Shown in pieces: positions 1-64,000 of a stretch of DNA of 64,000 bases; position 1 is the stretch's first letter, and each line of letters opens with the position of its first letter. A model generated the notes under the pieces. That model was not told the origin of the DNA, did no database searches, and was given only the letters and a program-made list of their open reading frames with translations. The DNA is taken from contig NZ_JASNJD010000009.1 of assembly GCF_030164425.1 (NCBI RefSeq), forward strand, positions 1-64,000. Reading direction: 5' to 3'. The DNA is from Pseudodonghicola flavimaris. GTDB lineage: Bacteria; Pseudomonadota; Alphaproteobacteria; Rhodobacterales; Rhodobacteraceae. The position numbers and the translations under genes are program-made.

Positions 1-130
1 CCACCGCGATTTCGTCGAACGGGTTCATCGACATCTTCACGTTCGCAAGATCGACACCGCTTCCGTCCGCTTTGACGCGAACCTTCACGTTGTAATCGAT
101 CACGCGCTTGACAGGTACCAGCACCTTCAT
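1..130 (-). CDS. etfB: Electron transfer flavoprotein beta subunit, N-terminal part
   Basis: Only the first 43 codons are in the window; the gene runs off the left edge. The start [19 protein letters not shown], followed by a conserved NPFDE segment, is the typical opening of alphaproteobacterial EtfB. EtfB forms with EtfA the soluble FAD/AMP flavoprotein that carries electrons from acyl-CoA and other dehydrogenases to ETF:ubiquinone oxidoreductase. It lies downstream of the adenosyltransferase gene on the same strand, an arrangement familiar in Rhodobacterales. The start is the ATG read leftward from 130. Confidence 0.88.
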
Positions 131-335
131 ATGCGTGTGTCTCCTTGGTTGGTTTGCCCCGTTGGCCGGGGCGGCTCAGTGTTGCCGCCATGTGTTAGCC
201 TCTGTGTCACGCGGAAAACAGAGGAAAACCGACGCGTTTTCATTCAGGGACGCCGCGTTTGAATGCGGAATTGCGGAAAATTGCCACGGTTTCCCTGCCG
301 CGGCCCACAGCGCGGGGCCGCCTTCGGGGGCCGGG

Positions 336-911
336 TCAGCGGTTCGCGCCCGGCACCCAGAGTACATCGCCGGCACCGCCGTCGTTGGCGGCGCGGGAGG
401 CGACGAAGAACCAGTCGCTCAGCCGGTTGAGATAGCGCACCGCCTCGGGGTTGACCGGCTCCAGCGTGGCGAGCTCGACCGCGCCGCGTTCCGCCCTCCG
501 CGCCACGGTGCGGCAGACATGCAGCTGGGCCGCCAGCGGCGCGCCGCCGGGCAGCACGAAGCTGCGCAGCGGTTGCAGGCTGGCGTTCATCGCATCGATT
601 TCGGCTTCCAGCCGGTCGACCTGCGCCGCGATCATCCGCAGTGGCGGGTATTCGGCCTCGGCATCCTTGTCCATGTCGGGGCGGCACAGATCGGCGCCGA
701 GATCGAACAGATCGTTCTGGATCCGGGCCAGCGCCGCGTTCATTTCGGGGTCCCCCGCCGACAACCGCGCCACGCCGAGACAGGCGTTCAGCTCGTCCAC
801 AGTGCCATAGGCATCGACGCGGGGGGCGTATTTCGGCACCCGGGTGCCGTTGCCGAGCGCGGTATCGCCCTTGTCGCCGGTGCGGGTGTAGATCTTGTTC
901 AGCACCACCAT
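336..911 (-). CDS. Cob(I)yrinic acid a,c-diamide adenosyltransferase, PduO type
   Basis: The 191-residue protein matches the PduO/MMAB family of ATP:cob(I)alamin adenosyltransferases, which transfer the adenosyl group of ATP to Co(I) corrinoid in the cytoplasm. Visible signatures are TRTGDKGDT (residues 9-17, ATP contact), RVDAYGTVDELNACLG (31-46), LPGG (120-123), CRTVARRAER (133-142) and YLNRLSDWFFV (160-170). The length is normal. It begins 3 bases after the twin-TM gene ends, so the two are probably cotranscribed and may continue into etfB. It is structurally distinct from CobA/BtuR, so I give no symbol. Confidence 0.92.
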   Translation of the reverse strand: MVVLNKIYTRTGDKGDTALGNGTRVPKYAPRVDAYGTVDELNACLGVARLSAGDPEMNAALARIQNDLFDLGADLCRPDMDKDAEAEYPPLRMIAAQVDRLEAEIDAMNASLQPLRSFVLPGGAPLAAQLHVCRTVARRAERGAVELATLEPVNPEAVRYLNRLSDWFFVASRAANDGGAGDVLWVPGANR

Positions 912-914
912 GGG

Positions 915-1121
915 TTAGGCGCCCCCCTGACGTTTGAGGTAGATGTAGAGCAGGATCAGGATCACCGCGATCGCCTGCAGCAGGATCCGGAGCCGCATCA
1001 GCTTGTTGGAATATTTGGCGTTGAAGGCACCGCCCTTGGCGAAACCGCCGATGCCCAGCATCAATACGGCGACGACGGCCAGCACCGCCAGCACCACGAT
1101 CACGAAAAGCGGATCTCCCAT
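915..1121 (-). CDS. Small twin-transmembrane (HIG1-like) protein
   Basis: A 68-residue protein with two hydrophobic helices (about 4-24 and 47-63) separated by a basic loop containing KGGAFNAKYSNKLMRLR. This matches the 'twin transmembrane protein' of the HIG1 domain type found in Rhodobacterales next to the cobalamin adenosyltransferase. HIG1 proteins elsewhere associate with respiratory complexes, but no function can be read from this copy. It lies immediately upstream of the adenosyltransferase on the same strand and is likely in one operon with it. Confidence 0.8.
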   Translation of the reverse strand: MGDPLFVIVVLAVLAVVAVLMLGIGGFAKGGAFNAKYSNKLMRLRILLQAIAVILILLYIYLKRQGGA

Positions 1122-1189
1122 CGTCCCCTCGCTTGGCTCTCCCGTTGCGGTGATACTTAAGGCCCCGCGGCCGAAAAGCGAACCGTTTT

Positions 1190-2017
1190 TCAGACCCGCT
1201 TGACGATCCAGTCGGTCGCCCGGGTCGACAGCACCCTCCGGAGATAGCCCGACAGATAGGTCGGCACCGTCACGTAATAGCGCGGCCGCGGCCGTTTCGC
1301 CTCAAGAGCGCGAATCAGCTTCGCGGTCACCGCCGAGGCCGGCAGTTCGAAGGGATCGGGGCCGGTGTCCTCATACATGCGCGGGATCAGCCGGGTCTCG
1401 TAGTCCTTGCGGCGGGGCGAGGCCTTCCAGTCGACATAGCGTTCGAAATAGACGCGGCCGTTGTCGCGGAACCTGGTCTTGATCGGGCCGGGTTCGATCA
1501 GCACGACATCGATGCCGGTGCCGCTCAGCTCGATCCGCATGGTGTCGGAGAGGGCCTCGAGCGCGTGTTTGGTCGCCGCATAGGCGCCGCGCCAGTGCAT
1601 ATAGATCAGCCCGAGCGAGGAGGAGCATTGCACGATGCGGCCATGCCCCTGCGCCCGCATCACCGGAATCACCCGCCGGGTCAGCTCGTGCCAGCCGAAG
1701 AAATTCGCCTCGAAGATCTCGCGCAGCCCCTCGGTGGGCAGATCCTCGACCGCCGCGTTCAGCCCGTGGGCGCCGTTGTTGAACAGCGCATCCAGCCGCC
1801 CGCCGGTGGTCTCCAGCACATGGGCGAGACCGCTGGCGATGCTGTCGGGGTCGGTATAGTCGATCCGCGGGCTGTCGAAGCCCTGGGCGCGCAGCCGGTC
1901 GCAGTCACGCTGTTGCCGGCAGGCGGCGAAGACACGCCATCCCCTTTCGCGCAGCCCCATCGCCGCATCTTGGCCGATACCGGAGGAACATCCGGTGATC
2001 AGGATGGTTTTCTGCAT
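1190..2017 (-). CDS. Short-chain dehydrogenase/reductase (SDR family)
   Basis: The 275-residue protein is a classical NAD(P)-dependent SDR. It has the Rossmann glycine motif TGCSSGIG (8-15), NNGAHG (80-85), the catalytic serine region CSSS (131-134) and YAATK (Tyr146, Lys150). The substrate cannot be inferred. The start MQKTILITG at 2017 puts the glycine motif at its usual distance from the N terminus; the longer open frame to 2155 adds only non-homologous residues. The SH3 gene lies upstream on the same strand. Confidence 0.88.
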   Translation of the reverse strand: MQKTILITGCSSGIGQDAAMGLRERGWRVFAACRQQRDCDRLRAQGFDSPRIDYTDPDSIASGLAHVLETTGGRLDALFNNGAHGLNAAVEDLPTEGLREIFEANFFGWHELTRRVIPVMRAQGHGRIVQCSSSLGLIYMHWRGAYAATKHALEALSDTMRIELSGTGIDVVLIEPGPIKTRFRDNGRVYFERYVDWKASPRRKDYETRLIPRMYEDTGPDPFELPASAVTAKLIRALEAKRPRPRYYVTVPTYLSGYLRRVLSTRATDWIVKRV

Positions 2018-2168
2018 GTCTGTCTCTGCTCGTGATCTGCCGGAGCCGGCATGTGTCTCAGCTATGGGCGGAAACCGGCGCACAGGCAATGCGCGATTTC
2101 GCCGGGGGCCGTGCTGCGCATGCGTGTAGGGCCGGGGCGCCTGCGCGACCGGCATCCGGGGGCAAGTG

Positions 2169-2810
2169 TCATGGCGCGGGCTTGCTGATCAGGGAGGCCG
2201 CGATCCAGCCGAGCTGGCCGCTGGCGGTGACCCGGAGCCGCAGCCAGCCGGTGCCGGATTCGCTCAGCACGGTGACCTCGTCGCCCAGCTGCAGCCGGGC
2301 TGTCACCGGATAGATGGTGCCGGGACCCTCGCGCATGTTGACGCGCAGCCCGGTCACCCGGCGCAGATCCGGCGGCGGGGTTTCGATCTGCGGCGTGGCG
2401 ACCGCCGGGGCGGGGGCGGCCGCGTGCAGCCCGGCGGCACCCTGCGCCAGGGAGGTGAGCTCCAGCCCGCCGGTCAATCCGTCGCTCAGATCACTGCCCA
2501 GACTGGTGCCCAGCGTGCTGAGGCGCGCCTTTGCCGCATCGGGGCTGGTGGCGAAGGTCAGGGTCGGCGCCCGTTCGCTACGGATTCGGTCGGGACGGGG
2601 TGGCTGTTGCGCCGGGGTGCTCATCGTCGCGCCGGCCTCCGCCCGGCGCGGGGCGATGACGGGGGGCGGGGTGTCGGTGGTGGGGACTGTGCTGGCCTGT
2701 CTCGCCTCGGGGGCCGGCCGCAGGCCGCGCGGCACGAAATCCGACCCGCCGCTCAGTTCATAGAAAACCCAGGCGAGGATCAGGAAGGAGAACAGGACAA
2801 ACCGCGGCAT
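2169..2810 (-). CDS. SH3-domain protein with N-terminal membrane anchor
   Basis: A 213-residue protein. A hydrophobic segment at about 4-19 acts as anchor or uncleaved signal. It is followed by a long Pro/Ala/Thr-rich linker and a C-terminal bacterial SH3 domain (about 152-213) with the hallmark LRVNMREGPGTIYPV and GWLRLR...GQLGWIAASLI. Such domains usually bind peptidoglycan or peptides in the periplasm. The frame stays open far upstream, antisense to parC, but that part is a high-GC shadow; MPRFVLFSF at 2810 is the natural start. It is divergent from parC. Confidence 0.8.
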   Translation of the reverse strand: MPRFVLFSFLILAWVFYELSGGSDFVPRGLRPAPEARQASTVPTTDTPPPVIAPRRAEAGATMSTPAQQPPRPDRIRSERAPTLTFATSPDAAKARLSTLGTSLGSDLSDGLTGGLELTSLAQGAAGLHAAAPAPAVATPQIETPPPDLRRVTGLRVNMREGPGTIYPVTARLQLGDEVTVLSESGTGWLRLRVTASGQLGWIAASLISKPAP

Positions 2811-3095
2811 GGAGCTCAGGACATTCTTGGTAACGGGTATAACAGCAGGGTCCGCGCAGGGCGGGACCAGACCGGGCCGGGCCCGGACAGGGAAGAGCTT
2901 AGCCGATCGAATGATTCGTGCCAGCGGGAAGCCGGAAGCGGATTTCCCATGTGGCCCCGGTGCCGCGCCGCCTGCGGGCCGGGGGCCGGGTTTCCCCGCG
3001 GTCGCATTCCCGTGGGTCGCATTCCTGTGGATAGAGCGGCCGCAGCGGTTCGGGGCCGCTTTACGCCCGCCGCGTGCGCGCGTATCACCTGATCT
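2811..3095. promoter_or_regulatory. Divergent intergenic region between the SH3 gene and parC
   Basis: 285 bases with no supportable gene. The two flanking genes start outward from it, so promoters for both must lie here. I could not assign a convincing -35/-10 pair. Confidence 0.35.
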
Positions 3096-5456
3096 ATGAG
3101 CGACGTTATCGACGACCCCAACATGCAGCCCCCCGAGGGCGATCCCGCCTCCGGTCAGGAAAGCGCCGAGCCGCTGCGCCGTGCCATTGGCGAACGCTAT
3201 CTGACCTATGCGCTGAGCACGATCATGCACCGGGCGCTGCCCGATGCGCGCGACGGGCTGAAGCCGGTGCACCGGCGCATTCTTTATGCGATGCGGCAGC
3301 TGCGGCTGTCCTCGAACGGCGGGTTCCGCAAATCGGCGAAGATCTCCGGCGACGTGATGGGCAACTATCACCCGCACGGCGATGCCGCGATCTATGACGC
3401 GATGGCGCGGCTGGCGCAGGATTTCAACGTCCGCTACCCGCTGGTCGACGGCCAGGGCAACTTCGGCAACATCGACGGCGATAACCCGGCGGCCTCGCGC
3501 TATACCGAGGCGCGGATGACCGTGGTGGCCGAGGCGCTGCTGGAGGGGCTGGACGAGGACGCGGTCGATTTCCGCGACAACTACGACGGCACCCTGACCG
3601 AACCGGTGGTGATGCCGGCGACCTTTCCCAACCTTCTGGCCAATGGCGCCAGCGGCATCGCGGTGGGGATGGCGACCAATATTCCGCCCCATAACATCGC
3701 CGAGCTCTGCGATGCCTGCCTGCATCTGATCAAGGCGCCGGGAGCGGATGACGATACGCTGCTGAAATACGTGCCGGGCCCGGATTTCCCCACCGGCGGC
3801 ATTATCGTCGAACCGCGCGACAGCATCGCCAAGGCCTATCGCACCGGTCGCGGCTCGTTCCGGCTGCGCGCGAAATGGGAGACCGAGGACCTGGGCCGGG
3901 GCACCTGGCAGATCGTCGTCACCGAGATCCCCTATCAGGTGCAGAAATCCAAGCTGATCGAAAAGATCGCGGAGCTGATCCAGACCAAGAAGATCCCCAT
4001 CCTCGCGGATGTCCGCGACGAGAGCGCCGATGATATCCGGCTGGTGCTGGAGCCGAAATCGAAGAACGTCGATCCGGACGTTCTGATGAACATGATGTTC
4101 CGCAACTCCGATCTGGAGGTGCGCTTCAGCCTCAACATGAACGTGCTGATCGACGGGGTGACGCCGAAGGTCTGTTCGATGAAGGAGGTGCTGCGCGCCT
4201 TCCTCGATCACCGGCAGGAGGTGCTGCTGCGCCGCTCCCGCCACCGGCTGGCCAAGATCGACCACCGGCTGGAGGTGCTGGAAGGCTTCATCATCGCCTT
4301 CCTCAACCTCGACCGGGTGATCGATATCATCCGCTACGACGACGACCCCAAGGCGGCGCTGATGCGCGAGGACTGGTCGCTGGATCATGTCCGCGCCATC
4401 TCCGAGGCCGATTACCGCTCGCCCCTGCCGGGCGAGGGGGAGCTGAGCGAGCTGCAGGTCGACGCCATTCTCAACATGCGGCTGCGCTCTCTGCGGCGGC
4501 TGGAGGAGATGGAGCTGGTCCGCGAGCGCGACGCGCTGATGGAAGAGCGCGCCGGGCTGGAGGATCTGCTGGCCGACGAGGGCCTGCAATGGGGCCGCAT
4601 CGCCGAACAGCTGAGAGAAACCAGGAAGACCTTCGGCAAGGACTATGAAGGCGGGGCGCGGCGCAGCGTCTTTGCCGAGGCGGGCGAAGCCGAGGACGTG
4701 CCGATCGAGGCGATGATCGACCGTGAGCCGATTACCGTGGTCTGCTCCAAAATGGGCTGGATCCGCGCCATGACCGGCCATATCGACCTGACCCGCGAAC
4801 TGAAGTTCCGCGACGGCGACGGCCCGCGCTTCATCTTCCATGCCGAGACCACCGACAAGCTGCTGGTCTTCGCCACGAACGGCCGCTTCTACACCCTGTC
4901 GGCGGCGAATCTGCCTGGCGGCCGGGGGCTGGGCGAACCGTTGCGGCTGATGGTCGATCTGCCGAACGAGGCGGAGATCGTCGATATCTTCGTCCACACC
5001 CCGGGGCAGAAGCGCATCGTCGCCTCCAATGCCGGCAACGGGTTTGTCCTGCTCGAGGACGAGATCATCGCCCAGACCCGCGGTGGCAAGCAGGTGCTGA
5101 ACGTCAAGGACGACGAACGCGCGACCATCTGCGTGCCGGCGGCCGGCGATCACGTCGCCGTGGTCAGCGAGAACGGCAAGTTTCTGGTCTTCCCGCTGGA
5201 GGAGCTGCCGGAGATGACCCGCGGCAAGGGCGTGCGGCTGCAGAAATACAATCAGGCGCGTGGCAAGCAGGGGGCGCTGGAGCTCGACGGCGGGCTCAGC
5301 GATGTGGCCACCTTCGACTGGGCCGAGGGGTTGCGCTGGCAGATGGGCGGCGGCAAGACCCGGCACGAACCCGACCTGACCGAATGGCTGGGCAAACGCG
5401 CCGGCGTCGGCAAACGTCCGCCGCACGGCTTCCCGCGCAACAACCGTTTCACCTGA
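3096..5456 (+). CDS. parC: DNA topoisomerase IV subunit A
   Basis: The 786-residue protein is the A subunit of topoisomerase IV, which decatenates chromosomes with ParE. The type IIA core is clear: GLKPVHRRILY (54-64), the helix-turn-helix segment GNYHPHGDAAIYDAM (89-103) and the catalytic tyrosine in ASRYTEARMT (Tyr136). The C-terminal half has degenerate beta-pinwheel repeats (for example VVCSKMGWIRAM, FATNGRFYTL) and lacks a canonical GyrA box, which favours ParC over GyrA. By alignment the residue equivalent to E. coli ParC Ser80 is Ala97 and that of Glu84 is Asp101. Confidence 0.93.
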   Translation: MSDVIDDPNMQPPEGDPASGQESAEPLRRAIGERYLTYALSTIMHRALPDARDGLKPVHRRILYAMRQLRLSSNGGFRKSAKISGDVMGNYHPHGDAAIYDAMARLAQDFNVRYPLVDGQGNFGNIDGDNPAASRYTEARMTVVAEALLEGLDEDAVDFRDNYDGTLTEPVVMPATFPNLLANGASGIAVGMATNIPPHNIAELCDACLHLIKAPGADDDTLLKYVPGPDFPTGGIIVEPRDSIAKAYRTGRGSFRLRAKWETEDLGRGTWQIVVTEIPYQVQKSKLIEKIAELIQTKKIPILADVRDESADDIRLVLEPKSKNVDPDVLMNMMFRNSDLEVRFSLNMNVLIDGVTPKVCSMKEVLRAFLDHRQEVLLRRSRHRLAKIDHRLEVLEGFIIAFLNLDRVIDIIRYDDDPKAALMREDWSLDHVRAISEADYRSPLPGEGELSELQVDAILNMRLRSLRRLEEMELVRERDALMEERAGLEDLLADEGLQWGRIAEQLRETRKTFGKDYEGGARRSVFAEAGEAEDVPIEAMIDREPITVVCSKMGWIRAMTGHIDLTRELKFRDGDGPRFIFHAETTDKLLVFATNGRFYTLSAANLPGGRGLGEPLRLMVDLPNEAEIVDIFVHTPGQKRIVASNAGNGFVLLEDEIIAQTRGGKQVLNVKDDERATICVPAAGDHVAVVSENGKFLVFPLEELPEMTRGKGVRLQKYNQARGKQGALELDGGLSDVATFDWAEGLRWQMGGGKTRHEPDLTEWLGKRAGVGKRPPHGFPRNNRFT

Positions 5457-5541
5457 TCGTGACGGCCGGCGCCGCTTGGGGTTTGCACCGGGCGGCGCCG
5501 TGGTCTATCCCGAAGCGCGACGATCCAGCCCCGGAGGGACC

Positions 5542-6186
5542 ATGTTCCGCATCTTCGCCCTGCTCGCCGCTGCCGCCCTGCTGGCGGCCTGTACTGCCGC
5601 CTCTCCCGATGAACCGCTTGCCGAACTGGGCGAATTCCGCCTCGGTCACAATATCGTGGTGGCATCGAAGATGCAGAAGGGGCCGGTGTCCCGCGATGCG
5701 ACGCCGGAGGAATGGGTGGATGCGCTGACCAGCGCGGTCGCCGATCGCTTCGGCCGCTATCAGGGCAGCCAGCTCTATCACCTGGGGATCTCGGTCGAGG
5801 GATATATGCTGGCGCCCAAGGGCGTGCCGGTGATCTACAACCCGAAATCGGCGCTGATCATCAATGTCACGGTTTGGGACGATGCCGCCGGCCGCAAGCT
5901 CAATGACAAGGTGAAGCAGTTCACCGTGTTCGAAACCACCACCGGCGGTACCATGCTGATGGGCTCGGGCCGCGAACGGACCCGGGAAGAGCAGATGCAG
6001 ATGCTGGCCCGCAACGCGGTGCGCCAGATCGAGGGCTGGATGGTCGAGATGCACGGCGAGGAAGGCTGGTTCGATCTGCGCGAGGGGGCCGCCAGCGAGG
6101 CCACCGGCGTCGCCTCGGTCCGGGAGCTGAGCCCGGTTCCCGGGGATGAGACGCAGCCGGCCGCCGCCCCCGCATCCGGCGGGTGA
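5542..6186 (+). CDS. Predicted lipoprotein of unknown function
   Basis: The 214-residue protein begins MFRIFALLAAAALLAAC, a lipoprotein signal with lipobox LAAC and Cys17 as the lipidation site. The mature part has no domain I recognise; it contains a segment resembling an outer-membrane-associated fold (NPKSALIINVTVWDDAAGRKLNDK) and an Ala/Pro-rich tail. The start at 5542 is favoured over an upstream ATG in frame because it puts the signal peptide at the N terminus and has GGAGGG just upstream. It lies downstream of parC on the same strand. Confidence 0.7.
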   Translation: MFRIFALLAAAALLAACTAASPDEPLAELGEFRLGHNIVVASKMQKGPVSRDATPEEWVDALTSAVADRFGRYQGSQLYHLGISVEGYMLAPKGVPVIYNPKSALIINVTVWDDAAGRKLNDKVKQFTVFETTTGGTMLMGSGRERTREEQMQMLARNAVRQIEGWMVEMHGEEGWFDLREGAASEATGVASVRELSPVPGDETQPAAAPASGG

Positions 6187-6239
6187 CGCAGCAGGGTCGC
6201 AGGCAGGGTCACAGACGGGTCGGCAGGCGCAGGAGGTGC

Positions 6240-6268
6240 TTGATTTTCCCTGTCGAACCCAATATGTG
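6240..6268 (+). promoter_or_regulatory. Sigma-70-type promoter of the first tuf gene
   Basis: TTGATT (6240-6245), a 17-base spacer and TATGTG (6263-6268), about 60 bases before the tuf start. The same -10 hexamer, TATGTG, recurs in the predicted secE promoter, which supports the reading. Confidence 0.5.
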
Positions 6269-6327
6269 CCGCGCGCAGAGGAAACTGGGTCATTGGGACC
6301 CCACCAGTGCAAAAGGGCGCCTAAGAC

Positions 6328-7503
<1,176 letters not shown>

Positions 7504-7527
7504 TCAGCGAAGCTGATGTTCCTACGG

Positions 7528-7555
7528 AAAGGGCCTCCTTCGGGAGGCCCTTTTT
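7528..7555 (+). terminator. Rho-independent terminator of tuf copy 1
   Basis: Perfect 8-bp stem GGGCCTCC/GGAGGCCC closed by a TTCG tetraloop, extended by A-T pairs, and followed by TTTTT. It lies 24 bases after the tuf stop codon. Confidence 0.92.
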
Positions 7556-7585
7556 GTTTGGATGCGGTGATCTCGGGACAGGCAC

Positions 7586-7616
7586 ATGAGGGTGGTGTCG
7601 AAGATCGTCGCATAAT
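7586..7616 (+). pseudogene. Remnant of a second tuf 3' end
   Basis: A short stretch reads VVSKIVA-stop, closely matching the EF-Tu C terminus VVSKIIE-stop. At DNA level about 22 of 24 bases around GTGTCGAAGATC...ATAATC match the true tuf tail 100 bases upstream, including the TAA stop. It lies beyond the tuf terminator and has no 5' part, so it looks like a leftover from an earlier duplication or exchange at this locus. Confidence 0.4.
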
Positions 7617-7682
7617 CGCGGCGGGTTTCCCCACCCACAGAGACGACCTCAGAAAGGGCCGCGCCACTGCCCCCGGTACCTT

Positions 7683-7779
7683 CGGCGAGAGTATTTGGGC
7701 AGAGAAGAAGCGCCGGGTGTACTCTGCTCGAACCGGGGCCCTCCCTCGGGCTCTTTTTCCGGCTGAAAATATCCTCGGG
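7683..7779. repeat. Inverted pair of AT-rich intergenic elements
   Basis: 7683-7714 (containing CGAGAGTATTTGGGCAGAGA) and 7747-7779 (containing GGCTGAAAATATCCTCGGGG) are imperfect inverted copies of one motif: CGAG, two variable bases, TATTT, then a purine-rich tail. They lie in non-coding sequence. Motifs of this kind recur between genes in Rhodobacterales genomes as I recall; that is not checked here. Confidence 0.35.
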
Positions 7780-7957
7780 GGTGAATTGGCCCTTCAGGGC
7801 CAAGAGGCGGAAGACTGCCCCCTGCTGCTCCGGCGCCGGGGTTTCCCTTCCGGTGTCATCCCTCCTGTCCCGCGTCCGTCTCTGTGATGGAGGCTCAGAT
7901 GGACCAAGACCTCTGGTCCCGTCGTTTCTTTTCCGCCCCGGGAAGCAGAGACTTGTC

Positions 7958-8150
7958 ATGCCGCATGATTTCCCCGCCCCCGGCGCGGGCCATCCCGTTC
8001 GCATGGCCGATGGCACCTTGCACGACGGCTCCGTTTTCCTCCGATCCCTTCGCCATCTTCGGTGGTGCCGGGCTTTCGCCCGGGGCGCGGCTGGGTCACG
8101 GGGCGATCGTCAATGCCGGCGCCGTGGCCGGTGGCCGGGTGCCGCCCTAG
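7958..8150 (+). pseudogene. Remnant of a CatB-like (left-handed beta-helix) O-acetyltransferase
   Basis: The first frame reads MPHDFPAPGAGHPVRMADG and TLHDGSVFLR, typical of the N terminus of CatB-related acetyltransferases. The reading then shifts frame to DPFAIFGGAGLSPGARLGH and GAIVNAGAV, which resemble the hexapeptide-repeat C-terminal part. The middle of the gene, including the expected catalytic His region, is missing. I read this as an internally deleted pseudogene. Its end overlaps the end of the convergent acyltransferase gene by a few bases. Confidence 0.5.
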
Positions 8151-8899
8151 CCCTGTGCGGAGGAGATCGTCGCCTGGTCCGGGCGGCCCGCCTCCCGGTC
8201 GGTCGCCTCGGTCACCGCGTCGAGCTGGGCCTGGAACGCCAGCCGCAGGGCCTCCAGCTCGGCGTCATCGGCCTTGCGCGGCACGCTGCCGGTCCATTCC
8301 TCGCAGCGCATCACCCCGCGTGAAAATGGCGCCGGCAGCCACATCCGGTCCCAGGTGGGAAATTCCACCACCCGGTTGGCGGAAAAGCTGACCGCGAAGA
8401 CCCGTTTGCCGGAGCTGCGGGCCCAGACCAGCGGCACGGTGGAGCTGACCCGTGCCGGGCCGCGCGGCCCGTCGGCGGCAATGCCGACCGAGATGCCCTG
8501 TTTCATCCGCCGCAGCACTTCGCGCGACAGCGCCACATGGCGGCGGTTCGACGACATCGCCACATTCTCCCAGCCGAAGCGGCCCAGCAGCACCCCGACC
8601 ATGCGCCCGGCGCGGGCCGCCGAGGTCAGCGAACAGATGGGGCCCAGCCTGTTGTCGAACATGAAAGGCGCCATCATCAGCCGCTGGTGCCAGACCACGA
8701 AGATCACCGGCTCACCGGCCCGCAGCGCCGCATCCATCGGCTCGAATCCCTCCCGCCGCCAGCGCGAGGTCGCATGGGCGAAGCGGATATAGCCGGAGAA
8801 CAGCCCGGTCACGATCCGCGAGAAGGTCTCGCTGTCGGCGATCTTTTTCCGCAGGCTCACGGGCTGGGGGTCCTTTCGTCTTGCTGTGCGCCCACTCAT
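8147..8899 (-). CDS. Lysophospholipid acyltransferase family protein (DUF374)
   Basis: A 250-residue protein of the DUF374 type, related to LpxL/LpxM-like acyltransferases. Visible marks are VIFVVWHQRLMMAPF with the probable catalytic His, a central SSNRRHVALSREVLRRM segment and the conserved GIAADGPRGPA. Family members are thought to act on lipid A or phospholipid intermediates at the inner membrane; the substrate here is unknown. The start at 8899 gives a basic N terminus before the first amphipathic helix. It is divergent from tRNA-Trp. Confidence 0.85.
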   Translation of the reverse strand: MSGRTARRKDPQPVSLRKKIADSETFSRIVTGLFSGYIRFAHATSRWRREGFEPMDAALRAGEPVIFVVWHQRLMMAPFMFDNRLGPICSLTSAARAGRMVGVLLGRFGWENVAMSSNRRHVALSREVLRRMKQGISVGIAADGPRGPARVSSTVPLVWARSSGKRVFAVSFSANRVVEFPTWDRMWLPAPFSRGVMRCEEWTGSVPRKADDAELEALRLAFQAQLDAVTEATDREAGRPDQATISSAQG

Positions 8900-8954
8900 A
8901 GTGGAATGGCCCGGCGGGGCAATGGCCGGGCCGGGGAAAAGACGGCAGATTCTG

Positions 8955-8982
8955 CTTGTGTCCGCGCCCGCGCTGTCATAGA
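8955..8982 (+). promoter_or_regulatory. Probable promoter of tRNA-Trp
   Basis: CTTGTG (8955-8960), 16 bases and CATAGA (8977-8982), 15 bases before the mature tRNA 5' end. The hexamers are weak matches, but position and spacing suit a stable-RNA promoter. Confidence 0.4.
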
Positions 8983-8997
8983 TGAGGGCCCGGCCTT

Positions 8998-9073
8998 AGG
9001 GGTATAGCTCAGCTGGTAGAGCGACGGTCTCCAAAACCGTAGGTCGCGGGTTCGAACCCTGCTGCCCCTGCCA
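8998..9073 (+). tRNA. tRNA-Trp (anticodon CCA)
   Basis: The 76-nt cloverleaf folds fully. The acceptor stem AGGGGTA/TGCCCCT has one G-T pair. The D arm is GCTC...GAGC. The anticodon arm ACGGT-CTCCAAA-ACCGT shows anticodon CCA. The T arm is GCGGG-TTCGAAC-CCTGC. The 3' GCCA is encoded. In related bacteria this gene sits between tuf and secE; here it marks the left edge of the accessory region. Confidence 0.97.
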
Positions 9074-9369
9074 TTTTCTCCGCACCTTCATGCTGTTTTT
9101 CGCCCCAGCCGCCACATCGGTTGGACGGTCGGTCGGGGCCCCGGCGAGCCCGTCCCGTGTCAACGCGGCACACTGGTCCCGGTGGAGGAAGGTGCCACGG
9201 GGGAGGGGCCTGGCAACGCCGGGCCACGCTGGCCTCTGCCGGGCCCTCTGTCGCAATGCCGGGAGGAATGCCACGGGACGCTGCGTTGGGGTGCGGTGTC
9301 GGGCTTGGTCAAACCGGCTTGGATACGATAGGCTGGAGCCGGGCGGGCCGCTGAGACCGGGTGCCATCG
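9074..9369. other. Non-coding stretch between tRNA-Trp and the CRISPR leader
   Basis: About 300 bases in which I see no gene, no integrase remnant and no second copy of the tRNA 3' end. Open frames here have no recognisable protein features. Confidence 0.5.
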
Positions 9370-9462
9370 CGATCGAAATGCACGCAAAGCGGGAATATGG
9401 GAAACAAATATCGCCTCTACGCTCTTTGATAATTGAATAATATCAACCCTCTGGGGCCGAGA
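9370..9462 (+). promoter_or_regulatory. AT-rich CRISPR leader
   Basis: This stretch is much richer in A+T than its surroundings (for example GGGAAACAAATATCGCC and TAATTGAATAATATCAACCC). It abuts the first, perfect repeat; the degenerate repeat is at the opposite end of the array. Both facts point to a leader on the left and transcription on the + strand. Confidence 0.6.
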
Positions 9463-9852
9463 GGTTCCCCCGCACACGCGGGGATAGACCCTCACGACCG
9501 CGTATCCGTCGCTTCCCCAGATCGGTTCCCCCGCACACGCGGGGATAGACCCTGCCGGCTCCCTGCGCGGCGGCAAGATGGTCTGGTTCCCCCGCACACG
9601 CGGGGATAGACCTTTCGGCGGCATGTCGAAACGGCGCGTGGTCGAGGTTCCCCCGCACACGCGGGGATAGACCCCGACGAGATCGCAGCCCTGCGCGCAG
9701 AAATTGGGTTCCCCCGCACACGCGGGGATAGACCCTTGGCGATGCTCATGCCCGCCAGACCGGCCAGGGTTCCCCCGCACACGCGGGGATAGACCTCAGG
9801 CGGCGCGGGTGGCAAAGCGTCTCGCCGAGGTTCCCCCGCACACGCGGGGATA
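9463..9852 (+). CRISPR. CRISPR array, type I-E-like repeat, 7 repeats and 6 spacers
   Basis: Repeats start at 9463, 9524, 9585, 9646, 9707, 9768 and 9829, an exact 61-base period. The conserved 28 bases begin GGTTCCCCCGCACA and end CGCGGGGATAGACC, with a short palindromic stem CCCCGC/GCGGGG; this resembles the E. coli type I-E repeat. The first six copies are identical; the seventh diverges after GGGGATA, as expected for the leader-distal end. All six spacers are 33 bases (32 if a 29-base repeat is used). There are no cas genes anywhere in the window, so this is an orphan array. Confidence 0.97.
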
Positions 9853-9944
9853 ACGTGGTGAGGCGTCATGTGTGGGGCGAGGCCGGGCAGGGGCCGGACC
9901 GGATCGGGGAGATGGGTCGCCGAAGCGGTCCGGGCGCTTCGCCG

Positions 9945-10683
9945 TTACATCATCTGCACGGTCGGGCGCATCAGGATCTCGCTGATATCGACATCTTCGG
10001 GCTGGCTCACCGCATAGATCACGCCGCGGGCGAAGCTGTCTGCCGGGATCGCCGACTGGTCGTAGAACTCCGCCATGCCCTTCTGGATGTCCTCCGAACG
10101 GATCGATTGGACCAGTTCGGTGGCGATGGCGCCGGGCGACAGGACGGTGACGCGGCCGCCCCAGTCCTTCACCTCCTGGCGCAGCGATTCCGCGATCGCG
10201 CGCACCCCGAATTTCGTCGCGCTGTAGACGGCGCCGATCGGCGTGCAGACATGCCCGGCGACCGAGGAGACGAAGATGTTCTGGCCCGAGCCCTGTGCCT
10301 TCATGATCGGCAGAACCGCCCCGAGGCCGTAAAGCACGCCTTTCAGGTTCACGTCGATGCACTGGTCCCATTCATCATGGCGGTTTTCCACCAGCGGGGC
10401 AAAAGGGCATCACGCCGGCATTGTGCAGCATCACGTCGATCCGGCCATAGGTGTCGCGGGTGGCGGTCACGAAGGCTGCCAGCGCCTCCCGGTCGGTGAC
10501 GTCGACCTGCGCGGCAAAGGCGTTGTCGGCGCCGAGCTCTTCCACCAGCGCGTCCAGCTTGTCCTTGCGGCGGGCGCCCAGGGCGACCTTGGCGCCGGCC
10601 CGAACCAGATAGCGGGCGGTCTCCGCCCCCAGACCGGAACTGGCACCGGTGACTACGACGATCTTGCCCTCTACGTTTTCCAT
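9945..10683 (-). pseudogene. Short-chain dehydrogenase/reductase with a frameshift
   Basis: Two frames together form one SDR of about 245 residues. The N-terminal part starts MENVEGKIVVVTGASSGLG (cofactor motif) and runs to HNAGVMPF. The C-terminal part continues ENRHDEWDQCIDVNLKGVLY with the active-site SSVAG and YSATKFG. The frames switch at the run AAAA at 10401-10404; removing one A restores MPFAPLVENRHDEW, the expected family sequence. Either the gene is inactive or the base is a sequencing error. It lies just downstream of the CRISPR array on the opposite strand. Confidence 0.8.
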
Positions 10684-10933
10684 CTGCAAATCCTTCTGTT
10701 TCTGGCGTCGATCCGCGCGCGGTGGGCCTGTGGCGCGCGGGCCGCGATCGGATCGCTGGGACAAAGGTAAGGACGATACATCGTCGGACTATGGCGCGCG
10801 GGCTCATGACCGGCATGACCGCAGGGACATAAACGGGGCCGATGTGCTATGCTGTCAGAACGCACCGCGGGTGTGCGCGGTTGTCCGGCGCCCCCTGGGG
10901 AAACGCGCGGGCGAAACTGCTTCCGCCCGCCCC

Positions 10934-10964
10934 TTGACCTTCCGGCGGCTGGAAACCCTACATG
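10934..10964 (+). promoter_or_regulatory. MerR/CueR-type promoter-operator for the copper ATPase gene
   Basis: TTGACC (10934-10939) and TACATG (10959-10964) are separated by 19 bases, the over-long spacer characteristic of MerR-family activators. The spacer carries the dyad CCTTCC-GGCGGC-TGGAAACC, close to the CueR/copper operator pattern (CCTTCC...GGAAGG). It lies 38 bases before the ATPase start. No cueR gene is in the window; the one MerR gene (26402-26794) is of another type. Confidence 0.7.
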
Positions 10965-11001
10965 TCTGGTCCAACCTCCCAGGGGAAGAAAAGGACAGAT
11001 C

Positions 11002-13457
11002 ATGGCCGACACAGACGCCCATCCTCACCAGCATCCGGCAGGGACGATCACCCGCGACCCTGTCTGCGGCATGATCGTCGACCCGGCGGAGGGGACACCT
11101 GCGGCAGAGCACGAGGGTCAGGCCTATCACTTCTGTTCGGACCGCTGCCGGGAGAAATTCGTATCGGATCCCGAGGCGTATCGCAGCGCAACGGATCCGG
11201 TCTGCGGCATGTCGGTGGAACGGGCCACTGCAGAGCATGTGACCGATCACGAGGGGCAGCGGCTCTATTTCTGTTCCGCCGGCTGCCAGGCGCGGTTCGA
11301 GGCGGAACCGGAGGCCTATGTGGGCGCGCGGCCGGCGCTGAAGCCGGGCGGGACCAGATATACCTGCCCGATGCATCCGGAGATCATCCGCGATCGTCCC
11401 GGCGCCTGCCCGAAATGCGGCATGGCACTGGAGCCGATGACACCCTCGGCCGACAGTGGACCCAATCCGGAGTTCGTCGATTTCAAGCGCCGGCTGTGGA
11501 TCACCGCGCCGCTGGCGCTGGCTGTTTTCGTCCTCGAGATGGGCGCGCATCTGGGCATACCCTTCGCGGATTGGATCGGTCATCCGGCCTTTGGCTGGCT
11601 GCAGTTCGCGCTGGCGACGCCGGTGGTCTGGATCTGCCGGCCGTTCTTTCGGCGGGGCTGGACCTCGATCGTGACCCGGTCGCCCAACATGTGGACGCTG
11701 ATCGCGCTCGGCACCGGGGCGGCCTATCTGTTTTCCCTCGTCTCGCTGATGGCACCGGGACTGCTGCCGGCGCAGATGGCCGACGGGATGGGGATGACGC
11801 CGGTCTATTTCGAAGCGACCGCGGTGATCCTGGTGCTGGTCCTGATCGGCCAGGTCATGGAACTGGCGGCGCGGGAACGCACCGGGGACGCGATCCGCGC
11901 ACTGATGGACCTCGCCCCCAAGACGGCGCGCCGGGTCCGCGACGGTGTGGAGGAGGACGTGGAACTGGACCGGCTGCAATCCGGTGACATCCTGCGGGTC
12001 CGCCCGGGCGAGGCCGTTCCGGTGGAGGGGCGGTGACCGATGGGCGGTCTGCGGCCGACGAGAGCATGATCACCGGCGAGCCGGTGCCGGTCGAGAAGGT
12101 CGCCGGCGACGAGGTGACCGGCGGTACGCTGAACAAGTCGGGCAGCTTCCTGATGGAGGCGCAGAACGTGGGGGAGGACACCACGCTGAGCCGGATCGTG
12201 CGGATGGTGGCCTCGGCCCAGCGGTCGCGCGCGCCGGTCCAGGCGATGGCCGACCGGGTGGCCGAATATTTCGTGCCGGCGGTGGTGGCCTGCGCCCTGC
12301 TGGCATTCATCGGCTGGTGGGCGTTCGGGCCCTCCCCGGCGCTGAGCTATGCTTTCGTCGCGGCGGTTTCGGTGCTGATCATCGCCTGCCCCTGCGCGCT
12401 GGGGCTTGCCACGCCGATGTCGATCATGGTGGCCACCGGGCGGGGTGCCAATGCCGGGGTTCTGATCCGCGATGCGGAGGCGCTGGAACGCTTTGCCGGG
12501 GTGCAGGCGCTGATCGTCGACAAGACCGGCACGCTGACGGAGGGGCGGCCGACGCTGACCGATGCCGACCCGTCGGAGGGGGGCGACGCGGTGACGCTGC
12601 TGTCCCTTGCCGCGTCGCTGGAACGGGGATCGGAACACCCGCTGGCCGAGGCGATCGTCGCCGGGGCGCAGGAACGGGGGGCCCCGGCGGTCCCGGCCAC
12701 TGATTTCGAGGCGGTGACCGGCAAGGGCGTGACCGGTGTGGTCGACGGGCGCAGGGTGGCGTTGGGCAACCTCGCGCTGATGGCGGACCTCGGGGTCGAC
12801 GCGGAGCATATGGCGGCGCGGGCACATCTGCTTCAGACGGAGGGCAAGACCGTGATGTTCGTCGCCGTGGACGGCCGGCCGGCGGGGCTCGTCGCCGTGG
12901 CCGACCGGATCAAGGACACGACGCCGGCGGCGATCCGGGCGCTGCACCGCTCGGGTCTGCGGATCATCATGGCCACGGGCGATGCCCGGCCGACGGCGCA
13001 GGCCGTCGCGAAGGCGCTGGAGATCGACGAGATTCATGCCGAGGTGAGTCCCGAGGACAAGAACGCGCTGGTCCGGACGCTGAAGCAACAGGGGCTGTCG
13101 GTGGCGATGGCGGGGGACGGGGTGAATGACGCCCCGGCACTGGCAGCGGCGGATGTCGGGATCGCCATGGGCACCGGCGCCGACGTCGCGGTGGAAAGTG
13201 CAGGCATCACGCTGGTCAAGGGCGATCTGGGCGGCATTGTCCGGGCGCGCCGGCTGGCAGAGGCGACGATGCGCAACATTCGCCAGAACCTGTTCTTCGC
13301 CTTCGTCTACAACACGGCGGGTGTGCCGATCGCGGCAGGCGTTCTCTATCCGGTTCTGGGCGTGCTCCTGTCGCCGGTGGTGGCGGCGGCGGCGATGAGC
13401 CTTTCCTCGGTCTCCGTCATCGGCAACGCGCTGCGGCTGCGCGCCCAGAGACTGTGA
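11002..13457 (+). pseudogene. copA: Copper-translocating P-type ATPase, split by a frameshift
   Basis: Two frames give one P1B ATPase of about 818 residues. Part 1 (11002-12036) has two YHS domains (about 19-60 and 66-107), a heavy-metal-binding YTCPMHPEI...CPKCGM motif (120-141) and the first membrane helices. Part 2 (12033-13457) has MITGEP, the metal-site CPC (in [12 protein letters not shown]), the phosphorylation site [17 protein letters not shown] and GDGVNDAPA. Part 1 ends EAVPVEGR-stop where the family continues VTDGRS; one lost G near 12033 explains it. The second frame opens with GTG overlapping the TGA of the first (GTGA), so coupled translation as two chains is conceivable. Confidence 0.85.
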
Positions 13458-13490
13458 CCCCGGAGGTTGTGAGCTCAGCCGTGCGCCGGC

Positions 13491-14810
13491 TCAGAAACGC
13501 GTTGCCCATTTCGGGTGGGCGTCGTCGATGATCAGCGGATGCCGATGGCGCCGCTGACCCTTCAGGTGTGGGTGGTCCGGTGGCAGGTTGTCATGCGTGT
13601 GCTCGACCTCCCGCGTGTCACCGGCGGGCCAGAGCCGTAGCGTGGCGACAAGGCCCGCTGCCGCGACGGCGGCCAGCAGGACGAGCGCCCAGGTGGGGCC
13701 GAACCGCGTCATCAGCCAGCCGGACAGCGGGTAACAGATCAGCCAACAGGCATGGGAGAGCGCGAACTGGGCGGCGAAGACGGCGGGCCGGTCCTGGGGA
13801 TGAGCCGACCGGCGCAGCAGCCGGCCGGAAGGGGTGAGCACGGCGGAATAGCCCAGGCCGATCACCGCCCAGCCTGCCAGCAGCCCGGCCCAGGACAGAC
13901 CAGGGCCCGCGGACACCCCGGCGAGGGCGAGCAGCGCCACGATCATCAGCCCGGCACCGCTGAGCATCACCGGGCGGTCCGGCAGCTTGTCCAGCAGGCG
14001 CGGGAGCAGCAGCGCCGCAGCCATGGACCCGGCCCCGAAGGCGAACATCGTCCAGGCCAGGGCGCTGTCCGACAGGCCGAGCTGGCTGCGCACCAGAACC
14101 ACGGAGTTCACCAGCACCATCGCGCCGGCGGCTGCGGCCGCGAGGTTCAGGGCGAGCAGCCCGCGCAGCCGCGGCGTGGCTAGGTAGATGCGGCTTCCCC
14201 GCGTGGTGCGATCATAGACGCCGCGCGCCGGGGCCGGTGCCGGTCCCGGCAGCAGGACCGAGACCACCAGTAGCGCGGAGCCGAGGAAGCCGGCGACCGT
14301 CCCGAAAAAGAGCGCATTGTAGCTCATCACCGCGAGGAGCAGCGCCGCGAGTGTCGGGCTGGCGATGTTTTCGAGGTCATAGGCCAGCCGCGAGAGCGAC
14401 AGGGCGCGGGTGTATCGCGCCTCTTCCGGCAGGACATCGGGGATGGTCGCCTGAAATGTCGGGGTGAAGGCGGCGGAGGCCGATTGTAGAAGGAAGATCA
14501 GAAGATAGATCTGCCAGACCTCCGTCACGAAAGGCAGCGCCAGGGCGCAGGCCGCGCGCAGCAGGTCGAGCGATACCAGAAAGGCGCGCCGGTTGACCCG
14601 GCCGGCAAAGGCGCCGGCCACCGGGGCGATCCCCACATAGGCCAGCATCTTGATGGTGAAGACGGTGCCCAGCACCATCGCCGCGCCTTCGCCGGCGAGG
14701 TCGTAGGCCAGCAGCCCCAGCGCGACGGTGGCCAGCCCGGTTCCCAGAAGCGCGACGATCTGCGCGAGGAAGAGGTGTCGGTATGTTCGATCGGCGAGAA
14801 TGCTCAGCAT
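13491..14810 (-). CDS. Major facilitator superfamily transporter
   Basis: A 439-residue polytopic membrane protein with the usual 12 hydrophobic segments, starting MLSILADRTYRHLFLAQIVA. It resembles the MFS_3/EntS-like exporter group, with a cytoplasmic loop in the middle and a His-rich tail (EHTHDNLPPDHPHLKGQ, HRHP) that could bind metal. The long frame upstream of 14810 is low-complexity and lacks a start context, so 14810 is chosen. It sits between copA and the cytochrome/oxidase operon and may belong to the copper response; the substrate is unknown. Confidence 0.83.
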   Translation of the reverse strand: MLSILADRTYRHLFLAQIVALLGTGLATVALGLLAYDLAGEGAAMVLGTVFTIKMLAYVGIAPVAGAFAGRVNRRAFLVSLDLLRAACALALPFVTEVWQIYLLIFLLQSASAAFTPTFQATIPDVLPEEARYTRALSLSRLAYDLENIASPTLAALLLAVMSYNALFFGTVAGFLGSALLVVSVLLPGPAPAPARGVYDRTTRGSRIYLATPRLRGLLALNLAAAAAGAMVLVNSVVLVRSQLGLSDSALAWTMFAFGAGSMAAALLLPRLLDKLPDRPVMLSGAGLMIVALLALAGVSAGPGLSWAGLLAGWAVIGLGYSAVLTPSGRLLRRSAHPQDRPAVFAAQFALSHACWLICYPLSGWLMTRFGPTWALVLLAAVAAAGLVATLRLWPAGDTREVEHTHDNLPPDHPHLKGQRRHRHPLIIDDAHPKWATRF

Positions 14811-15134
14811 CTGGGGCGGGATCCGGGGGCAGGGCGTTGTTGTGCGTTCCGATAACCTTGGCAGTCGCGTGGCCGGATTGCGAGAGGCCAATCCGCCTGT
14901 ACCTTTTGTCGGTCGGGCCGGCGGCGCCCCCCGCGGGGTCACGATGTTGCGAGGGGGGCGGGTGAACGCTCCGGGTCCGTGGGGCGGCCCCGGGGTATCT
15001 GCCTGTGTGGCAAGGAGAATGGGCGCCATTCAGGGAGCTGGCCAGGAGGTGCGGGGACTGCGGGATCGTGTGACTGGGCGGATTGACCCCGGGGGCCGAG
15101 CGGCGGCATAGTTGTGGCCAGAACTGGAGGTTTC
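14811..15134. promoter_or_regulatory. Divergent intergenic region before the copper-oxidase operon
   Basis: About 320 bases without a gene. On the + strand TTGACC (15083-15088), 18 bases and CATAGT (15107-15112) form a promoter whose expected transcription start (about 15119) precedes the GTG at 15135. I did not see a copper-type operator for the leftward MFS gene. Confidence 0.45.
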
Positions 15135-15467
15135 GTGCAGCGCATTCTTGCCGTCCTGATGCTGGTCCTTGCGGCCTGGGTGTCGCTTCCCGGGAGCGTT
15201 CGGGCGCATGAGCCGTCGCATGGGACGATGCCCCATGCCTCTGCCTGCCCGGAGTGCCCGGAGATGGCGGCGGCCCCGCAGCAGGACATGCACCGGGGCG
15301 GTGGCCATGATTGCCAGCATGGTGCTGCCTGCATCGGGTTTCTGCTGCCTGCCCCGGACATGACCGTTGCGCCCGCCCGTCGGGTGGCGCGCCTTGTTCA
15401 GGCCGATCAGCCGCGGTCGCTGTCATCGGCTTCGGTCCGGCAGGACCTGCCGCCTCCCCGCACCTGA
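15135..15467 (+). CDS. Exported Cys/His/Met-rich small protein
   Basis: A 110-residue protein with a signal peptide (M/V-QRILAVLMLVLAAWVSLPG, cut near VRA-HE). The mature region is packed with potential copper ligands: HEPSHGTMPHA, CPECPEM, MHRGGGHDCQH and CIGF. It looks like the small periplasmic proteins found next to copper oxidases, though I cannot name a family. GTG at 15135 is preferred over GTG at 15114 because CTGGAGG is placed just before it and the predicted transcript starts after 15114. First gene of a probable five-gene operon. Confidence 0.65.
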   Translation: MQRILAVLMLVLAAWVSLPGSVRAHEPSHGTMPHASACPECPEMAAAPQQDMHRGGGHDCQHGAACIGFLLPAPDMTVAPARRVARLVQADQPRSLSSASVRQDLPPPRT

Positions 15468-15549
15468 CGTCATCGCAGACTGGCCGCGCGGAGCGTTTCG
15501 CGCCGATGACACCTGCCCGACCGAGATGTCGCGCATCAGGACAAGACCC

Positions 15550-15990
15550 ATGAACAAATTGATCCCGGCTGCCGTGGCAGCCCTCGCCCTTGCGGGTGGC
15601 GCCTACTATCTGACCCGCCCGTCCCACGCCACTTCCGGCCCTGTCGACCGGGCCGCGCCCGCGGAGGGCGACGCCATCGTCTCGATCATCCTGCCGGGGG
15701 CGCTCAGTTCCGGGGCCAGCCTCGGCCAGCGCGCCTTCGATGCGAAATGCGCCGCCTGTCACGGTCAGAACGCGACCGGAAAGATGGGTTTCGGCCCGCC
15801 GCTGGTGCATCGGATCTACGAGCCGTCGCATCATGCGGACATGTCGTTCCAGATGGCGGTGCAGAACGGTGTGCGGTCGCATCACTGGAAATTCGGCGAC
15901 ATGCCGCCGCAGAGCGGGCTGACCCGGGCGGATGTCATCGGCATCGTCGCCTATGTGCGCGAACTGCAACGCGCCAACGGGATCGAGTGA
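15550..15990 (+). CDS. Periplasmic c-type cytochrome, single heme
   Basis: A 146-residue protein with an N-terminal signal/anchor (about 1-20) and one heme-binding CAACH (Cys67-His71), followed by GFGPPLVHRIYEPSHH and a methionine-containing region GDMPPQSGL that can supply the sixth ligand. It has the class I cytochrome c layout. Its stop is 1 base before the multicopper oxidase start, so the two are translationally linked. It is a plausible electron partner for the oxidase. Confidence 0.85.
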   Translation: MNKLIPAAVAALALAGGAYYLTRPSHATSGPVDRAAPAEGDAIVSIILPGALSSGASLGQRAFDAKCAACHGQNATGKMGFGPPLVHRIYEPSHHADMSFQMAVQNGVRSHHWKFGDMPPQSGLTRADVIGIVAYVRELQRANGIE

Positions 15991-15991
15991 C

Positions 15992-17383
15992 ATGACGGTC
16001 AGGGTGACAAGACGCGCCTTCGGCACCGGGGCGATGGCCGCGGCGGCCCTGGGGGCGACGCAGCTGCGCGCGGCGGCGCCCACCGCGCTCACCGCCCGGG
16101 TGTCGACCGCGCAGATCGCGCCCCGGGGATATCCCGCGACCGAAGTCTGGAGCTATGACGGCGGGCTGCCCGGTCCGGTTCTGCGTGTGCCGCAGGGCGG
16201 GCGTCTCCGCCGGCGGCTGGTGAACGATCTGCCGGTGCCGACATCTGTCCATTGGCATGGTATCCGCATCGACAACGCGATGGACGGGGTCGCCGGACTG
16301 ACGCAACAGCCGGTGCCCCCAGGGGCGACCTTCGACTATGACTTCGCGGTGCCCGATGCGGGGACCTTCTGGTATCACGCGCACACCAATTCGATGGAGC
16401 AGGTCGCGCGCGGCCTTGCCGGGGCGCTGATCGTGGAGGAGGCGGAACCGCCGGAGGTCGACCGCGACGAGGTGGTCCTGCTCGACGACTGGCTGCTCGA
16501 TCCCGCGGATGCGCAACTGATGACCCCGTTCGGACATCCGATGAGCCTGAGCCATGCCGGGCGCACCGGCAATCTGCTCGGGGCGAACGGCAGCTATGAC
16601 TGCGTCCTGCCGGTGCGTCGGCACGAACGGCTGCGCCTGCGGCTGATCAACGGGGCCAATGCGCGGATATTCGTTCTGCGGCTGCGCGGGATGAACGGCT
16701 GGACCGCGGCGCTGGACGGGATGCCGCTGCCAGGGCCTGAGCCGGTCACGGGGGAGATGATCCTCGCGCCGGCGCAGCGCCTCGATCTGATCGTCGATGT
16801 CACGGCTGAGACGGGGGAGGCGGCGGCGCTGCTGCATCTGGAGAGGGATGGCAGCACCCAGCCGCTGATGCGATTGCCGGTCGCCGGCACTGCCGCCGTC
16901 CGCGCGCGTGAGGCGCCTGCCGCGTTGCCGCCGAACCCGCGGATGGCGGTGAGCGGGCTCGACACGGCGCGCCGGCTGGAGATGGCGATGGAAGGCGGCG
17001 CGATGGCGGGGCTGGTCTCGGCCCGTTTCGAGGGGCGGGACATGGGCTTTCGCGACCTGGCCCGGCGGGGGCAGTTCTGGGCCCTGGCCGGGCAGGTGGG
17101 GATGACCGACGCGCCCTTTGCCCGCCTGGATCGCGGCGAGACGGTGCGCCTGAAGCTGACCAATTCGACCGTCTTTGCCCATGCGATGCACCTGCACGGG
17201 ATGCATTTCCGCGAGGTGCGGGGCGATGGCAGCCTCGGGCCCCTGCGTGACACGATCGTCAGCGTGCCGGATGAGCCGCTGGAAATCGCCTTCGTCGCCG
17301 ACAATCCCGGCCGGTGGCTGTTTCACTGCCATATGCTGGCCCACGCCGCCGCGGGCATGACCACATGGATCGAGGTCGCGTGA
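15992..17383 (+). CDS. Multicopper oxidase with Tat signal
   Basis: The 463-residue periplasmic oxidase couples oxidation of a substrate, often Cu(I), to reduction of O2 to water. It has a twin-arginine signal (TRRAFGTGAM, 6-15) and all copper-ligand motifs: HWHG (87-90), WYHAHT (127-132), HAMHLHGMHF (397-406) and HCHMLAHAAAGM (445-456), the last holding the type 1 Cys446, His451 and Met456. The length suits a three-domain CueO/laccase-like enzyme without the Met-rich insert of CueO. Neighbours on both sides are cytochromes c, which is unusual and may mean coupling to the respiratory chain. Confidence 0.92.
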   Translation: MTVRVTRRAFGTGAMAAAALGATQLRAAAPTALTARVSTAQIAPRGYPATEVWSYDGGLPGPVLRVPQGGRLRRRLVNDLPVPTSVHWHGIRIDNAMDGVAGLTQQPVPPGATFDYDFAVPDAGTFWYHAHTNSMEQVARGLAGALIVEEAEPPEVDRDEVVLLDDWLLDPADAQLMTPFGHPMSLSHAGRTGNLLGANGSYDCVLPVRRHERLRLRLINGANARIFVLRLRGMNGWTAALDGMPLPGPEPVTGEMILAPAQRLDLIVDVTAETGEAAALLHLERDGSTQPLMRLPVAGTAAVRAREAPAALPPNPRMAVSGLDTARRLEMAMEGGAMAGLVSARFEGRDMGFRDLARRGQFWALAGQVGMTDAPFARLDRGETVRLKLTNSTVFAHAMHLHGMHFREVRGDGSLGPLRDTIVSVPDEPLEIAFVADNPGRWLFHCHMLAHAAAGMTTWIEVA

Positions 17384-17426
17384 CGCGCGGCCTTTCCCTG
17401 CACCCTCAACAGAAAGGACCCCGAGA

Positions 17427-17858
17427 ATGACGAAACGCATCGCCATGGCCCTGATCCTTGCCGGCACGGCCGCTTTTGCCCACGGCGGCGTGCAGAACCC
17501 CGATGTGAAGACCCGGATGATGGGCATGGGGGACCTCGCCCGGCAGATGAAACTGATCGGGGGCATGGCCAAGGGAGAGGCCGCCTTCGATGCGGAGGCA
17601 GTCAATACCGCGCTCGCCCGGATGTCAGAGGCGGCCTCGGAGATCCCGTCATTGTTCGAGACGCCGGCCGAGGATCCGCAATCTGAGGCGCTGCCGGTCA
17701 TCTGGGAGGAATTCGCGGGCTTCACCACCCGCGCATCGGAGCTTGAGGCGCTGACGGCGGAGCTTGCGGGATCGGTCACCTCGGAGGCGGAGCTTCGCCC
17801 GGTGATGCAGCAGCTGGGGAAGGCATGCAGAGCCTGTCATGCCACCTTCCGGGAATGA
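17427..17858 (+). CDS. Cytochrome c-prime/c556-type protein
   Basis: A 143-residue protein with a signal peptide (MTKRIAMALILAGTAAFAHGG) and a C-terminal CRACH heme site (Cys134-His138) followed by ATFRE. This is the signature of class II cytochromes c (PF01322), four-helix bundles in the periplasm. It lies 43 bases after the oxidase gene with GAAAGGACCCCGAG as ribosome site, and its stop overlaps the next start (ATGA). The role is probably electron storage or transfer, not proven. Confidence 0.86.
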   Translation: MTKRIAMALILAGTAAFAHGGVQNPDVKTRMMGMGDLARQMKLIGGMAKGEAAFDAEAVNTALARMSEAASEIPSLFETPAEDPQSEALPVIWEEFAGFTTRASELEALTAELAGSVTSEAELRPVMQQLGKACRACHATFRE

Positions 17859-18283
17859 GGGCCGCTCTGATCACGGTGCTCTGCGCCGCGACGGCGGCAC
17901 AGGCAGAGCATATGTTCCAGGGCCGCGATCCGGCGTCCGGTGCCGCGCTTTACGCAGAGCATTGTGCCAGCTGTCATGGCGCGGAACTGGAGGGGCAGCC
18001 GGGCTGGAGGTCGCCTGGGCCCGACGGGGTGCCGCCGGCACCGCCGCATGACGAAAGCGGGCACACCTGGCACCACGCGACGCCGCTGCTGCTGGACTAC
18101 ACCCTCAAAGGCGGGCAGGCGGCGCTGGAGGCGCGTGGGGTGACCGGCTTTGTCAGCGGGATGCCGGGGTTCGAAGGCGTTCTCACCGAAGCTCAGGCGC
18201 TCGATATCCTGGCGTTTATCCGGTCAACATGGTCCCGGCGCGCCCGGGAAGTTCAGCGCCTGCGCACACATGGGGAGCCGTGA
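17855..18283 (+). CDS. Periplasmic class I c-type cytochrome
   Basis: A 142-residue protein with signal peptide MRAALITVLCAATAAQA and heme site CASCH (Cys37-His41). The downstream segment GFVSGMPGFEGVLTEAQ supplies the expected methionine ligand, and the last helix is typical (LDILAFIRSTW). The ATG at 17855 overlaps the stop of the previous gene in ATGA, so translation is coupled. It is the last gene of the oxidase operon. Confidence 0.86.
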   Translation: MRAALITVLCAATAAQAEHMFQGRDPASGAALYAEHCASCHGAELEGQPGWRSPGPDGVPPAPPHDESGHTWHHATPLLLDYTLKGGQAALEARGVTGFVSGMPGFEGVLTEAQALDILAFIRSTWSRRAREVQRLRTHGEP

Positions 18284-18325
18284 GCCCGGCGAGGCCTTGA
18301 TCCCCGGCGGCGCCGGCGCCGCGGT

Positions 18326-18640
18326 TCAGGAGGTCAGCAGCTTTTTCCGGGCGGCGTAATCCTCGGCATCGATCTCGCCGCGGGCCAGGCGCATATCGAG
18401 CTCGGCGAGCGCGCTGTTGTCCGAACTGGCGGCGGGCGATTGCGTCTCCAGCCGCCGTACCAGCCAGATCACACCGGCGACGATCAGGCCAAGGACGATC
18501 AGCCAGAGCACCGGGCCGAATATCATGCCGAGCCCGCCGCCATAGCCCCAGCCCATCATGTGATCGTATCCGTGATATCCGTCCGCATCGGCCAGGGCGG
18601 GCTGGGCCAGGGCGGCCAGGAGCAGCGTAAGGCGTTTCAT
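18326..18640 (-). CDS. SHOCT-domain membrane protein
   Basis: A 104-residue protein: an N-terminal signal-like segment (MKRLTLLLAALAQPALA), a His/Gly/Met-rich stretch (GYHGYDHMMGWGYGGG), one transmembrane helix (about 40-62) and a C-terminal SHOCT motif (LAELDMRLARGEIDAEDYAARKKLL). Such proteins often accompany copper and heavy-metal genes, and the HMM-rich stretch fits. It is convergent with the cytochrome operon and has an FNR-like box upstream. Confidence 0.8.
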   Translation of the reverse strand: MKRLTLLLAALAQPALADADGYHGYDHMMGWGYGGGLGMIFGPVLWLIVLGLIVAGVIWLVRRLETQSPAASSDNSALAELDMRLARGEIDAEDYAARKKLLTS

Positions 18641-18697
18641 GGGGGTGTTCCTTTCAGGTTGCGTACCGCCAGTCTCGCCTGCAATGACGTAGGGTCA

Positions 18698-18711
18698 TTG
18701 ATCTGTCTCAA
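18698..18711. promoter_or_regulatory. FNR/FixK-like box upstream of the SHOCT gene
   Basis: TTGAT-CTGT-CTCAA on the + strand differs in one position from the FNR/CRP-family consensus TTGAT-N4-ATCAA. It lies 58 bases before the SHOCT start, a workable activator position, which would tie this gene to low oxygen or nitric oxide. Confidence 0.4.
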
Positions 18712-18736
18712 GTACACCGAACCGTGATCGGAGCGG

Positions 18737-19462
18737 TCAGGAGCTGGCCCAGGCGCGGTCTTCGACCTGGTCCAGCGCATGGCGCCAGGCGTCGGTCCGG
18801 GTGACCGGACGCGCCGCCATCTCCAGCGCTGCGCCGGCCATCGCGTCCAGATAGCCCTGTCGGGTCTCCTCATCCACCCGGGAGACCGCATAGGCGACGC
18901 TGAGCGGTGCCACTTCGAACCCCATGTATTCCAGCGCCAGCCGTCGCACCGGCATGAGCAGCGGTTCGATCGGCCCGTAGACGCCGCTGTCCGAGAACCG
19001 CTCCGGCGTGCCGCCGGTGGTCACGCTGATCATCGCGCGGCGGCCCTTGAACACGCCGGTGTCGAACCGGCGGCCATCGACATAGGCGAAACCATAGCTC
19101 AGCACCCGGTCGATCCATCCCTTCAGCAGGGCCGGCGGCCCGCCCCACCACACCGGGAATTGCAGGATCACATTGTCGGCCGCCGCCACCCGGGCCTGTT
19201 CCCGCGCGATATCGGCGGCATAGCAGCCGGCGCGGGCGGCCTGCGCCTGCTCGGCCTGTACGTGGAACAGCCCCGGATCGGCACGCTGGCCGGTGTCATG
19301 AGGGCCGACATCTGCACGAAACCCCTCGGCCGCGAGATCGGAGATCGTCACGCTGTGGCCGGCTGCGCGCAGCCGGTCGGCTGCATGACGGGCCAGGGCA
19401 TGATTGAAGGACTGCGGCTCCGGATGGGCGACCACGATCAGGATGTTGCGGGCTTCGGACAT
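18737..19462 (-). CDS. NAD(P)H:quinone oxidoreductase family flavoprotein
   Basis: The 241-residue protein has the flavodoxin-like fold of the MdaB/KefF/NQO group: ILIVVAHPEPQSFNHALA at the N terminus (FMN/FAD phosphate binding), LQFPVWWGGPPALLKGWID in the centre and SVTTGG further on. These enzymes reduce quinones by two electrons with NAD(P)H in the cytosol. It starts 12 bases after the TRAP dctM stop, so it is probably the last gene of the cupin-TRAP operon and not part of the copper block. Confidence 0.87.
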   Translation of the reverse strand: MSEARNILIVVAHPEPQSFNHALARHAADRLRAAGHSVTISDLAAEGFRADVGPHDTGQRADPGLFHVQAEQAQAARAGCYAADIAREQARVAAADNVILQFPVWWGGPPALLKGWIDRVLSYGFAYVDGRRFDTGVFKGRRAMISVTTGGTPERFSDSGVYGPIEPLLMPVRRLALEYMGFEVAPLSVAYAVSRVDEETRQGYLDAMAGAALEMAARPVTRTDAWRHALDQVEDRAWASS

Positions 19463-19474
19463 TTTCGACGGCTC

Positions 19475-20746
19475 TCAGAACAGGGCGCGGGGGATGAACA
19501 GGGTAAGTTGCGGGATCAGCGCGATCGAGGCCAGCACCAGCAGGCAGATACCGATCAGCGGCATCGCTTCGCGGATCACCCGGGTCACCGGCTCGCCCGA
19601 GATCGCCGAGGCGATGAACAGCAGGATCCCAACCGGCGGCGTTGCCATCCCGACCACCACGTTCAGAACCACGACGGTGCCGAACTGGACCGGGTCCATG
19701 CCGATCAGCGCCTGGAACTTCAGCAGGATCGGCATCGTCAGGATCAGGATCGAGATCGGTTCGAGGAACATGCCCAGGATCAGCAGGAAGATGTTCAGCA
19801 GCAGCAGGATCAGCCAGGGATTATCGGTCAGCGACAGCATCAGGTCGGCGATCAGCTGCGGCACGTGTTCCAGCGTGAAGACGAAGGACACGATGCTGGC
19901 CATCGAGGTGATGAAGAGGATCGAGGCCGAGACCAGTGCGGTGGCGACCAGGGCCTCCCAGACCCGCTGGAGCGTCAGGTCGCGGTAGACGAAACCGATG
20001 ACCAGCGCATAGGCAACCGCCACTGCCGCGGCCTCGGTCGGGGTGAAGATGCCGGCCTTGATCCCGACCAGGATGATCAGCGGCAGGATCAGCGCCGGCA
20101 GGGTCCGTTTGGTCGCGGCGAACCGCTCCCGGCCGTTCACCCGCGGCGTCACCGGAAAGCCGTCGCGCTTGGCGCGGTAGCTGGCATAGATCAGGAGCCC
20201 GGCAGCGATGCCGATACCGGGGATGACGCCGGCCAGGAACAGCTGTCCGATCGAGGCGCCGGAGAGCACGCCGTAGATGATCATGGTGATCGACGGCGGG
20301 ATGATCGGCCCCATCACCGAGCTGACGGCAATCAGCGCGGCGGCATAGGCTGGCGGCATTCCCTGTTTCGACATCGAGGGGATCAGGATGGCGCCGAGGG
20401 CGGAGGCCTCGGCGGTGGCGCTGCCGGAGATCCCGGCGAAGAACCCCGAGGACAGGATCGAGACCGAGGACATGCCGCCGCGCCGGTGCCCGACCATGGC
20501 ACGGGCGAAGGTCACGATCCGCTCAGTGACGCCGCCGACATTCATCAGTGCGCCGGCCAGCAGGAACAGCGGGATGGTCAGCAGGACGAACTGGTCGACG
20601 CCGGCGATCATCCGTTGCGGCAGCATCAGCATCATCATGCCGTTGCCGGAGAAATAGAGATAGGCGGTGCCGGCGATGCCAAGGGCCAGCGCGATCGGGA
20701 TGCCCGAGACCAGAAACCCGGCGAAAAGGATGAAGAAGCTTCCCAT
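19475..20746 (-). CDS. dctM: TRAP transporter large permease subunit, system 1
   Basis: A 423-residue protein with about 12 membrane helices in the DctM arrangement: GIPIALALGIAG near the N terminus, SGSATAEASALGAILIPSM, and GVLSGASIGQLFLAGVIPG with the PPS segment IIPPSITMIIY. It forms the Na+-driven channel of a tripartite ATP-independent transporter with DctQ and DctP. Its start overlaps the DctQ stop by ATGA. The substrate is unknown. Confidence 0.93.
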   Translation of the reverse strand: MGSFFILFAGFLVSGIPIALALGIAGTAYLYFSGNGMMMLMLPQRMIAGVDQFVLLTIPLFLLAGALMNVGGVTERIVTFARAMVGHRRGGMSSVSILSSGFFAGISGSATAEASALGAILIPSMSKQGMPPAYAAALIAVSSVMGPIIPPSITMIIYGVLSGASIGQLFLAGVIPGIGIAAGLLIYASYRAKRDGFPVTPRVNGRERFAATKRTLPALILPLIILVGIKAGIFTPTEAAAVAVAYALVIGFVYRDLTLQRVWEALVATALVSASILFITSMASIVSFVFTLEHVPQLIADLMLSLTDNPWLILLLLNIFLLILGMFLEPISILILTMPILLKFQALIGMDPVQFGTVVVLNVVVGMATPPVGILLFIASAISGEPVTRVIREAMPLIGICLLVLASIALIPQLTLFIPRALF

Positions 20747-21318
20747 CAGGCTTGCACCTCATTGTCATCAGGGAGCGACCGGTCGTCGTTGTCGATCAGC
20801 TCGCGGCGGAAGGTGACGGCCAGATCGGCCAGCACGTGCAGCGACATCAGCGCCAGCCCGACGGTGACCGAGAAATAGACCCATTTGATCGACACGCCGA
20901 GCGCGTCGCCGGTGAGCGCGGTCCAGATGAAATCGAGCGCCGGAATGGTCTGGCGGTCGAAGCGCGAGGCGAAATCGTATCCGTACCAGGCCATCGCCAC
21001 CAAGAAGGTCACGATCGGCACCGCCATGATGGCGCGCAGGATCCATTTGCCCCGAGGCGGCAGCATGGCGGGAAGGAACTCCAGCGCGACGAAGCCGTTT
21101 CGGGAATAGACCAGCCCCAGCACCAGGAAGGTCTGCCAGATCAGCAGATAGCGGCACAGCTCCTCCGCCCAGATCAGGCTGGAGCCGAGCACGTATCGGT
21201 AAAAGACCTGCGCGATCATGATGCCGACGATCAGCGCCATGCTGACGCCGGCCAGGAATTGGATCAGACGCACGTAATGCGCGACCGCTTTTGACAGTGT
21301 TGTGGTAAATCTGGTCAT
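20746..21318 (-). CDS. dctQ: TRAP transporter small permease subunit, system 1
   Basis: A 190-residue protein with four predicted helices and the DctQ signature AEELCRYLLIWQTFLVLGLVY. It begins MTRFTTTLSKAVAHYVRLIQF at 21318; the frame continues upstream but without homology. It lies 59 bases downstream of dctP and overlaps dctM. Confidence 0.9.
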   Translation of the reverse strand: MTRFTTTLSKAVAHYVRLIQFLAGVSMALIVGIMIAQVFYRYVLGSSLIWAEELCRYLLIWQTFLVLGLVYSRNGFVALEFLPAMLPPRGKWILRAIMAVPIVTFLVAMAWYGYDFASRFDRQTIPALDFIWTALTGDALGVSIKWVYFSVTVGLALMSLHVLADLAVTFRRELIDNDDRSLPDDNEVQA

Positions 21319-21377
21319 CGGTTCAGGCCGTTTGGCGACCGGACCCTGGGCGGGGTTGCCCGGGTCCGGTGCCGGGA

Positions 21378-22376
21378 TCAGGAAGCTTGCGACGCGGCGG
21401 CGACAAGGCCGGCGATCAGCGGGTCCTTGGCGGCCCATTCCTGGGTCATGCCGGCGACGCGGGCGCGCATCTCGGGCAGATCGGTCAGTTCGCGGATCTC
21501 GACGCCCTTGGCCTTCAGCTCGTCGCGGCCGGCAAGATCTTGTTCCTTGGCGTAGGTCAGCGTCTTGCTGATCGAGCGGCGTCCGGCTTCGGTCACGGCG
21601 GCCTTTTCCTCGTCGTTCAGGCCGTCCCAATAGTATTGCGACATCAGCGTGGCCATGTGCCAGGGGTAGTGGCCGGTCAGGGTGAAGTGCTTGCCGACTT
21701 CCCAGAGGTTTTCGCCCAGCATCGACGACACATTGATTTCCACCGCGTCGATGACGCCGGTTTCCAGCGCGCCGTAGACCTCGCCATAGGGCAGGCCGAC
21801 GGGTTCGGTGCCGACGGTTTCCCAGATCTCCTTGTGCAGAGGGACCGGCACGATGCGGGTTTTCAGCCCGGCGAAGTCGGGCAGGCTGGACACCGGTTTC
21901 TTGACCGACAGGAAATGCCGCTGCCCGGTGTCCGCCGTGGCCAGGCCGATCAGCCCGGCCTCGGCCAGATCGGCCTGAATCTTCTGGCCGGCCTCGCCCA
22001 GGGCGAGTTCGCCGAAGTGATCGTAATCGCGGACCAGGAAGGGAAGTTGCCAGGCATTCATGCCCTGACGCCCGGTCACCAGCGGGATCAGGACGCCGGA
22101 GACGCTGACCACATCCATGGTGCCGGCGACGGCGCCTTCGAGAAGCTGCTTGTCACCGCCGAGCTGCCGGTTCGGGAAGATCTGGGTCCGGAAGGCACCC
22201 GGCATCAGCTCCTCGAGCCCCTCGGCAAAGCTGGTGGCGAGGATATGGCCCGGGTGGACCTCGTTCGCGGCATGCGCGATGCGCAGGGTCTTGCCCGCGG
22301 CGCGGGCGACATGCGGCATGGCCAGGGTCGCGCTCAGGGCGACGCCGGACTGCAAAAGGGTTCTTCTGGTGATCAT
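21378..22376 (-). CDS. dctP: TRAP transporter solute-binding protein, system 1
   Basis: A 332-residue periplasmic binding protein with signal peptide MITRRTLLQSGVALSATLA, whose RR suggests Tat export, and the DctP fold. Recognisable parts are LRIAHAANEVHPGHILA, PFLVRDYDHFGELAL and ALETGVIDAVEINVSSML. DctP proteins bind organic acids through a conserved Arg; the ligand cannot be named from sequence. It follows the cupin gene by 72 bases. Confidence 0.92.
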   Translation of the reverse strand: MITRRTLLQSGVALSATLAMPHVARAAGKTLRIAHAANEVHPGHILATSFAEGLEELMPGAFRTQIFPNRQLGGDKQLLEGAVAGTMDVVSVSGVLIPLVTGRQGMNAWQLPFLVRDYDHFGELALGEAGQKIQADLAEAGLIGLATADTGQRHFLSVKKPVSSLPDFAGLKTRIVPVPLHKEIWETVGTEPVGLPYGEVYGALETGVIDAVEINVSSMLGENLWEVGKHFTLTGHYPWHMATLMSQYYWDGLNDEEKAAVTEAGRRSISKTLTYAKEQDLAGRDELKAKGVEIRELTDLPEMRARVAGMTQEWAAKDPLIAGLVAAASQAS

Positions 22377-22448
22377 TGGGGTCCTCCTCCCATAAAAAGG
22401 TGATGTAGGGGCCTGGGGGATGCGCCCCTTTCGGGGCGCAGGCGCCGG

Positions 22449-23351
22449 TCAGCCCGGCATCGGGTAGTCTTCGGCATTCAGCACCCAGCCCGGCTTGTTC
22501 GAGAAATCGTGGCGCGGCGGGCTGAAGATATCGATCAGCTGGTTGCTGCCTTCGCCGGTGGCGCGGGTGGTGTGAATCACGGGCGGCGGGATCACCAGCA
22601 TCGAGGGCGAGCCCATTTCCAGGGCCTTGTCCTCCTGCCAGTCCGCCATGTCGCTGGTCCAGGGCCAGCGCAGATAGTGGGTGAACTCGCCGGCGATGGC
22701 GAGCGACCCCTGCTCGAAATCGTCGTGATGGTGGGGCGACATCTTGGACGGGTCGCGCGGGCCCTCGAAGGGATCGAGGACGTTCACCATCAGGGTGGTG
22801 CAGCGGAAGATGCGCCCGAACCGGCCCTCTTCGGGTGCGACGTCGAGCGAGTAGAACCGCACCTTCCAGCCGCCGGCGGGTTCAGGCCAGGGTTCGAAGG
22901 CCGGAATATGGCTGCGCGGGGTATCATAGCCGCGGGCGTTGCCGCAGAGCTCGGCCAGATCGGTATTCTGGGTCGAGAACAGGCGGATGACCTCGCCGCC
23001 CTCGGGCACGCGCAGGCTGCTGTCGCCCGGCGGCACGAAGGCGATGGAATAGCCGGGCACCGACACGGTGGTGCCGTTCCAGGTGATTTCCGCCCCGGTC
23101 TTCGGCAGCAGCACGCAGTATTCGTCGGCCTGGGCTGTCCGGGAGAAGGTCGCGCCCGGGGTGGCCTCGCTATAGGCGACCAGGAAGTTGTGGCCGCGGT
23201 GCAGCCAGCTCTTGCCGGTCTCGTCGTCGATCTGCGGCGGCTGGTCGTAGAAGGTCGCGGCCTGGTCAGGCGCCACCAGCCCGGTCTGCGACAGCATGCT
23301 GCCCGTCTTGGCCGGCGCCAGAGAGGCGCGGGGGTCCGACTTGTCGTACAT
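22449..23351 (-). CDS. Cupin-like protein of unknown function
   Basis: A 300-residue protein with cupin features: SPHHHDDFEQGSLAIAGEF near the C-terminal half (metal-binding HHH-D-E-type cluster) and PPPVIHTTR as the second motif. An N-terminal partner domain (WLHRGHNFLVAYSEA...DEYCVLLP) makes it a probable bicupin. It could be an isomerase or dioxygenase. ATG at 23351 is preferred to ATG at 23357 because GGAAAGG then sits at proper spacing. First gene of the leftward TRAP operon and divergent from iclR. Confidence 0.75.
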   Translation of the reverse strand: MYDKSDPRASLAPAKTGSMLSQTGLVAPDQAATFYDQPPQIDDETGKSWLHRGHNFLVAYSEATPGATFSRTAQADEYCVLLPKTGAEITWNGTTVSVPGYSIAFVPPGDSSLRVPEGGEVIRLFSTQNTDLAELCGNARGYDTPRSHIPAFEPWPEPAGGWKVRFYSLDVAPEEGRFGRIFRCTTLMVNVLDPFEGPRDPSKMSPHHHDDFEQGSLAIAGEFTHYLRWPWTSDMADWQEDKALEMGSPSMLVIPPPVIHTTRATGEGSNQLIDIFSPPRHDFSNKPGWVLNAEDYPMPG

Positions 23352-23652
23352 GTTCATCCTTTCCGGGGTGTGTAGGCTGCACCCCAATTCAGTGAAAAGA
23401 GGAACGGAGGCGGGCCGGGGCGAAGTGCCGGGGCAGCCGGCGCGCACCGGTCAGCGGTGTGGCCGGTGGGGCTCACATCTTGCGTTTGCACCGCCAAAGT
23501 CTCCTCCGAAGTTTTTTGGCTATTTGTAACGCTGTGCGATACATCGTTCTTTTTTACGGAACATAAGTGCGCTAGGATCGGACTGTCAAGCATTGTGTGT
23601 TTCGCCCCGTTCGCACAGCTTGTAGGGCAGAAACATCAGGAGGGATCAGGCG
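23352..23652. promoter_or_regulatory. Divergent control region between the cupin operon and iclR, with IclR-like site
   Basis: About 300 bases without a gene. At 23545-23563 CGTTCTTTTTTACGGAACA is an imperfect dyad that, read on the other strand, matches the palindrome upstream of the hydrolase gene (TGTTCyG-N5-mAGAACr). It is therefore a likely IclR operator controlling both directions. Confidence 0.55.
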
Positions 23653-24432
23653 ATGGCAGTAGAGAAGACGGACAAATCCGACACCATACAGAGTGTCGCG
23701 ATGGCGCTTCAGGTTCTCGAAACGCTTGCCAACGGCAACGGCGACATGGGGGTGACGGCGCTGGCCTCGGCGCTGAACACGACCAAGAGCCGCATCCACC
23801 GTCATCTGCGCACGCTCGTCTCTCTGGGCTATATTTCCCAATCGGATCAAACCGAACGCTACCGGATCGGCGCCCGGCTGGTGGCACTGGGGCAGGCGGC
23901 CTCCGGCTCGGCCGAGTTCACCTCGATCGCGTTGCCGCATATGAAGACCCTGCGCGACCGAACGGGTCAGGCCGTCAGCCTCGGCCAGGTCGAGGCGAAC
24001 GGGATCCGTATCCTGAACACCCAGCATGGCAACATGCAGATCGAGGTCGGCGTCAAGCCGGGGTCGCTGCTGGATTTCTGCAGTTCGGCGCAGGGCAAGG
24101 TGGCGCTGGCGGCGATGTCGGCCGAGCGGCGCGACAAGCTGATTCCCCCGACCATCGACACTTTCACCGAATACACCATCACCGACCGGGCCGAACTGCT
24201 GGCCCATATCGATGAAGTGGCGCGACAGGGTTGGGCCACCGCGCCGAACGAAACCATGCTGGGGCTGAACGCGCTGGCCTGCCCGATTCTGAACATCGAC
24301 GGGGAGCCAGTGGCGACCATCGCCATCGTCAGCCTGACCCAATATATCAAATCCCCGCCCGACGACGATCAGGTTGCCGCGGTCAAGGAAGCCGCGAATC
24401 AGATCTCGGTCGAGCTGGGCTATACCCCCTGA
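23653..24432 (+). CDS. IclR family transcriptional regulator
   Basis: The 259-residue protein has an N-terminal winged helix-turn-helix (about 13-73; VTALASALNTTKSRIHRHLRTL is the recognition part) and the IclR effector domain, with SLGQVEANGIRILN, GSLLDFCSSAQGKVALA and the C-terminal ligand pocket ALACPILNIDGEPVATIAIV. IclR proteins sense small organic acids. It is flanked by the cupin-TRAP operon and the hydrolase-aldolase operon, with matching palindromes at both. Confidence 0.92.
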   Translation: MAVEKTDKSDTIQSVAMALQVLETLANGNGDMGVTALASALNTTKSRIHRHLRTLVSLGYISQSDQTERYRIGARLVALGQAASGSAEFTSIALPHMKTLRDRTGQAVSLGQVEANGIRILNTQHGNMQIEVGVKPGSLLDFCSSAQGKVALAAMSAERRDKLIPPTIDTFTEYTITDRAELLAHIDEVARQGWATAPNETMLGLNALACPILNIDGEPVATIAIVSLTQYIKSPPDDDQVAAVKEAANQISVELGYTP

Positions 24433-24465
24433 TCTGACCCCGCCTCATCCTCCGGGACCTCAGCG

Positions 24466-24493
24466 ACGGCCGCGCATCCCGCGCGGCCGTTTG
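24466..24493 (+). terminator. Putative terminator of iclR
   Basis: Perfect 10-bp stem ACGGCCGCGC/GCGCGGCCGT with loop ATCCC, followed by only a short T run (TTTG). It lies 34 bases after the iclR stop codon. Confidence 0.5.
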
Positions 24494-24500
24494 CGTTCGC

Positions 24501-24574
24501 TTGACTTCCGCGTGGCGAAAAAATATCAACAGGCATGTTCTGCTTAACAGAACAGTGATCTGCCAAACGGAACA
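24501..24574 (+). promoter_or_regulatory. Promoter and tandem IclR operators of the hydrolase-aldolase operon
   Basis: TTGACT (24501-24506), 17 bases and TATCAA (24524-24529) form a promoter. Directly after it lies TGTTCTGCTTAACAGAACA (24536-24554), a perfect 7-bp-arm palindrome. A second, weaker copy of the same motif, TGATCTGCCAAACGGAACA (24556-24574), is centred exactly 20 bases on. Binding there would cover the transcription start, which suggests repression relieved by an inducer. Confidence 0.6.
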
Positions 24575-24606
24575 AATGATGCAGCGAGCCTGCGGGAGGA
24601 CCGGCA

Positions 24607-25527
24607 ATGACGACTGTTGAAGAGATTGCGCGCGAAGAGGCGCCACGTATCGGCGAGATTCTGCGCGGGGCGGTCGATCCGCATGTGCACAGCGGCCCGT
24701 CCATGGCGCCGCGGGCGATCGATCATATCGAGCTGGCCCGGCTGTATTCCGACGCCGGCTTTGCCGCGGCGGTGACGAAGGACCACGATTATTCCGGCGT
24801 GATGTGCGCCAAGCTGATCGAAACCCATTTCCCGGAGCTGACGACGAAGATCTATTCCGGGCTGGTGCTGAACAACGTGGTGGGCGGGATCAATCCCTAT
24901 GCGGTGGAGCATACCGCGGCCTGCGGCGGCAAGATCGTCTGGCTGCCGACGCTGGCGGCGGAAAACCATCTGGAGTGGGAAAAGAGCTCTGGCTGGGTGC
25001 ATCCGGCCTCGACCCAGAGCATGCGGCCGGCCAGCGGGGTGCCGCTGTTCGACGGCGATAAGCTGCGGCCCGAGGTTCTCGACGTGCTCGACGTGATGGC
25101 GGCGACCGGCATGGCGCTGGCCAGCGGCCATATCCATGTGTCCGAGACCAAGATCATCTTCGCCGAGGCCCGCAAGCGTGGGGTCGAGCGGCTGATCTTC
25201 ACCCACCCGGAGGACATCGTCGGCGCAACGCTGGACGACACCCGCGAGATCGCCGACATGGGCGCCTATGTCGAACATTCGCTGGCCTTCTTCCTCGAAG
25301 GGTCGAAATTCCGCACCCGGACCAACGAAGATCTCAAGGCCTTCGTGGATTGTGTCGGCGCGGAGCGGACCATCCTATGTTCCGATCTGGGGCAGGTGGG
25401 CACGCTGAACCCGCTGGAAGGCTTCCAGCTGGGTGTCGCGACATGCCTGGCGCTGGGCTTCTCCGACGATGAGATTCACCAGATGGTGGCGACCAATGCC
25501 GCCCAGGTCATCGGGCTGGACAGCTGA
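24607..25527 (+). CDS. DUF6282 family predicted metal-dependent hydrolase
   Basis: A 306-residue protein of the amidohydrolase/PHP-like superfamily. The metal-binding motif DPHVHSG (Asp24, His26, His28), KDHDYSG (59-64), SGHIHVSE (His175, His177), THPED (His200) and CSDLGQ (Asp260) are in the order expected for a TIM-barrel hydrolase. I recognise the family as DUF6282; its reaction is not known to me. It is separated from the aldolase by 2 bases, so they form one operon under IclR-like control. Confidence 0.8.
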   Translation: MTTVEEIAREEAPRIGEILRGAVDPHVHSGPSMAPRAIDHIELARLYSDAGFAAAVTKDHDYSGVMCAKLIETHFPELTTKIYSGLVLNNVVGGINPYAVEHTAACGGKIVWLPTLAAENHLEWEKSSGWVHPASTQSMRPASGVPLFDGDKLRPEVLDVLDVMAATGMALASGHIHVSETKIIFAEARKRGVERLIFTHPEDIVGATLDDTREIADMGAYVEHSLAFFLEGSKFRTRTNEDLKAFVDCVGAERTILCSDLGQVGTLNPLEGFQLGVATCLALGFSDDEIHQMVATNAAQVIGLDS

Positions 25528-25529
25528 TC

Positions 25530-26282
25530 ATGGCCGGGGATCTGAGAACGCGCATCCGCGCCGGCGAGTTGCTGATCGGCACCTTCGTCAAGACACCGTC
25601 GCCGCATGTGGTCGAAATCCTCGGTCATGCCGGACTGGATTTCGCGGTGATCGATCAGGAGCACGGGCCGATCGACCTGTCGCAGATGGACATGATGGCA
25701 CTGGCGTCGCGGGCCGTGGGCCTGCCGCTGTTGTCGCGTCGCTGGGGCGCCGAAAAGGACTGGATCGCACCTCTGCTGGATCTGGGGCTGACCGGGGTGA
25801 TGGTGCCGCACGTCATGGACAAGGACGATGCCGAGGCGATCTGCGACGCGGTGCGGTTCTCCCGCCGCAAACGCGGGCTGTCCCCGTCGCCCCGCGCCGG
25901 CAATTACGGCGGCATGTCGATCCCCGATTACCGCGATCACAGCGACGCCCAGAGCGTGGTCGTGGTGCAGATCGAGGATGAAAGCGCGCTCGATCATCTC
26001 GACGCGATCGCCGCGGTGCGCGACGTCGACATGTTCTTCATCGGGCCGGCGGATCTGTCGCAGTCGATGAACGTGAGATTTCCCTCGCCCGAGCTGGACC
26101 AGGCCATCGCGAAGATCATCGAGGCCGGAAAGCGCAACGGGGTCAGCGTCGGGTTGTTCGTCGGCGACGCCAGCCAGATCGCGGCATGGCACGAGAAGGG
26201 CGTCAGCCTCTTCGTCTGTGGCTCCGATCAGGCGTTGCTGCGGAAATCGGCGACCCAGATGATGGCGGCGAAGGACGCCTGA
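25530..26282 (+). CDS. HpcH/HpaI family aldolase
   Basis: The 250-residue protein is a class II pyruvate-type aldolase of the HpaI/GarL group. Motifs are GTFVKTPSPHVVEI, FAVIDQEHGPIDLSQ, VMVPHVMDKDDAEAI, QIEDESALDHLDAIAAV and FFIGPADLSQSM, the last two carrying the Mg2+ ligands Glu and Asp. It probably cleaves a 4-hydroxy-2-oxo acid to pyruvate and an aldehyde. Its position behind DUF6282 suggests the hydrolase makes the aldolase substrate. Confidence 0.9.
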   Translation: MAGDLRTRIRAGELLIGTFVKTPSPHVVEILGHAGLDFAVIDQEHGPIDLSQMDMMALASRAVGLPLLSRRWGAEKDWIAPLLDLGLTGVMVPHVMDKDDAEAICDAVRFSRRKRGLSPSPRAGNYGGMSIPDYRDHSDAQSVVVVQIEDESALDHLDAIAAVRDVDMFFIGPADLSQSMNVRFPSPELDQAIAKIIEAGKRNGVSVGLFVGDASQIAAWHEKGVSLFVCGSDQALLRKSATQMMAAKDA

Positions 26283-26401
26283 ACGTAAAGACACCTCGTG
26301 AGGGGCGGGCCGGTGTCGCCCCTCCATCGCCCTCCGGCCTCCCCGCGCGGGCGGCTGGCGGGCGATCATGGATCTGCACCCCTGGGCCTCGTGTGCCCGG
26401 G

Positions 26402-26794
26402 TCAGCTCCGGCGCTTCAGCGCTACCCGCAGGACGCGTTGGAAGCGCGGGCATTCCAGGTGGCTGGGCGCGGAGCAGGTCATGATATGGCGGATGCCGTC
26501 GCGTAGTGCGGTGAGCTCCCGGATCTGACGGTCGATCGCATCCGCCCGTACGCCAAGCGCCTGGCGGTCCAGCTCTGGCCGGTCCCCGGTTCCGATCAGC
26601 GCGCCGATCTCTGTCAGAGAGAACCCGGCGGTCTGCCCCAGTGCGATCAGCGTCAGACGGGGGATCACCGATTCCTCGAACAGCCGTTTCAGCCCCTTGC
26701 GTCCGGCGGAGCGGATCAGCCCGATATCCTCGTAATACCGCAGTTTCGAAGCCGGACATCCGGTGCGGCGGGAGAGTTCGGAGATATCCAGCAT
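26402..26794 (-). CDS. MerR family transcriptional regulator
   Basis: A 130-residue protein with the MerR winged helix at the N terminus (MLDISELSRRTGCPASKLRYYEDIGLI), a coiled helix (about 77-97) and a C-terminal C-x7-C segment (CSAPSHLEC) that could bind metal or a redox signal. It lacks the CueR and classic SoxR cysteine patterns. It is divergent from the DUF2938 gene with a SoxR-box-like operator between them, so it likely controls that gene and itself. Confidence 0.88.
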   Translation of the reverse strand: MLDISELSRRTGCPASKLRYYEDIGLIRSAGRKGLKRLFEESVIPRLTLIALGQTAGFSLTEIGALIGTGDRPELDRQALGVRADAIDRQIRELTALRDGIRHIMTCSAPSHLECPRFQRVLRVALKRRS

Positions 26795-26798
26795 GGGC

Positions 26799-26829
26799 TT
26801 GACCTCAAGTTGGCTTGAAGTTGTATCTG
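26799..26829 (+). promoter_or_regulatory. MerR-type promoter-operator of the DUF2938 gene
   Basis: TTGACC (26799-26804) and TATCTG (26824-26829) are 19 bases apart. The spacer holds the dyad TCAAG-TTGG-CTTGA (26805-26818), similar to the SoxR box (CCTCAAGTTAACTTGAGG). It lies just outside the MerR start codon, allowing autoregulation. Confidence 0.65.
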
Positions 26830-26865
26830 CGGCCCCTCCTGCAAAACGTCAATGGAGTTTGGGCC

Positions 26866-27354
26866 ATGAGCGAACAGATCGTAACGGCTTTTGCCATCGG
26901 AATCGGGGCGACCCTTGTCATGGACCTGGTGGCGCTGGGGTTGAAATACGGCGTGGGTCTGCAGTCGCTGAATTATGCGCTGGTCGGGCGCTGGTGCCTG
27001 TCTCTGGCCGGCGGGGCGGCGGATCGCCGGCCGGTGCCGCAGCGCCCGGCGATCCGTGGTGAGGTCGCAATCGGCTGGGGGCTGCATTACCTGATCGGGG
27101 TGATCTTTGCCGGCGTGTTTCTGGCCTGGGCGGGGGACGGCTGGCTCAGCGCGCCGGCTCCCGTTCCGGCGTTGGGCTTCGGCGTCCTGACGGTGCTGGC
27201 TCCCTTCCTGGTGCTGCAACCGGGCTTGGGGGCGGGGCTGGCAGCGCGGCGCACCTCGCACCCCTGGGCGGCGCGGGCCAAGAGCCTGCTGGCGCATTTG
27301 AGCTTCGGTGCCGGGCTCTGGCTGGCGGGGGTGGGCTGGTCGGCACTGGTCTGA
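26866..27354 (+). CDS. DUF2938 family membrane protein
   Basis: A 162-residue protein with four predicted membrane segments, recognisable as DUF2938 by ATLVMDLVALGLKYGVG, LNYALVGRW and the end LLAHLSFGAGLWLAGVGW. Its function is unknown; members are repeatedly found beside MerR regulators. The start at 26866 is preceded by ATGGAG and gives the conserved N terminus MSEQIVTAFAIGIG; the in-frame ATG at 26815 lies inside the operator. Confidence 0.82.
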   Translation: MSEQIVTAFAIGIGATLVMDLVALGLKYGVGLQSLNYALVGRWCLSLAGGAADRRPVPQRPAIRGEVAIGWGLHYLIGVIFAGVFLAWAGDGWLSAPAPVPALGFGVLTVLAPFLVLQPGLGAGLAARRTSHPWAARAKSLLAHLSFGAGLWLAGVGWSALV

Positions 27355-27408
27355 GCGCCGTGGCGCCGCCGGACGCGGGGGGAAAATGCCCGCACCACGA
27401 CAGGATGC

Positions 27409-27455
27409 TTGACAGACGCCGCCCGGTATCCGCAAATGTCACCCATAGGTGACAT
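27409..27455 (+). promoter_or_regulatory. Promoter with TetR-like palindromic operator
   Basis: ATGTCACCCATAGGTGACAT at 27436-27455 has perfect 8-bp arms (ATGTCACC/GGTGACAT) around CATA. TTGACA at 27409-27414 is a good -35, placing the -10 at the left edge of the palindrome. Binding would block transcription, as expected for TetR autorepression. Confidence 0.55.
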
Positions 27456-27483
27456 GAGTCGCTGGACCGAGGCGGAGAGGCGG

Positions 27484-28125
27484 ATGACCGGAGCACAGGG
27501 CAGGAAACGCGATCGCAAGGCAACCGAGGCGCTGATCATGAAAGCGGTCGGCACGGTGCTGACCCGGGAGGGATTCCCCGGTCTCACCCTCAAGGCCGTG
27601 GCGGCCGAGGCCGGCGTCGATAAGGTGCTGATCTATCGCTACTACGGGCCGATCGACGCGCTGCTGACGGCCTATGGCCAGAGCGTGGAGTTCTGGCCGA
27701 CCGTGGCCGATGTGGTGCCGCCTGAGCCCGAGGCGATCAGCCCCGCCGCGCGGCTGGCCTATTTTCTTGACAGGACCACGGAAGAACTGTCGCGCCGGCC
27801 GCTGACGCTGGAGCTGCTGGCGATGGAAGTCGGCGCCCCCAACCCGCTGACCGAAGCGCTCGATACCGTGCGCGAGGCCTGGGGCCGCGATGTGGCGCAG
27901 CATCTGCTGGGGGGGAGCGATCCCGATCCGCAGCTGAATGTCGCCATCTCACTGGTGCTGGCGGGTATTCAGAACCTTCTGGTGCGGGGCCGCACCACCG
28001 GAATTTACAGCGGTATGGACATCGGCAGCGCAGAGGGCTGGCGGGAGATCAGGGCCAGTCTGCCCTGGCTCTGCGAGCGGCTGTTGCCATCCAGGCCGGA
28101 CCCCAACCCCTCAACAGAGGATTAG
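27484..28125 (+). CDS. TetR family transcriptional regulator
   Basis: A 213-residue protein with the TetR N-terminal helix-turn-helix (AVGTVLTREGFPGLTLKAVA then VDKVLIYRYYG) and an all-helical ligand domain. ATG at 27484 is chosen because the earlier in-frame ATGs (27436, 27454) lie inside the palindrome and because GGAGAGG precedes 27484. The next gene starts 7 bases after its stop, so regulator, lipoprotein and nitroreductase probably form one operon. Confidence 0.85.
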   Translation: MTGAQGRKRDRKATEALIMKAVGTVLTREGFPGLTLKAVAAEAGVDKVLIYRYYGPIDALLTAYGQSVEFWPTVADVVPPEPEAISPAARLAYFLDRTTEELSRRPLTLELLAMEVGAPNPLTEALDTVREAWGRDVAQHLLGGSDPDPQLNVAISLVLAGIQNLLVRGRTTGIYSGMDIGSAEGWREIRASLPWLCERLLPSRPDPNPSTED

Positions 28126-28132
28126 ATCATCC

Positions 28133-28745
28133 ATGAAATCGCATGTCATTGCAGCCGCAGCATCGTTGATGCTGGGGGCCTGCGCCACTTTGCCGGACGC
28201 GACCTTGTCGCCGTCCTCGACGCTCACCGAAATCTATCGTGACCGGCGGGTGCAGCTGTTTGCCGCGCCTGGGGTCGACAGTGCCGGTCTGACCGGGCTG
28301 ACGCTGGGCTCTGTCACGCTGGGTGCGGCCAATCCCGCGGCCTCCCGGGCAGAGATCGAAGGTTCGATCCGGGCCGCGATGCAAGCCGCGCTGGAGCGGA
28401 GCACGGCGGGGCAACCTGGGGCGGCGGCCGGGGCGGGGCGCGGGGTTCGGCTGGATGTCACCCTGTCGGACATCCGTCTGGTGGATCCGTTCCTGAATGT
28501 CCTGTCCACCGCCACCATGTTCGTGCCGGTCGACCGCGGCGCGATGACGATCACCGCGCGCTATGTCGCGCCGGACGGCGAAACCATCGTGCTGCGGCGG
28601 GAACGGCTGACTGGCCGGGGCTTCGGGCTCGGCACCGCCTTCTTCCACCGACACGCGGCTTCGGGCGGCGGCGGCGCGCTGGGGCGAGGACTGCGGCAGT
28701 TGGCCGGGCTGCGCGCTGCCGCCGGTCACTGCGCCGGAGGGGTGA
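28133..28745 (+). CDS. Predicted lipoprotein, probably frameshifted near its end
   Basis: Begins MKSHVIAAAASLMLGAC, a lipoprotein signal with Cys17. The body (LTEIYRDRRVQLFAAPGVD, LNVLSTATMFVPVDRG) matches no family I can name. After about 28645 the initial frame turns GC3-poor and would run 128 bases into the nitroreductase gene, to 28876. The next frame is GC3-rich, reads TDTRLRAAAARWGED then CGSWPGCALPP, and stops at 28745 just before the next start. Removing one C in TTCCACC near 28647 would join them. Boundaries after 28645 are therefore uncertain. Confidence 0.6.
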
Positions 28746-28748
28746 GCG

Positions 28749-29828
28749 ATGTTGCGACGGGAGTTTCTTGTGGCCGCCGGGGCCGCGCTGACGGTGTCCG
28801 CCTGCGCCGGTGCCGCCGGTCGGAGAGAGGATTACGCCGGGTATACTGCGGCATTGCGGGCGCCGCTGCGGCCTGAGGGGGGGACGCCGGAGCTGATCCG
28901 CTTCGCCACGCTGGCGCCGAACGGGCACAACACCCAGCCCTGGCGGTTCACTGAGAGCGGGCGCATGATCGCCCTGCATCCGGACATGACGCGGCGCACA
29001 CCGGTTGTCGATCCCGACGATCATCATCTGTTCATCTCGCTGGGGGCCGCGGCCGCGCATCTGGAACTGGCCGGAGCGGCGATGGGCCGGTCTGGCCGGG
29101 CCGAAGTCCGGGCGGATGGTGCGGTGCGGTATCGCTGGACGCCGGCCACGCCGCGCGAATCGCGGCTGGTGGCGGCGATCCCGGCGCGCCAGAGCACACG
29201 CAGCCCGTTCGACGGGCGGGATGTGGCGCCGCAGGCGTTGCGCCGGCTGGACACCGCGGCGCGGGCCCCGGGGGTGCGGATGGTTCTGCTGACCGGGCGA
29301 CCAAAGCTCGATCCGCTGGCCGATCTGATCGTCGCCGCCAATGGGGTTCAGATGGACACGCCGGAGTTCGTCGCCGAGCTGAAACACTGGATGCGGTTCA
29401 ATGCGGCGCGGGCGATGGCGACGGGGGACGGGCTCTATACCGCGGCGAGCGGCAACCCGGTCTTTCCCGATGTCATCGGCTCGGTGATGTTCGACGCCTT
29501 CTTTCGCAAGGCGGCGGAAAACAGGCGATATGCGCGACAGATGGCCAGCACACCCGCCGCCGCGCTGTTCTTTGCCGAGCGGGCCGATCCGGCGCATTGG
29601 ACCGGGCTCGGCATGGCGGTCGAGAGGTTCCTGCTGACGGCGACGGCCGAGGGGCTCGCCACGGCCTTCGTCAACCAGCCTGCAGAGGTGGCTGCCTATC
29701 GTCAGGCATTGGCGGCTCTGGCCGGAGAGCCGGGGCTGCGTCCGGATCTGGTGATCCGTGTCGGCCATGCACCGAGACTGCCCTACGCACCCCGCCGGCC
29801 GGTGTCCGAGGTGCTGCTGCCGGGGTAG
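28749..29828 (+). CDS. Acg-type nitroreductase family FMN oxidoreductase
   Basis: A 359-residue protein with an exported N terminus (MLRREFLVAAGAALTVSAC, RR and a possible lipobox). The nitroreductase-like core has LAPNGHNTQPWRF, RQSTRSPFDGR, a central lid and the C-terminal EGLATAFVNQPAEV. The pattern fits the Acg/FMN-binding subgroup, where FMN binding may be regulatory. It is the third gene of the TetR operon. The substrate is unknown. Confidence 0.84.
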   Translation: MLRREFLVAAGAALTVSACAGAAGRREDYAGYTAALRAPLRPEGGTPELIRFATLAPNGHNTQPWRFTESGRMIALHPDMTRRTPVVDPDDHHLFISLGAAAAHLELAGAAMGRSGRAEVRADGAVRYRWTPATPRESRLVAAIPARQSTRSPFDGRDVAPQALRRLDTAARAPGVRMVLLTGRPKLDPLADLIVAANGVQMDTPEFVAELKHWMRFNAARAMATGDGLYTAASGNPVFPDVIGSVMFDAFFRKAAENRRYARQMASTPAAALFFAERADPAHWTGLGMAVERFLLTATAEGLATAFVNQPAEVAAYRQALAALAGEPGLRPDLVIRVGHAPRLPYAPRRPVSEVLLPG

Positions 29829-29834
29829 GGCGGA

Positions 29835-30338
29835 TCAATCGTCCGCCGGTTCTCCGCTGCCGCTGACCGCGTCCAGAAAGGCGCGGTCTTCGGCGTCCAT
29901 CATCAGGCGGGTGAAGTCGAGATAGGCTTGCAGGGTGGCGCGGTCGCTCTGCCGCATCACCTCGTCCAGCCGTTCGAACTGCGCCTGAAAGCCATGCTCC
30001 TCCAGCTCCCGGCCCTGTTCGGTCAGATAGAGCCGGCGGAATCGCAGGTCCTTCGGGTCGTGGCGCTGCTCGACATAGCCCTGTTTGACCAGCGGGCTGA
30101 GCACGCGATTGAGGTTCTGATTGGCGATCCGCAGGGTCTTGGCCAGTTCCTGCACAGTGCAGCCGGGCTGTACTCCGATGAAGGTCAGCGTCCGGTGATG
30201 GGCCCGGCCAAAGCCCAGCTCGGACAGCCGGTCATCCGCCGGCCGGGTGATGCCGCGCTGGGAAAAGTAAACCGACATAAGGACTTGTATCTTTTCCTGC
30301 CGCGTCAGCGCGGGGCCGTCCGTCCGGTTGTCTTGCAT
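29835..30338 (-). CDS. MarR family transcriptional regulator
   Basis: A 167-residue protein with the MarR winged helix. CTVQELAKTLRIANQNLNRV is the recognition helix and GYVEQRHDPKDLRFRRLYLT is the wing, ending in the typical DRDLR-like motif. MQDNRTDGP at 30338 is chosen because GGGAAAGGGAAAGAC precedes it. It is divergent from the CoA ligase gene with a perfect palindrome between, so it likely represses that operon and itself. Confidence 0.88.
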   Translation of the reverse strand: MQDNRTDGPALTRQEKIQVLMSVYFSQRGITRPADDRLSELGFGRAHHRTLTFIGVQPGCTVQELAKTLRIANQNLNRVLSPLVKQGYVEQRHDPKDLRFRRLYLTEQGRELEEHGFQAQFERLDEVMRQSDRATLQAYLDFTRLMMDAEDRAFLDAVSGSGEPADD

Positions 30339-30438
30339 GTCTTTCCCTTTCCCGGGCGCCGCCCTGGCCTGCGGTTCGGCGCGGCGCGAACCCGGGGTAG
30401 CGAAAGAATGTGAAAAAAGCAATTGACGAATAAATATC

Positions 30439-30453
30439 ATATCATAATGATAT
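30439..30453. promoter_or_regulatory. MarR-type operator ATATCATAATGATAT
   Basis: Perfect palindrome with 7-bp arms and a single central A, in the AT-rich gap between marR and the ligase gene. TTGACG (30423-30428) upstream can act as -35 for the rightward operon. A second small dyad, CACGTAACGTG, follows at about 30456. Confidence 0.6.
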
Positions 30454-30534
30454 AGCACGTAACGTGATATACTATGAGATGCCGGAGCTGCCCCGCAGGA
30501 TGCGGACCGGAACGGCGGAGAGGAAAGTCAGGGA

Positions 30535-31920
30535 ATGGCACGCGGAATGCAGGCAGAGATCGCGACAGGCGACGGGCAGTATTGGGATGCCGGGCTGGAA
30601 ACCGCGCCGTGGCAGGAGGTCGAGCGTCAACAGGCCGCCGGGGTCGCCCGGATGCTGGAGGGGCTGCGTGACCGCTCCGCGCTCTATCGGCGGCTGCATG
30701 CGGATCTGCCCGCCGGGGCGCCGCTGCGGACGTTCAGCGATCTGCAGGCGCTGCCCTTTACCTACAAGGCAGATATCGGCGCGGCCCTGGACGCTACCGA
30801 CGACAACCGGCCTTTCGGGGAAAACCAATGCGCAGGCACCGAGGATATCGTGCAGATCCTCGCCTCCTCCGGCACCACGGGCCGGCCGTTTCACTATCCG
30901 CTGACGCGGCGCGATTCCGAGGTCTGGGCCGATGCGGTGGCTCAGAATTTCTTCACTGCCGGTCTGCGCCCCAGCGATATCGTCGCGCATCTGGTGGGGT
31001 TGCCGATGGTCGCGGGCGGGTTGCCCTATGCCGATGGTATCCGCCGGATTGGCGCGACGCTGTGCTGGCTCGGCGGCTTCCCGACCGAGCGCATCCTGCG
31101 CGAGATGTGCCGGCTGCGCGCCACGGCGTTCCTGTCGACCACCTCTTTCGCGGTCTACCTGGCGGAGCAGATGCCGGCGATCGCCGTGGAAACCGGCGTG
31201 GCGCCGCGCCTGCGCACCGCGCTTTGCGGCGGGGAGCCGGGGTTGAACCAGCCCGAGATCCGCGAGCGGATCAGCACCGGCCTGGGGCTGACGCGGCTGA
31301 GCGAGATGATGGGGCTGGGCGATGTGCTCTCCGGGCTCTGGGCCGAATGCGCATGCGGCGACGGCATGCATTTCACTGCGCAGCGCTATGTTGCGGTCGA
31401 GCTGATCGATCCGGAGACCGGCGCGGCGGTGCCGTGGCAGGAGGGCGCGACGGGGGAGCTGGTCTATACCACCTTCGCGCGGGAGGCGGCGCCGGTGGTG
31501 CGCTATCGCTCGCGCGATCACGCCGTGGTCACCGGCACCGGCTGTGCCTGCGGCCGCACCGCCCCGCGCATCCGTTGCATCGGACGCACCGACGACATGC
31601 TGATCTACAAGGGGATGAATGTCTTTCCTTCCGCGATCCGCGATCTGGTGGCCGAACAGTTCGCCGGTCGCGCGGCACCCTTGGTCCAGGTGTGGAAGGA
31701 CAGCCGCGACCAGGTGCGCTTCGACGTTCCCATCGCGGTGGATGTCGAGGCGGTGGAGGAGCTGCCCGGGGCGGCGCAGGCGGCGCTGGCCGGAGAGATC
31801 GAGGCCGCGATCCGCAGCCGGTTGCAAGTGCGCGTCGCGGTGACGGTGCTGTCGGCGGGCGGCCTGCCGCGGGGCGTTTACAAGAATTCGCTGATCGCGG
31901 TGCGCGACAGCGCCCACTGA
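30535..31920 (+). CDS. Phenylacetate-CoA ligase-like adenylate-forming enzyme
   Basis: The 461-residue protein belongs to the PaaK group of AMP-forming CoA ligases, which activate a carboxylic acid with ATP and CoA. Seen are the P-loop ILASSGTTGRPF, the central CGGEPGLNQPEIR and the hinge region YRSRDHAVVTGTGCACG followed by GRTDDMLIYKGMNVFPSAI. Its length is typical. The acid activated cannot be predicted. First gene of a MarR-controlled unit with two thiolases and a TRAP transporter. Confidence 0.87.
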   Translation: MARGMQAEIATGDGQYWDAGLETAPWQEVERQQAAGVARMLEGLRDRSALYRRLHADLPAGAPLRTFSDLQALPFTYKADIGAALDATDDNRPFGENQCAGTEDIVQILASSGTTGRPFHYPLTRRDSEVWADAVAQNFFTAGLRPSDIVAHLVGLPMVAGGLPYADGIRRIGATLCWLGGFPTERILREMCRLRATAFLSTTSFAVYLAEQMPAIAVETGVAPRLRTALCGGEPGLNQPEIRERISTGLGLTRLSEMMGLGDVLSGLWAECACGDGMHFTAQRYVAVELIDPETGAAVPWQEGATGELVYTTFAREAAPVVRYRSRDHAVVTGTGCACGRTAPRIRCIGRTDDMLIYKGMNVFPSAIRDLVAEQFAGRAAPLVQVWKDSRDQVRFDVPIAVDVEAVEELPGAAQAALAGEIEAAIRSRLQVRVAVTVLSAGGLPRGVYKNSLIAVRDSAH

Positions 31921-31948
31921 GGCGCCCCCAGGGCAGAAGGAGAGACCG

Positions 31949-33151
31949 ATGAGCTGGATCGCCGAGATCCCCTATGGTGCCTATTGGAGCACGCCATTCG
32001 CCAAGTGGCAGGGCAGTTTTGCCGGCCTGCACAGTATCGAGTTCGCCGCCCATGTCGCCCGCCGCGAACTGGCGGCCCGCGATATCGCGCCGGAGCGGAT
32101 CGACTATGGCGTGCTGGGCACATCGGTGCCGCAGAAAGGCAGCTTCTACGGCCTGCCCTGGCTGACCGGGATGATCGGGGCCGGCCATGTCGGCGGGCCG
32201 ACGATCTCTCAGGCCTGCGCCACCGGGGCGCGGATCATTCAGGCCGGGGCGCAGGAAATCCAGGCCGGCGGGGCCGATGTGGTGCTGGCGGTGGCGGCGG
32301 ACCGGACGTCGAACGGGCCGCATCTCTATTATCCGGCGCCTGCCGGGCCGGGCGGAACCGGGGTGGCCGAAAACTGGGTTCTCGACAATTTCAACCACGA
32401 CCCGCTCGGCGGGCATCCGATGCTGGAGACGGCGGAGAATGTGGCGCGGAAATACGGCATCGGCACCGAAGAGCAGCACGCGCTGGTGTTGCAGCGGAGC
32501 GCCCAGTACCAGGCCGCCTGCGCCGATGACCATGCGTTTCACCGCCGCTACATGAGCCTGCCGTTCGAGGTGCCGAAACCGGGATTTGCCGCCGTCTCGC
32601 ACCGGCTGACCGGGGACGAGGGGGTGATCCCGGGCGATGCGGCGAAGCTGCGGGCGCTGAAGCCGGTGCAGCGGGGCGGCACCGTCACCTATGGCGGCCA
32701 GACCCATCCCGCCGACGGATCGGCGGGGATGATCCTGACCACACCGGCGCGCGCGGCGGAGCTCAGCCGCGATCCGGCGATCCGCATCCGGTTGCTGGGC
32801 TTCGGTCTGGCGCGCACCGAACTGGCCCATATGCCGGAGGCGCCGGTCCGGGCGGCAGCGCGGGCGTTGCAGGCGGCGGGGCTGGAGATCGGGGCGATCG
32901 ACGCGGTGACCTCGCACAATCCCTTCGCCGTCAACGACATCGTTTTCGCCCGAGAGACCGGCTTCGATCCTGGGCGGATGAACGCCTTCGGCTGTTCGCT
33001 GATCTGGGGGCATCCGCAGGCCCCCACCGGTCTGCGCGCCACCATCGAACTGATCGAGGAACTGGCGTTGCGGGGGGGCGGGCATGGTCTGTTTCAGGGC
33101 TGCGCGGCGGGGGACACCGCCATGGCGCTGGTGCTGAAGGTCGGCGCCTAG
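31949..33151 (+). CDS. Thiolase family protein 1
   Basis: A 400-residue thiolase fold. The nucleophilic Cys is in ISQACATGARI (Cys90), and the later motifs are SHNPFAVND (His323), IWGHPQAPTGLR (His355) and FQGCAAGDTAM (Cys385). This is a full catalytic set for acyl-CoA cleavage or condensation with CoA. It lies 28 bases after the ligase gene and is followed by a second, dissimilar thiolase; they could act in series or as partners. Confidence 0.88.
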   Translation: MSWIAEIPYGAYWSTPFAKWQGSFAGLHSIEFAAHVARRELAARDIAPERIDYGVLGTSVPQKGSFYGLPWLTGMIGAGHVGGPTISQACATGARIIQAGAQEIQAGGADVVLAVAADRTSNGPHLYYPAPAGPGGTGVAENWVLDNFNHDPLGGHPMLETAENVARKYGIGTEEQHALVLQRSAQYQAACADDHAFHRRYMSLPFEVPKPGFAAVSHRLTGDEGVIPGDAAKLRALKPVQRGGTVTYGGQTHPADGSAGMILTTPARAAELSRDPAIRIRLLGFGLARTELAHMPEAPVRAAARALQAAGLEIGAIDAVTSHNPFAVNDIVFARETGFDPGRMNAFGCSLIWGHPQAPTGLRATIELIEELALRGGGHGLFQGCAAGDTAMALVLKVGA

Positions 33152-33210
33152 GCGGACTGCAGGACAGGGACAACACGCGGAAAACCCGCGGACCTACGGG
33201 GAGAGACGGA

Positions 33211-34461
33211 ATGGATGTGTTTCTGATCGGGGCGTTCACCTCGCCCTTCGGCAAGCGGCCCGAGGCCGACTTCAAGGCGCTGACGCGGGAGGCGGTGACA
33301 GGGGTTCTGGCGGATGCGGGCCTGGATGACGGGCGGGCGATCGACACCGTTCACTTCGCCAACAGCTTCATGCACCACTGGGGGCAGCACCTGATCCGAG
33401 GCAACGTCTGCCTCGCCCCGCTGGTGGAGGCCGGGCTGTTGCTGCGGCACACGCCGGTGTTCAACGTCGAAGGCGCCTGTGCCGGCGGCTCCATCGCCTT
33501 TCGCGGCGCGGTGAACGAGGTGCGGGCCGGCAGCGCGCGGCTGGCACTGGCCGTCGGGGTGGAAAAGCTGTTCGATCCGGACAACCCGACGGTGATGCAG
33601 CAGCTGTTCGACGGCGGTTTCGACAGTTTCGACCGGGATCGCTGGATGCGTGAATACCGGGATACGGCGGCGGCTGCCGGGTTCCCCTATGCACCGGGGC
33701 CGGGTCGGCCGGTGACCATGGATACCTATGCGATCCAGGCCGCCTGGCACATGGCGACCTATGGGACCACCGTCGAGCAGATCGCTGCCGTCGCGGCGAA
33801 GAACCATGCGCATGCGGTGCATAACCCCAAGGCGCAATACCGCACGGCAATGACCGTCGAGCAGGTCCTGGCGGACAAGCCCATCGCCGCGCCGCTCACC
33901 CGCGCCATGTGCGCCCCGATGAGTGACGGCGCGGCGGCGGTGCTGGTCTGCGACGGTGCCACGCTGGCGACCCTGCCGGCGGTCACCCGGCAGCGGGCGG
34001 TGCGGCTGCGCGCCAATGTGTTCACCGGCGGCTCGTTCCGGCAGGCCGAGGAGCCCAGCCTGACGCGGCCGGCGGTCGACCGGGCCTATGCGATGGCGGG
34101 TCTGGGACCGGAGGATATCGACGTGGTCGAGGTCCATGACGCGACCTCCTTTTGCGAGATCTACCAGACCGAGATGCTGCGCCTGTGTCCGGAGGGGGGC
34201 GGCGGCGCCTTCGCCGCGGCGGGGGAAACCGCACTGGGCGGCCGGGTGCCGGTCAACCCGTCGGGCGGGCTGGTGTCCAAGGGGCATCCGCTGGCGGCCA
34301 CCGGTCTCAGCATGCTGACCGAACTGGTGACGCAGCTGCGCGGCGAGGCTGGCGCGCGCCAGGTCGCGGGCGCGCGGATCGCCCTGCAACAGAACGGCGG
34401 CGGGACCCTCGGGCTGGAGGAGGCGGTCTGCTCGATCACCATTCTGGAGCGCCGCGGCTGA
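33211..34461 (+). CDS. Thiolase family protein 2 (SCP2-like)
   Basis: A 416-residue thiolase of the SCP2/lipid-transfer type. It has VEGACAGGS (Cys90), VEVHDATSF (His309, in place of the usual NEAF/SHN motif) and NPSGGLVSKGHPLAATG (His359). The C terminus GGTLGLEEAVCSITIL carries a Cys in a changed context, common in this subgroup. The family includes enzymes that split branched or cyclic side-chain CoA esters. It lies 59 bases after thiolase 1. Confidence 0.87.
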   Translation: MDVFLIGAFTSPFGKRPEADFKALTREAVTGVLADAGLDDGRAIDTVHFANSFMHHWGQHLIRGNVCLAPLVEAGLLLRHTPVFNVEGACAGGSIAFRGAVNEVRAGSARLALAVGVEKLFDPDNPTVMQQLFDGGFDSFDRDRWMREYRDTAAAAGFPYAPGPGRPVTMDTYAIQAAWHMATYGTTVEQIAAVAAKNHAHAVHNPKAQYRTAMTVEQVLADKPIAAPLTRAMCAPMSDGAAAVLVCDGATLATLPAVTRQRAVRLRANVFTGGSFRQAEEPSLTRPAVDRAYAMAGLGPEDIDVVEVHDATSFCEIYQTEMLRLCPEGGGGAFAAAGETALGGRVPVNPSGGLVSKGHPLAATGLSMLTELVTQLRGEAGARQVAGARIALQQNGGGTLGLEEAVCSITILERRG

Positions 34462-34551
34462 ACCCGCGATGCGCCGGCTGATACCGGGCCAAACAGATAC
34501 AGACCCAATGAAATGCCAAATCAAAATCACATAAACCTTCGGGAGGTATTC

Positions 34552-35604
34552 ATGAACATTCGCAAGACATTGGCCGCCTTTGCCCTGATCGCCGGTGGCT
34601 GGGGGGCGGTTGCCGCGCCGGCGCAGGCCGAAGATCAGGTCACCTTTTCCTTCGCCACCTGGGTGCCGCCGGGCTATCCGCCGCTGTTTGCCGGGCTGAC
34701 CCCCTGGATGGACTCGATCGCGGCGGAGTCCGAGGGCTCCATCGCCTTCGAGCTTTACGAAGGCGGGGCGCTCGGCAAGGCCAAGGACCACTATGACATG
34801 GCCGCCAGCGGCATCGCCGATATCACCTGGATCGTCCCCGGCTACACCCCCGGCCGGTTCCCGATCCTGGAGCGGGTGGAGTTGCCGTTCACCTTCGCCG
34901 CCTCCGCCGCGGCGGCAGGGGCGGCGGCGCAGGCGTGGTATGCCCCCTTCGCCGCCGAGGAGATGGCCGAGGTCAAGCTGCTCTTGCTGCATACCAATGC
35001 CTTCGGCACGTTCCACACCAAGGATCTCGAAATCCGCCGGCCCGGCGATATCAGCGGCCGCACGGTGCGCCCGGCCAATGCCGGCATCGCCAAATGGGTC
35101 AGTGCGCTCGGCGGATCGTCGGTGCCGATCCCGGCGCCGGAGGCCACCGATGCGCTGTCGCGCGGCACGGTCGACGCGATTTCGCTGCAATGGGACACGC
35201 TGCGCGATTTCGGTATCGACCGCGCCGCGCGCACCCACACCGACGGCAAGTTCTATACCTCCTTCTTCGCCATCGTGATGAACAAGGCGGCCTGGGGCCG
35301 GTTGTCCGAAGCGCAGCGCGCGGTGATGGAGCATCACATGACCCCGGAATGGGCCGGGCGGGTGACCGCCGGCTGGGAAGAGGTGGACGCCAGGGGGATC
35401 GCCGCGCTCAAGGCCGAGGCGGCCGCGGGCAAGCGCAGGATCGTCGAGTTGAGCGATGCCGACCGCCAGGCCTGGCGCGACACGGTCGCGCCGCTGCGGG
35501 CGGCCTGGGCCTCGGAGGTCGCCGAACGGACCGGCCGCGATGCCGCCGCCATCGAGGCCGCGCTTCAGGCCAGTATCCTGTCGCATGGCGCGGGCGGGAA
35601 CTGA
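34552..35604 (+). CDS. dctP: TRAP transporter solute-binding protein, system 2
   Basis: A 350-residue protein with a signal peptide (MNIRKTLAAFALIAGGWGAV, cut after AQA) and DctP features: FSFATWVPPGYPPL, ELYEGGALGKAKDHYDM and the ligand-contact region around GRTVRPANAGIAKWVSALG. ATG at 34552, with GGGAGG before it, is preferred to the earlier in-frame ATG at 34513. The ligand is probably the acid activated by the upstream CoA ligase. Confidence 0.9.
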   Translation: MNIRKTLAAFALIAGGWGAVAAPAQAEDQVTFSFATWVPPGYPPLFAGLTPWMDSIAAESEGSIAFELYEGGALGKAKDHYDMAASGIADITWIVPGYTPGRFPILERVELPFTFAASAAAAGAAAQAWYAPFAAEEMAEVKLLLLHTNAFGTFHTKDLEIRRPGDISGRTVRPANAGIAKWVSALGGSSVPIPAPEATDALSRGTVDAISLQWDTLRDFGIDRAARTHTDGKFYTSFFAIVMNKAAWGRLSEAQRAVMEHHMTPEWAGRVTAGWEEVDARGIAALKAEAAAGKRRIVELSDADRQAWRDTVAPLRAAWASEVAERTGRDAAAIEAALQASILSHGAGGN

Positions 35605-36118
35605 GCGCGTGCTGTTGCGGCTGATCGACCGCATCATGGAGGTCGTGCTGTCGGTCAGCGCGGCCATCCTGTTGCTGATCGCGGTGCTCACCTTCGTTTC
35701 CGTCCTGATGCGCTATCTCTTCGTGATGCCGATCCCGGACCACTACGACATCTCCCGCCTGACCATGGCGGTGCTGATCGGCTGGGGCACCGCCTATTGC
35801 TTCGCCCGCGACAGCCATATCGATGTCGATCTGCTGACCGCCCTGTTGCCGGTGCGGGGGCAGCGCGGGCTCTGGGGGGTGACGTCGCTCCTCAGCCTGG
35901 GGTTCCTGGCGGCGGTTGCGGTGCTGCTCTGGCGCCACGGGCTGGCGCTCAGGGCATCGGGCGAGGGCACCTTCGATCTGGGGCTGCCGGTCTGGCCGTG
36001 GATTCTGGCTACCTCCGCCGGGTTCGGGGCGGGGGCGCTGACTCTGCTCCTGCGGCTGGTGGCGGCCTGCTGCAGCCCCGGGGCGGGGCGACATCGGGAG
36101 GCAGCGCATGGATCGTGA
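35585..36118 (+). CDS. dctQ: TRAP transporter small permease subunit, system 2
   Basis: A four-helix DctQ protein of about 177 residues. Helix 1 is VVLSVSAAILLLIAVLTFVS, helix 2 contains VLIGWGTAYCFARDSHIDVD, and two more helices follow. The start at 35585 overlaps dctP by 20 bases; GTG at 35609 is an alternative that removes eight residues. The stop overlaps dctM. Confidence 0.82.
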   Translation: MARAGTERVLLRLIDRIMEVVLSVSAAILLLIAVLTFVSVLMRYLFVMPIPDHYDISRLTMAVLIGWGTAYCFARDSHIDVDLLTALLPVRGQRGLWGVTSLLSLGFLAAVAVLLWRHGLALRASGEGTFDLGLPVWPWILATSAGFGAGALTLLLRLVAACCSPGAGRHREAAHGS

Positions 36119-37412
36119 AACCATCGGGCTTGTCGGCTTTGCCGGGCTCTTCGTGCTGATCGCGCTGCGGGTGCCGATCGGTGTTGCCATGAGCGTGGTG
36201 AGCCTGGCAGGCTTCGCCGCCATCGTCGGCCTCGACCCGGCGTTGCAGACCCTGCCGCTGGCGACGCTGAACGCGCTGGCGAACTGGGAATTCGGGCTGA
36301 TTCCGCTGTTCATCCTGATGGGAGCGGTCGCCTCCGAAGCCGGGATGAGCCGGGCGCTCTATCGCGCGGCCAATTTCTGGATCGGCCATCTGCGCGGCGG
36401 GCTGGCCATGGCGACCATCGTCTCGGCGACCGGCTTTGCCGCCATCTGCGGCTCCTCGGTCGCCACCGCCGCGACGATGACGCGGATCGCCCTGCCGGAG
36501 CTGGAGCGCAACCGCTATCCGCAGGTGCTGTCGCTGGGTTCGATCGCCGCCGGCGGGACGCTGGGCATCCTGATCCCGCCCTCGGTGCCGTTGGCGATCT
36601 ACGGGATCATCACCCAGACCGACATCGGGCTGCTGTTCATGGCGGGACTTCTGCCGGGGCTGCTGGCGGCGGCGCTCTATCTGCTGACCATCTATCTGTG
36701 GCGCCGGGTCGGCGGGCTCGAGCTGAAGGCGCGCCGGCCGGCGGGCGCGCGGGCGCGGTGCAAATCTCTGCTGCTGGTGCTGCCGACGCTGGGGCTGTTC
36801 GCGGTGGTGATGGGCGGCATCTATGCCGGTGTCTTCACTGCGACTGAGGCGGCGGGTGTCGGCGCTGCCGCCGCCATCGTCATCGGGGTGGTGCAGCGCA
36901 AGCTGCCGCGCGCGGCTCTGCTGCGGGCCCTGCGCGAAACGGTGGCGACCTCGTCCTCGCTGTTTCTGGTGCTGATCGGGGCGCTGCTGTACGGGCGGTT
37001 CCTGGCGGTGACCCGGCTGCCGCAGATGCTGAACGGCACCGTCGAGGGGTTCGGCCTGTCCCCGCTGGCCACGATCCTGGTGCTGCTGGGGGTCTTCGTG
37101 CTGCTGGGCTGCGTGCTGGATGCGATGGCGATCCTGCTGCTGATGGTGCCGCTGGTGATGCCGCTGGTCGGGGCCTATGGCTTCGATCCGGTCTGGTTCG
37201 GGATCGTGACGGTGATGGTGATCGAGCTGGGGCTGATCACGCCGCCCATCGGCATGAACATCTTCGTCATCCGCTCGGTCCGGCCGGAGGCGCCGCTGGG
37301 GGCGATCTATCGCGGTGTCATGCCCTTTGTCGCGATGGATGTGCTGCGGGTGCTGCTGGTGGTCTTCATTCCCGCGATTGCCCTGATCCTGCCGCGGGCG
37401 ATGGGCTACTAG
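36108..37412 (+). CDS. dctM: TRAP transporter large permease subunit, system 2
   Basis: A 434-residue DctM channel protein with about 12 helices. Signatures are RVPIGVAMSVVSLAGF, CGSSVATAATMTRIALPEL, TLGILIPPSVPLAIYGI and the C-terminal GLITPPIGMNIFVI. It overlaps dctQ by 11 bases, so translation is coupled. It ends the MarR unit, facing the racemase gene. Confidence 0.92.
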   Translation: MDRETIGLVGFAGLFVLIALRVPIGVAMSVVSLAGFAAIVGLDPALQTLPLATLNALANWEFGLIPLFILMGAVASEAGMSRALYRAANFWIGHLRGGLAMATIVSATGFAAICGSSVATAATMTRIALPELERNRYPQVLSLGSIAAGGTLGILIPPSVPLAIYGIITQTDIGLLFMAGLLPGLLAAALYLLTIYLWRRVGGLELKARRPAGARARCKSLLLVLPTLGLFAVVMGGIYAGVFTATEAAGVGAAAAIVIGVVQRKLPRAALLRALRETVATSSSLFLVLIGALLYGRFLAVTRLPQMLNGTVEGFGLSPLATILVLLGVFVLLGCVLDAMAILLLMVPLVMPLVGAYGFDPVWFGIVTVMVIELGLITPPIGMNIFVIRSVRPEAPLGAIYRGVMPFVAMDVLRVLLVVFIPAIALILPRAMGY

Positions 37413-37416
37413 CAGC

Positions 37417-37448
37417 GTGCGGGGGCCTCATGTCCGGGGCCCCCGCAC
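37417..37448. terminator. Convergent terminator hairpin between dctM and the racemase-like gene
   Basis: Perfect 11-bp stem GTGCGGGGGCC/GGCCCCCGCAC around a 10-base loop. It lies between two converging genes, includes the racemase stop codon in its loop, and could act in both directions. No T run is present on either side. Confidence 0.5.
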
Positions 37449-38084
37449 CATGATCTCGGCCTGCCGCACCGCGCAGCTGAGACCGTCGAGCACGGGGACC
37501 GGCAGGGCGGGGGCAAGCTGCCGGGTCATGCCGGCGGTAATGGCGCCGCCGAGAACGAGGACATCGGGCGCCTCGCGGTCGAGGACATCGCGCGCCAGCT
37601 GCAGCATGTCCCGGGCGGTGCCGGCCGGATCGCGGTGGCTTTCCAGCACACCGCGGTCGAGCGCATGGATGCCGCTCAGCCGTTGCCCGATGCCATATGC
37701 CGACGCCAGCTTGCGGATGCCGCCGACGGCAGAGGGGGCGACCGTCAGGATGGAAAACCGCGCACCGAGCATGCAGGCATGGAACATCGCCGCCTCGGCG
37801 ATGCCGATCACCGGAAAGGCGACCTCACGGCGAATCGCCATCAGGCCGGGGTCGCTGAAGCAGGCGATGACCGCGGCATCATACTGGGCGGCGGCGCCGG
37901 TGATCGCAGCATGGGTGGCCTGCGCGGCGATCTCCACATCCGCCGGCGTCTCGATCGCGGCGGGCCCGAAGGGGGCGGTGACCGCGGTGATCCGGGTTTC
38001 GCGGCGCACCACAGCCGCCGCCTCGGCCTGCAGCAGCGCGGTGATCCCGACGGATGTATTGGAATTGACGATCAGCAGATCCAT
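37428..38084 (-). CDS. Aspartate/glutamate/hydantoin racemase family protein
   Basis: A 218-residue protein of PF01177 type. It begins MDLLIVNSNTSVGIT and keeps the first catalytic region ACFSDPGL with Cys75. At the second site, where two-base racemases have a Cys (LGCAG), it reads VLVLGGAITAG (Gly at 179-180). So it may not be a two-cysteine racemase; an isomerase or decarboxylase is possible. ATG at 38084 is chosen because upstream frame is a low-complexity repeat. It follows the deacetylase gene in the GntR operon. Confidence 0.78.
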   Translation of the reverse strand: MDLLIVNSNTSVGITALLQAEAAAVVRRETRITAVTAPFGPAAIETPADVEIAAQATHAAITGAAAQYDAAVIACFSDPGLMAIRREVAFPVIGIAEAAMFHACMLGARFSILTVAPSAVGGIRKLASAYGIGQRLSGIHALDRGVLESHRDPAGTARDMLQLARDVLDREAPDVLVLGGAITAGMTRQLAPALPVPVLDGLSCAVRQAEIMVRGPRT

Positions 38085-38100
38085 CGCCGCGCCCTCGGGC

Positions 38101-38136
38101 CTGTCACCGGGCCTGTCACCGTGCCTGTCACCGGGC
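38101..38136. repeat. Three tandem copies of a 12-bp unit
   Basis: CTGTCACCGGGC, CTGTCACCGTGC and CTGTCACCGGGC follow each other directly. They lie in the short gap between the deacetylase and racemase-like genes and reach 9 bases into the deacetylase 3' end. The unit keeps the frame (12 bases), so copy changes would not shift any reading frame. Confidence 0.7.
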
Positions 38137-39060
38137 GCTGGCCGACCAGCGGGGCAGGCCGGCGGCGGCTCTCCACGCATGGGCGATCTCGGCGCGGGTG
38201 GCGAACCAGACACTGCCTTGGGTGGTCATGTGCTCCAGCAGCTTTTGCAGGCCGGCGATCCGGCCGGGACGGCCGATGATGCGCTGATGCAGGCCGACGG
38301 ACATCATCCTGGGCTGCTGCTCGGCCTCCTGCCGCAGCCAGTCGAAGGCATCGGCGCAATAGCGGGTGAAATCGCTGCCGAAGACGAAACCGCCACCGGG
38401 GCTGAACCGCATGTCGTTGGTGTCGAAACTGTAGGGCAGGATCACATGCGGTCTGCCGGCGGGCGCGACGACATAGGGCAGATCGTCGTTGTAGGCATCG
38501 GAATCATAGAGAAACCCACCGTGTTCGCAGAGCAGCCGGCGGGTATTGACCGAGGCCGCAGAGCGGGTGTGCCAGCCCACCGGGGCGGTGCCGGCGATCC
38601 GGGTCAGGCTGTCGACGCTGCGCGCGATCACCGCGGCCTCCTGCGTCGGGTCCATGCCGGCGTGGCGCTCCCACCTGTATCCATGGCAGGAGATCTCGTG
38701 ACCACGGGCGGCGGCCTCGGCGATCAGCTCGGGCGCGCGCTCTGCGGCGCGGGCGCAGGTGCTGATCGTGGCCCGGATGCCGTGGGCCTCCAGCAGGCCC
38801 AGGATGCGGTCGAACCCGACGCGGGGGCCGTATTCGAAATGCGAGGTCATGCAGGGGTCGGGTGCGCCCGTCACTTCCTCCCGCACCTCGTAGACGGGTT
38901 CGTTGCGTTCGTCGCCATCGGCGATCGACAGCTCTGCGCCTTCCTCGAAATTCAGCACGAAAGAGACGGCCAGACGGGCGCCGTTGGGCCAGGCCACATC
39001 GGGGCGGTGGCCGCGGTAGCCGAGGAAATCGCGCCGGGCGAGGGGCGGCGCGGCGGTCAA
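38128..39060 (-). CDS. Polysaccharide deacetylase family protein, allantoinase (PuuE)-like
   Basis: A 310-residue NodB-homology protein. Motifs NFEEGAE, GHEISCHGYRWERH, GWHTRSAASVNTRRLL and FLYDSDAYNDDLPY match the PuuE/cyclic-amide-hydrolase branch more than sugar deacetylases. PuuE opens the allantoin ring without the usual amidohydrolase metals; the substrate here could be a related cyclic amide. Its start overlaps the gntR stop by 4 bases and it belongs to the same operon. Confidence 0.82.
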   Translation of the reverse strand: MTAAPPLARRDFLGYRGHRPDVAWPNGARLAVSFVLNFEEGAELSIADGDERNEPVYEVREEVTGAPDPCMTSHFEYGPRVGFDRILGLLEAHGIRATISTCARAAERAPELIAEAAARGHEISCHGYRWERHAGMDPTQEAAVIARSVDSLTRIAGTAPVGWHTRSAASVNTRRLLCEHGGFLYDSDAYNDDLPYVVAPAGRPHVILPYSFDTNDMRFSPGGGFVFGSDFTRYCADAFDWLRQEAEQQPRMMSVGLHQRIIGRPGRIAGLQKLLEHMTTQGSVWFATRAEIAHAWRAAAGLPRWSASAR

Positions 39061-39755
39061 TCCGGGCGCTCCAGGTGGGCGAAGGCCGTCGCCAGCGCCT
39101 GGGATTTGCGGCGGTCGCCGCCGAGGTCGAGGCTGTCCATCACATCCTGCAGGTGATGCCGCATGGCATGGGCGGCGGCGTTCTCGTCACCTGCGGCGAT
39201 CTTGTCGATCAGATCGGCGTGACCTCCGAGCGAGCAGCCCGAGGACGCCGGCCGCTGATAGAGCGCCACCACGAGGCTGTCGCGCGAAACCAGTTCGCGC
39301 ACCATCTCTGACACCACGTCGTTGCCGGTGATGCGCGCCAGCTCGCAGTGGAATTCCCCGGTCAGCCGATGGGCACGGGCGCCGTTCCGGCGGTCCCGCG
39401 CGCTTTGTTCCTCGGCGACGATATCGCGCAGCATCCGGATGTGTCGCGGCTGGGCCAGACGGGTCGCGGCGCGGATGACGCCTTCTTCGATGATCTGCCG
39501 GGCCGCGTTCACGGTGCGCGCCTCTTCGACCGAGGGGCGGGCGACAAAGGCGCCGCGCATCGGTTCGATCACCACGATCTTCTGATCGGCGAGCCGGTGC
39601 AGGATCGGCCGGATCCGTGTCTTGCTGACGCCGAACACCTTGCCCAAATCGTCCTGGCCGAGCTTCTCCCCGGGAGAGAGCCGGCCTTCGACAATGGCAT
39701 CGAAGATCTCGTGGTGGATTTCATCGTCGGTCATCGGTTCCGTCTTGGACGTCAT
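39057..39755 (-). CDS. GntR family regulator (FadR/FCD subfamily)
   Basis: The 232-residue protein has an N-terminal winged helix (IVEGRLSPGEKLGQDDLGKV then FGVSKTRIRPILHRL) and a helical FCD domain with the metal-type His residues in TGEFHCELARI, GGHADLIDKI and MRHHLQDV. Such regulators bind organic acids. It is divergent from TRAP system 3, and identical 12-bp palindromes lie at both ends of the gap. Confidence 0.92.
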   Translation of the reverse strand: MTSKTEPMTDDEIHHEIFDAIVEGRLSPGEKLGQDDLGKVFGVSKTRIRPILHRLADQKIVVIEPMRGAFVARPSVEEARTVNAARQIIEEGVIRAATRLAQPRHIRMLRDIVAEEQSARDRRNGARAHRLTGEFHCELARITGNDVVSEMVRELVSRDSLVVALYQRPASSGCSLGGHADLIDKIAAGDENAAAHAMRHHLQDVMDSLDLGGDRRKSQALATAFAHLERPD

Positions 39756-39767
39756 GATTTAGCTCAG

Positions 39768-39779
39768 ATCGTATACGAT
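39768..39779. promoter_or_regulatory. GntR operator 1, ATCGTATACGAT
   Basis: Perfect 12-bp palindrome, 12 bases outside the gntR start codon. The identical sequence recurs at 39978-39989, 210 bases away on the other side of the intergenic region, which suggests one regulator bound at both. Confidence 0.7.
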
Positions 39780-39977
39780 AATTAAGTGCTTTCGCGTACT
39801 ACCTTTGCCGCGAAAAGTGCCGTTATGCAAGGCCTCGTGCCTGACGCGGACCGGGATTCGGATGGAAGCCTGCCATATTCACCTATTTTTCCGTCAAATT
39901 TCGAAGGTCGAGCCGGAAATTGCCGGTTTCCTGCGCAAATGCTCGCGTCAGGGCGAAAAGGGCGCAATCTTTATCAT

Positions 39978-39989
39978 ATCGTATACGAT
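39978..39989. promoter_or_regulatory. GntR operator 2, ATCGTATACGAT
   Basis: Second perfect copy of the palindrome, about 90 bases before dctP of TRAP system 3. The remaining intergenic sequence (39780-39977) has no gene I can support; the two sites could be bridged by a DNA loop. Confidence 0.7.
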
Positions 39990-40079
39990 TATTCTTGCAA
40001 ATGTGATCCGATTGGGCTGCGCTGGCGCCATTCTCCCGCAAGACGGGACATAAAAACGATCAGACAGGGAAGATAAGCA

Positions 40080-41066
40080 ATGAAAGTCATTCGGAAGACC
40101 AAGACACTTCTCGCGGCGGCGGCTCTCATCGCCTCTGCCGGCGCGGCAACGGCGGAAACCAGCTGGACCATGGCCAGCGGCTATGCCGACAGCAACTTCA
40201 TGACCCAGAACATCCGCAAGTTCATCGAGGATGTTCAGAGCTCCTCGGGCGGGGCGCTGACGATCTCGCTGCATTCCAACGGTACGCTGATGAAGCTCGA
40301 TGCGATCCGGCGTGCGGTGCAGACGGATCAGGTGCAGATCGGGGAAATCCGTCTCGGCTCCTATTCCAACGAGGACCCGATGTACAACCTGGCCGGGCTG
40401 CCCTTCGTGGCCGGGGATTACGATAGCGCCTGGAAGCTGATGCAGGCGCAGAAGCCCTATTTCGATACGCTCTTCGACAAGATCGGTCTGAAGGTTCTGG
40501 CCTATCAGCCCTGGCCGGGGCAGGGCTTCTATACGAAGTTCCCGGTGACCGGTCTGGCCGATTTCAAAGGGCAGAAGCTGCGGATCTATTCCAAGGCGAC
40601 GCAGGACATGGGCAACTCCCTGGGGTTCGAGGCGACGATCCTGCCCTTTGCGGAAATCCCGCAGGCCTTCGCGACCGGCCTGATCGACGCGTTGTTCACC
40701 AGCCCGCAGACCGGTATCGACATCCAGGCCTGGGATAACACCGACTACTTCACCGCCGCCGGCGCGATGTACACCAAGAACGCCATCGTGGTGAACAAGG
40801 ATGCCTTCGAGGCGCTGCCCGAAGAGGTGAAGGCGGCTCTGGTCGCGGCCGGCGAGACGGCCACCAAGCGCGGCTGGGACATGAGCAAGGAGACCTATGC
40901 CAAGCAGCTCGGCATTCTGCGGGAAAATGGCATGACGGTTGCGGATGCGCCCGAGGAAGTGATCGCGAAACTGAAAGAGATCGGCCTGACCATGATGGCG
41001 GACTGGCAGGCCTCCGCCTCGCCCGAAGCGATCGCGGTTCTGGACGCCTACAAGGCCGGCCTCTGA
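40080..41066 (+). CDS. dctP: TRAP transporter solute-binding protein, system 3
   Basis: The 328-residue protein has a signal peptide (MKVIRKTKTLLAAAALIASA, cut near ATA-E) and the DctP fold: SWTMASGYADSNFMTQNIRK, RAVQTDQVQIGEIRLGSYS, GQKLRIYSKATQDMGNSLG and the ligand-site region PQAFATGLIDALFTSP. It is the first gene of a dctPQM operon divergent from gntR, so the ligand should be the compound degraded by the deacetylase and racemase-like protein. Confidence 0.93.
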   Translation: MKVIRKTKTLLAAAALIASAGAATAETSWTMASGYADSNFMTQNIRKFIEDVQSSSGGALTISLHSNGTLMKLDAIRRAVQTDQVQIGEIRLGSYSNEDPMYNLAGLPFVAGDYDSAWKLMQAQKPYFDTLFDKIGLKVLAYQPWPGQGFYTKFPVTGLADFKGQKLRIYSKATQDMGNSLGFEATILPFAEIPQAFATGLIDALFTSPQTGIDIQAWDNTDYFTAAGAMYTKNAIVVNKDAFEALPEEVKAALVAAGETATKRGWDMSKETYAKQLGILRENGMTVADAPEEVIAKLKEIGLTMMADWQASASPEAIAVLDAYKAGL

Positions 41067-41148
41067 GCGATTTCATGACGTGTGGCCCGCTTCCGGCTTC
41101 GGCCGGGAGCGGGAAATTCTCGAATGAAATCTGTTTGGAGGTGTGTGA

Positions 41149-41673
41149 ATGCGTAGCGGTCTTGATCTTCTCTATCGGCTGAGCGGCGGCCTGGCGGCCT
41201 TCTTCCTGATGATGATCGCGGTCACCATCGTCGCGCAGATCGTCGGGCGCGCCGTCGGCGTCACCATCGATTCGACGGAAAGCGGCGGCTTCTTCCTGGC
41301 CGGGACCACCTTCATGGGCATGGCCTATACGCTGAAGACCGGCGGTCATATCCGGGTGTCGCTGCTGGTGTCGCGGCTGAGCGGTGCCGCCGCCCGGGGG
41401 GCCGATATCCTGGCCTGTGGCTTCGCCGCATTCGGCAGCGCCTACCTGTGCTGGGAAACCTACGGGATGACCCATGATTCCTGGCGCTTCGGGGACCTGA
41501 GCCCGGGGCTGCTGGCGGTGCCGATCTGGATTCCGCAATCGGTGATGCTGGCCGGGCTGGTTCTGCTGACCATCGCCCTGATCGACGACCTGATCCTGCT
41601 GCTGCGGGGCGCCATCCCGGGGTTCGCCGCGCCGCATGAAACGGCGCTGGACGGGATCGAGCAGGGCGAATGA
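41149..41673 (+). CDS. dctQ: TRAP transporter small permease subunit, system 3
   Basis: A 174-residue DctQ protein: helix 1 LAAFFLMMIAVTIVAQIVGR, helix 2 with FFLAGTTFMGMAYTLKTGGH, and two C-terminal helices. GGAGGTG precedes the start. It lies 82 bases after dctP. Confidence 0.9.
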   Translation: MRSGLDLLYRLSGGLAAFFLMMIAVTIVAQIVGRAVGVTIDSTESGGFFLAGTTFMGMAYTLKTGGHIRVSLLVSRLSGAAARGADILACGFAAFGSAYLCWETYGMTHDSWRFGDLSPGLLAVPIWIPQSVMLAGLVLLTIALIDDLILLLRGAIPGFAAPHETALDGIEQGE

Positions 41674-41695
41674 GGCGACGGGGAAAGGAAATGCA

Positions 41696-43000
41696 ATGGA
41701 TGTTCTGACGACGACCGGCATTCTCGGCCTCGTGCTGCTGGTGCTGCTGGCCGGTGGGCTGTGGATCGGGGTCACGCTGATGGCGGTGGGGTATGTCGCG
41801 CTCGCCGCCTTCTCGCCGGCGCCGGCGGGATCGCTGATGGCGACCACGCTGTGGGATCACAGTTGGAACTGGGCGTTGACGGCACTGCCGCTTTTCGTCT
41901 GGATGGGAGAGATCCTGTTTCGCGCCCGGTTGTCCGAGGACATGTTCGCCGGGCTCGCCCCCTGGCTGGACCGGCTGCCGGGTCGGCTTCTGCACGTCAA
42001 TATCGTCGGCTGCGGCGTGATGGCGGCGGTGGCGGGGTCCTCGGCGGTGACGGCGGCGACGGTCGGACGGATGAGTCTGCCGGAGCTGAAGCAGCGCGGC
42101 TACAGCGAAACCATGTCGATCGGCACGCTGGCGGGCTCCGGCACGCTGGGCCTGCTGATCCCGCCGTCGATCATGATGATCGTCTACGGCATTTCGGCAC
42201 AGCAATCGATCTCGCGGCTGTTTATCGCCGGCATCGTGCCGGGGTTGCTGATCATGGCGCTCTTCATGGGCTATGTGATGATCTGGTCCGCCTTCAACCG
42301 TGGCGCGGTGCCGCCGGCGGGCCCGCGCCTGCCGCTGGCCGAGAAGCTGCGCCGGTCGCGCCGGCTGCTGCCGGTGCTGCTGCTGATCGTGGCGGTGATC
42401 GGGTCGATCTACGGCGGTTATGCCACCCCGACCGAAGCGGCGACGCTGGGCGTGTTCGGGGCGCTGGGGCTGGCGGCGGTGGCGCGGGCGCTGAGCTGGC
42501 AGAGCTTCGTCGACAGCCTGATGGCGGCGACCCGTACCAGCTGCATGATCATCGCCATCATTCTGGGTGCCGCCTTTCTCTCTGTCGGCATGGCGTTTCT
42601 GGGCATTCCGGCGACGCTGGCCAACTGGGTGTCGGCGCAGGGGCTGTCGCCGGCGATGCTGTTGGTGCTGCTCACGCTGATCTACGTCGTGCTGGGCTGC
42701 TTTCTCGAAGGCGCCTCGATGATCGTGCTGACCACCTCGGTGGCGCTGCCGATGGTGGTTGAGGCCGGTTTCGATCCGGTCTGGTTCGGGATCTACCTGA
42801 TCGTCGTGGTCGAGATGGCGCAGCTGACGCCGCCGGTGGGGTTCAACCTGTTCGTGCTGCACGGGATGAGCGGTCGCGACATGTGGACGGTGACCAAGGC
42901 GTCGGCCCCCTTCTTCGGGCTGCTCACGCTCGGGGTTGCCCTGCTGGCCCTGGTGCCGGAGCTGGCGACCTTCCTGCCGCAGCTGATGCTGGCGCGTTGA
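41696..43000 (+). CDS. dctM: TRAP transporter large permease subunit, system 3
   Basis: A 434-residue DctM protein with the standard helices. It shows AGSSAVTAATVGRMSLPEL, GTLGLLIPPSIMMIVYGIS, GYATPTEAATLGVFGALG and LTPPVGFNLFVLHGM. ATG at 41696 is preceded by GGGAAAGGAA; the in-frame ATG at 41636 lies within dctQ and is rejected. It is the last gene of system 3. Confidence 0.93.
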   Translation: MDVLTTTGILGLVLLVLLAGGLWIGVTLMAVGYVALAAFSPAPAGSLMATTLWDHSWNWALTALPLFVWMGEILFRARLSEDMFAGLAPWLDRLPGRLLHVNIVGCGVMAAVAGSSAVTAATVGRMSLPELKQRGYSETMSIGTLAGSGTLGLLIPPSIMMIVYGISAQQSISRLFIAGIVPGLLIMALFMGYVMIWSAFNRGAVPPAGPRLPLAEKLRRSRRLLPVLLLIVAVIGSIYGGYATPTEAATLGVFGALGLAAVARALSWQSFVDSLMAATRTSCMIIAIILGAAFLSVGMAFLGIPATLANWVSAQGLSPAMLLVLLTLIYVVLGCFLEGASMIVLTTSVALPMVVEAGFDPVWFGIYLIVVVEMAQLTPPVGFNLFVLHGMSGRDMWTVTKASAPFFGLLTLGVALLALVPELATFLPQLMLAR

Positions 43001-43210
43001 GGGCGGATTGACAGGGGGCGGGGCGGTCGCCTAACTGGCGCTTGCCGAAAAGATTTCAGGCCGGTTCGGTTATTCCGGCCCCCGCTGTTCGCGGGATTGC
43101 TCATGCACAGCCATGATCCCACGGCGCCGTCTTTTTTCAGGACGGTGCCGGGGACGCTCCAGCGGGTGTTTCGGTGCCGTCCGACAACGTAAACTAGAGA
43201 GATACTTCGG

Positions 43211-43432
43211 ATGGACAAGAAATCCCTGCTTCTGGCTCAGGTGCTGATCACTTTCATGATGGCCCTGTCGATGTCCGGCATCATGTCGATGATTCACATG
43301 GGGCCGACGCGTGAGTGGCTGGCGACCTGGCCGCGCGAATTCATCATCGCCTGGCCGATCGCCTTCGTCCTGACCCAGGGCGTCGGGCGGATCGCGTTTT
43401 TCGTGGTGCACCGGCTGCGCCCGCTGACCTAA
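43211..43432 (+). CDS. DUF2798 family small membrane protein
   Basis: A 73-residue protein with two helices (LLLAQVLITFMMALSMSGIM and FIIAWPIAFVLTQGVGRIAF) joined by WLATWPREF, the hallmark of DUF2798. The function is unknown. It lies between TRAP system 3 and secE and is the last gene before the core block. Confidence 0.82.
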   Translation: MDKKSLLLAQVLITFMMALSMSGIMSMIHMGPTREWLATWPREFIIAWPIAFVLTQGVGRIAFFVVHRLRPLT

Positions 43433-43511
43433 GCCCCTGTAAGCCAGGGTGAAAAGGCGCCGCGGGCGAGCGCGTTGCGGGGCCGCCGGGCGGCGGACCC
43501 CGCACTCTGCC

Positions 43512-43540
43512 TTGAAATTGCCGTCATCCCCGGCTATGTG
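43512..43540 (+). promoter_or_regulatory. Sigma-70-type promoter of secE-nusG
   Basis: TTGAAA (43512-43517), 17 bases and TATGTG (43535-43540), 30 bases before secE. The -10 equals that of the tuf copy 1 promoter. It marks the right edge of the accessory region. Confidence 0.6.
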
Positions 43541-43569
43541 CGCTGCCAAGCAGACAGGATTCCCAGCTC

Positions 43570-43767
43570 ATGGCCACCACCAACCCCGTTCAGTTCATCC
43601 AGCAGGTCCGTGCCGAGATCGCCAAGGTCGTCTGGCCGACGCGGCGTGAGGTGTTCTTGACCACGGTCATGGTCTTCATCATGGCGGCGCTGGCTGCGAT
43701 TTTCTTTGCCCTGGTCGATCTGGGCATCCGCAGCGGTCTGCACGGCATTCTCACGATCTTCGGCTGA
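43570..43767 (+). CDS. secE: Preprotein translocase subunit SecE
   Basis: A 65-residue protein with the short alphaproteobacterial SecE layout: amphipathic QFIQQVRAEIAKVVWPTRRE followed by a single membrane helix (TTVMVFIMAALAAIFFALVD). SecE clamps SecY in the membrane. It precedes nusG as usual. Confidence 0.95.
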   Translation: MATTNPVQFIQQVRAEIAKVVWPTRREVFLTTVMVFIMAALAAIFFALVDLGIRSGLHGILTIFG

Positions 43768-43996
43768 TCCGGGCCGGGGCGCGGCGGCCTGACTGGTGTG
43801 GTCGCCGAAATCGTCCTGCCCCCTTGATCATTCGTCCCTATACTTGTAGGTGACCCCCTACCTTTGGGGTATGGCGTGCGGCGATTCGAGGCGCACGCCG
43901 ATTTTTATTCCGGGGGGCGCGGCGGCGCCGTGCGAGAGATTTCAAGACGACCCGGCGCATGTCGGGATCCGGACCAGGACAAGGACATCAAGGCTT

Positions 43997-44530
43997 ATGG
44001 CGAAGCGGTGGTATTCGGTCAGCGTTCTTTCGAATTTCGAAAAGAAGATCGCGGAACAGATCAGGACCGCGGCGGCCGAAAGCGGCCTCGACGATCAGAT
44101 CGATGAAGTGCTGGTGCCGACCGAAGAGGTCATCGAGGTGCGCCGGGGCAAGAAGATCAAGACCGAGCGCCGGTTCATGCCGGGCTACGTCCTGGTGCAT
44201 ATGGAAATGTCCGATCAGGGCTATCACCTGATCAGCTCGATCAACCGGGTGACCGGGTTCCTCGGGCCGCAGGGCCGGCCGATGCCGATGCGCGATGCCG
44301 AGGTCAACCAGATCCTCAACCGCGTTCAGGAAGGCGAGGAAGCCCCGCGCACCCTGATCAGCTTCGAGATCGGTGAACGGGTCAAGGTCAACGACGGTCC
44401 GTTCGAGGACTTCGACGGCATGATCGAGGAAGTCGACGAGGACAACCAGCGCCTGAAGGTGTCGGTGTCGATCTTCGGCCGGGAAACCCCGGTCGAGCTG
44501 GAATTCACTCAGGTCACCAAACAGGCCTGA
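43997..44530 (+). CDS. nusG: Transcription termination/antitermination protein NusG
   Basis: The 177-residue protein has the NGN domain ([20 protein letters not shown], then [14 protein letters not shown] and [14 protein letters not shown]) and the C-terminal KOW domain ([20 protein letters not shown]). It links RNA polymerase with Rho or ribosomal S10. The conserved start MAKRWYS at 43997 is preferred to a frame opening 150 bases earlier. Confidence 0.97.
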
Positions 44531-44693
44531 GCGGACGCTCTCCGCGCCTGACGGCCGCTCCTCCTGCGCGAGGGTGGCCCGGCAGGGGTGGCGGGGCGAA
44601 ATCGTGGGAGGCGGAGGCCGCGCGCGGGCTCACCACACCACGGGCAACCTGGCCTGTCGACGCGTCGGCAGGTGCTGAAAAAGGAGATGGCCA

Positions 44694-45119
44694 ATGGCCA
44701 AGAAACTCATCGGGCAGCTCAAGCTGCAAGTCAAAGCCGGCCAGGCGAACCCGTCGCCGCCCGTCGGCCCGGCGCTGGGTCAGCGCGGCATCAACATCAT
44801 GGAATTCTGCAAGGCGTTCAACGCCAAGACTGCGGATATGGAGCCCGGTGCGCCGTGCCCGACCGTGATCAGCTACTATCAGGACAAGTCCTTCACCATG
44901 GACATCAAGACGCCGCCGGCGTCCTACTTCCTGAAAAAAGCTGCCAAGCTGCAATCGGGTTCGAAAACCCCGGGTCGCGCCGTTGCCGGTTCGGTGACCG
45001 TGGCACAGGTGAAAGAGATCGCCGAAGCCAAGATGAAAGATCTGAACGCCAACGACATCGATGGCGCCATGCAGATCATCCTGGGCTCCGCCCGCTCCAT
45101 GGGCATCGAGGTGAAGTAA
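44694..45119 (+). CDS. rplK: 50S ribosomal protein L11
   Basis: A 141-residue L11 with [20 protein letters not shown] and [15 protein letters not shown] at the N terminus and the rRNA-binding C-terminal domain. GGAGATGGCC precedes the start. Its stop (TAA) is one base before rplA, so the pair is tightly coupled. Confidence 0.98.
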
Positions 45120-45120
45120 G

Positions 45121-45819
45121 ATGGCAAAGCTCGGTAAACGTACCCGCGCCGCGCGCGAAGCCTTCGCAGGCAAGGAAGACATCACCGTCGAGGAAGCCGT
45201 TGCCCTGATCAAGGCGAACGCCTCGGCCAAGTTCGACGAAACCGTCGAGATCGCGATGAACCTGGGCGTCGATCCGCGTCACGCAGACCAGATGGTCCGC
45301 GGTGTGGTCGGCCTGCCGAACGGCACCGGCAAGGACGTCCGCGTTGCGGTCTTCGCCCGTGGCCCGAAAGCGGATGAAGCCACCGCAGCCGGTGCGGACA
45401 TCGTTGGCGCCGAAGACCTGATGGAAACCATCCAGGGCGGCACCATCGAATTCGATCGCTGCATCGCCACCCCGGACATGATGCCGATCGTCGGCCGCCT
45501 GGGTAAGATCCTCGGCCCGCGCAACCTGATGCCGAACCCCAAGGTCGGCACGGTGACCATGGATGTCGCTCAGGCCGTGCAGAACGCCAAGGGCGGTGAA
45601 GTCCAGTTCAAGGCGGAGAAAGCCGGTGTGGTCCATGCCGGTGTCGGCAAGGTCTCCTTCGACGACGCCAAGCTGGTGGAAAACATCCGCGCCTTCATCG
45701 GCGCCGTGGCCCGCGCCAAACCGACCGGCGCCAAAGGCACCTACATGAAGAAGATCGCTCTGAGCTCGACCATGGGCCCGGGCGTCTCGATCGACGTCGC
45801 GAACGCTTCCGGCGAGTGA
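45121..45819 (+). CDS. rplA: 50S ribosomal protein L1
   Basis: A 232-residue L1 with typical [46 protein letters not shown] and the end [15 protein letters not shown]1 builds the ribosome L1 stalk and in many bacteria represses its own rplKA mRNA. A glycosyltransferase gene begins 10 bases after its stop. Confidence 0.98.
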
Positions 45820-45829
45820 TCGCAGGCTG

Positions 45830-46759
45830 ATGCAGGGCGAGTGGCGCGCCGCCGCGATCCTGAATGAGGGCCTCGCCGATACCCTGCGCTTCGCCGCGTG
45901 GTATCTTTCCGAGGGGGCCCATTCGCTCCTGCTGATGTTCGACAATCCCCAGGACCCCGCCATCGGGGTCCTGGACCCCGATCCCCGGATCACCTGCATT
46001 CCCTGCACGGCTGAGTTCTGGCGCGATCTGGGCATGGCGCCTGACGCCAATTTCCCAAAACGACAGAATGCCGCCCTGACCTGGGCTTATCGGCAGACGC
46101 GGGAGCCCTGGTTCCTGAACGTCGATGCCGATGAGTTCCTCTATGTCGAAGGGAGGTCGATCGCCGATCTGCTGGCGGCTGAGCCGGCGGATGTCGAGGC
46201 GGTGCGCATCATTACCGCCGAGGTGGTGACGCCGGTGCCGGCGCGAGCGGCGCTGCAGTTCCGCTTGCCGATGGAGCGGCCTGCGGCCAAGCGGGTCTAT
46301 CGCCGGGATGCGCCGCTGTTCGGGCCCCGGCGGCGCGGGCTGATCGGTCACCCGCAGGGCAAATCCGCCACCCGCACTGGGCTCGCCGATGTGCGGGTGC
46401 GTCAGCATTGGGTGGAGCGAGCGGGCGGTGGCATCGTCGCGGAGCGCGAGATCGGCGCGGCGGAGCGCTGTTTCCTGCTGCACATGATCGGCCAGGACTT
46501 CGCCGCCTGGCGCCGCAAGCTCGACTGGCGCTCGGGTTCGCGCGGCTTCACCACGCCGCTGACCGAACGGATCGCGGCGGCGCGGGCCGAACCGGACGCG
46601 GAGGCGCGGCTGCAGGCGCTGCACGATGCGATGCACAAGATGGACGATGCCGCCCTGGCGCGGCTGGAGGCGGAGGGCGCCCGGCTGGAACTGGCGCTCG
46701 ATCTCGATGCCCCGGCGCGCGGGATGTTCGGCGCAGCCTTCGCCCCGGCACTGACCTGA
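45830..46759 (+). CDS. Glycosyltransferase family 2 protein (Glyco_tranf_2_4 type)
   Basis: A 309-residue protein with AAILNEGLADTLRFAAWYLS at the N terminus, FPKRQNAALTWAYRQT, and the metal/nucleotide-sugar DxD in FLNVDADEFLYVEG; a C-terminal helical part follows. This is the PF13704-like group of cytoplasmic glycosyltransferases used for surface sugars; donor and acceptor are unknown. It sits between rplA and the rplJ leader, where I expect no such gene, and starts 10 bases after rplA, so it probably rides on the rplKA transcript. Confidence 0.85.
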   Translation: MQGEWRAAAILNEGLADTLRFAAWYLSEGAHSLLLMFDNPQDPAIGVLDPDPRITCIPCTAEFWRDLGMAPDANFPKRQNAALTWAYRQTREPWFLNVDADEFLYVEGRSIADLLAAEPADVEAVRIITAEVVTPVPARAALQFRLPMERPAAKRVYRRDAPLFGPRRRGLIGHPQGKSATRTGLADVRVRQHWVERAGGGIVAEREIGAAERCFLLHMIGQDFAAWRRKLDWRSGSRGFTTPLTERIAAARAEPDAEARLQALHDAMHKMDDAALARLEAEGARLELALDLDAPARGMFGAAFAPALT

Positions 46760-46854
46760 TCCGCGCCGGTCCGATTGGCGGTATGCCGGATCGGGAAAAG
46801 ACGCGGGCGGGCGTTTTACCCCTTGGAAACCCCCTGATTTCGTCCTAAGTACAC

Positions 46855-47085
46855 CCCCGAGGTAAAGCGTGCGATTCGTCGTGCGCTTTATTTCGTTTCG
46901 TCCAAGACGGTGGGTGGGGTCCTCGTGGCGCCTTAATATCCTGCCTGAGACGGGAAAGACCAGATTGGCCGGGGGCTATGCCTTCGGGTGATTTTTGGCC
47001 AACCCGTATTTCGGACCTGAACGCCGGATCTGATCCGGCAAACTTGAGCCGGGACGCGGGTTATGCGTCCCAAACTTGGAGAGAA
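46855..47085 (+). ncRNA. Ribosomal protein L10 leader (rplJL mRNA 5' region)
   Basis: A strongly structured stretch before rplJ. It shows a stem TAAAGCG/CGCTTTA (46863-46890), a TTGGCC/GGCCAA stem (46965-47002) enclosing GCC-TTCG-GGTGA like the L10-binding kink-turn, CCGGAT-CTG-ATCCGG, and GGGACGC/GCGTCCC. L10-L12 is known to bind such a leader to hold down rplJL translation. The exact transcription start is not determined. Confidence 0.65.
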
Positions 47086-47087
47086 CT

Positions 47088-47606
47088 GTGGATAGAGCCC
47101 AGAAAGAGAAAGTGGTCGAGGAACTCGGCCAAATCTTCGAAAGCTCTGGCGTTGTGGTGGTTGCCCACTACACCGGTCTGACAGTTGCTGAGATGCAGGA
47201 CCTGCGTTCGCGTGCACGCGAAGTCGGTGGGGCCGTGCGTGTTGCCAAGAACAAGCTCGCCAAAATCGCCCTTGAGGGTAAGCCCTGTGAAAGCATGGCA
47301 GACCTGCTGACCGGGATGACCGTTCTGACCTATTCCGAGGATCCTGTGGCTGCGGCCAAGGTTGCCGAGGACTTCGCCAAGGAGAACAAAAAGTTCGAAA
47401 TCCTTGGCGGTGCAATGGGTGAGACCGCTCTGGACCGGGCTGGTGTCGAGGCCGTGTCGAAAATGCCGTCGCGCGAGGAGCTCATTGCCTCCATCGTCGG
47501 CTGCATCGGCGCACCTGCCTCCAACATCGCCGGCGCGATTGGCGCACCTGCAAGCAACATCGCAAGCATCCTTTCGACCATCGAAGAGAAGGCGGAAGCC
47601 GCGTAA
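47088..47606 (+). CDS. rplJ: 50S ribosomal protein L10
   Basis: A 172-residue L10 beginning with GTG: (M)[19 protein letters not shown], then [18 protein letters not shown] and [11 protein letters not shown]; the C-terminal helix binds L7/L12 dimers. GTG at 47088 with GGAGAG upstream gives the conserved alphaproteobacterial N terminus; a TTG four codons earlier does not. Confidence 0.97.
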
Positions 47607-47687
47607 GCGGATTGTGACATGTCCTGACCGGCGTAGGGATGATCCCCTCACGTTGGAACACACATCTAAACGGAAAGAGCTGATAAA

Positions 47688-48065
47688 ATGGCTGATCTGA
47701 AGAAACTGGCAGAAGAGATCGTTGGTCTGACCCTGCTGGAAGCCCAGGAACTGAAAACCATCCTGAAAGACGAGTACGGCATCGAGCCCGCCGCTGGCGG
47801 CGCTGTGATGATGGCCGGCCCGGCAGGCGACGCCGGTGGCGCTGCCGAAGAAGAAAAAACCGAATTCGACGTCGTTCTGAAGAACGCCGGCGCTTCGAAA
47901 ATCAACGTGATCAAAGAAGTTCGCGGCATCACCGGCCTGGGCCTGAAAGAAGCCAAGGAACTGGTCGAAGCCGGCGGCAAGATCAAAGAAGGCATCGAGA
48001 AAGCCGAAGCCGAAGAGATCAAAGCGAAGCTGGAAGCAGCTGGCGCCGAGGTCGAGTTGGCCTAA
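47688..48065 (+). CDS. rplL: 50S ribosomal protein L7/L12
   Basis: A 125-residue acidic protein: N-terminal dimerisation part ([20 protein letters not shown]), Ala/Gly-rich hinge and conserved C-terminal domain ([20 protein letters not shown]). It recruits translation factors. It follows rplJ with GGAAAGAG as ribosome site. Confidence 0.98.
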
Positions 48066-48104
48066 GCCAGACGCGGTGCGCACAGACGTACCGTTCGAAT
48101 GTGA

Positions 48105-48133
48105 GGCTGGATCCGGGGAATCCGGGTCCAGCC
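48105..48133 (+). promoter_or_regulatory. Hairpin between rplL and rpoB (attenuator or RNase III site candidate)
   Basis: A 10-bp stem GGCTGGATCC/GGGTCCAGCC with one T-G pair and a 9-base loop, without a T run. In E. coli the same gap holds an attenuator and an RNase III site, so a similar role is likely. The rest of the 256-base gap shows no gene. Confidence 0.4.
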
Positions 48134-48321
48134 GAACCTGTCTCAGAAAGGACCCCGCCGCAGATCGGGATCTTTTCTAAGGCGTGGTTCAGCCGATCGG
48201 GAAGGTCGCCAGTCGGGACGGCGGCCGTGAATTGATCACAGAACACGTAGTCTCTGATGGGCAAGCGGCCGGTGCCCGGCGGCCGTCTTGTCCGGTGAGA
48301 AACTGAAAGGTGACCACTGAC

Positions 48322-52458
<4,137 letters not shown>

Positions 52459-52466
52459 GGGGAGCA

Positions 52467-52511
52467 AGATTTTTCGAAAAATCTCGGCAAGTTTCTTCAC
52501 AGAAACTTGCC
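52467..52511. repeat. Double hairpin between rpoB and rpoC
   Basis: Two perfect palindromic elements side by side: AGATTTTTCGAAAAATCT (52467-52484) and GGCAAGTTTC-TTCACA-GAAACTTGCC (52486-52511). They are strongly AT-biased compared with the flanking genes. No T run follows, so a simple terminator is unlikely; a processing or mRNA-stabilising element is more plausible. Confidence 0.6.
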
Positions 52512-52549
52512 GCCCCTTCCTGCCCGACGCGCGAATTTGAGGTATCAAA

Positions 52550-55500
52550 ATGAACCAGGAACTGACGAACAACCCGTTCAACCCGCTGACCCCGCCCAAG
52601 GTCTTTGACGAAATCAAGGTCTCTCTGGCCAGCCCGGAACGGATCCTCTCGTGGTCCTATGGCGAGATCAAGAAGCCCGAAACCATCAACTACCGCACCT
52701 TCAAGCCGGAGCGGGACGGGCTGTTCTGCGCCCGTATCTTCGGCCCGATCAAGGACTACGAGTGCCTGTGCGGCAAATACAAACGGATGAAGTATCGCGG
52801 CGTCGTCTGCGAGAAATGCGGCGTTGAAGTCACGCTGCAGAAGGTCCGTCGCGAGCGTATGGGCCACATCGAGCTGGCCGCGCCCGTCGCCCATATCTGG
52901 TTCCTGAAATCGCTGCCCTCCCGCATCGGCCTGATGCTGGACATGACCCTGCGCGATCTGGAACGGGTGCTCTATTTCGAGAACTACGTGGTGATCGAAC
53001 CCGGCCTGACCGACCTGCAATACGGCCAGATGCTCACCGAAGAAGAGTATATGGACGCGCAGGACGCTTACGGCATGGACGCCTTCACGGCGAACATCGG
53101 CGCCGAAGCCATCCGCGAAATGCTGCAGAACATCGACCTCGAAGCCGAGGCCGAGCAGCTGCGCGCCGACCTGGCCGAAGCCACCGGTGAGCTGAAGCCG
53201 AAGAAGATCATCAAGCGTCTGAAAGTGGTCGAATCCTTCCTGGAATCGGGCAACCGTCCGGAATGGATGGTGATGACCGTGATCCCGGTGATCCCGCCGG
53301 AACTGCGTCCGCTGGTGCCTCTGGACGGTGGCCGCTTCGCGACCTCAGACCTGAACGACCTCTATCGCCGCGTGATCAACCGGAACAACCGTCTGAAACG
53401 GCTGATCGAGCTGCGCGCGCCCGACATCATCGTCCGCAACGAAAAGCGGATGCTGCAGGAATCGGTCGACGCCCTGTTCGACAACGGTCGTCGCGGCCGT
53501 GTCATCACCGGCGCCAACAAGCGCCCGCTGAAGTCGCTCTCCGACATGCTGAAGGGGAAACAGGGTCGTTTCCGTCAGAACCTTCTGGGTAAACGCGTCG
53601 ACTTCTCCGGCCGCTCGGTCATCGTGACCGGTCCCGAGCTGAAGCTGCACCAGTGCGGCCTGCCGAAGAAGATGGCGCTGGAGCTGTTCAAGCCGTTCAT
53701 CTACTCGCGGCTGGAAGCCAAGGGCCTGTCCTCGACCGTGAAGCAGGCCAAGAAACTGGTGGAGAAAGAGCGTCCCGAAGTCTGGGATATCCTTGACGAA
53801 GTGATCCGCGAACACCCGGTGATGCTGAACCGGGCGCCGACGCTGCACCGTCTGGGCATCCAGGCCTTCGAACCCACGCTGATCGAAGGCAAGGCGATCC
53901 AGCTGCACCCGCTGGTCTGCTCGGCCTTCAACGCCGACTTCGACGGTGACCAGATGGCCGTGCACGTGCCGCTGAGCCTTGAGGCCCAGCTGGAAGCGCG
54001 CGTCCTGATGATGTCCACGAACAACGTGCTGTCGCCCGCAAACGGCGCGCCGATCATCGTGCCGTCGCAGGATATGATCCTCGGTCTCTACTACGTGACC
54101 ATGCAGCGCGACGGCATGCCGGGCGAAGGCATGGTGTTCGGCTCGATCGACGAGGTTCAGCACGCGCTGGACGCCGGTGTCGTGCATCTGCACACCAAGA
54201 TCACCGCGCGGATCCTGCAGATTGACGAAGAGGGCAACGAGGTTCTCAAACGGTATGAAACCACCCCGGGCCGTGTGCGCCTGGGCGCGCTTCTGCCGCT
54301 GAACGCCAAGGCGCCCTTCGAGTTGGTCAACCGCCTGCTGCGGAAGAAAGAGGTGCAGCAGGTCATCGATACCGTCTACCGCTACTGCGGTCAGAAAGAG
54401 TCGGTGATCTTCTGTGACCAGATCATGAGCCTGGGCTTCAAGGAAGCGTTCAAGGCCGGCATCTCCTTCGGCAAGGACGACATGGTGATCCCGGACAACA
54501 AGTGGGACATCGTCGAGGACACCCGCGAACAGGTGAAGGACTTTGAACAACAGTACATGGACGGCCTGATCACCCAGGGCGAAAAGTACAACAAAGTCGT
54601 CGATGCCTGGTCGAAGTGTAACGACCGCGTCACCGATGCGATGATGGGCTCGATCTCGGCTGTCAAACACGACGAGAACGGTGCCGACATGGAACCGAAC
54701 TCGGTCTACATGATGGCGCACTCCGGGGCCCGGGGCTCGGTCACGCAGATGAAACAGCTGGGCGGGATGCGCGGCCTGATGGCGAAGCCGAACGGCGACA
54801 TCATCGAGACGCCGATCATTTCGAACTTCAAGGAAGGCCTGACCGTGCTGGAGTACTTCAACTCCACCCACGGCGCGCGGAAAGGTCTGTCCGACACCGC
54901 TCTGAAAACCGCGAACTCGGGCTATCTGACCCGGCGTCTGGTGGACGTGGCGCAGGACTGCATCGTGCGGGCGCACGATTGCGGCACCGACAATGCGATC
55001 ACCGTCGAAGCGGCCGTCAACGACGGCGAAGTGGTGGCCAGCCTGGGCGAACGCATCCTGGGTCGTGTCGCGGCCGAGGATATCGTGCGGCCCGGCTCGG
55101 ACGAGGTGATCGTCGCCATCGGTCAGCTGATCGACGAGCGCATGGCCGACAATATCGAAGAGGCCGGCATCCAGACCGCCCGCATCCGCAGCCCGCTGAC
55201 CTGCGAGGCCGAGGAAGGCGTCTGTGCCATGTGCTACGGGCGTGACCTTGCCCGCGGCACCATGGTCAACACCGGTGAGGCCGTCGGCATCATCGCGGCC
55301 CAGTCGATCGGTGAACCCGGCACCCAGCTGACGATGCGGACCTTCCACATCGGCGGCGTTGCCCAGGGTGGTCAGCAGTCCTTCCAGGAAGCCGGCCAAG
55401 ACGGTGTCGTCAGCTTCGAGAACCCGACGCTGCTGGAAAACGCCAACGGCGAGATGCTGGTGGTCGGCCGCAACATGAAGCTGCTGATCAAGGACGACGC

Positions 55501-56791
55501 CGGCGAGGAGCGGGCCAGCTACAAGCTGGGTTACGGCACCAAGCTGTTCGTCTCCGAAGGCGCCCAGGTGTCGCGTGGCGACAAACTGTTCGAATGGGAT
55601 CCCTACACCCTGCCGATCATCGCCGAGAAATCGGGGACCGCGAAATATGTCGACCTGGTTTCGGGTGTCGCCGTCCGCGACGAGACCGACGAAGCCACCG
55701 GCATGACCCAGAAGATCGTGATCGACTGGCGCGCCGCACCGAAAGGCAACGAGCTGAAACCGGAAATCATCCTGGTCGACGCCGATGGCGAGCCGGTGCG
55801 CAACGATGCGGGCAACCCGGTGACCTATCCGATGTCGGTGGACGCGATTCTGTCGATCGAGGAAGGCCAGTCGGTGCAGGCCGGTGACGTTGTCGCGCGT
55901 ATCCCGCGCGAAGGGGCCAAGACCAAGGACATCACCGGTGGTCTGCCGCGTGTGGCCGAACTGTTCGAAGCCCGTCGTCCCAAGGACCACGCCATCATCG
56001 CCGAGATCGACGGCTATGTCCGCTTCGGGCGCGACTACAAGAACAAGCGTCGCATCTCGATCGAGCCGGCGGACGAAAGCCTGGAGCCCGTGGAATACAT
56101 GGTGCCGAAGGGCAAGCACATCCCGGTGCAGGAAGGCGACTTCGTGCAGAAGGGCGACTACATCATGGACGGCAACCCGGCGCCGCACGACATCCTCTCC
56201 ATCATGGGGGTCGAGGCGCTGGCGAACTACATGATCGACGAGGTGCAGGACGTCTACCGGCTGCAGGGCGTGAAGATCAACGACAAGCACATCGAGGTGA
56301 TCGTTCGCCAGATGCTGCAGAAGTGGGAGATCTCGGAAAGCGGCGATACCACGCTGCTGAAGGGCGAACACGTCGACAAGCAGGAGTTCGATCAGGCCAA
56401 CGAGAAAGCCATTGCCAAGGGCGGTCGCCCGGCGCAGGGCGAGCCGATCCTTCTCGGGATCACCAAGGCGTCGCTGCAGACCCGCAGCTTCATCTCGGCG
56501 GCCTCCTTCCAGGAAACCACCCGCGTGCTGACCGAGGCCTCGGTTCAGGGCAAGCGCGACAAGCTGGTCGGCCTGAAAGAGAACGTCATCGTGGGTCGTC
56601 TGATCCCCGCCGGCACCGGCGGCGCCACCCAGCGTGTGCGCCATATCGCGCAGCAGCGTGACAACGTGGTGATCGAAGCCCGCCGTGAGGAAGCCGAAGC
56701 CGCCGCCGCCCTGGCCGCGCCGATGGCCGACGACATCATCGGCGGTGACGAGTTCGACAATCTGGTGGAAACGCCGGAAAGCCGCGATTGA
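52550..56791 (+). CDS. rpoC: DNA-directed RNA polymerase subunit beta-prime
   Basis: A 1413-residue beta-prime subunit, complete. It shows the zinc-binding [20 protein letters not shown] near residue 70, the active-site [12 protein letters not shown], the trigger-loop/bridge-helix region ([20 protein letters not shown]) and the second zinc site ([17 protein letters not shown]). It forms the catalytic centre with RpoB. A terminator lies directly after it. Confidence 0.98.
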
Positions 56792-56820
56792 TCATCGCTC
56801 TGTCACGATAAGACATCAGA

Positions 56821-56848
56821 CCCCCGCGGCCCGTCCGCGGGGGTTTTT
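56821..56848 (+). terminator. Rho-independent terminator after rpoC
   Basis: Perfect 9-bp stem CCCCCGCGG/CCGCGGGGG with 5-base loop CCCGT and TTTTT tail, 29 bases after the rpoC stop. It ends the rplJL-rpoBC transcript and separates it from the following glycosyltransferase. Confidence 0.92.
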
Positions 56849-56943
56849 CTTTGCTCCGGGCGGCGCCGGTGGCGCCGATTGCCGCTTTCCTTCCGGCGGG
56901 CGGCGGTGTTTTCTGGGGGAACGGCAAGACGGAGTGAGCGGGC

Positions 56944-57750
56944 ATGGACCGGAAGGTCAAGACGGTGGGGCTGGTCAGATTTTCGGTGCTGACGCCGACC
57001 TATTATTCCGAACGCTTCAAGACACTCGAAGAGACCGCGGCGCATATCTTCGCGCCTGAGCGGATGGAGCTGCGGTTCAACCTGTTCGAAAAGCTCTGCC
57101 TGCCGTCGCTGGTGCGCCAGTCCGACCCCGAATTCGACATGGTGGTGCTGACCGCCGAGTCGATGCCGCCGCAGTATCTGGAGCGACTTCTGGACCTGAT
57201 CGAGCCACTGCCCAATATCCATTGTCTGCCGGTGGGGACCGAGAACCACTACAAGCTCCTGCAGAAGGGCTATAACGCGGTGTCGAAAGAGGGCTATTCC
57301 CACCGCATCCTGTTCCGGCTGGATGACGATGACGCGGTGGATATCGATTTCGTCAAGCGGACCAAGAAGATCGCCACGGCGATGCTGAAGCTGCAGGGGC
57401 CGAAAACGCCCTTCGTGATCGCCTATAACCGCGGGTTCTATGTGCGGTCCACCGGCGAGACGGCGGAGATCTTCGATGCCTGCGAACGCGCGCCCTTGTC
57501 GACGGGCACCACGCTGGTGGCGCCCTCGGGCAGCAGCTACAACCCCTATCGCTTCAACCACCGCAAGCTGGCGCAGCATTTCAACACCTATTCGGATATC
57601 TCTGTGCCGGCCTTCATCCGCACCATCCATGGCGACAACAAATCCAACCCGGCGCAGATGGGGTTGACCCACAAGATGGGCGAGGCGCAGATCGCCAAAG
57701 CGCTCAAACGCCATTTCGATGTGACGCCGGAGGCGCTGCGCGCGCTCTGA
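56944..57750 (+). CDS. Putative rhamnosyl transferase-like glycosyltransferase (PF11316 type)
   Basis: A 268-residue protein: GLVRFSVLTPTYYSERF at the N terminus, then ERMELRFNLFEKLCLPSLVR, FDMVVLTAESMPPQYLERL and the sugar-nucleotide DDDD cluster in FRLDDDDAVDIDFV. The layout matches the 'putative rhamnosyl transferase' family and is paralogous to the protein at 58604-59416. It lies after the rpoC terminator and before an EamA gene; donor and acceptor are unknown. Confidence 0.82.
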   Translation: MDRKVKTVGLVRFSVLTPTYYSERFKTLEETAAHIFAPERMELRFNLFEKLCLPSLVRQSDPEFDMVVLTAESMPPQYLERLLDLIEPLPNIHCLPVGTENHYKLLQKGYNAVSKEGYSHRILFRLDDDDAVDIDFVKRTKKIATAMLKLQGPKTPFVIAYNRGFYVRSTGETAEIFDACERAPLSTGTTLVAPSGSSYNPYRFNHRKLAQHFNTYSDISVPAFIRTIHGDNKSNPAQMGLTHKMGEAQIAKALKRHFDVTPEALRAL

Positions 57751-57755
57751 TCCCG

Positions 57756-58637
57756 ATGACACCGAATACCCGTGGGGCTGCCCTGATGATGGGCAGCACG
57801 GCCGCTTTCACCCTGAACGACACCTGCATCAAGGCCACCGGCGGCGAGGTGCCGCTGATGCAGCTTCTGACCCTGCGCGGCGGGGTGAGCTGCCTGCTGC
57901 TCTATCTCCTGGCGCGGTATCTGGGGGCGTTACGGCTGCGGCTGAGCCGGGGAGACCTGGGGCTTCTGGCGCTGCGCTCGGGGACCGAGGTGGTCGCCGC
58001 CTATCTGTTCCTGGTGGCCCTGATGACAATGCCGCTGGCCAATGTCACCGCCGTGCTACAGGTGCTGCCGCTGACCGTGACCCTGGGGGCGGCACTGGTC
58101 TTCGGTGAACGCATCGGCTGGCGGCGCCTGCTGGCGATCGGTCTTGGCTTTTGCGGCATGCTGCTGATCGTGCGGCCGGGGCCGGAGGGCTTCAGCCCGC
58201 ACACCGGCTATGTGCTGGCGGCGGTGCTCTGCGTCACGGTGCGCGATCTGGCCACCCGGCGGATGTCGTCGCATGTGCCGACGATGACCGTCACGGTCCT
58301 CTCCGCCTTTGCCGTTTTCGCCTGTGCCGGCATCGCCTCGCTATGGGAGGACTGGGCGCCGCTCGACACCGGCCATGTCGCGCTGATCGGCGGCTCGGCC
58401 ATCTTCGTGATGCTGGGCTATGTGCTCAGCGTCATGGTAATGCGGGTGGGAGAGGTCTCCTTCGTGGCGCCGTTCCGCTATACCGGGCTGATCTGGGCGC
58501 TGGTGCTGGGCTGGCTGGTGTTCGGCCACTGGCCGGCGCCGCTGACCCTGCTGGGCGTGGCGGTGGTGGCGGCGGCAGGGCTATTCACGCTCTATCGCGG
58601 GCGTCAGGTGGCGGTGGAGAACACCCGCCGCACCTGA
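57756..58637 (+). CDS. EamA/DMT family transporter
   Basis: A 293-residue protein with ten predicted membrane helices in two EamA repeats. TLNDTCIKATGGEVPLMQLL and the repeat border ALVFGERIGWRRLLAIGLGF are in the first, and GEVSFVAPFRYTGLIWALVL with FGHWPAPLTLLGVAVVAAAG in the second. Its substrate is unknown. It starts 5 bases after the glycosyltransferase stop and its end overlaps the converging glycosyltransferase by 34 bases. Confidence 0.86.
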   Translation: MTPNTRGAALMMGSTAAFTLNDTCIKATGGEVPLMQLLTLRGGVSCLLLYLLARYLGALRLRLSRGDLGLLALRSGTEVVAAYLFLVALMTMPLANVTAVLQVLPLTVTLGAALVFGERIGWRRLLAIGLGFCGMLLIVRPGPEGFSPHTGYVLAAVLCVTVRDLATRRMSSHVPTMTVTVLSAFAVFACAGIASLWEDWAPLDTGHVALIGGSAIFVMLGYVLSVMVMRVGEVSFVAPFRYTGLIWALVLGWLVFGHWPAPLTLLGVAVVAAAGLFTLYRGRQVAVENTRRT

Positions 58638-59416
58638 TCCGCATCGACGTTATAGGTATCGCGAAACGCTGCCTCCTGCTTGCGGGTGAGTGGCGTCAGC
58701 GGCACCGGCTTGATTCCTGGCTTCTGCCGCGAATCGTTATAGTCGTTATGACCGCGCAGCAGCATGTCCTCTCCGGTGAAGCTGATCGCCGGCATCATTC
58801 GCGGCAGCTTCTCATGGGCGAAGTTCATTACCGTCAGCTTGACCGAGGGCTTGAACATCAGAGCGAGCGCGGCGGTGGTAAAGGGCCGTTGGGTGGGCGC
58901 CGCGGCCAGCCCGTCGGGGCCGGGACGGACGATATGACCCTGGTTGAAGTCGATGGCGAGATGGCGATGCCTGCGGCTGAGCTTGCGCAGATCGGCGGCC
59001 GCCTCCCGCAGCCGCTCGACATAGACCCGCGCCACCGCGTCGTCGTCGTCCATGCGGAACTGCAGGCAGGGCTCCTTGTCGAACCGGCGGACGGAATTGA
59101 TGGCCTCCTGCATCACCTGGCGGTGCTGGCCCGGGGCATGGGCCTGGATCACCGCCTGCGGCAGATCGGCGATCAATGCGCTCAGCCGGTCCATATACTG
59201 CGGCGGCAGACTGTCGCCGGTGACGATCAGCAGGGTGAAATCGGGATCGGTCTGCGCCCGGAGCGGCGGCAGCGTCAGCGTCTCGAAGGTGCGGAACCGC
59301 TCCTCCATCCGGGCGGGATCGTAGAGAAAGGCGGCGCGGTCCTGCAGGGTGTCGTGTTCGACTTGAAAGCCGCCCAGGCCCAGATAGGAAAACCGGCAAA
59401 TTCCGATGACCTGCAT
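58604..59416 (-). CDS. Glycosyltransferase paralogous to 56944-57750 (PF11316 type)
   Basis: A 270-residue protein with MQVIGICRFSYLGLGGFQVE, RMEERFRTFETLTLPPLR, LLIVTGDSLPPQYMDRLSAL and FRMDDDDAVARVYVERL. It aligns along its length with the rightward gene two places away, so they arose by duplication. ATG at 59416 gives the conserved start; the frame upstream to 59638 is non-homologous. It converges with the EamA gene and overlaps its end. Confidence 0.82.
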   Translation of the reverse strand: MQVIGICRFSYLGLGGFQVEHDTLQDRAAFLYDPARMEERFRTFETLTLPPLRAQTDPDFTLLIVTGDSLPPQYMDRLSALIADLPQAVIQAHAPGQHRQVMQEAINSVRRFDKEPCLQFRMDDDDAVARVYVERLREAAADLRKLSRRHRHLAIDFNQGHIVRPGPDGLAAAPTQRPFTTAALALMFKPSVKLTVMNFAHEKLPRMMPAISFTGEDMLLRGHNDYNDSRQKPGIKPVPLTPLTRKQEAAFRDTYNVDADQVRRVFSTAT

Positions 59417-59563
59417 CGCGCTGCGCTCCTTCGGTGCGGGCAGGGGGCGCCACGCTCTTGCACCTTCGCAGCGCCGGGGGTAGATGGCAAGCCGAGGCCG
59501 CCGCCCCACGGACCGAGGGGGCAGGGCAGGCGGGGGCCGCGCCGCGCGATCCCCCCCCCGGTG

Positions 59564-59592
59564 TTGACACCGGACGCGACTCCCCCTATTAC
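59564..59592 (+). promoter_or_regulatory. Strong sigma-70-type promoter of rpsL-rpsG-fusA-tuf
   Basis: Perfect TTGACA (59564-59569), 17 bases and TATTAC (59587-59592). It lies about 220 bases before rpsL, so the leader is long. The intergenic stretch 59417-59821 has no gene otherwise. Confidence 0.75.
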
Positions 59593-59821
59593 GCGCGCTA
59601 TCTCGGCACCCGGGGGTCGCCCCAACCGCCGATTTCATATTGTAGTGGTCAAGATCCAGGCAATTTTGCAGCCTCGATCCTCTGATAACCCACCGCGTCG
59701 TTCACCTCGGAATGGGAACGATTGCGGTTTTTGCGCTTGCGGACGCGTATGCGCACGAAATTGGAACCGCACGCACATGCGTGCATAGACACATGTGTTG
59801 CGAAACGGGGAAAGAACCGGA

Positions 59822-60193
59822 ATGCCAACGATCCAACAGCTGATCCGCAAGCCGCGGCAGCCGAAAGTGAAGCGCTCGAAATCCATGCACCTGGAGCAGT
59901 GCCCGCAGAAACGCGGCGTCTGCACGCGCGTCTACACCACCACGCCGAAGAAACCGAACTCCGCTATGCGGAAAGTTGCCAAGGTCCGTCTGACCAACGG
60001 ATTCGAGGTGATCAGCTACATCCCCGGTGAAAGCCATAACCTTCAGGAGCACTCGGTGGTCCTGATCCGTGGCGGCCGGGTCAAAGACCTTCCCGGTGTT
60101 CGCTACCACATCCTGCGTGGTGTTCTGGATACCCAGGGCGTCAAAGACCGTAAGCAGCGCCGCTCGAAATACGGCGCGAAGCGTCCCAAGTAA
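59822..60193 (+). CDS. rpsL: 30S ribosomal protein S12
   Basis: The 123-residue S12 has [36 protein letters not shown] (with the lysines linked to streptomycin sensitivity) and [17 protein letters not shown]. It is in the decoding centre. The start at 59822 is preceded by GGGGAAAGAACCGG. First gene of the str operon. Confidence 0.98.
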
Positions 60194-60676
<483 letters not shown>

Positions 60677-60697
60677 CCTTCTCAAGGGCTGAAACCA

Positions 60698-62815
60698 ATG
60701 GCACGCGAATATCCCCTCGACCGGTACCGCAACTTCGGTATCATGGCGCATATCGATGCTGGTAAGACCACCACGTCGGAACGCATCCTGTATTACACCG
60801 GCAAATCCCACAACATCGGTGAGGTGCACGATGGTGCAGCCACCATGGACTGGATGGAGCAGGAGCAGGAACGCGGCATCACCATCACCTCGGCTGCGAC
60901 GACCACCTTCTGGGAACGCACCGAAGACGGTGAAACCGCGCAGACCCCGAAGCACCGCTTCAACATCATCGACACCCCCGGTCACGTCGACTTCACCATC
61001 GAGGTGGAGCGTTCGCTCGCCGTTCTCGACGGTGCGGTTGCCGTGCTGGACGCCAACGCCGGCGTTGAGCCGCAGACCGAAACCGTGTGGCGTCAGGCCG
61101 ACCGCTATGAAGTTCCGCGGATCGTCTTCGTCAACAAAATGGACAAGATCGGCGCCGACTTCTTCAACTGCGTGCGCATGATCGAAGACCGCACCGGCGC
61201 CCGTCCGGTTCCGGTCGGTATCCCGATCGGCGCCGAGACCGAGCTGGAAGGTCTGCTGGACCTGGTCCTGATGAAGGAATGGCTCTGGAAAGGCGACGAC
61301 CTCGGCGCATCCTGGGTGCTCGAAGACATCCGTCCCGAGCTGCAGGAGCAGGCCGACGAGTGGCGTGGCAAGATGATCGAAGCCGCCGTCGAAATGGACG
61401 ACGACGCGATGATGGCCTACCTCGAAGGTGAAGAGCCCGACGTTCCCACCCTGCGCGCTCTGCTGCGCAAGGGCTGCCTGTCGATGACCTTCGTGCCGAT
61501 GCTGGGTGGCTCCGCCTTCAAGAACAAAGGCGTTCAGCCGCTGCTCAACGCTGTGATCGACTATCTGCCGAGCCCGCTCGACGTGGTTGATTACATGGGC
61601 TTCAAACCGGGCGACGAAGAAGAAGTCCGGAACATCGCCCGCCGCGCGGACGACGACATGCCGTTCTCGGGCCTGGCGTTCAAGATCATGAACGACCCCT
61701 TCGTCGGCTCGCTCACCTTCACCCGTATCTACTCGGGCAAGATGAACAAAGGCGACACCGTCCTGAACTCCACCAAGGGTAAGAAAGAGCGCATCGGTCG
61801 TATGATGATGATGCACTCCAACAACCGTGAGGAGATCGAGGAAGCGTTTGCCGGCGACATCATCGCTCTGGCAGGTCTGAAAGACACCACCACCGGTGAC
61901 ACGCTCTGCGACGTCAAGGAACCGGTTGTGCTGGAAACCATGACCTTCCCCGATCCGGTGATCGAGATCGCGGTCGAGCCGAAGACCAAAGGCGACCAGG
62001 AAAAAATGTCGGCGGGTCTGGCCCGTCTGGCAGCCGAGGACCCCTCCTTCCGCGTCGAAACCGACCTCGAGTCCGGTCAGACCATCATGAAGGGCATGGG
62101 CGAACTTCACCTGGACATCCTGGTCGACCGCCTGAAGCGCGAATTCAAGGTGGAAGCGAACATCGGTGCGCCGCAGGTGGCCTATCGCGAAACCATCTCG
62201 CACAAGGTCGAGCACTCCTACACCCACAAGAAACAGTCGGGTGGTTCGGGTCAGTTCGCTGAGGTCAAGCTGGAAATCACCCCCACCGAGCCGGGCGAAG
62301 GTTACTCCTTCGAATCGCGCATCGTGGGTGGTGCCGTGCCGAAGGAATACATCCCCGGCGTGGAAAAAGGCATCAACTCGGTCATGGACTCCGGTCCGCT
62401 CGCCGGCTTCCCGGTGATCGACTTCAAAGTGGCGCTGCTCGACGGTAAGTTCCACGACGTCGACTCCAGCGTTCTGGCCTTCGAGATTGCCGCCCGCATG
62501 TGCATGCGCGAAGGCATGAAGAAAGCCGGCGCGAAGCTGCTGGAACCGATCATGAAGGTCGAAGTGATCACCCCGGAAGAATACACCGGCGGGATCATCG
62601 GCGACCTGACCTCGCGTCGGGGCCAGGTGACCGGTCAGGAAACCCGCGGCAACGCGATCGCGATCAACGCCTTCGTGCCGCTGGCGAACATGTTCGGCTA
62701 CATCAACACCCTGCGCTCGATGTCCTCGGGCCGCGCGCAGTTCACGATGCAGTTCGATCACTACGATCCGGTGCCGCAGAATATCAGCGACGAAATCCAG
62801 GCGAAATACGCCTAA
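60698..62815 (+). CDS. fusA: Elongation factor G
   Basis: A 705-residue EF-G, complete. It has P-loop [15 protein letters not shown], the switch-like [17 protein letters not shown], domain II, and domains III-V ending with [20 protein letters not shown]. It drives translocation. It lies in the standard place between rpsG and tuf. Confidence 0.98.
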
Positions 62816-62885
62816 GTCAACACGAGATGCAGCGGGCGCGGGTCTTTGAGGTCCGCGCCACGCTCCAATTTTAAAGGAGGCCATC

Positions 62886-64000
<1,115 letters not shown>

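Follow-up and report, generated by a model that had tools for sequence, protein, structure and literature searches.

A putative GntR-controlled TRAP uptake cassette, probably for a carboxylated ring amide, in Pseudodonghicola flavimaris

Several described systems share parts with the cassette considered here, which pairs a TRAP importer with a PuuE-like hydrolase (DEAC) and a racemase-family protein (RAC). In Klebsiella, hpxSAB comprises a GntR regulator, an allantoin racemase and a PuuE-type allantoinase, the three kinds of gene found in the left arm of our cassette, but it has no TRAP importer, and its racemase, KpAllR, carries both cysteines, unlike RAC. The catalytic residues described for KpAllR are Cys79 and Cys184, with Asn12 binding the ring. 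Ectoine clusters (uehABC or ehuABCD, eutABCDE and enuR) take up a cyclic acid through a TRAP or ABC system and include EutA, described as a racemase; as described, their GntR-superfamily regulator, cyclic-acid importer and racemase-labelled protein resemble the cassette. However, EnuR is of the MocR/GabR type with PLP, unlike the GntR/FCD regulator here, and this is not the same system; a PuuE-like enzyme goes unmentioned in the descriptions compared, whereas the cassette has DEAC. Arylmalonate decarboxylase (AMDase), as described, is a single-cysteine decarboxylase of the racemase superfamily with Gly74 and Cys188.

The closest solved relatives of the solute receptor are Bordetella pertussis DctP6 and DctP7, whose structures are described as containing 5-oxoproline, with a DctP7 KD of 0.3 µM (PMC12344293, PMC13274462); the same accounts cite Rucktooa 2007 for a pyroglutamic-acid-binding DctP subfamily. 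These receptors are described near a eukaryotic-type 5-oxoprolinase gene, whereas the partner enzymes here are DEAC and RAC. We also drew on PMC12661438, PMC4996985, PMC6983136, PMC8142540 and PMC5924519. A literature search, with subscription papers mostly outside its reach, found no paper on this cassette.

Layout, operators and recurrence of the cassette

The window analysed is a 64-kb stretch of the P. flavimaris genome. Six genes at 37428-43000 form two divergent arms, RAC-DEAC-GntR/FCD on the minus strand and DctPQM on the plus strand (Table 1). Pfam matches uphold the initial annotation, which had placed a PF01177 protein and a deacetylase in the left arm and a full TRAP system in the right, and its coordinates were exact. 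The GntR stop overlaps the TTG start of DEAC (TTGA at 39057-39060). Three TRAP systems occur in the window. The adjacent one (34513-37412) was considered as a cassette member and rejected: its DctP and DctM, and the two thiolases of that neighbourhood, were never the best label of a gene in the seven relatives, whose gene sets were called by a codon-position gene caller.

Table 1 Genes and putative operators of the cassette
Feature	Position	Strand	Remarks
RAC, Asp/Glu/hydantoin-racemase family, 218 aa	37428..38084	-	PF01177, E 2.8e-44
DEAC, PuuE-like polysaccharide-deacetylase-fold hydrolase, 310 aa	38128..39060	-	PF01522, E 1.1e-14
GntR/FCD-family regulator, 232 aa	39057..39755	-	PF00392 and PF07729 both matched
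Putative operator ATCGTATACGAT	39768..39779		12 bp from GntR start codon
Putative operator ATCGTATACGAT	39978..39989		Upstream of dctP
DctP, TRAP solute receptor, 328 aa	40080..41066	+	PF03480; nearest to 5-oxoproline (pyroglutamate) subfamily
DctQ, TRAP small permease, 174 aa	41149..41673	+	PF04290
DctM, TRAP large permease, 434 aa	41696..43000	+	PF06808; TIGR00786 above cut-off

The two arms had been said to share identical 12-bp operators, and two copies of ATCGTATACGAT were indeed found (39768-39779 and 39978-39989). They are the only perfect copies in the 5.31-Mb genome, both in the gap between the arms, with three further sites at one mismatch; dinucleotide shuffling of the window, repeated 100 times, never produced two matches at ≤1 mismatch. 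In seven of the eight cassettes described below, two sites match at 10/12 or better, and the eighth has one perfect site. A few bases past the site nearer dctP lies CTTGCAA, present too in three relatives compared. The regulator would repress both arms through these sites and be released when an inducer, the substrate or an intermediate, appears.

The same six genes lie together in seven other genomes, giving eight cassettes in all; Pseudooceanicola antarcticus CGMCC 1.12662 is among the carriers. The arms might be unrelated neighbours, given how common both families are and how often TRAP systems occur here (three in the window); however, the shared operators and the six-gene set kept in eight genomes lead us to reject this reading as scarcely credible. 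The arms belong together, as originally supposed, and almost certainly form a co-regulated uptake-and-catabolism cassette. Its recurrence in other bacteria makes the set a promising candidate for a nutrient pathway that has yet to be described.

Genomic context was also surveyed in 20 loci found through DEAC itself; their plasmid part consists of five of the top six among 584 records. Of these loci, 17 show an importer of the TRAP or ABC type and 13 show RAC within 6 kb; some are near-copies (L161/L164 and L132/L169), so the 13 RAC loci represent fewer than 13 independent events. Duplicates (L042-L044, of L053-L055) were excluded from the count. Outside it lie L171, whose DEAC the gene caller missed, and L266 (Methylobacterium currus), where an ABC importer adjoins DEAC and the annotation has no racemase; L156 displays DctP alone because its contig starts there. 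Genes for a dihydropyrimidinase, amidase, amidohydrolase or CN-hydrolase occur in several DEAC loci, and in one relative (L056) an amidohydrolase sits between DEAC and RAC. The six cassette genes themselves include no product-handling enzyme (carbamoylase, amidase or oxoprolinase).

The receptor, the hydrolase and the likely substrate

The nearest solved chains to DctP are 2pfy (E 8.1e-76) and 2pfz (E 1.2e-65), from the Bordetella DctP6/DctP7 pair. The Arg of KGQKLR in DctP aligns with an Arg of both chains, so that the carboxylate-binding arginine is kept; on our reading it would be the equivalent of SiaP Arg147. The nearest chains and the conserved arginine together agree with membership of the 5-oxoproline subfamily. 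Among eight plasmid regions fetched by DctP similarity, an oxoprolinase-type gene lies close by in five and is absent from three. TRAP receptors of this family are described as selecting a carboxylate, which is bound by the receptor arginine (PMC4646407). This selectivity speaks for a cyclic amide or ureide that bears a carboxylate, rather than for allantoin or hydantoin, and such a compound is probably the substrate; candidate ligands (hydantoins, ureides, lactams and pyrimidine products) should narrow to carboxylated ones. Because the known ligand of the subfamily is 5-oxoproline itself, the ureide part of this proposal rests on the resemblance of DEAC to PuuE and on genomic context.

Against the PuuE model TIGR03212, DEAC scored 307.2 bits (E 9.7e-92), below the curated equivalog cut-off of 424.6, and two other members of its subfamily scored 287.4 and 263.2 bits; the organism's own genome encodes a canonical PuuE-UraD fusion (526.4 bits for PuuE, and 200 bits). 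DEAC matches PuuE 3cl6 by phmmer (E 8.4e-81), and its model, of moderate pLDDT (78.4), aligns with that structure in Foldseek at 45% identity and TM 0.79. Glu39, Glu40, His126, Asp192 and His258 are invariant across 27 DEAC-subfamily rows and the three PuuE-type rows compared. DEAC therefore has the fold and the acid/His residues of PuuE, but falls short of the equivalog score and carries GWHTRSA in place of the PuuE GWYTG-R loop. The description 'allantoinase-like' holds as a resemblance, with DEAC below the curated PuuE cut-off (307 against 424.6 bits). DEAC is likely to open the ring.

The proposed uptake of a cyclic amide or ureide through TRAP, followed by its opening by the deacetylase, agrees with both sides of the cassette, with the ligand now restricted to carboxylated compounds. 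The accompanying claim of a new use for both families loses some of its novelty: the pyroglutamate DctP subfamily dates from 2007, the PuuE-type allantoinase was reportedly described in 2008, and ectoine systems are known.

The active site of the racemase-family protein

RAC is closest in sequence, among solved proteins, to 3qvj and 5lfd, and its model (pLDDT 95.7) aligns with the Pseudomonas fluorescens allantoin racemase 5lg5 at Z 34.1 over 217 residues. Fold, length and a ring-binding Asn are common to RAC and the Klebsiella and Pseudomonas allantoin racemases (3qvj, 5lg5), but where they carry the second catalytic Cys, RAC has Gly. The earlier term 'one-cysteine' proved apt: Cys75 and Asp78 are present, position 180 is Gly, and Thr stands at +3 of Gly180. 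RAC thus has the PF01177 fold of the allantoin-hydantoin group and lacks the second of the two acid-base groups expected of its racemases. Nor does it fall among the arylmalonate decarboxylases, since it matches PF01177 only (E up to 0.001) and not Amdase PF17645. Like AMDase it has a single catalytic Cys, but the other one is kept: Cys75/Gly180 mirrors Gly74/Cys188, and AMDase 3dg9 is structurally farther (Z 19.8, 12% identity). Other neighbour genes in two of the loci, L134 and L112, match PF17645.

In the 13 DEAC loci with RAC, all 16 RAC copies have Gly180; at residue 75, 12 have Ala, three Cys and one Val, so that 13 also lack the first Cys, which makes racemisation doubtful. By this comparison, the Gly in place of the second catalytic Cys is no peculiarity of a single protein. 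Across 123 profile-picked proteins, drawn only from loci collected in this analysis, position 180 is Cys or Gly, with one change on the tree; 16 combine Ala75 with Gly180. Asp185, present in 43 of 51 two-Cys proteins, is Gly in 43 of 44 Cys75/Gly180 proteins. At the position of KpAllR Thr119, the RAC of the window has Val, and 60 of 72 Gly180 proteins have either Phe or Val. On the tree, the RACs of the cassettes cluster with the two-Cys proteins (59 rows, 95 starred) and apart from the other 64 Gly180 proteins; because the tree is unrooted, it leaves the direction of the change at 180 undefined, and Gly180 proteins need not be one branch. Many Gly180 RACs in the Acetobacteraceae have no neighbouring DEAC or such importer.

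A missing Cys alone need not abolish racemase activity, as the P. fluorescens allantoin racemase, filed as a racemase, has Gly75 with Glu78, and we take it to be active with Glu78 in place of Cys. Racemases with one Cys would presumably pair it with an acid at +3 from the position of the other, missing one. On balance we favour the view that RAC is not a racemase, and infer one-sided chemistry such as decarboxylation; that it is specifically a decarboxylase is only a tentative suggestion. In this respect RAC is the freshest point of the cassette.

Alternative readings and the proposed pathway

RAC might nonetheless be a racemase or epimerase, using Cys75/Asp78 and an unrecognised opposite group to provide the enantiomer that DEAC needs, just as allantoin racemase serves allantoinase. 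Its fold is very close to allantoin racemases (Z 33-34), the ring-binding Asn9 (which we take to be KpAllR Asn12) is kept, cassette RACs group with two-Cys proteins, and the P. fluorescens enzyme does without the other Cys of the pair, with Glu at +3. However, RAC has Thr and no acid at that place, Asp185 is replaced by Gly in nearly all Cys75/Gly180 proteins, and Ala75 accompanies Gly180 in others, so that we consider this reading doubtful. Somewhat less probable still is an activity like that of OHCU decarboxylase, in which RAC, acting ahead of ring opening by DEAC, would decarboxylate a carboxy-hydantoin that was either imported or formed inside the cell. Besides the AMDase precedent in the same superfamily, an Acetobacteraceae HIU-hydrolase-family gene adjoins DEAC-RAC or RAC alone, and UraD was absent from all 18 non-cassette genomes tested. 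Among 150 Acetobacteraceae genomes, a close RAC (a count that leaves out eight weaker matches, at 45-51% identity, among 26 RAC matches) occurs in 12 of 26 with HIUase and no UraD, four of 48 with both and two of 76 without HIUase, an association that ignores kinship and leaves 14 of the 26 genomes with HIUase and no UraD lacking a close RAC. RAC and UraD are unassociated in the same genomes (4/51 versus 14/99, p 0.30), in one genome an unlinked second HIUase outscores the operon copy (120 and 78 bits), and UraD is found elsewhere in all eight cassette genomes. OHCU decarboxylation therefore stays a rival only, as many Acetobacteraceae RAC loci also lie away from HIUase.

The receptor itself raises the prospect of plain 5-oxoproline utilisation: the compound would enter through TRAP, its ring would be opened ATP-independently by DEAC or else by an unlinked oxoprolinase, and RAC would act on the D-form. 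Beyond the ligand of DctP6/DctP7 and the oxoprolinase-type genes of the plasmid regions, PxpA (PF03746) and Hydantoinase_B (PF02538) each occur elsewhere in seven of the eight cassette genomes, and one or the other in all eight; imported 5-oxoproline could therefore be used without DEAC. But none of the six cassette genes encodes an oxoprolinase, DEAC belongs to the PuuE fold group, RAC without a second Cys is a poor racemase candidate, and known 5-oxoprolinases need ATP because the lactam is stable. We consider this reading unlikely. An allantoin module like Klebsiella hpxSAB with an added allantoin importer is more improbable again: the left-arm gene kinds agree, and DEAC and RAC both resemble allantoin enzymes, but allantoin lacks the carboxylate expected by the receptor rule (PMC4646407), the genome already has its canonical PuuE-UraD fusion, DEAC is below the PuuE cut-off and RAC is without one catalytic Cys.

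The reading that we somewhat prefer overall is a GntR-controlled nutrient-uptake cassette for a carboxylated ring amide. DctPQM would import a small ring compound shaped like 5-oxoproline, its carboxylate adjoining an amide N-H; a carboxylated hydantoin or another cyclic ureide acid would qualify. Like PuuE acting on allantoin, DEAC would hydrolyse the amide of the ring, and RAC would bind the same ring or the opened product, with Cys75/Asp78 as its sole acid-base group. Among one-sided reactions, we would favour one in which a malonate-like carbon is decarboxylated and then protonated, as in AMDase with its single Cys, but on the opposite side. More broadly, and with some hesitation, we suggest that Gly180 PF01177 proteins may include a cofactor-free one-base lyase family with a hitherto undescribed reaction, probably decarboxylating carboxylated ring amides, which in tandem with PuuE-like opening of carboxylated cyclic ureides and with TRAP/ABC importers might form an unrecognised catabolic route parallel to that of the ATP-driven 5-oxoprolinase.

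For Gly180 proteins the racemase label may mislead, because the catalytic pair is missing. The cassette suggests that TRAP receptors of the 5-oxoproline type can work for ring-opening enzymes that are not 5-oxoprolinases, and it offers a testable handle in a single operon pair with one receptor and one regulator, whose ligand would identify the substrate of both enzyme families in one step.

Divergent arms and paired operators

The racemase-like PF01177 protein (RAC), the PuuE-like deacetylase (DEAC) and the GntR/FCD regulator are encoded on the minus strand, divergently from the TRAP importer DctPQM on the plus strand. The initial annotation had described this GntR-controlled deacetylase, racemase-like protein and importer, and we confirmed the set, with exact coordinates for both arms. 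It had also read identical 12-bp operators in the two arms. The perfect palindrome ATCGTATACGAT lies 12 bp from the GntR start, with a second copy upstream of dctP; these are its only exact sites in the 5.31-Mb genome (3 further sites carry 1 mismatch), and 0 of 100 dinucleotide shuffles had two operator matches at ≤1 mismatch.

Genes of the cassette
Gene	Position	Strand
RAC	37428-38084	minus
DEAC	38128-39060	minus
GntR/FCD	39057-39755	minus
DctP	40080-41066	plus
DctQ	41149-41673	plus
DctM	41696-43000	plus

Although 72 of 295 genomes in the family held a RAC relative (E ≤1e-20), identity exceeded 60% only in this genome and three others, in all three of which the six genes recur with an unchanged layout. 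A genome survey for the same pairing, proposed earlier as a check, recovered the six-gene set in seven other genomes. From a scan of 84,980 species genomes, which gave 257 confirmed relatives, we retained the 80 best and found the complete cassette in 7 of those 80, including the three family genomes: Pseudooceanicola antarcticus, Anianabacter salinae, Albibacillus kandeliae, Chachezhania sediminis, Poseidonocella sp., a Rhodospirillales MAG (L056) and a Pararhizobium MAG. L056 has the most distant cassette (TRAP proteins 37–58% identical), with an amidohydrolase between DEAC and RAC. Two intergenic sites with ≥10/12 matches were present in 7 of the 8 cassettes (window counted), and in each of these seven 0 or 1 of 2000 base shuffles reached the second-site score; the eighth (L057) has a single perfect site, and there 1271 of 2000 shuffles did so. 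Because paired sites recur across conserved cassettes, the predicted co-regulation of both arms is well supported.

The window holds two more TRAP systems. One, complete and directly preceded by two thiolase-fold genes (31949-37412), has its DctM end 15 bp from the RAC gene end and lies outside the conserved cassette; the other (19475-22376, minus) has confirmed DctP and DctM, with a putative DctQ between them by reading only. At 9945-10683 and 11071-13457, an SDR and a P-type ATPase each seem to be split into halves that lie in neighbouring but different reading frames, possibly through frameshifts or errors. In the ribosomal protein cluster, frames resembling rplA and rplJ flank one of 309 aa (45830-46759) that matches Glyco_tranf_2_4 (PF13704).

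Importer ligand and deacetylase

The proposal that TRAP imports a cyclic amide or ureide which the deacetylase opens was partly supported, in a form narrowed to carboxylated rings. The nearest relatives of DctP are Bordetella 2pfy and 2pfz, the 5-oxoproline-bound structures of DctP6 and DctP7 (PMC13274462; also PMC12344293), and DctP7 is reported to bind this ligand with a KD of 0.3 uM (PMC13274462). TRAP receptors of the DctP family are described as selecting a carboxylate via one arginine (PMC4646407), and since window DctP keeps this arginine, its sequence argues for a ring bearing an acid as the imported ligand, not allantoin, hydantoin or a plain lactam.

5-Oxoproline itself is a possible ligand. 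In eight plasmid regions fetched by DctP similarity, pxpA follows two genes resembling PxpA partner subunits (Ruegeria, Leisingera) or lies one gene beyond TRAP (Thermus), one large hydantoinase B/oxoprolinase gene is present in Qingshengfaniella and two hydantoinase/oxoprolinase genes in Pseudosulfitobacter, and the stretches shown from Sagittula, Ponticoccus and Paracoccus have no oxoprolinase-type gene. Opening of imported 5-oxoproline would not need DEAC, because PxpA (elsewhere in 7/8) or Hydantoinase_B (7/8) occurs in every cassette genome (at least one in 8/8).

DEAC has a PuuE fold (phmmer E 8.4e-81; Foldseek TM 0.79, on a model with pLDDT of just 78.4), and Glu39, Glu40, His126, Asp192 and His258 are invariant across 27 DEAC subfamily rows and three PuuE-type rows aligned alongside, whereas one loop reads GWHTRSA in the subfamily and GWYTG-R in PuuE. 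It is nevertheless unlikely to be the housekeeping allantoinase, since the three subfamily members scanned reached 263–307 bits on the PuuE model, below the cut-off of 424.6, while the PuuE-UraD fusion of the same genome scored 526 bits. DEAC also occurs infrequently: with the own genome counted each time, it is present in 13 of the 385 class genomes (E ≤1e-85) and in 5 of the 398 from the phylum.

Gene context was counted only in 20 loci found by DEAC (five plasmid records and 15 genome loci), because loci found by RAC would bias the counts. Within 6 kb of DEAC, 5 of the 20 have a same-family TRAP (reduced to DctP in one case, at the edge of a contig), 12 a Pot-type ABC importer and 3 neither type; RAC falls inside the same distance in 13. 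Several loci contain dihydropyrimidinase, amidase, amidohydrolase or CN-hydrolase genes. At L162 (7921-8616), a PF04199 cyclase-family gene sits between DEAC and TRAP genes. At L138 (2994-13546) and L265 (951-11558), a PuuE-annotated gene (489.6 bits on the PuuE model in L138) adjoins one TRAP system, and beyond a GntR gene lie a second TRAP of the window DctP subfamily, an M20 hydrolase and an aspartate ammonia-lyase.

The cassette resembles Klebsiella hpxSAB. Its layout is also like that of ectoine utilisation, described as combining a cyclic acid taken up via a TRAP or ABC importer, a GntR-superfamily regulator and a protein called a racemase (PMC5924519), but the cassette does not belong to that system.

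Catalytic residues and chemistry of RAC

Catalysis by the Klebsiella allantoin racemase KpAllR is attributed to Cys79 and Cys184 (PMC12661438). Window RAC keeps the first as Cys75 and has Gly180 in the second place, so its earlier 'one-cysteine' label was apt. All 16 RAC copies of the 13 DEAC–RAC loci have Gly180, with Ala (12), Cys (3) or Val (1) at residue 75. Of 123 proteins chosen by profile from fetched loci, 51 carry Cys180 and 72 carry Gly180; at position 78, 122 have Asp and one has Glu. Position 115, which we take to be KpAllR Thr119, is Thr in 47/51 Cys180 proteins and Phe or Val in 60/72 Gly180 proteins. On an unrooted tree, in which several long branches blur details, a single branch (SH-aLRT 89) sets the Cys180 proteins apart from all the rest. 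The eight cassette RACs form one starred group (99) that joins two-Cys proteins (95, starred), not the other Gly180 proteins, and Gly180 therefore need not mark one branch.

The AllR of P. fluorescens is active, and our alignment places Gly75 and Glu78 in it, with the other Cys kept. It shows that one Cys is replaceable, whereas window RAC has Thr at +3 of Gly180 and no such stand-in. AMDase, a superfamily member described as a naturally occurring decarboxylase with one Cys, keeps the opposite Cys (PMC4996985); each protein has a single catalytic Cys, on opposite sides. The RAC model fits allantoin racemases best (Z 33–34) and AMDase more weakly (Z 19.8). Given a Gly180 side without an acid stand-in and the single-Cys precedent of AMDase, we infer that RAC may perform one-sided chemistry; in its residues, it looks unlike an ordinary racemase.

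The Acetobacteraceae hint at a rival, an OHCU-decarboxylase-like RAC, for which the occurrence of HIU hydrolase (HIUase) and UraD was compared. In seven RAC-found loci DEAC adjoins a Gly180 RAC, 6 of them also with an HIU-hydrolase-cluster gene, which adjoins RAC alone in three more; three cluster members were confirmed as PF00576. Across 150 genomes, kinship ignored, a close RAC occurred in 12/26 genomes with HIUase and no UraD against 4/48 with both (Fisher 3e-4), and in just 2/76 without HIUase; yet set against UraD alone the counts were 4/51 and 14/99 (p 0.30), many RAC loci are located elsewhere, and in one genome the operon HIUase is the lower-scoring of two. UraD was found in 8/8 cassette genomes and in 0/18 other genomes tested. 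The OHCU-decarboxylase-like role stays a rival to our main reading.

Adjacent HIU-hydrolase-family genes are seen in Acetobacteraceae clusters at L112 (7988-10732), L080 (3674-5721) and L072 (9622-10729), beside DEAC and a Gly180 RAC or RAC alone; UraD was looked for and not found in these three genomes, and at L112 an AMDase-family gene (PF17645) precedes the cluster. Another context for Gly180 RAC appears in Acetobacteraceae stretches containing no DEAC (L253 6355-8261, L255 6725-8835, L258 3248-5148), where a Gly180/Val75 RAC lies directly behind a conserved 392-aa enolase-superfamily protein (matching PF13378 in L253).

The freshest part of the finding is that the catalytic pair is repeatedly absent in the RAC partner.
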